Source of the DNA: Candidatus Aenigmatarchaeota archaeon
GTDB lineage: Archaea > Aenigmatarchaeota > Aenigmatarchaeia > GW2011-AR5
Length of the DNA: 15,043 nucleotides
Assembly: GCA_016198645.1 (NCBI GenBank)
Contig: JACQIE010000019.1
Coordinates: 1-15,043 of the forward strand
Reading direction: 5' to 3'
Shown: in pieces, positions 1 to 15,043 of the stretch
How positions within the stretch are numbered: position 1 is the first letter of the stretch
How the letters are laid out: every line of letters starts with the position of its first letter
Position numbers and translations under genes: made by a program
Notes under the pieces: generated by a model
What the model was told of the DNA's origin: nothing
Seen by the model: only the letters and a program-made list of their open reading frames with translations
Databases searched by the model: none

Positions 1-69
1 GGTCTGCAGCACTTCGAACTCATTGAGCAGTGGGGCGGCGAAGTCAAGCTTTTCAGAGTGAAGCCGTAA
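1..69 (+). CDS. C-terminal fragment of an unidentified protein
   Basis: Frame 1 is open from the window edge to a TAA at 67-69 and gives 23 codons, ending with residues EVKLFRVKP. Too little remains to name a family. The alternating hydrophobic and charged end could be the last beta strand of a Rossmann-like enzyme such as a methyltransferase, but that is only an impression. It lies on the same strand as the glycosyltransferase that follows 84 bases later. That gene has its own TATA-like box, so the two are probably separate transcription units. Confidence 0.55.
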   Translation, partial: GLQHFELIEQWGGEVKLFRVKP

Positions 70-93
70 ATCAAACGGAATAATCCGGCTTAG

Positions 94-109
94 GAAGCGC
101 GCTTCTTTT
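94..109 (+). terminator. Possible terminator: palindrome plus short T run
   Basis: The 12-base palindrome GAAGCGCGCTTC (94-105) is followed directly by TTTT. A smaller CGGA-ATAA-TCCG hairpin lies just upstream (76-87). It is placed correctly to end the gene stopping at 69. Archaeal termination mostly needs only a U tract, and this one is short, so the call is tentative. Confidence 0.3.
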
Positions 110-124
110 GCAACACGCACGATA

Positions 125-132
125 TTTTAAAG
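125..132 (+). promoter_or_regulatory. TATA-like box of the family 2 glycosyltransferase
   Basis: TTTTAAAG is centred about 26 bases upstream of the ATG at 154. In archaea that distance places transcription start at or next to the start codon, giving a leaderless mRNA. No Shine-Dalgarno motif precedes the ATG, which agrees. Confidence 0.6.
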
Positions 133-153
133 GCTTCGCGGCAATCTACTTTT

Positions 154-1083
154 ATGCCGGACATAAGCGTCATAGTGCCCGTGTACAACAGCACTGCTAC
201 GATAGAAAGGTGCATAGATGCTTTGCGCAAAATAAAACACCCGTCGTTTGAAGTCATACTCGTGGACGACGGGTCTACGGACGCAACGAAGGAAATAATA
301 GCCAATGCCCGGGGCGGAAAGTTCCGCTGCTTCCGCAAAGAGAACGGCGGACCGGCATCGGCGCGTAATTACGGAGCCCGAAGGGCAAAGGGGGAGATAC
401 TTGCATTCACGGATTCAGACTGCGTTGTGAGCAGTGACTGGCTTAAATCCGCGCAAAAACTTTTCTCGGACGGCGTAGTCGGCGTGGAAGGCAGGATAGA
501 CACGGACAAACTCACTACGTTAACGCAGTCCGTGTTGAGCCACGGCGGGCGATACCTTACGGCGAACATGTTTTACCGGAAAGGCGCATTCATGAAGGAG
601 ATGTTTGACGAGCGCTACAAAATGGCGTTTCGTGAAGATACGGACCTGGCGATAAGGATGCTTAAGCGCGGAAAGATAGTTTACGCCGACGATGCGCGCG
701 TCTATCATGCGCCGAGGGATGTGACACTCAAGGCGTTAAAGAAAAAACAGAAGATGTATTATTACGAAGCGCTTTTTGCGAACAAAAACGGCAAAGATGC
801 GGACAAATACAGGACTTATCCGCTTGCCCACAACCCTGCTTTGCGCGCCGGCGCGGCGGCATTGGCGCTCCTTGCGCTGCCACTGTCGTATTTCTATATA
901 AACCTCGTAGCAGTGCCTGTCGGTTTCATGATTCTTTCGGACATTTACTTTGCATGTCTAGCCGCCAGCGAGCGCAAGCTTCGCGCAAACGCGCTTTATC
1001 TGCCGCTTGCTTTTACGCTGCCGCTGGCGACGCTTTACTGGGCGGCGCGCGGCATCGTTGCATTCAGGAGCGTGCGCCAATGA
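154..1083 (+). CDS. Family 2 glycosyltransferase with C-terminal membrane segments
   Basis: This 309-residue protein has a GT-A fold glycosyltransferase domain in its first ~220 residues: N-terminal ISVIVPVYN, DDGS at 38-41, GGPASARN at 65-72, the metal-binding DSD at 87-89 and EDTD at 161-164, which fits the catalytic-base region of the family. From about residue 230 there are two or three hydrophobic segments separated by a basic loop, so the C terminus probably anchors the enzyme in the membrane. Archaeal lipid-linked glycan enzymes often have this layout. It probably adds a sugar from a nucleotide donor to a lipid-linked or surface glycan; donor and acceptor cannot be read from sequence. 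The start is supported by the TATA spacing. Its TGA overlaps the ATG of the flippase gene in ATGA, so the two are translationally coupled. Confidence 0.93.
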   Translation: MPDISVIVPVYNSTATIERCIDALRKIKHPSFEVILVDDGSTDATKEIIANARGGKFRCFRKENGGPASARNYGARRAKGEILAFTDSDCVVSSDWLKSAQKLFSDGVVGVEGRIDTDKLTTLTQSVLSHGGRYLTANMFYRKGAFMKEMFDERYKMAFREDTDLAIRMLKRGKIVYADDARVYHAPRDVTLKALKKKQKMYYYEALFANKNGKDADKYRTYPLAHNPALRAGAAALALLALPLSYFYINLVAVPVGFMILSDIYFACLAASERKLRANALYLPLAFTLPLATLYWAARGIVAFRSVRQ

Positions 1084-2594
1084 ACTATGCGGAGAGAGTG
1101 GGTAAAGGCACTTTTATGATATTCGCGCTCACGATGCTTGCTGCAGCCATAGGCTACGGTTTTCGGGTATTCCTGTCGCGCTCTCTAAGCATAGACGATT
1201 ACGGGCTTTTTTACAGCGTTGTCGCGCTCGTCGCGACGTTGGGCGTTTTCCGCGAGCTCGGGCTGGCGACGTCGCTTGTAAAACACATGGCGGAGTTGAA
1301 AGCGCGCAGCGATTATGCGGGCATAAAATCCGCGACGATAATGGTCTTCGCCCTGCAGATGCTGCTGACGCTTGTGCTTTTCGTGCCCGCGGCGTTCTTC
1401 GCCGATGCTCTGGCGGAAAGCTATTTCGGGACGCCCGCAGCCTCGGCGGTGCTGCTGCTGATTCTAGCGGAAGGCGTCATCAACATGGGGCTTTATTCGG
1501 CAGTGTTTCAGGGAATGCAGAAGTTCAACATATTCGCATTTGTAGAGTTAGTGCGGGTGTCACTGGTCTTTTTGTTCTCTTATTTTCTTGCGCATAACGG
1601 CGCGGCAGGCATAGCGGCGGCGCAACTGCTTTCGACGGTTGTGATGAACGTCATTTTTGTGGGCATTGCGCTGCGTACGATGCCGTTTTTTGCGAGAGCA
1701 AGATTCACATTCAATCGCGAACTTTTTTCGAGGATATTGAAATTCGGCGGCACGCTCTGGCTGGGCAATGTCATAGTAATGGCGGTCAGCAGGATGGACG
1801 TGCTGATTCTCACGTATTTCCGCCCGCTTTCGGAAGTGGCGCTCTACAATGCTTCACTGCCCACGGCGATGCTGCTCATGACCTTTGCGTCTGCGCTTAA
1901 CAATACCCTTTTCCCCACGATTTCCGAGCTTTGGGCGCGGAAGGAGACGGCCGCTGTGTCTCGTGGAATGACGTCGGTGATAAGGCTGTTTTTCATCATA
2001 ATGACGCCGTTCGCCCTGCTTCTCGTCTTTTATTCTGATGCCATACTATCCACGCTGTTCGGTAGCAGATTTGCCCCGGCTACGTTCTCTTTGCAGATTC
2101 TCGCGATAGCCACGCTCTTTTATGCCATATCGCAGATTTTCTTCGGCGTCATAAACGGCATGGGGCGGCCGGACGTGAACGCCAAAATATATACTGCCGC
2201 TGCCATATCGGTCCTTGCCATGGACGTCGCCCTTGTTCCGCTTTACGGAGTGGACGGGGCATCGGCAGCCACGGCATTTTCATACATCGGCATGTTCCTT
2301 CCGGCGTTGCTCTTTCTTCGTGGAAAAATTACGGTGAAGATGAGCTGGAGTGATGTCAGCAAGATTACGATGAGTGCTTTACTCGCGTGGTTGGCGATGG
2401 TAATATCCGGCAGCGCTTTTGGCGGCAGCCTTTTCGCAATGGCTGCCGGCATGTTGATATCGCTGTCAATCTACGCTTTTGCCATACTTGTGCTGAAGGC
2501 AATAAAGAAGGCGGATTTGGAAATAATAACCGCGGCAGGCATGCCCATACCGAAAGCGGTGTTGCGCCGCATGGAACGGTTTGTCAGCGAGTAA
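1080..2594 (+). CDS. Wzx-type polysaccharide flippase (MOP superfamily)
   Basis: A 504-residue, highly hydrophobic protein with about 12-14 predicted membrane spans, the usual size for the RfbX/Wzx branch of the MOP superfamily. The N-terminal region, with FRVFLSRSLSIDDYGLFYSV at about residues 25-44, is the characteristic opening of these proteins: helix, short amphipathic loop, then a (D/E)YG(L/I) motif. These proteins flip lipid-linked glycans across the cytoplasmic membrane. I chose ATG 1080 over an upstream in-frame ATG at 954 because it gives the ATGA overlap with the preceding glycosyltransferase, puts the family-typical start at the N terminus, and drops a 42-residue extension that lies entirely inside the upstream gene. 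The last 11 bases overlap the 3' end of the convergent family 9 glycosyltransferase. Confidence 0.9.
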   Translation: MNYAERVGKGTFMIFALTMLAAAIGYGFRVFLSRSLSIDDYGLFYSVVALVATLGVFRELGLATSLVKHMAELKARSDYAGIKSATIMVFALQMLLTLVLFVPAAFFADALAESYFGTPAASAVLLLILAEGVINMGLYSAVFQGMQKFNIFAFVELVRVSLVFLFSYFLAHNGAAGIAAAQLLSTVVMNVIFVGIALRTMPFFARARFTFNRELFSRILKFGGTLWLGNVIVMAVSRMDVLILTYFRPLSEVALYNASLPTAMLLMTFASALNNTLFPTISELWARKETAAVSRGMTSVIRLFFIIMTPFALLLVFYSDAILSTLFGSRFAPATFSLQILAIATLFYAISQIFFGVINGMGRPDVNAKIYTAAAISVLAMDVALVPLYGVDGASAATAFSYIGMFLPALLFLRGKITVKMSWSDVSKITMSALLAWLAMVISGSAFGGSLFAMAAGMLISLSIYAFAILVLKAIKKADLEIITAAGMPIPKAVLRRMERFVSE

Positions 2595-3540
2595 GCATTG
2601 CATCGAGCTTTCCGAGCACCTGTGCCGGGGTTATCCACTTCACGCACCGCGCGTCTCCGAACTTGCAGTAATTGTCGTTGCATTTCGTGTCGCAGAACTT
2701 CCTGCCGCCGAGGCATACTGCCTTCGGGTTGTGCGGGTTCCATTGCGGCAGGGAAGGGCCGTTAAGGACGATTTGCTTTTTGCCCAGCGCAGCGGCAACG
2801 TGCATCGGGCCGCCGTTGACGGAAATAAATGCGTCGCATTGGCTGATTATGCATATCATTTCGTCCAGCGTAGTCTTTCCCACGAGGTTCGCAACGTCCG
2901 GGACGATTTTTTCTATCTCGCGCGCCTTTTTCATTCCATCTTTGCCGCCCACCAGCACGAAGCGGCATCCGTATTTCTTCGAGGCGGCGCGGATCAGCTC
3001 CGCCCACTTGGCGCCTACCCACGTGCGGCAGAAATTGTCGTCCTTGCCGGCATTTACGGCTATGAACGGGCGCTTCATTTTTTTGCATTTTTCCGGCACC
3101 ATGATTTCCATTTTGTCCGAGCCCTTCACTCCGAGGAGCGCCAGAATATCTTGCTCCAACTGAACCGCGTCGCCCTTTTCTTCCGCCTTGACGTCGTAAA
3201 CGAAAGACAGCGCATTTCTCGGGTTGAGATAACTTGCGGTTTTTTTTGCGCCGATAAGCACTGTCAGCAGCGACGAGAGGCGGGTGTTCGGGAATCCATC
3301 TATTATGACGTCTATTTTCTCCTTCCGTAGCCGGAGAATATTTTTCATTCCGGATACGCCGGTAATCATGACGTCTTCATCGATATACGGGCATTTCCGT
3401 ATCAGGGGCAGGCCGCTTCCTTCGTAACTGTGCACTAAAATTATTTTCGCATCCGGGCAATGCTCCCGCAGGCTCCGCAATGCCGGAATGCCCGTGAGTA
3501 TATCGCCCAGACTGGAGCCTTTTATCACTGCTATTTTCAT
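2584..3540 (-). CDS. Family 9 (heptosyltransferase-like) glycosyltransferase, copy 1
   Basis: A 318-residue GT-B glycosyltransferase of CAZy family 9. The N terminus MKIAVIKGSSLGDIL matches the family's opening strand and glycine loop. The donor-binding region near residues 239-263 (SVNGGPMHVAAALGK, then LNGPS) is its hallmark. The C-terminal Cys cluster (C283, C287, C292, C299) also occurs in bacterial heptosyltransferases. The usual bacterial donor is ADP-heptose; the donor here is unknown. The start at 3540 is fixed by alignment with copy 2 and by GGGG five bases upstream. The frame stays open back to a TTG at 3597, but those codons are repeat-derived. It probably shares an operon with copy 2 upstream, separated by one copy of the palindromic repeat. 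Its 3' end overlaps the convergent flippase gene. Confidence 0.9.
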   Translation of the reverse strand: MKIAVIKGSSLGDILTGIPALRSLREHCPDAKIILVHSYEGSGLPLIRKCPYIDEDVMITGVSGMKNILRLRKEKIDVIIDGFPNTRLSSLLTVLIGAKKTASYLNPRNALSFVYDVKAEEKGDAVQLEQDILALLGVKGSDKMEIMVPEKCKKMKRPFIAVNAGKDDNFCRTWVGAKWAELIRAASKKYGCRFVLVGGKDGMKKAREIEKIVPDVANLVGKTTLDEMICIISQCDAFISVNGGPMHVAAALGKKQIVLNGPSLPQWNPHNPKAVCLGGRKFCDTKCNDNYCKFGDARCVKWITPAQVLGKLDAMLTR

Positions 3541-3636
3541 AATATCCCCTTTTTGCCGTACCAGACTGACGTACGATGCGTATGACGGCAAAGCCAAGCC
3601 GTGCGTCTAACAGCTTTCAAGTCGATGCCACATTAT
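3541..3636 (-). repeat. Palindromic leader repeat, copy A, with RBS
   Basis: This lies between the two family 9 genes. On the minus strand it begins ATAATGTGGCATCGACTTG and ends in GGGGATATT directly before the ATG at 3540. Bases 3552-3559 (TTTGCCGT) pair with 3585-3592 (ACGGCAAA); inside that loop TACG-ATG-CGTA (3572-3582) is another small palindrome. Bases 3601-3624 match 14405-14428 of copy D at 21 of 24 positions, so the two are clearly related. Confidence 0.75.
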
Positions 3637-3664
3637 CTGATTTTTATCTCGCTGCAATTTTTAT
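3637..3664 (-). other. Possible decayed copy of a family 9 gene start
   Basis: On the minus strand this segment, which overlaps the last bases of GT9 copy 2, begins ATAAAAATTGCAGCG and continues with ATAAAA. With one two-base gap it matches the start of GT9 copy 1 (ATGAAAATAGCAGTGATAAAA) at about 19 of 24 positions. Its first bases overlap the TAA stop of copy 2. A single G-to-A change would turn an ancestral ATGA stop/start overlap into the present ATAA. The similarity is short, so this rests partly on the parallel case at 14492-14507. Confidence 0.4.
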
Positions 3665-4644
3665 ACCATCCTTTCCAGCTGACTTGCGGCTTCTTCCACT
3701 GTTATCTCGTCCGGCGACGGATGATTTTTGCAATACCGACCGTAAAGCTCGCACTTCGTGCAGTCGCTGCCGCGCCACAGCCATGCCGAATAGCGGTCAA
3801 GCGGAGCCTTCCTTCTCGGGTCAGTGGGGCCGAATATGGAAAGAACCGGTGTGCCAACAGCTGCGGCGACGTGCATGAGCCCGGAATCGCCGCACACTAG
3901 CAGCGAGCACTCGCGGAGCACGGCGGCGGCTTCCTTCAGCGATGTTTTACCGGCAAGATTATACACGTTTCTCCCTTCCATGCCCTTGCTGCCGAGACAG
4001 ACGACTTTCCAGCCTTTCGTTTCGGCTATGGCTGCCATGCGCTGGTAATTTTCCGCAGCCCAATCTCTGGAAGCGGAAGACTGGCCGGGATTGCCGCCTG
4101 ACAATGACATAGCGATGAGCTTCCTGCCTGCTGCGTCGCGGACGAGGTCACGCGCATATTGCATATCATCATCGCCTATGTGCATGTTCATGAGAGTTCC
4201 GCAGGCTTCTTTCGTGAAATAAACAAGCATGTCAAGATAATACTGGATTTCATGTTTCACTCTTTCGTACTTCACGGTCTTTGTGTGCGCGAAGCCCTCC
4301 CAACCGCGGGCGAAGCCGACCCTGTCGGGAATAGCGCACAGCCATGCGAACACACCGGCAAGCCATGATTTATCCAGAACGAAGCACACGTCAAAACGCT
4401 CGGAGCGCATCTTTTTCAGCAGTTTCAGCAGCTTTATTTTCTGGCGTAGCGAGCCAAAAATGGAGTTCTGGTCGAACGCGATTATCCTGTTTATGTCGGC
4501 GTTGCCGCGAATCGCGTCCAGCGACCACTTTCCCGTGACGTAAACTATTTCGGCGTCCGGAAACGTGTTGCGAAGGCCGCGCAAAAAGGGCGTGGTCATA
4601 AGCACGTCCCCGATTGCGCCGCTCTTTATCACTGCTATCTTCAT
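3661..4644 (-). CDS. Family 9 (heptosyltransferase-like) glycosyltransferase, copy 2
   Basis: A 327-residue GT-B enzyme of CAZy family 9, clearly related to the neighbouring copy. It opens MKIAVIKSGAIGDVLMTTPFL. It carries the family's donor-site signature at about 252-276: GDSGLMHVAAAVGTP, then FGPTDPRR. It ends with a Cys group (C295, C298, C305). It should transfer a sugar from a nucleotide donor in the cytoplasm to the growing lipid-linked glycan. Two adjacent ATGs precede it (4647, 4644). I prefer 4644 because it gives the same five-base spacing from GGGG as copy 1 and aligns with its start. The frame is open upstream to a TTG at 4755 and includes an ATG at 4737, so a 31-residue extension encoded by the repeats is formally possible. 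This is probably the first gene of a two-gene operon driven from a TATA-like box at 4785-4792. Confidence 0.91.
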   Translation of the reverse strand: MKIAVIKSGAIGDVLMTTPFLRGLRNTFPDAEIVYVTGKWSLDAIRGNADINRIIAFDQNSIFGSLRQKIKLLKLLKKMRSERFDVCFVLDKSWLAGVFAWLCAIPDRVGFARGWEGFAHTKTVKYERVKHEIQYYLDMLVYFTKEACGTLMNMHIGDDDMQYARDLVRDAAGRKLIAMSLSGGNPGQSSASRDWAAENYQRMAAIAETKGWKVVCLGSKGMEGRNVYNLAGKTSLKEAAAVLRECSLLVCGDSGLMHVAAAVGTPVLSIFGPTDPRRKAPLDRYSAWLWRGSDCTKCELYGRYCKNHPSPDEITVEEAASQLERMV

Positions 4645-4645
4645 C

Positions 4646-4740
4646 ATATCCCCTTGTTCACTTCGTTCACAAGTCGATGCCATATTATGCTCGTTCTCCC
4701 TTGCTCGCGAGTCGTATCCACACTCCGTGTGTTGCATCTT
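4646..4740 (-). repeat. Palindromic leader repeat, copy B (two tandem modules)
   Basis: Two modules in the leader of GT9 copy 2. The gene-proximal one (4646-4688) contains CAAGTCGATGCCATATTAT at 4670-4688 (+ strand), identical over 19 bases to 13002-13020. Its outer TTGT/ACAA arms pair, and GGGG sits just before the start codons. The distal module (4689-4740) contains GTCGTATCC and the hairpin CACAC-TCC-GTGTG (4719-4731), which has a GGA loop on the minus strand. The whole stretch is open in frame with the downstream gene. Confidence 0.75.
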
Positions 4741-4741
4741 A

Positions 4742-4766
4742 TAATTATGTTGCAATTATGCATCAT
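4742..4766 (-). other. Possible decayed original start of GT9 copy 2
   Basis: On the minus strand this segment starts ATGATG and then shows GCA and ATAA blocks in the same order as the real gene start at 4647 (ATGATGAAGATAGCAGTGATAA). The sequence similarity alone is weak. Its position adds support: the ATG at 4763 lies 26 bases from the centre of a TATA-like box, exactly where a leaderless start would be. Confidence 0.3.
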
Positions 4767-4784
4767 CAGTATCTTGCAGAAAAT

Positions 4785-4792
4785 GATTTAAG
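4785..4792 (-). promoter_or_regulatory. TATA-like box upstream of the GT9 pair
   Basis: CTTAAATC on the minus strand would place transcription start near 4763. The present start codon of GT9 copy 2 is about 120 bases further on, so the mRNA would carry a long leader containing both copy B hairpins. This contrasts with the leaderless genes elsewhere in the window. Confidence 0.4.
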
Positions 4793-4828
4793 AGGCGAAA
4801 AGAACGAAGACGGGCTTGCAGGCAGTCT

Positions 4829-5118
4829 TTATAGCGGAAGTCCCAACTGCCGGAATCCCAGTTGAGCTAACAGCGGATAGTGGATTTCTTCTATCGGGCG
4901 ATTGGTTGCCAGTGTTGCAATACCAGCACCTTCTGTTTCCATATCCGCCCGTTTGTGCGAAATAGACGGTTCGTATCCCAATTTTGCTAATACGATGGCG
5001 AGCACTGCGGTGGTTGGGTAGCCATCATGCCCATATAGTCAGCTGGCGCGTGGATTCTAAAACCATTCCGTAGTGCTCTTCTAGCCTCTTCGCCGATTTT
5101 TAGCATATAGGTAGGCAT
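4829..5118 (-). pseudogene. Frameshifted small gene of unknown function
   Basis: An ATG at 5118 opens a frame (MPTYMLKIGEEARRALRNGF...) that runs 43 codons and then stops. Shifting frame near 5030, at the ATATGGGCAT stretch, continues a protein-like sequence (GHDGYPTTAVLAIVLAKLGY...) to a TAA at 4829. Joined, they would give about 95 residues. Composition and continuity across the shift support one broken gene rather than two. A sequencing error or programmed frameshift could also explain it. I do not recognise the family. An A/T-rich box at 5147-5156 lies about 33 bases upstream of the ATG. It sits head to head with the SDR gene at 5272, and apart from that promoter I see nothing else between them. 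Confidence 0.55.
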
Positions 5119-5146
5119 TTCATCACAACACAACTATCGCAGATAG

Positions 5147-5156
5147 CTATTTATTG
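5147..5156 (-). promoter_or_regulatory. TATA-like box of the broken small gene
   Basis: AATAAATAGC on the minus strand is centred about 33 bases from the ATG at 5118, implying a leader of only a few bases. An ATG at 5123 is closer but opens only a seven-codon frame. Confidence 0.35.
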
Positions 5157-5239
5157 CCGGCAGGCGTGCTTGCGGCGTTCTTGACATAGATATGCGGGAA
5201 AATAGGTTTTAATATGTTCAACAGAATTAGACTGAAGGG

Positions 5240-5249
5240 CATAAACTAA
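5240..5249 (+). promoter_or_regulatory. Weak TATA-like box of the first SDR gene
   Basis: CATAAACTAA is centred about 27 bases upstream of ATG 5272, matching the leaderless spacing seen elsewhere. It is a poor match to a TATA consensus. TTTTAATA at about 5210-5217 is a stronger box but would leave a leader of roughly 33 bases. The hexamer ACTAAG occurs twice just upstream of the start. Confidence 0.35.
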
Positions 5250-5271
5250 GAGTATAGACTAAGGTTTTACA

Positions 5272-6228
5272 ATGACTGTGATGATAACAGGCGGCTGCGG
5301 GTTCATCGGCTCGCACCTCGTAGACGCGCTCGCGGAAAAAGGCTACGATATGGAGATAATCGGGCTGAAATGCGACATGCAGAACATAAAGCAGCACGCC
5401 AATAGCGTAAAGTTCCGACGCATTGACATCCAGGACAGGAAAGCCGTGCTTGGCGCGATAAGCAACGACACGGAGGCGATTTTGCATCTAGCTGCCTTAA
5501 TAAACGTGGACGAGTCCATAGACACGCCCGAACCTTTCTGGAACGTGAACGTTCTCGGGACGTTCAACATGCTCGAAGCCGCGAGGCAGAAGAACATAAA
5601 AAAGCTCGTTTTCATGGGCACGTGTGAGGTTTACGGGAACGTGCCAACGGGTAAAGCGGACGAAAACCACGCAACGAACCCGCTTTCGCCTTATGCGGCC
5701 AGTAAATTCGCCGCAGAACGCTACTTGCAGTCGTACGCGACGACTTACGGCGACAAGCCGAACGTCGTGATGCTCCGCGGCTTCAACCAGTACGGGCCGC
5801 GACAGAACTCGGGCGCGCGCGGGGCAGTGATTGCGCGATTCGTTAACAACACCTTGGACGGCAAGAAAATGAAGATAAACGGCAACGGAGAGCAGACACG
5901 CGATTACGTGTACGTGAAAGACACGGTGAAAGGCATAGTCGCGGCACTGGAGAAGAGCGTCAAGAGCGGCGAGATAATAAATCTCGCCAGCGAGAAAGAC
6001 GTTTCAATAAAGAGCATTGCCGAGAAGATAGCAAAGATTTCCGGCAAGAGCGCAAGCGAAGCGATAGAATACGGGCCCGGGAGGCCGGGCGAGCTTATGC
6101 GCAGCATAGGCTCTTCGGGGAAGGCGAAAAATCTATTGGGCTGGACGCCAAGCGTGAGCATAGACGACGGACTGCGAAAAACGTACGACTGGTACCGCGA
6201 GAACCGCGGCGGGTATTTCATGCGGTGA
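5272..6228 (+). CDS. Sugar-nucleotide epimerase/dehydratase (extended SDR)
   Basis: A 318-residue extended short-chain dehydrogenase. The N terminus MTVMITGGCGFIGSHLV holds the GGxGFIG NAD-binding loop (7-13). The catalytic Tyr-x-x-x-Lys is Y141/K145 within SPYAASK, preceded by a TCEVYG active-site strand. FNQYGPRQN and RDYVYVKD are substrate-domain motifs, and the C terminus ends with the family's GWTP...GLRKTYDWY segment. It should act in the cytoplasm on a UDP-, dTDP- or GDP-hexose. The strand before the Tyr reads T-C-E rather than the T-D-E of dTDP-glucose 4,6-dehydratases, so epimerase or decarboxylase chemistry is as likely as dehydration. The gene stands alone between a broken small gene and small unknown genes. 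The start matches the family's usual N terminus. Confidence 0.9.
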   Translation: MTVMITGGCGFIGSHLVDALAEKGYDMEIIGLKCDMQNIKQHANSVKFRRIDIQDRKAVLGAISNDTEAILHLAALINVDESIDTPEPFWNVNVLGTFNMLEAARQKNIKKLVFMGTCEVYGNVPTGKADENHATNPLSPYAASKFAAERYLQSYATTYGDKPNVVMLRGFNQYGPRQNSGARGAVIARFVNNTLDGKKMKINGNGEQTRDYVYVKDTVKGIVAALEKSVKSGEIINLASEKDVSIKSIAEKIAKISGKSASEAIEYGPGRPGELMRSIGSSGKAKNLLGWTPSVSIDDGLRKTYDWYRENRGGYFMR

Positions 6229-6310
6229 ATTTTCGGACGCGGTAGAATACCCGTTCAGTGCCCCGCGTACCATGGCAGATTTCCATACGCGATTAAGTTT
6301 TCAAATTACG

Positions 6311-6318
6311 CTTAAAAA
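6311..6318 (+). promoter_or_regulatory. TATA-like box of the 117-residue unknown gene
   Basis: CTTAAAAA is centred 25-26 bases upstream of ATG 6340, with no Shine-Dalgarno motif between them, as for a leaderless transcript. Confidence 0.6.
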
Positions 6319-6339
6319 CTTCCAATTCCATAAATTCTT

Positions 6340-6693
6340 ATGGTGTATTCCTATGGACAAGTGAAATCCACGTTCATTAAAGCCAAGATTAAGGGCAGAG
6401 GTTGGAAAAGCAGGCAATATGTGGATGAACTTATATCAATAGAAAGGGCGGCTTTGGGGCATATGGGCGGCGGCTGGTCTACCGGGATGTTATTGAATCA
6501 GCTGGAAGAAAGATATCCGAAAGAGTGGAAAGCAATCCATATGGAGCTGGTTCCGGGAGAATATAAGAAACGAACGAAATCAGAAAATGCAAAAGAGGAG
6601 GAAGAACGCAGAGAAATGGAAGAATTTGAGAAGCAGGAGCGCGCAGAACAAAAGAAACTGAAGAAAGAATGGCTTTCAATGGGCGGCAAATAA
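6340..6693 (+). CDS. Unknown 117-residue protein with charged C-terminal helix
   Basis: I do not recognise this family. The first ~70 residues look folded, with aromatic and hydrophobic positions and the run YVDELISIERAALGHMGGGW (about 28-47). From about residue 75 to 110 the chain is almost entirely Glu, Lys and Arg and should form a long charged helix or coiled coil. There is no signal peptide or membrane segment, so it is probably cytoplasmic. A well-placed TATA-like box supports expression from ATG 6340. The DNA is more A/T-rich than the flanking glycan genes, as is the Fic gene beyond, so both may have come with an accessory segment. Confidence 0.65.
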   Translation: MVYSYGQVKSTFIKAKIKGRGWKSRQYVDELISIERAALGHMGGGWSTGMLLNQLEERYPKEWKAIHMELVPGEYKKRTKSENAKEEEERREMEEFEKQERAEQKKLKKEWLSMGGK

Positions 6694-6699
6694 TAGGTA

Positions 6700-6861
6700 T
6701 CAGACAACCGAAGGAGCATACATGTTGGAAACAGTTCTCGTCCTGGGAATCTTGATTAAATCAACCCAATCGGGTTTCTGTTCTGGCCGATTTTTGCCGG
6801 GTTTCTTCTTCGTATTCTTGCAGGCTGCCCCTGCCCAGAAAATCTTCCTTTCGTCGGGCAT
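6700..6861 (-). CDS. Possible 53-residue basic protein, maybe a gene remnant
   Basis: A short minus-strand frame starting MPDERKIFWAG and ending SNMYAPSVV. It contains DWVDLIKIPR and a Lys-rich middle, a composition that looks more protein-like than the other frames here. It stops 7 bases from the convergent end of the 117-residue gene, which is tidy placement. The frame stays open upstream without an ATG to about 6922, and another frame from a GTG at 6974 overlaps it. It may therefore be the 3' part of a frameshifted gene. No well-spaced promoter is visible. Function unknown. Confidence 0.3.
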   Translation of the reverse strand: MPDERKIFWAGAACKNTKKKPGKNRPEQKPDWVDLIKIPRTRTVSNMYAPSVV

Positions 6862-6966
6862 TTCAAGCCACCTTTCCTCAATATTCCCATTATCCTGCAG
6901 TATTCCTTTCTTTCTGAAAGTATAAGATTGCTATCTGCGATTTCTTCGTAGGGGCGATGTTCAGAC

Positions 6967-7008
6967 GTAGTCACCTATTACGCATAATTTTAAATATGTA
7001 GTCACCTA
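6967..7008 (+). promoter_or_regulatory. Fic promoter: TATA-like box between two 11-base direct repeats
   Basis: GTAGTCACCTA occurs at 6967-6977 and again at 6998-7008, 31 bases apart (about three helical turns). Between them TTTAAATA (6988-6995) is centred 26 bases upstream of ATG 7018. A dimeric repressor on the two copies would cover the TATA box and the transcription start. Each copy is an imperfect TAG-N4-CTA palindrome. Confidence 0.6.
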
Positions 7009-7017
7009 CATTATAAT

Positions 7018-7944
7018 ATGCATATAGAGAAAAGGCGTAATGGAAAGAAAAATAAGTATTATTTGGCGCATACGTTCCGTGACGGCGCCAAAGTAAGAAA
7101 ACTACGCGTTTATCTTGGTGCGGATGGAAACGCAATAAAAAAGGGAAGAAGTAGGGCGGAACAAATACTCAAGGAGAGAATATCGGCATACAAAATAATC
7201 GCAGACCCCTTCCGGCAAGTGCTCACTACAAAGGAAATAAAGTCTCTGGAAGCAAAAGACGATATATCCGTAAAGCATCTCAACAAAGACGACTGGAAGA
7301 TATTCACGGAGTCCTTTGTTTACGACACGAATGCCATAGAAGGCTCGTCTGTCACATTCACGGAAGTAAAGGACATTCTGGGAAAGCAGAAATGGCCACA
7401 GGAAAAGGAAAAGTGGGAGATATCCGAGACCTATGGACTAAGGGACGCTGTTAATCACGTGAGAAACACTAAAGACCATTTGTCTCTGGAACTCGTGAAA
7501 GAGCTTCATAAACTAACATTTAAAAATTCAAAGTCGTTCGCAGGGGAATTCCGGAAGTCCGGTCAGGAAGTTGTCGTCGTGGACGGCACGGGGAAAATAA
7601 TTCATAGGGGAGCCCCTTCCGTGATGGTGCCGGGACTGCTCAAAGATTTGGTGGCGTGGTATAGAAAGAATAAAAGCAAATATCCGCCAATCGTTCTGGC
7701 GGCCGTGGTTCACAACCAATTTGAAAACATACATCCGTTTGCCGACGGAAACGGTCGCGTTGGAAGGTTGCTGCTTAACAATGTATTGCTCAAGCACAAC
7801 AAGCCGCCTGTGAACATAGAACTGAAAAATCGCCGAGAATATTACGCTGCGTTGTGGGAATATGAAAACAACGGGAATATCCGGCCCATGATAGAGCTTA
7901 TTCTGAAAGAATATAGAAATCTGAAGAAGTTGTTGAATAGGTGA
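7018..7944 (+). CDS. Fic-domain protein with internal inhibitory motif
   Basis: A 308-residue Fic protein. The active-site loop HPFADGNGRVGR is at 239-250 and fits the HxFx(D/E)GNGRxxR consensus of enzymes that AMPylate target proteins with ATP. Upstream, T104-N-A-I-E108-G109 matches the inhibitory helix motif (S/T)xxxE(G/N), so this is a class II Fic that restrains itself. Residues 1-55 are basic (KYYLAHTFRDG...KVRKLRVYLG) and look like a small beta-rich module with a following helix; DNA or RNA binding is possible but unproven. Transcription is probably leaderless from the TATA box at 6988-6995, between direct repeats that look like operators. The gene is A/T-richer than the glycan genes and looks accessory. 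The target protein is unknown. Confidence 0.93.
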   Translation: MHIEKRRNGKKNKYYLAHTFRDGAKVRKLRVYLGADGNAIKKGRSRAEQILKERISAYKIIADPFRQVLTTKEIKSLEAKDDISVKHLNKDDWKIFTESFVYDTNAIEGSSVTFTEVKDILGKQKWPQEKEKWEISETYGLRDAVNHVRNTKDHLSLELVKELHKLTFKNSKSFAGEFRKSGQEVVVVDGTGKIIHRGAPSVMVPGLLKDLVAWYRKNKSKYPPIVLAAVVHNQFENIHPFADGNGRVGRLLLNNVLLKHNKPPVNIELKNRREYYAALWEYENNGNIRPMIELILKEYRNLKKLLNR

Positions 7945-7990
7945 CACAAAATTCGTGAATGTAGCCACCCGTCGCAATGCATTGAATGGG

Positions 7991-7999
7991 TTTTTATCC
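7991..7999 (+). promoter_or_regulatory. TATA-like box of the 53-residue gene after fic
   Basis: TTTTTATCC is centred 25 bases upstream of ATG 8020. The perfect palindrome CAATGCATTG (7975-7984) lies just before it and could be a regulator site. The gene therefore seems to have its own promoter despite being 75 bases downstream of fic. Confidence 0.5.
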
Positions 8000-8019
8000 T
8001 ATCGGCGAGATTGATAATA

Positions 8020-8181
8020 ATGAAAATCACTGTGGATACCGCCAAATATGCAGCTAGAGTAGTTCATACACAGGGGCGGGAAGGCATGACGCTTACGGAG
8101 TATTTTGCGTGGTCATACAGGCAAGCACAACAGAGAGAACCGGAGCTGCCGAAATACTGGGACGGCAGAATAATAAAGTGA
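8020..8181 (+). CDS. Small 53-residue protein of unknown function
   Basis: Starts MKITVDTAKYAARVVHTQG and ends PELPKYWDGRIIK. It has no membrane segment or signal peptide. The N-terminal half is probably a short strand and helix, the middle (TLTEYFAWSYRQAQQREPE) an amphipathic helix. The TATA-like box at the leaderless distance and normal codon use support a real gene. It follows fic on the same strand; a role as a Fic partner is conceivable, but this Fic already carries its own inhibitory motif and nothing else points that way. I do not recognise the family. Confidence 0.6.
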   Translation: MKITVDTAKYAARVVHTQGREGMTLTEYFAWSYRQAQQREPELPKYWDGRIIK

Positions 8182-8195
8182 CACGCAGGAACTAC

Positions 8196-8206
8196 TTTTT
8201 TCCTTT
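8196..8206 (+). terminator. T-rich stretch, possible archaeal terminator
   Basis: Six T residues followed by CC and four more T (within 8196-8207), 15 bases after the stop of the 53-residue gene. Archaeal polymerase can stop on U tracts alone. There is no hairpin. Confidence 0.3.
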
Positions 8207-8256
8207 TCTATGAAGTTTGCGCGTCTTCTGTTTGCGTTGGCTTTCAAGCGAATTTC

Positions 8257-8385
8257 TTATAAGCCCGCTTCTTTGATTCCGTATAAATTCTCAAGAGCAC
8301 GACGTTCTACATGAAACGTCCCGGCTTCCAGCATCTGCGATACCGCATAACTCTGCCCTTCTATGTGGTAAGCGGCTTTAAACAT
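8257..8385 (-). CDS. Possible 42-residue ORF downstream of the family 4 glycosyltransferase
   Basis: An ATG at 8385 overlaps the last 8 bases of the glycosyltransferase gene. The frame reads MFKAAYHIEGQSYAVSQMLE... and ends at a TAA at 8257. GGAAAG lies a few bases before the ATG. The overlap would suit a coupled small gene, but 42 codons is short and nothing is recognisable. It could equally be readthrough noise or a remnant. The rest of 8182-8256 shows only the T-rich stretch. Confidence 0.25.
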   Translation of the reverse strand: MFKAAYHIEGQSYAVSQMLEAGTFHVERRALENLYGIKEAGL

Positions 8386-9442
8386 TCTTTCCACCTATGA
8401 CATCCCTGTATAGTTCTTCGTACTTCTTCGCAAGAATCTTCCAATCATAATTCTTTACGGCTTTTGCACGGCACGCCCCACGCATGTCGTCCAGCGTCGC
8501 CTTTTCCTTGGCGAGCCTGTTTATCAGCGCTGCGGCTTTTGTTGGGTCCTGCTCTATCAGAAAACCCACGCGATGGTCAACAACGTCAGGCACGCCGCCG
8601 ACTTTCGTGGCGATGACGGGCAAGCCGGAGCTTAGCGCTTCCACGAGCACCGTGGGCATTCCTTCGGAACGGGACGTCAGGAGAAAGCAGTCGGCAGCGG
8701 AATAATATTTCTTCGCATCTTCGTTGCCCATTTTCCCGAGCTTTATCGCGTTCTTTGCGTTCATGCTTTTCAGCGGCTCGGCTTCGCTTATTCCGACAAG
8801 GAGGAAGTTCACATCGGGGCATTTTTCTATTATTGACGCGAGCATGCCCGGGCCCTTTATCTCATCCGGCCGCGCGACCGTGAGCATCGTAAGGCGGTCA
8901 TACAGGCGCAGCGTGCCGCGGATTTCTTTTCTTGCGTTCTCGTCTCTTACGAAACGCGCGGTGTCCACGCCGTTCGGTATTATCTCTATTTCACGCACGC
9001 CCAGCTTTTCATAGACGTCTTTGATGGCAGAAGCAAGAGCCACGCATTTGTCCGCAAGCTTTCCGGTTTTCGCTTCCTTGTCCAGCACGCCGCCGAAGGT
9101 GTAGACTATTTTCTTACGAGTGAGCTTGGCGGCTACGAACGGGAGATAAGAATCGGCGTAAAAGAAGCCATGGACGATATCATAGCGGCGGAAAAGTATG
9201 TTTAATGCCGCGAAAAGCGAGAAGAAAAATATCATTGAAAGATAACGCAAGTGGCGCAGCGGCATCCAAATGTAAGGCATCTTCCGCATAGTCGTGCCCT
9301 CCGGGAACGAAGCGTCGCCTTTGTTGGTGTATATGTCTACGTCATGCCCGAGGTCCACGAGTTCGCGCGCAAGATTCTTTGCGATGTTTTCAGTCCCGCC
9401 CTCGCGGACGCCGGCAAGGAAATGGACCATTGCGATTCTCAT
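8378..9442 (-). CDS. Family 4 glycosyltransferase
   Basis: A 354-residue GT-B enzyme. Residues 10-20 (AGVREGGTENI) match the acceptor-side glycine loop of family 4. In the donor domain are R191 and K196 (ARPDEIKGPG) for phosphate binding and the E-x7-E signature E260/E268 (SRSEGMPTVLVEALSSGLP), which binds the donor sugar and ribose with retention. A hydrophobic stretch at about 67-83 probably makes it a monotopic membrane enzyme. It should extend the lipid-linked glycan on the cytoplasmic side. The start ATG overlaps the stop of the deacetylase-like gene in ATGA (9439-9442), so it is translated by coupling. No further confident gene follows in this operon. Confidence 0.93.
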   Translation of the reverse strand: MRIAMVHFLAGVREGGTENIAKNLARELVDLGHDVDIYTNKGDASFPEGTTMRKMPYIWMPLRHLRYLSMIFFFSLFAALNILFRRYDIVHGFFYADSYLPFVAAKLTRKKIVYTFGGVLDKEAKTGKLADKCVALASAIKDVYEKLGVREIEIIPNGVDTARFVRDENARKEIRGTLRLYDRLTMLTVARPDEIKGPGMLASIIEKCPDVNFLLVGISEAEPLKSMNAKNAIKLGKMGNEDAKKYYSAADCFLLTSRSEGMPTVLVEALSSGLPVIATKVGGVPDVVDHRVGFLIEQDPTKAAALINRLAKEKATLDDMRGACRAKAVKNYDWKILAKKYEELYRDVIGGKNV

Positions 9443-10293
9443 GCGTTCACCGGCTTCAGCTTCGCGAATGCTTCGGACGCAGTCATGCTCGCGAAATCAT
9501 GCTGTGCCATATAATCCACGAAATCGCTCCAGTACCTGTGCATCTTTGTATTTATCAAAAATTCCCAGTGATGGTTTGCCATTATAAAGACGTGCGACGA
9601 GTCAAACTTTTTGCAGGCGTCCTCGAAGCTCTGTTTTAAGTCCCAAAAGCATGAGAAGAGGTAAGGATTCATCGTTCCGAGCTCTTTGTTGCTTTTGTAT
9701 TGCACGAGCCCGTTGTAGCCGTAAAGGAAATTTCCGCGCACGTGTGAAAGCCCGTATTCTCCCAGAGGGACACTAACTACTGCGTCTTTCAGAGGGCGGA
9801 TGACGTTGCGGAAGATGCGGAAGCCGCTATCGGCGACGGCGCGCCACCCGCTCTTTGAAAGGCGCTCGTGCGGCGGAACGAAAACGCGAACTTTTCGTTT
9901 TGTGGCGCCTTCTACGATTGACTTGCCCCTGGCAAGCATTTCTTTCATTTTAGTATAGTTTGGAGACGAGAAATCGCGTATATCGTGAGAATAACCGTGC
10001 AGACACGGCTCAACGCTTTTTTTCTTCAGCCAAACGGAGACGGCGCTATTTTTTCGGAAATCGTGAAAGCCACTGTTTATTCTGCTCTTCGGTATGAACG
10101 GTTCGTACTCGTAGCCGCGGCGGTAAAACGAGTTGTTTTTGCTGCCTATCCGCGCAGACGTGTCAAGCATCGGGATTACAGAGACGGAAACGTTAAAGCC
10201 GCGGCGGAAAAAAGACGGGCCGTAGATTTTATCAAGCAGCGCGCTGCTCGTGAATGCGTGCGTATCGTCGTCACGGATTATGACGGTCTTCAT
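9439..10293 (-). CDS. Polysaccharide deacetylase-like protein (DUF2334 type)
   Basis: A 284-residue protein with the NodB/CE4-like catalytic layout: an N-terminal Asp cluster (R7-D8-D9-D10), a metal-ligand pair in HGYSHD (H99, H103), an Arg/Pro-rich strand VFVPPHERLS (about 137-146), and NHHWEF (240-245) near the C terminus. This matches the DUF2334 branch of polysaccharide deacetylases. These are predicted metal-dependent enzymes that remove acyl groups from sugars, for example N-acetyl groups. No signal peptide is seen, so it would act in the cytoplasm on a precursor or lipid-linked sugar. It starts a two-gene operon with the family 4 glycosyltransferase. The start lies about 26 bases from a TATA-like box shared with the divergent SDR gene. 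Confidence 0.82.
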   Translation of the reverse strand: MKTVIIRDDDTHAFTSSALLDKIYGPSFFRRGFNVSVSVIPMLDTSARIGSKNNSFYRRGYEYEPFIPKSRINSGFHDFRKNSAVSVWLKKKSVEPCLHGYSHDIRDFSSPNYTKMKEMLARGKSIVEGATKRKVRVFVPPHERLSKSGWRAVADSGFRIFRNVIRPLKDAVVSVPLGEYGLSHVRGNFLYGYNGLVQYKSNKELGTMNPYLFSCFWDLKQSFEDACKKFDSSHVFIMANHHWEFLINTKMHRYWSDFVDYMAQHDFASMTASEAFAKLKPVNA

Positions 10294-10314
10294 GAGAAAC
10301 CTTTCATGGCAGGC

Positions 10315-10322
10315 TTTAAAAA
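10315..10322. promoter_or_regulatory. Shared bidirectional TATA-like box
   Basis: TTTAAAAA (reverse complement TTTTTAAA) is centred near 10318.5. The plus-strand ATG at 10346 is about 27 bases away and the minus-strand ATG at 10293 about 26. No other A/T box of similar quality lies in the 52 bases between the two genes. One element therefore appears to set leaderless starts in both directions. Confidence 0.55.
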
Positions 10323-10345
10323 GTGTTTTTATAGAATGTTATCGT

Positions 10346-11254
10346 ATGGCACGGGTTCTAATCACAGGCGGCAACGGGCTGATAGGCTCGCATCTTGCAG
10401 AGCGGCTTATAGCGCGGGGCGATGAGGTTGCGCTGCTGGACGTGATTTTTAACTCGAACACGAGGGGCATAAAGTGCGAAAAGATAAATGCCGATGTGCG
10501 TGATGCAAAAGCTGTGGAGAAAGCAGCCGAAGGAAAGGACGTCATCATTCACTTTGCAGCCGTTTCACGGGTCGCGTGGGGGCAGGAGCGGCCGGTAGAG
10601 TGCGTGGAGACGAACAGCATTGGGACAGCCAACGTGCTGGAAGCAGCACGCAAGGCGAACGCCTTTGTATTCATAGGCTCAAGCCGCGAAGTTTACGGCG
10701 AGCCGGAGAAGAACCCCGTGTCCGAGACGGCAAGAAAAGAGCCGGTTTCAATCTACGGCATAACGAAGCTCTCAGGCGAGAAACTGCTCATGGCTTATAG
10801 AAAGTACTTCAAGCTGCGCGGAGCTATATTCCGGTTTTCCAACGTCTACGGCTCGACCCGCGACCTAGAAGAACGCGTCATACCCATATTTATCAGAAAG
10901 GCGCTGAAGAACGAGACGCTAAAACTTAACGGCGGCGCGCAAATTTTAGACTTCACGCACTTGGATGACACGCTGGACGGAATCCTGAGGGCTTACGACA
11001 AGCGCGCTGCTATAGACGGAGAAGACGTGCATTTCGTCACGGGCAGGGGCGCGAGCGTCGCGGAGCTGGCGAAGCTGACAGTAAAAGCGGCGCGCTCTTC
11101 GTCACATATAATCACCGGGCCGGTGAAGAGCTTTGACGTGCAGAAATTCGTGGGCGATAATTCCAAGGCAAAAAAGCTGTTAGGTTGGACTCCTAAAATC
11201 TCGTTGGAAGAAGGGCTGAAGAGGACGGTTGAGCTTTACAGGAAGGCGATGTGA
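10346..11254 (+). CDS. Sugar-nucleotide epimerase (extended SDR), second copy
   Basis: A 302-residue extended SDR. MARVLITGGNGLIGSHLAE carries the GGxGxxG NAD loop (8-14). The active site is S-S-R-E-V-Y-G followed by Y137/K141 in SIYGITK, and RFSNVYGS and LDFTHLDD are substrate-domain motifs. The protein resembles GalE-like NAD-dependent epimerases. A Thr or Ser precedes the catalytic strand, with Arg where dTDP-glucose dehydratases have Asp, so epimerisation is the more likely reaction. I chose ATG 10346, not an in-frame ATG at 10250, because it gives the family-typical N terminus and sits at leaderless distance from the TATA box. The upstream ATG lies inside the divergent deacetylase gene. 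Confidence 0.9.
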   Translation: MARVLITGGNGLIGSHLAERLIARGDEVALLDVIFNSNTRGIKCEKINADVRDAKAVEKAAEGKDVIIHFAAVSRVAWGQERPVECVETNSIGTANVLEAARKANAFVFIGSSREVYGEPEKNPVSETARKEPVSIYGITKLSGEKLLMAYRKYFKLRGAIFRFSNVYGSTRDLEERVIPIFIRKALKNETLKLNGGAQILDFTHLDDTLDGILRAYDKRAAIDGEDVHFVTGRGASVAELAKLTVKAARSSSHIITGPVKSFDVQKFVGDNSKAKKLLGWTPKISLEEGLKRTVELYRKAM

Positions 11255-11322
11255 AGCGCGTAACAGGGCGCTAGTATCAAACGCTATGTATAATTGTGGT
11301 TATTAGACGCATAAATCAAGGC

Positions 11323-11330
11323 TTTATAAA
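11323..11330 (+). promoter_or_regulatory. TATA-like box of the small HExxH membrane protein
   Basis: TTTATAAA is a near-ideal archaeal TATA box, centred 26 bases upstream of ATG 11353. It rules against an upstream in-frame start at 11296, which would lie before the expected transcription start. Confidence 0.65.
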
Positions 11331-11352
11331 GGATGCTGTTCTGATTTTCATT

Positions 11353-11778
11353 ATGGATTTGAATGAGGCAAACCAATATATAAATGAAGCATCAAAGTGG
11401 GTCACTAGAGGTAGCGCAGTTGCCGGGGTTTCCTACGTCATGGCATTGGTCATTGTGGTTGGAAGGCATGCTCTATCCAAGCGAATACAGTCACAGGCAG
11501 AACTGGAGGAATGCGTGGGAGAGGAAAAGGCGAAATTGGGAATGACTGCGTCGGTCATGGCATACCTTCACAGCGATGGCGGCGCATATTGCCGAAAAAA
11601 CGGCAGTGCGTATGAGATGCACGTTGGAGGACGGTTAGGAGCCACACGGTTAGGTGTGAGACACGAGTTATATCATATCCATAAGGGGGATACGGATAAG
11701 CCTTATTCGCCATGGAAATTTAATCTTATTCAAGAACCAAGGGCGGCAGCGTACGGAGCGTTCGGGCTGAAATTTTAG
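11353..11778 (+). CDS. Small membrane-anchored putative zinc metallopeptidase (HExxH)
   Basis: A 141-residue protein. Residues 21-37 (SAVAGVSYVMALVIVVG) form one membrane span, followed by a Lys/Glu-rich linker (about 41-62). The C-terminal part has H104-E105-L106-Y107-H108, the zinc-binding and catalytic motif of gluzincin-type metallopeptidases. A plausible third ligand E128 (QEPRAAAYG) lies 20 residues on, in an E-x-x-A-A context like that of ImmA/IrrE or minigluzincin proteins. It could be a membrane-tethered protease; the substrate is unknown. I saw no recognised family beyond these motifs. The start is set by the TATA box. It lies between glycan genes but is transcribed alone, ending 20 bases from the convergent aminotransferase gene. 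Confidence 0.72.
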   Translation: MDLNEANQYINEASKWVTRGSAVAGVSYVMALVIVVGRHALSKRIQSQAELEECVGEEKAKLGMTASVMAYLHSDGGAYCRKNGSAYEMHVGGRLGATRLGVRHELYHIHKGDTDKPYSPWKFNLIQEPRAAAYGAFGLKF

Positions 11779-11798
11779 TGTATGGTCGCGCGACGCTT

Positions 11799-12875
11799 TC
11801 ATTTCACAAACGCATTGACTTCCCTACACACCCGTAAAACTTCTTCATCCGTCAGTTCGGGAAACATCGGCAATGAGAGTATCTTCGTTGCATTTTCCTC
11901 GGAACGAGGGTAAGAGCCTTTAATCATGGAAAAGGCGCCCTGTCTATGGATAGGGACGGGATAATGGACTTTCGTGCCGATGCCTTTTTTCTTCAGATGC
12001 TCCGCCAGCGCGTCCCTGCCCTTTGCAGCGATAACGTACAAATGATAAGCGTGTTTTCCGCCTTCCTTCTCGCGAGGCACATCCACGCCCTGCAAATTTT
12101 TATTATACAGGCGCGCTATCTCACGTCTCCTCTCCACCCAGCCGTTCAGGCGCTTTAACTTTACTCTTAAAATGGCTGCTTGCATCTCGTCCAGCCGCGA
12201 GTTGTAACCGAAGAATTTACTGTCATACGTGCCTTTCTGCCCGTAGGCGCGAAGCATTTTTAGTTTTTCTGCAAACGCCGCGTCATTCGTCGTGATTGCA
12301 CCGCCGTCGCCGTACGCGCCCAGATTCTTCGTCGGATAAAACGAGAAGCATCCCGTGTTCGCAGCGCCAACGTGCTTTCCTTTGTACGTCGCGCCGTGCG
12401 CCTGGGCGCAGTCTTCTACTATCTTCACGCCGTGTTTTTTCGCGAGGGTGTTTATCCTGTCCATGTCGCACGGCTGCCCGTAAAGATGGACGGGAATTAT
12501 GATTTTCGTTTTTTTCGTTATCGCGTTTTCCAGTTTTTTCACGTCAATGTTATAAAATTCGTCGCAGTCCACGAGCACGGGCACCGCGCTCACGGCGAGG
12601 ACAGCCATAACTGTTGGCGACGCTGTGTTAGCTACTGTAACGACTTCATCGCCGCTTCCGACGCCGGAAGCGCGCAGCGAGAGTATCAGAGCGTCCGTTC
12701 CCGACGCCACGGAAACGCAATGCTTTGCGCCGACGAAGCGGGCAAACTCCTCTTCAAACTTCGCCACGTTGTCGCCGAGGCAGAAGACGCCGCTTTCCAT
12801 GACAGATAAAACGGCATCATCCAGCTCCTTTTTCAGCGAAGAGTACTGGCGCCTAAGCTCGAATTGCGGAATCAT
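11799..12875 (-). CDS. DegT/DnrJ/EryC1 aminotransferase, probably FdtB/QdtB-like
   Basis: A 358-residue PLP-dependent sugar aminotransferase. ASGTDAL at 58-64 binds the PLP phosphate, D155 in VEDCAQAHGA contacts the pyridine nitrogen, and K183 in SFYPTKNLGAYGDGG forms the internal aldimine. The C-terminal HAYHLYVI and GIGTKVHYPVPIH motifs are typical of the family. Next to a FdtA-type 3,4-ketoisomerase, the likely reaction is transamination at C3 of dTDP-3-keto-6-deoxyhexose, giving dTDP-Fuc3N or dTDP-Qui3N; FdtB and QdtB are the named relatives. I chose ATG 12875 because MIPQFELRRQY is the usual N terminus; GGGG lies nine bases upstream. No acetyltransferase (FdtC/QdtC) follows in this window. 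Confidence 0.92.
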   Translation of the reverse strand: MIPQFELRRQYSSLKKELDDAVLSVMESGVFCLGDNVAKFEEEFARFVGAKHCVSVASGTDALILSLRASGVGSGDEVVTVANTASPTVMAVLAVSAVPVLVDCDEFYNIDVKKLENAITKKTKIIIPVHLYGQPCDMDRINTLAKKHGVKIVEDCAQAHGATYKGKHVGAANTGCFSFYPTKNLGAYGDGGAITTNDAAFAEKLKMLRAYGQKGTYDSKFFGYNSRLDEMQAAILRVKLKRLNGWVERRREIARLYNKNLQGVDVPREKEGGKHAYHLYVIAAKGRDALAEHLKKKGIGTKVHYPVPIHRQGAFSMIKGSYPRSEENATKILSLPMFPELTDEEVLRVCREVNAFVK

Positions 12876-12880
12876 TATTA

Positions 12881-12946
12881 CATACCCCTGCATTCTGTGG
12901 ATGCATCGTATCCATACCCCACAGCTTCGCTGTGTCGTATCCCATG
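12881..12946 (-). repeat. Palindromic leader repeat, copy C2 (two hairpins)
   Basis: In the leader of the aminotransferase gene. CACAGC (12920-12925) pairs with GCTGTG (12929-12934) around a three-base loop that reads GAA on the minus strand. A second module follows on the minus strand: GGATACGA, a TGCAT/ATGCA hairpin, then GGGGTATG. CTGTGG (12895-12900) can also pair with CCACAG (12919-12924), which competes with the first hairpin. The GTCGTATCCCAT flank is shared with copy D. Confidence 0.72.
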
Positions 12947-12985
12947 TTACGTCTTATTTCGGATTTCATTATGATCTCTTATGTA
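12947..12985 (-). pseudogene. Remnant of a second FdtA C-terminal tail
   Basis: Read on the minus strand this encodes YIRDHNEIRNKT and a TAA stop. The intact FdtA ends YIRDYGEIRHEE, so 7 of 12 residues agree. At DNA level 12960-12987 matches 13030-13057 at about 23 of 28 positions, with TCTCTTATGTAAT identical. The remnant lies between repeat copies C1 and C2, 70 bases from the real tail, with no upstream part of the gene. Confidence 0.7.
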
Positions 12986-13020
12986 ATATCCCCTTGCTTC
13001 GCAAGTCGATGCCATATTAT
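12985..13020 (-). repeat. Palindromic leader repeat, copy C1
   Basis: On the minus strand it runs from ATAATATGGCATCGAC through the mini-hairpin TTGC-GAA-GCAA to GGGGATATT. Bases 13002-13020 are identical to 4670-4688. Its first bases overlap the TAA stop of FdtA (13017-13019). The core GCGAAGC is a known unusually stable DNA mini-hairpin sequence. Confidence 0.78.
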
Positions 13021-13412
13021 TCTTCATGACGAATTTCACCATAGTCTCTTATGTAATCTTTCTCGTCGTATAAATGTGAACATAAGACAAGAACGACTGC
13101 GTCACGGGAGAACTCCGTCAGTTCAACCCAGATACGCGGCGGCACGTAAACGCCTTCCGACGGCGATGCGAGTTTTTTCTTCTCCTTCTTTTTGCCGTTG
13201 TCTAGCGTTATAGTAAACGAGCCGTTCAGGCACAGGAACGCCTGCTCGCACATTTTGTGTGCATGGCTGCCGCGCGTTGCGCCTTTCTTCATTGCGTAAA
13301 GATAGAAAACGCGTTTTATCTGAAAGGGAACGTCCTTACCGCTTTCTACGGCAGACAATATCCCCCGGTCGTCTTCCCTGCGCGCTACCGTGAAAAAAGA
13401 CCATTCAGCCAT
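13017..13412 (-). CDS. fdtA: dTDP-6-deoxy-hexulose 3,4-ketoisomerase (FdtA/WxcM-like cupin)
   Basis: A 131-residue one-domain cupin, the usual length for FdtA/QdtA. Hallmarks are Y37 in RVFYLYA, the active-site histidine pair H50/H52 in RGSHAHK, GVYVPPRIWVEL (87-98), and the C-terminal LYDEKDYIRDY (114-124). The family isomerises dTDP-4-keto-6-deoxyglucose to the 3-keto form, as the galactose isomer (FdtA) or glucose isomer (QdtA, Tyl1a); which one cannot be decided here. The product is the substrate for the aminotransferase downstream. The start overlaps the preceding SDR gene by 8 bases (13405-13412), implying coupled translation. A decayed second copy of its C-terminal tail lies downstream. 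Confidence 0.9.
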   Translation of the reverse strand: MAEWSFFTVARREDDRGILSAVESGKDVPFQIKRVFYLYAMKKGATRGSHAHKMCEQAFLCLNGSFTITLDNGKKKEKKKLASPSEGVYVPPRIWVELTEFSRDAVVLVLCSHLYDEKDYIRDYGEIRHEE

Positions 13413-14367
13413 TCAACCACTCCCTATTTTCGCGGCACCAAGCCACGGTTTTGCGGATGCCTTCGCTTAGCGGCGTAGTCGCCGACCAGCCAAGGACGCG
13501 TTTCGCTTTCGTCGCGTCAGGCACGCGCCTTGGTATATCCTCGTATGAGGCGCCGTAGAGCTTTTTTGTATCAACGTATTCAACTCCCAAATCTTCGCGC
13601 CCTGTTTCTTTCAGTATTATTTTTACCAGCTCATTAAGATTCGTTTCCTTCATGCTGCCGAGATTGAATGCCTCGCCGCTCGCACTCTCTGCAGCTGCTA
13701 TCGTGCCGCTGATTGCGTCTTCCACGTACGTAAAGCAGCGCGTCGGCTTGCCTCCGTCGTAAATAATGGGAGGCTTCCCGTTCAACACACGATGAATGGC
13801 GGCAGGCACGACAAAGATAGGAGCCTGGCGGGGGCCGTAAGCGTTGAAGTAGCGGACTATCGTTGCGGGAAAGCCGTACTTCTCGGAGGCAGAGAAAATC
13901 ATGTGCTCGCACATGCTTTTGCTTGTGCTGTAAGTCCAGCGCGCGACGGATGTCGCGCCCAGAACGCGGTCGTCTTCCTCTTTCCACGGCACTTTCGGGT
14001 TCTTGCCGAAGATTTCGCTGGTGCTGGTGAACAAAAGCTTTGCATTTTCCTTCGTAGCAGCGGCTACGACATTGCGCGTTCCTATTATGTTGACGTCTAT
14101 TGTGCCCAATGGGTCGTTCACGTAGTTTTTCACGCCCACAACGGCGGAGAGATGGAAAATCGTATCAGCGCCTTTGCATGCCTTCAGAACGTCCTGCTCC
14201 TTCGTTACGTCGCCCCGGATGACGTTGACGTCCTTAAGATGCGCTATGCTGCTTTTTTTCGCGTCTGCCTTGTCGAAGACTGTGACATTCATTCCTTTTT
14301 TCAGCAGCGCTTCGACCAAGTGTGACCCAATAAATCCGCAGCCGCCTGTGACTACGACGTTTTTCAT
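13405..14367 (-). CDS. Sugar-nucleotide epimerase/decarboxylase-like SDR
   Basis: A 320-residue extended SDR. MKNVVVTGGCGFIGSHLVE gives the NAD loop. The active-site strand is TSTSEIFGKNPKVPW, the catalytic pair is Y146/K150 in RWTYSTSK, and RYFNAYGPRQAP and RCFTYVEDA are substrate motifs. The T-S-E-(I/V)-(F/Y)-G and R-W-x-Y patterns resemble UDP-glucuronate decarboxylases and related epimerases more than dTDP-glucose 4,6-dehydratase, which has T-D-E. Its place between the nucleotidyltransferase and FdtA would suit a 4,6-dehydratase, so sequence and context disagree. The start ATG 14367 has GGGG five bases upstream, supplied by repeat copy D. Its first 16 bases are duplicated at 14492-14507. 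Confidence 0.9.
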   Translation of the reverse strand: MKNVVVTGGCGFIGSHLVEALLKKGMNVTVFDKADAKKSSIAHLKDVNVIRGDVTKEQDVLKACKGADTIFHLSAVVGVKNYVNDPLGTIDVNIIGTRNVVAAATKENAKLLFTSTSEIFGKNPKVPWKEEDDRVLGATSVARWTYSTSKSMCEHMIFSASEKYGFPATIVRYFNAYGPRQAPIFVVPAAIHRVLNGKPPIIYDGGKPTRCFTYVEDAISGTIAAAESASGEAFNLGSMKETNLNELVKIILKETGREDLGVEYVDTKKLYGASYEDIPRRVPDATKAKRVLGWSATTPLSEGIRKTVAWCRENREWLNG

Positions 14368-14507
14368 AATACCCCTCGCTCGCGTAAGCAATTTGACGCA
14401 CGAAGTGCGTCAGACAGCTTCCAAGTCGTATCCCATATTATTATGTCCTCTTCGCTCATTACATTCGCAAGTGCGTATCCCTTATTTCTATCTACAACGT
14501 TTTTCAT
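14364..14507 (-). other. 47-codon frame bridging two genes through repeat copy D
   Basis: The frame starts at an ATG (14507) that overlaps the nucleotidyltransferase stop as ATGA. It begins MKNVV, the same five residues as the downstream SDR, runs without a stop through the repeat (WDTTWKLSDALRAS...), and ends in a TGA overlapping the SDR start codon, again as ATGA. It looks like a remnant gene start fused to repeat sequence rather than a functional protein. It could still keep ribosomes moving across the insertion. Confidence 0.45.
14368..14487 (-). repeat. Palindromic leader repeat, copy D, flanked by direct repeats
   Basis: The strongest palindrome is TGACGCAC (14394-14401), loop GAA, GTGCGTCA (14405-14412), an 8-base perfect stem. 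CAAGTCGTATCCCATATTAT (14422-14441) is the conserved flank. A second, decayed module (GCAAGTGCGTATCCCTTATTTC region, 14466-14487) follows. On the minus strand the copy ends in GGGGTATT before ATG 14367. CTACGACGTTTTTCAT (14352-14367) and CTACAACGTTTTTCAT (14492-14507) flank it, 15 of 16 bases identical. Confidence 0.78.
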
Positions 14508-15043
14508 ACTTCTACTATTGAATCCTCGCCTATTATGAGATTCATGGCGTCGCTCTCTTTAATCGTGCAGGATTTGCCGATAAGACTATTAACAAGCTTC
14601 TTCTTCGGCAGGCGCAGCGTGCAGCCGTCCATTATTATCGATGACTCTATTGAGCCGCCAACGATTTTAACGTTGTTGCCGATAGATGTGTAAGGCCCTA
14701 TGCGGGCGTCTTCTATTGCAACGTTTTCACCTATTATTACCGGTCCCGATATTGTGCTTCTTTTCACGACAGAGCCTTTGCCCAGCGTAACTTCTCCGCT
14801 CACGGCGTTGGCAACGACAGAGCCTTCTATCTTCCCTTTCATCTTTGACAGAATCATGCGGTTCGCGTGAAGTATGTCTTCTGCGGTGCCGGCATCGTCC
14901 CACCAGTCCTGAATCACGTGATGGACTATTCTTCTTCCGTCCTGTATCATCCGTTGGATAGCGAGGGTTATCTCCAGTACGCCGCGTGCCGACGGCTTCA
15001 GATTTTTTATATATTTCATTATCGCAGGGGAGAATATGTATAC
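14504..15043 (-). CDS. rmlA: Glucose-1-phosphate thymidylyltransferase, long form (partial)
   Basis: The C-terminal 179 residues of a sugar-1-phosphate nucleotidyltransferase whose N-terminal part lies beyond the window. An in-frame ATG at 15019 is internal: codons before it read VYIFSPAI, the end of the catalytic domain. RGVLEITLAIQRMIQDG and DWWDDAGTAEDILHANRMIL are typical of archaeal and actinobacterial long RmlA. After these, isoleucine- and glycine-rich hexapeptide repeats (for example GPVIIGENVAIEDARIGPYT) form a left-handed beta helix. The expected reaction is dTTP plus glucose-1-phosphate to dTDP-glucose, the entry to the amino-sugar pathway encoded next; a UDP-specific enzyme is not excluded. 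Its TGA overlaps an ATG (14504-14507) that now opens only a short remnant frame. Confidence 0.85.
   Translation of the reverse strand, partial: VYIFSPAIMKYIKNLKPSARGVLEITLAIQRMIQDGRRIVHHVIQDWWDDAGTAEDILHANRMILSKMKGKIEGSVVANAVSGEVTLGKGSVVKRSTISGPVIIGENVAIEDARIGPYTSIGNNVKIVGGSIESSIIMDGCTLRLPKKKLVNSLIGKSCTIKESDAMNLIIGEDSIVEV

Follow-up and report, generated by a model that had tools for sequence, protein, structure and literature searches.

REP and REPIN repeats, short dispersed palindromes of high copy number with one conserved end, comprise a GTAG superfamily accompanied by RAYT transposases (PMC3733652). In the sections of the same paper on which we draw, the CGTC repeats, which include RPE-4 and RPE-6 of Rickettsia, appear as short tailed hairpins, part of them located within genes, that carry CGTC at one end and a tail CCA, and those sections report no dedicated transposase for them (PMC3733652). 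As far as the relevant parts of two further papers describe them, the GC clusters of yeast mitochondria are small palindromes without an enzyme of their own that turn over rapidly and are merged or shuffled into new units (PMC4478555), and the hairpin elements of sponge mitochondria are intergenic and reflect independent, scattered invasions of compact genomes (PMC2800124).

So does the hairpin repeat found in a 15,043-nucleotide stretch of Aenigmatarchaeota DNA (the window), and elsewhere in the same DPANN genome, belong with any of these systems? Unlike REP/REPIN repeats as portrayed in those sections, it has GTAG only as the paired 3' arm of its CTAC type, it sits at gene starts, and no Y1 transposase was found in the genomes where it is expanded. 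From the CGTC repeats described there it differs in its co-varying outer stem, purine loop, archaeal host and leader position; the likeness to Rickettsia palindromic elements, suggested by an earlier reading made without database searches (the sequence-only reading), holds for style, whereas the CGTC tag is absent from the frame. The scattered, unequal expansion of the repeat across related compact genomes is that of mitochondrial-type hairpin elements, in kind and not by descent, and neither mitochondrial likeness is seen to extend to sequence: in the accounts cited, the sponge elements lack the leader pattern and, in the comparison with yeast, only the archaeal repeat lies sense-side at start codons. 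The open-licence papers searched yielded no description of the family, and Rfam gave 0 matches at gathering score within the window.

Anatomy of the unit and its copies in the window

The unit begins with a conserved, unpaired lead-in, TANNATGG, followed by an outer stem of 3-4 bp, a purine internal loop inside that stem (usually GA/GG, with GA or GCA opposite GG), a freely varying and sometimes self-nested inner hairpin with mostly a GNA loop, and a 3' arm ending in GGGG(T)AT. The outer stem changes in step on both arms (ATAC/GTAT, CTAC/GTAG, ATC/GAT, ATGC/GCAT), and its two arms agree in type in 42 of the 54 candidate frames, which were picked with no condition on the 3' outer arm (3' arm GTAT in 24, GAT in 9, GTAG in 7, GCAT in 2). 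Paired change is seen in both stems, and pairing is almost perfect whatever the stem sequence, which bears out the earlier claim that stems change while pairing is kept; that reading had missed the co-varying outer stem, the conserved lead-in, the self-nesting and the presence of copies in tRNA introns. The frames read TGGGATACGAC..GGGGTAT, with CGTC on the other strand only where the inner stem begins with GC. Of the terminal inverted repeats and target-site duplication that characterise a MITE, the inverted ends measure only 3-4 bp, and the boundaries are too diverged from the congeners to reveal a duplication.

Within the window, 3 stretches fit the frame GTCGATGCCATATTA when up to 3 mismatches are allowed, where 0.29 would be expected, and 0 of 200 shuffles reached that number. 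Model R1, for which no copies of the CATCGAC type were used, gave the scores listed here and missed the nested copy at 3541-3636 even at E up to 1.

3541-3636, minus strand: complete copy, ATC/GAT type, hairpin containing nested modules; frame match at 3621-3635 with a single mismatch; runs up to the start codon (3538-3540) of a minus-strand family-9 glycosyltransferase gene (2584-3540)
4646-4688, minus strand: complete copy, ATC/GAT type, GA/GA tandem mismatch, GAA loop; R1 21.4 bits over 4641-4688; leads to a minus-strand family-9 glycosyltransferase gene (3661-4647)
4689-4740 (end approximate), minus strand: degenerate adjoining copy, read from the sequence; CACACGGAGTGTG hairpin and GGATACGAC frame, no matching 3' frame
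12881-12913, minus strand: complete copy, read from the sequence, beside a DegT-family aminotransferase gene that starts with ATGATT at 12873-12875 or at an upstream ATG
12909-12950, minus strand: complete copy, ATAC/GTAT type, inner stem ACAGC/GCTGT, GAA loop; R1 49.1 bits
12982-13020, minus strand: complete copy, ATC/GAT type; frame match and R1 24.6 bits; directly after an FdtA-like gene (13017-13412), whose stop is the TAA of TAATATGG
14364-14441, minus strand: complete copy, ATAC/GTAT type, module AAGCTGTCTGACGCAC..GTGCGTCA; R1 42.2 bits; ends at the start codon of a minus-strand epimerase gene (13405-14367)
14442-14487, minus strand: degenerate adjoining copy, read from the sequence; GGGATACGCAC frame, decayed hairpin

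The copies named in the sequence-only reading are thus real and on the minus strand, but the one placed at 12881-12946 consists of two adjoining copies (12881-12913 and 12909-12950). The 19 identical bases at 4670-4688 and 13002-13020 can be read directly off the sequence, and the stems that it named exist, with CACAC/GTGTG lying in a degenerate piece outside the complete frame.

An amplified family in three genomes

That the palindromes form an amplified family is confirmed genome-wide. A covariance-model search of the window genome gave 32 matches, and joining the exact patterns to these brings the repeat to 57 places in 655 kb. With up to 2 mismatches allowed, the pattern TAATATGGCATCGAC is found 17 times (13 times without any mismatch) and its reversed control 3 times, and TGGGATACGAY has 26 exact matches against 0 for its reversed control. 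Since many copies were found across the genome, neither an isolated set of palindromes nor a decay of pairing beyond the first copies, the outcomes that would have spoken against such a family, describes what is seen. Tandem arrays and self-nesting occur among the copies.

Among 156 genomes of the phylum, the family is expanded in 3, namely the window genome (G000), G006 and G026, of which G000 and G026 are 70-75% complete; close relatives have few copies or none. The ATC-type pattern occurs exactly in the window genome only (13 matches, against 0 exact in 18 other genomes of the family). Three weak model matches outside the order (G059, G063, G084) look like chance matches, and the sole match outside Aenigmatarchaeota (Pelagibacterales, L101) was dismissed for its poor inner stem. 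Carriage by viruses was likewise rejected: viral contigs contain 1 and 4 stretches with the exact patterns, and these lack the fold, whether judged by eye or by folding.

Gene starts, the ribosomal operon and tRNA introns

A sense start lies near the 3' end in 30 of 43 terminal copies; the other 13 have no qualifying sense start, one of them preceding S14, which falls below the 80-aa rule, and an antisense ORF start is found at 13 of the 43. The position at gene junctions noted earlier is thereby supported, as is that of the G-run where a ribosome-binding site belongs; this site is putative, and no 16S from which to read the host anti-Shine-Dalgarno sequence was found in the window genome. The proposed link to glycan genes, in contrast, does not survive, given that copies genome-wide often precede housekeeping genes; glycan neighbours prevail in the window because the window itself is a glycan cluster. 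The downstream genes include ribosomal proteins, assigned by orthology, and others that we take from their sequences to encode RNA polymerase subunit D, aRF1, threonyl-tRNA synthetase and Fen1.

In a comparison of junctions with and without the element, 7 junctions of the ribosomal operon carry copies and both congeners examined have none there. A frame-like match before L4 of G005 is an artefact: the stretch examined lacks that gene start, and the match itself falls in coding sequence 9.4 kb away. In several genomes, copies also occur in tRNA introns, at the canonical intron site and mostly antisense, and they are absent or different in orthologous tRNAs. Such absence in relatives suggests gains of copies, with loss also possible.

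Structure, mobility and the origin of the copies

Is the structure itself under selection? In frame-anchored folds of 54 copies (34 from 44 frames in the window genome and 20 from 24 in G006), single mismatches comprise 7 G.T and 1 A.C. This bias speaks for the view that the repeat is a functional structured RNA leader, acting in translation or mRNA stability and spread by selection or gene conversion without being mobile itself, as does the sense placement at start codons, including those of the ribosomal operon. The leader copies of G011 and G016 agree at 83 of 83 bases, whereas their 60-base flanks agree at 226 of 240, which hints at function and counts against a mobile element, and the tRNA-intron copy of G009 and G014 agrees at 36 of 41 bases. 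The count of all flanked mismatches, however, runs in the opposite direction (A.C 45 and G.T 33 in the window genome against 30.9 and 42.0 in shuffles) though chance pairings swamp it. The gain of G.U on the sense strand does not exceed composition either (difference -1.2 against -1.9 in shuffles for the window genome, -0.95 against -1.0 for G006), in copies picked by a rule that admits G.T and requires GA and GGG, so that their loop counts are partly given by construction. Moreover, the mostly antisense tRNA-intron copies and the arrays fit poorly with a leader, the genes served have no function in common, and presence is patchy. An immobile leader retains an appreciable but distinctly minor probability. 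Selection on structure, which the sequence-only reading suggested, is plausible and unproven, because pairing would likewise be preserved if one arm were copied from its partner, and because the strand tests are equivocal.

Such copying is the core of another explanation, under which the repeats are passive products of replication, drifting hairpins whose pairing is maintained by quasi-palindrome correction, so that paired change reflects mutation and not selection. Near-perfect pairing in stems of any sequence is what this predicts, and neither the number of pairs altered in both arms (4, with 3.2 in shuffles) nor that of further pair types (9, with 9.3 in shuffles) exceeds the shuffled level; yet the purine internal loop and the GA/GA mismatches remain uncorrected, and the dispersal is left unexplained. 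We consider this account improbable.

In a bulge-helix-bulge intron, a 4-bp helix lies between two bulges on opposite strands and is flanked by a further helix on either side. A mini-intron of this kind, whose 4-bp outer stem the tRNA splicing endonuclease would cut in mRNA and tRNA alike, would account for the copies at the canonical tRNA intron site and for a 4-bp helix flanked by unpaired G-rich stretches. Geometry and strand nonetheless do not fit: the outer helix is not above shuffled flanks (2.41/2.25 in the window genome, 1.05/1.28 in G006, 1.40/1.20 in G026), both strands of the inner loop are unpaired, and the tRNA-intron copies are mostly antisense, so we regard this origin as very improbable. 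We give no more credence to the idea that an IS200/IS605-like (RAYT) transposase moves the unit as a REP-type repeat, notwithstanding the short folded form, conserved foot and one-sided lead-in. The Y1 transposase domain (PF01797, IS200-type) is present in 8 of 21 genomes and had no match in G000, G006 or G026, two of which are 70-75% complete, and no GTAG or CGTC tag is common to the family. A reverse transcriptase (RVT_1) as common agent was rejected, since it has no match in G000 and G006 and is present in G026.

The reading that we favour, with the balance of probability modestly on its side, is that small non-autonomous palindromes, mobile and lineage-specific, make up this family in Aenigmatarchaeota, with a 3' G-run able to act as ribosome-binding site. 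The units would be spread by an agent that recognises the lead-in and the folded foot. Copies inserted in sense orientation immediately ahead of a start codon would persist because their G-run can take over from the native Shine-Dalgarno sequence, those in tRNA introns because the intron is cut out, and those elsewhere in the compact genome would be purged. A more elaborate version, which we regard as rather unlikely, casts the repeat as a portable leader for translation initiation: as a mobile, folded module it would put its own Shine-Dalgarno spacer in place of a gene's native one, would also colonise tRNA introns, would be one of several lineage-specific hairpin families turning over in Aenigmatarchaeota, and would possibly spread through RNA by the splicing machinery. 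With sense copies at start codons, all along the ribosomal-protein operon in the window genome, and with others in tRNA introns, the family would offer a direct test case for a mobile hairpin tamed into a leader and ribosome-binding site. It also gives a handle on the remodelling of gene junctions and tRNA introns in DPANN.

Annotation is affected as well: reading frames stay open through several of the window copies, and one copy outside the window is in frame with an oxidoreductase-like protein.

Size and anatomy of the repeat family

All the copies described in the sequence-only reading were found on the minus strand of the window; each of the five listed is present, with the correction that 12881-12946 holds two adjoining copies rather than one. 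Two neighbouring copies were recognized in the sequence as degenerate:
4689-4740, minus strand, degenerate neighbouring copy
14442-14487, minus strand, degenerate neighbouring copy
A 15-base frame matches three times in the window against 0.29 expected. The window genes encode two GT9 proteins, one DegT aminotransferase, one FdtA-like protein and one epimerase; an ORF at 7018-7944 (plus strand) containing HPFADGNGR looks, by eye, like a Fic-type protein.

The prediction that further copies exist beyond the window is borne out in the window genome (655,388 bases, 96 contigs, completeness 70%), where pattern matches exceed the reversed controls: 17 against 3 for TAATATGGCATCGAC at up to two mismatches, and 26 against 0 for exact TGGGATACGAY. 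The covariance model R1, built from 18 simple ATAC- and CTAC-type copies out of 31 simple copies listed, finds 32 places. Pooled with the matches of both patterns, the total rises to 57 places spread over 30 contigs; at least two of these places, C61:5433 and C23:1502, resemble coding coincidences.

Read with the downstream gene, the element consists of the lead-in TANNATGG, an outer stem, GA (or GCA), an inner stem that begins with C and ends with G around a loop that is often GAA, GGA or AAA, and then GG and the partner arm. Among 54 frames picked by TGG plus 2-4 bases plus CGAY, with the 3' side taken only as GGG plus the best inner stem, the outer arms are ATAC/GTAT (24), ATC/GAT (9), CTAC/GTAG (7), ATGC/GCAT (2) and others (12, of which four resemble coding coincidences and two were paired with a wrong, distant 3' partner). 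Of 31 frames of this genome, 22 continue after TANNATGGGATAC with GA and nine with GCA; in the relative G006, GA follows in 12 of 16 frames, so that the internal loop is common, not invariant. The lead-in TA is retained in nearly all listed frames of the three expanded genomes (the window genome, G006 and G026), and no pairing of it with the 3' flank was found there. Modules AAGCTGTTGGAC..GTCATACAGC occur inside larger copies, at times nested in one another.

In an 18-row alignment, whose rows had been selected by pairing, 99.4% of the pairing cells pair, compared to 19-60% when slid, and double-change cells number 26 against 6.5 in shuffles. Three pairs are invariant, and neither pairs with a double change (4 vs 3.2) nor further pair types (9 vs 9.3) show an excess over shuffles.

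Position relative to genes

The fetched window-genome loci contain 66 five-prime frames, 52 with a matching 3' frame; nine of these complete copies precede another copy, leaving 43 terminal copies. Counted in loci that were fetched by matches, with some array copies merged by the script, 30 of the 43 have a sense start (ORF of at least 80 aa) no more than 37 nt beyond their 3' end, and in 24 the start codon falls between 2 nt inside and 6 nt past that end. Antisense starts of such ORFs on the opposite side number 13 of 43. The corresponding sense and antisense counts are 13 and 5 of 22 in G006, and 0 and 0 of 2 in G026. On visual inspection most of the antisense ORFs look like shadow frames; one, in G006, is clearly a real gene. 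At locus L043 (C95, ~1499-1560), a copy shares the reading frame of the following gene, to which it contributes the N-terminus MGYDSRSEGYYYDIVIVGGGPGGS; the ATG of TAATATGGG could serve as start codon. At L003 (~1460-1580), a near-repeat of the gene start flanks the copy on both sides (AATGACACTCTGGTTCTG / AATGACATTCTGGTTCTG), which may reflect an insertion by duplication.

Copies precede the genes for L4, L2, Rnp1, L24, L5, S14 and S8 in the window genome, and none was found at any of these seven junctions in its congeners G001 and G002. The 14 to 18 genomes compared per junction, counting the window genome itself and leaving out G005 for L4, contain just two more copies, those of G012 at Rnp1 and G006 at L24. 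The congener spacers often carry GGTGA or GTGATAATC directly before the start, which fits a Shine-Dalgarno site, judging by the archaeal anti-SD. The L2 and S14 leaders of G004, G015, G017 and G018 (L189, L186, L187, L190) contain, by eye, other nested hairpins ending AAGG-ATTGRTATG-like, apparently further families.

Distribution and tRNA introns

At E 0.01, R1 matches 17 of 156 genomes of the phylum, in a search whose filters lose weak matches: 32 matches in the window genome, 27 in G006, 10 in G026 (another family of the same order), 5 in G011, 4 in G016 and one each in nine members of the window genome's family, six of whose 19 genomes gave no match. Three genomes outside the order with weak matches were read as chance. 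The ATC type is exact in the window genome only (13 matches); elsewhere the closest are G012 and G002, with a single one-mismatch match each. A strict pattern covering only the commonest form of the element yields 11 stretches in an 84,980-genome collection: nine in JACPRW01, one in JACQIH01 and one apparent chance match. Given that G006 is Candidatus Aenigmatarchaeota JACPRW01, the repeat family is placed in that DPANN phylum.

Copies also occur in tRNA genes:
tRNA-Ala(UGC), window genome, canonical intron site: one copy, antisense
tRNA-Ala(CGC), window genome, canonical intron site: two tandem copies, antisense
Matching junction in G006: one copy, antisense, by sequence match (no gene by ARAGORN)
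tRNA-Gly(CCC) of G009 and G014, canonical intron site: copies, antisense
tRNA-Ala(CGC) of G016, canonical intron site: degenerate copy, antisense
tRNA-Arg(GCG), canonical intron site: copy in G001 and diverged copy in G002, sense
ARAGORN calls the window-genome tRNA-Ala(UGC) Cys, yet its exons match tRNA-Ala of G002. No intron was found in tRNA-Ala(UGC) of G010, and those of G002 and G008 are unrelated to the element. The content of the tRNA-Arg(GCG) intron (L216, L217, L218) differs within one genus: G001 has the element there, G002 a diverged form of it, and the window genome a shorter, unrelated intron.

Possible mobility and function

No Y1 transposase was found in the three expanded genomes, and no reverse transcriptase in two of them. 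Predicted pairing of the 3' ends with the archaeal anti-SD amounts to -4.9 to -7.4 kcal/mol (-8.4 for GGTGATAATC); an archaeal 16S rRNA gene was not found in the window-genome assembly. Copies that do not lie near a start codon, such as L019 and L025, retain the G-run as well, under a search rule that demanded it. Taken together, these results suggest a mobile palindrome whose 3' end can act as a putative ribosome-binding site. In the way it works, the element resembles REP-type repeats and the hairpin elements of mitochondria, yet it lacks the tag that defines GTAG repeats, and also that of CGTC repeats. Some copies may have acquired a function, because the sister leader copies of G011 and G016 are unchanged over 83 bases whereas their flanks agree at 226/240. 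Single mismatches in the folds are G.T in 7 cases vs A.C in 1, weak direct evidence for RNA folding that is offset by two other strand tests.

Another hairpin family, whose stems vary but still pair and which has the tail TTAATCAARAA, is seen in G008, G013, G005, G001 and others (12, 8 and 7 tail matches in the first three against 0 for the reversed control); it sits in gene leaders and tRNA genes, D-arm region included (L267, L271, L276, L277, L285-L294, and L188 in G005).
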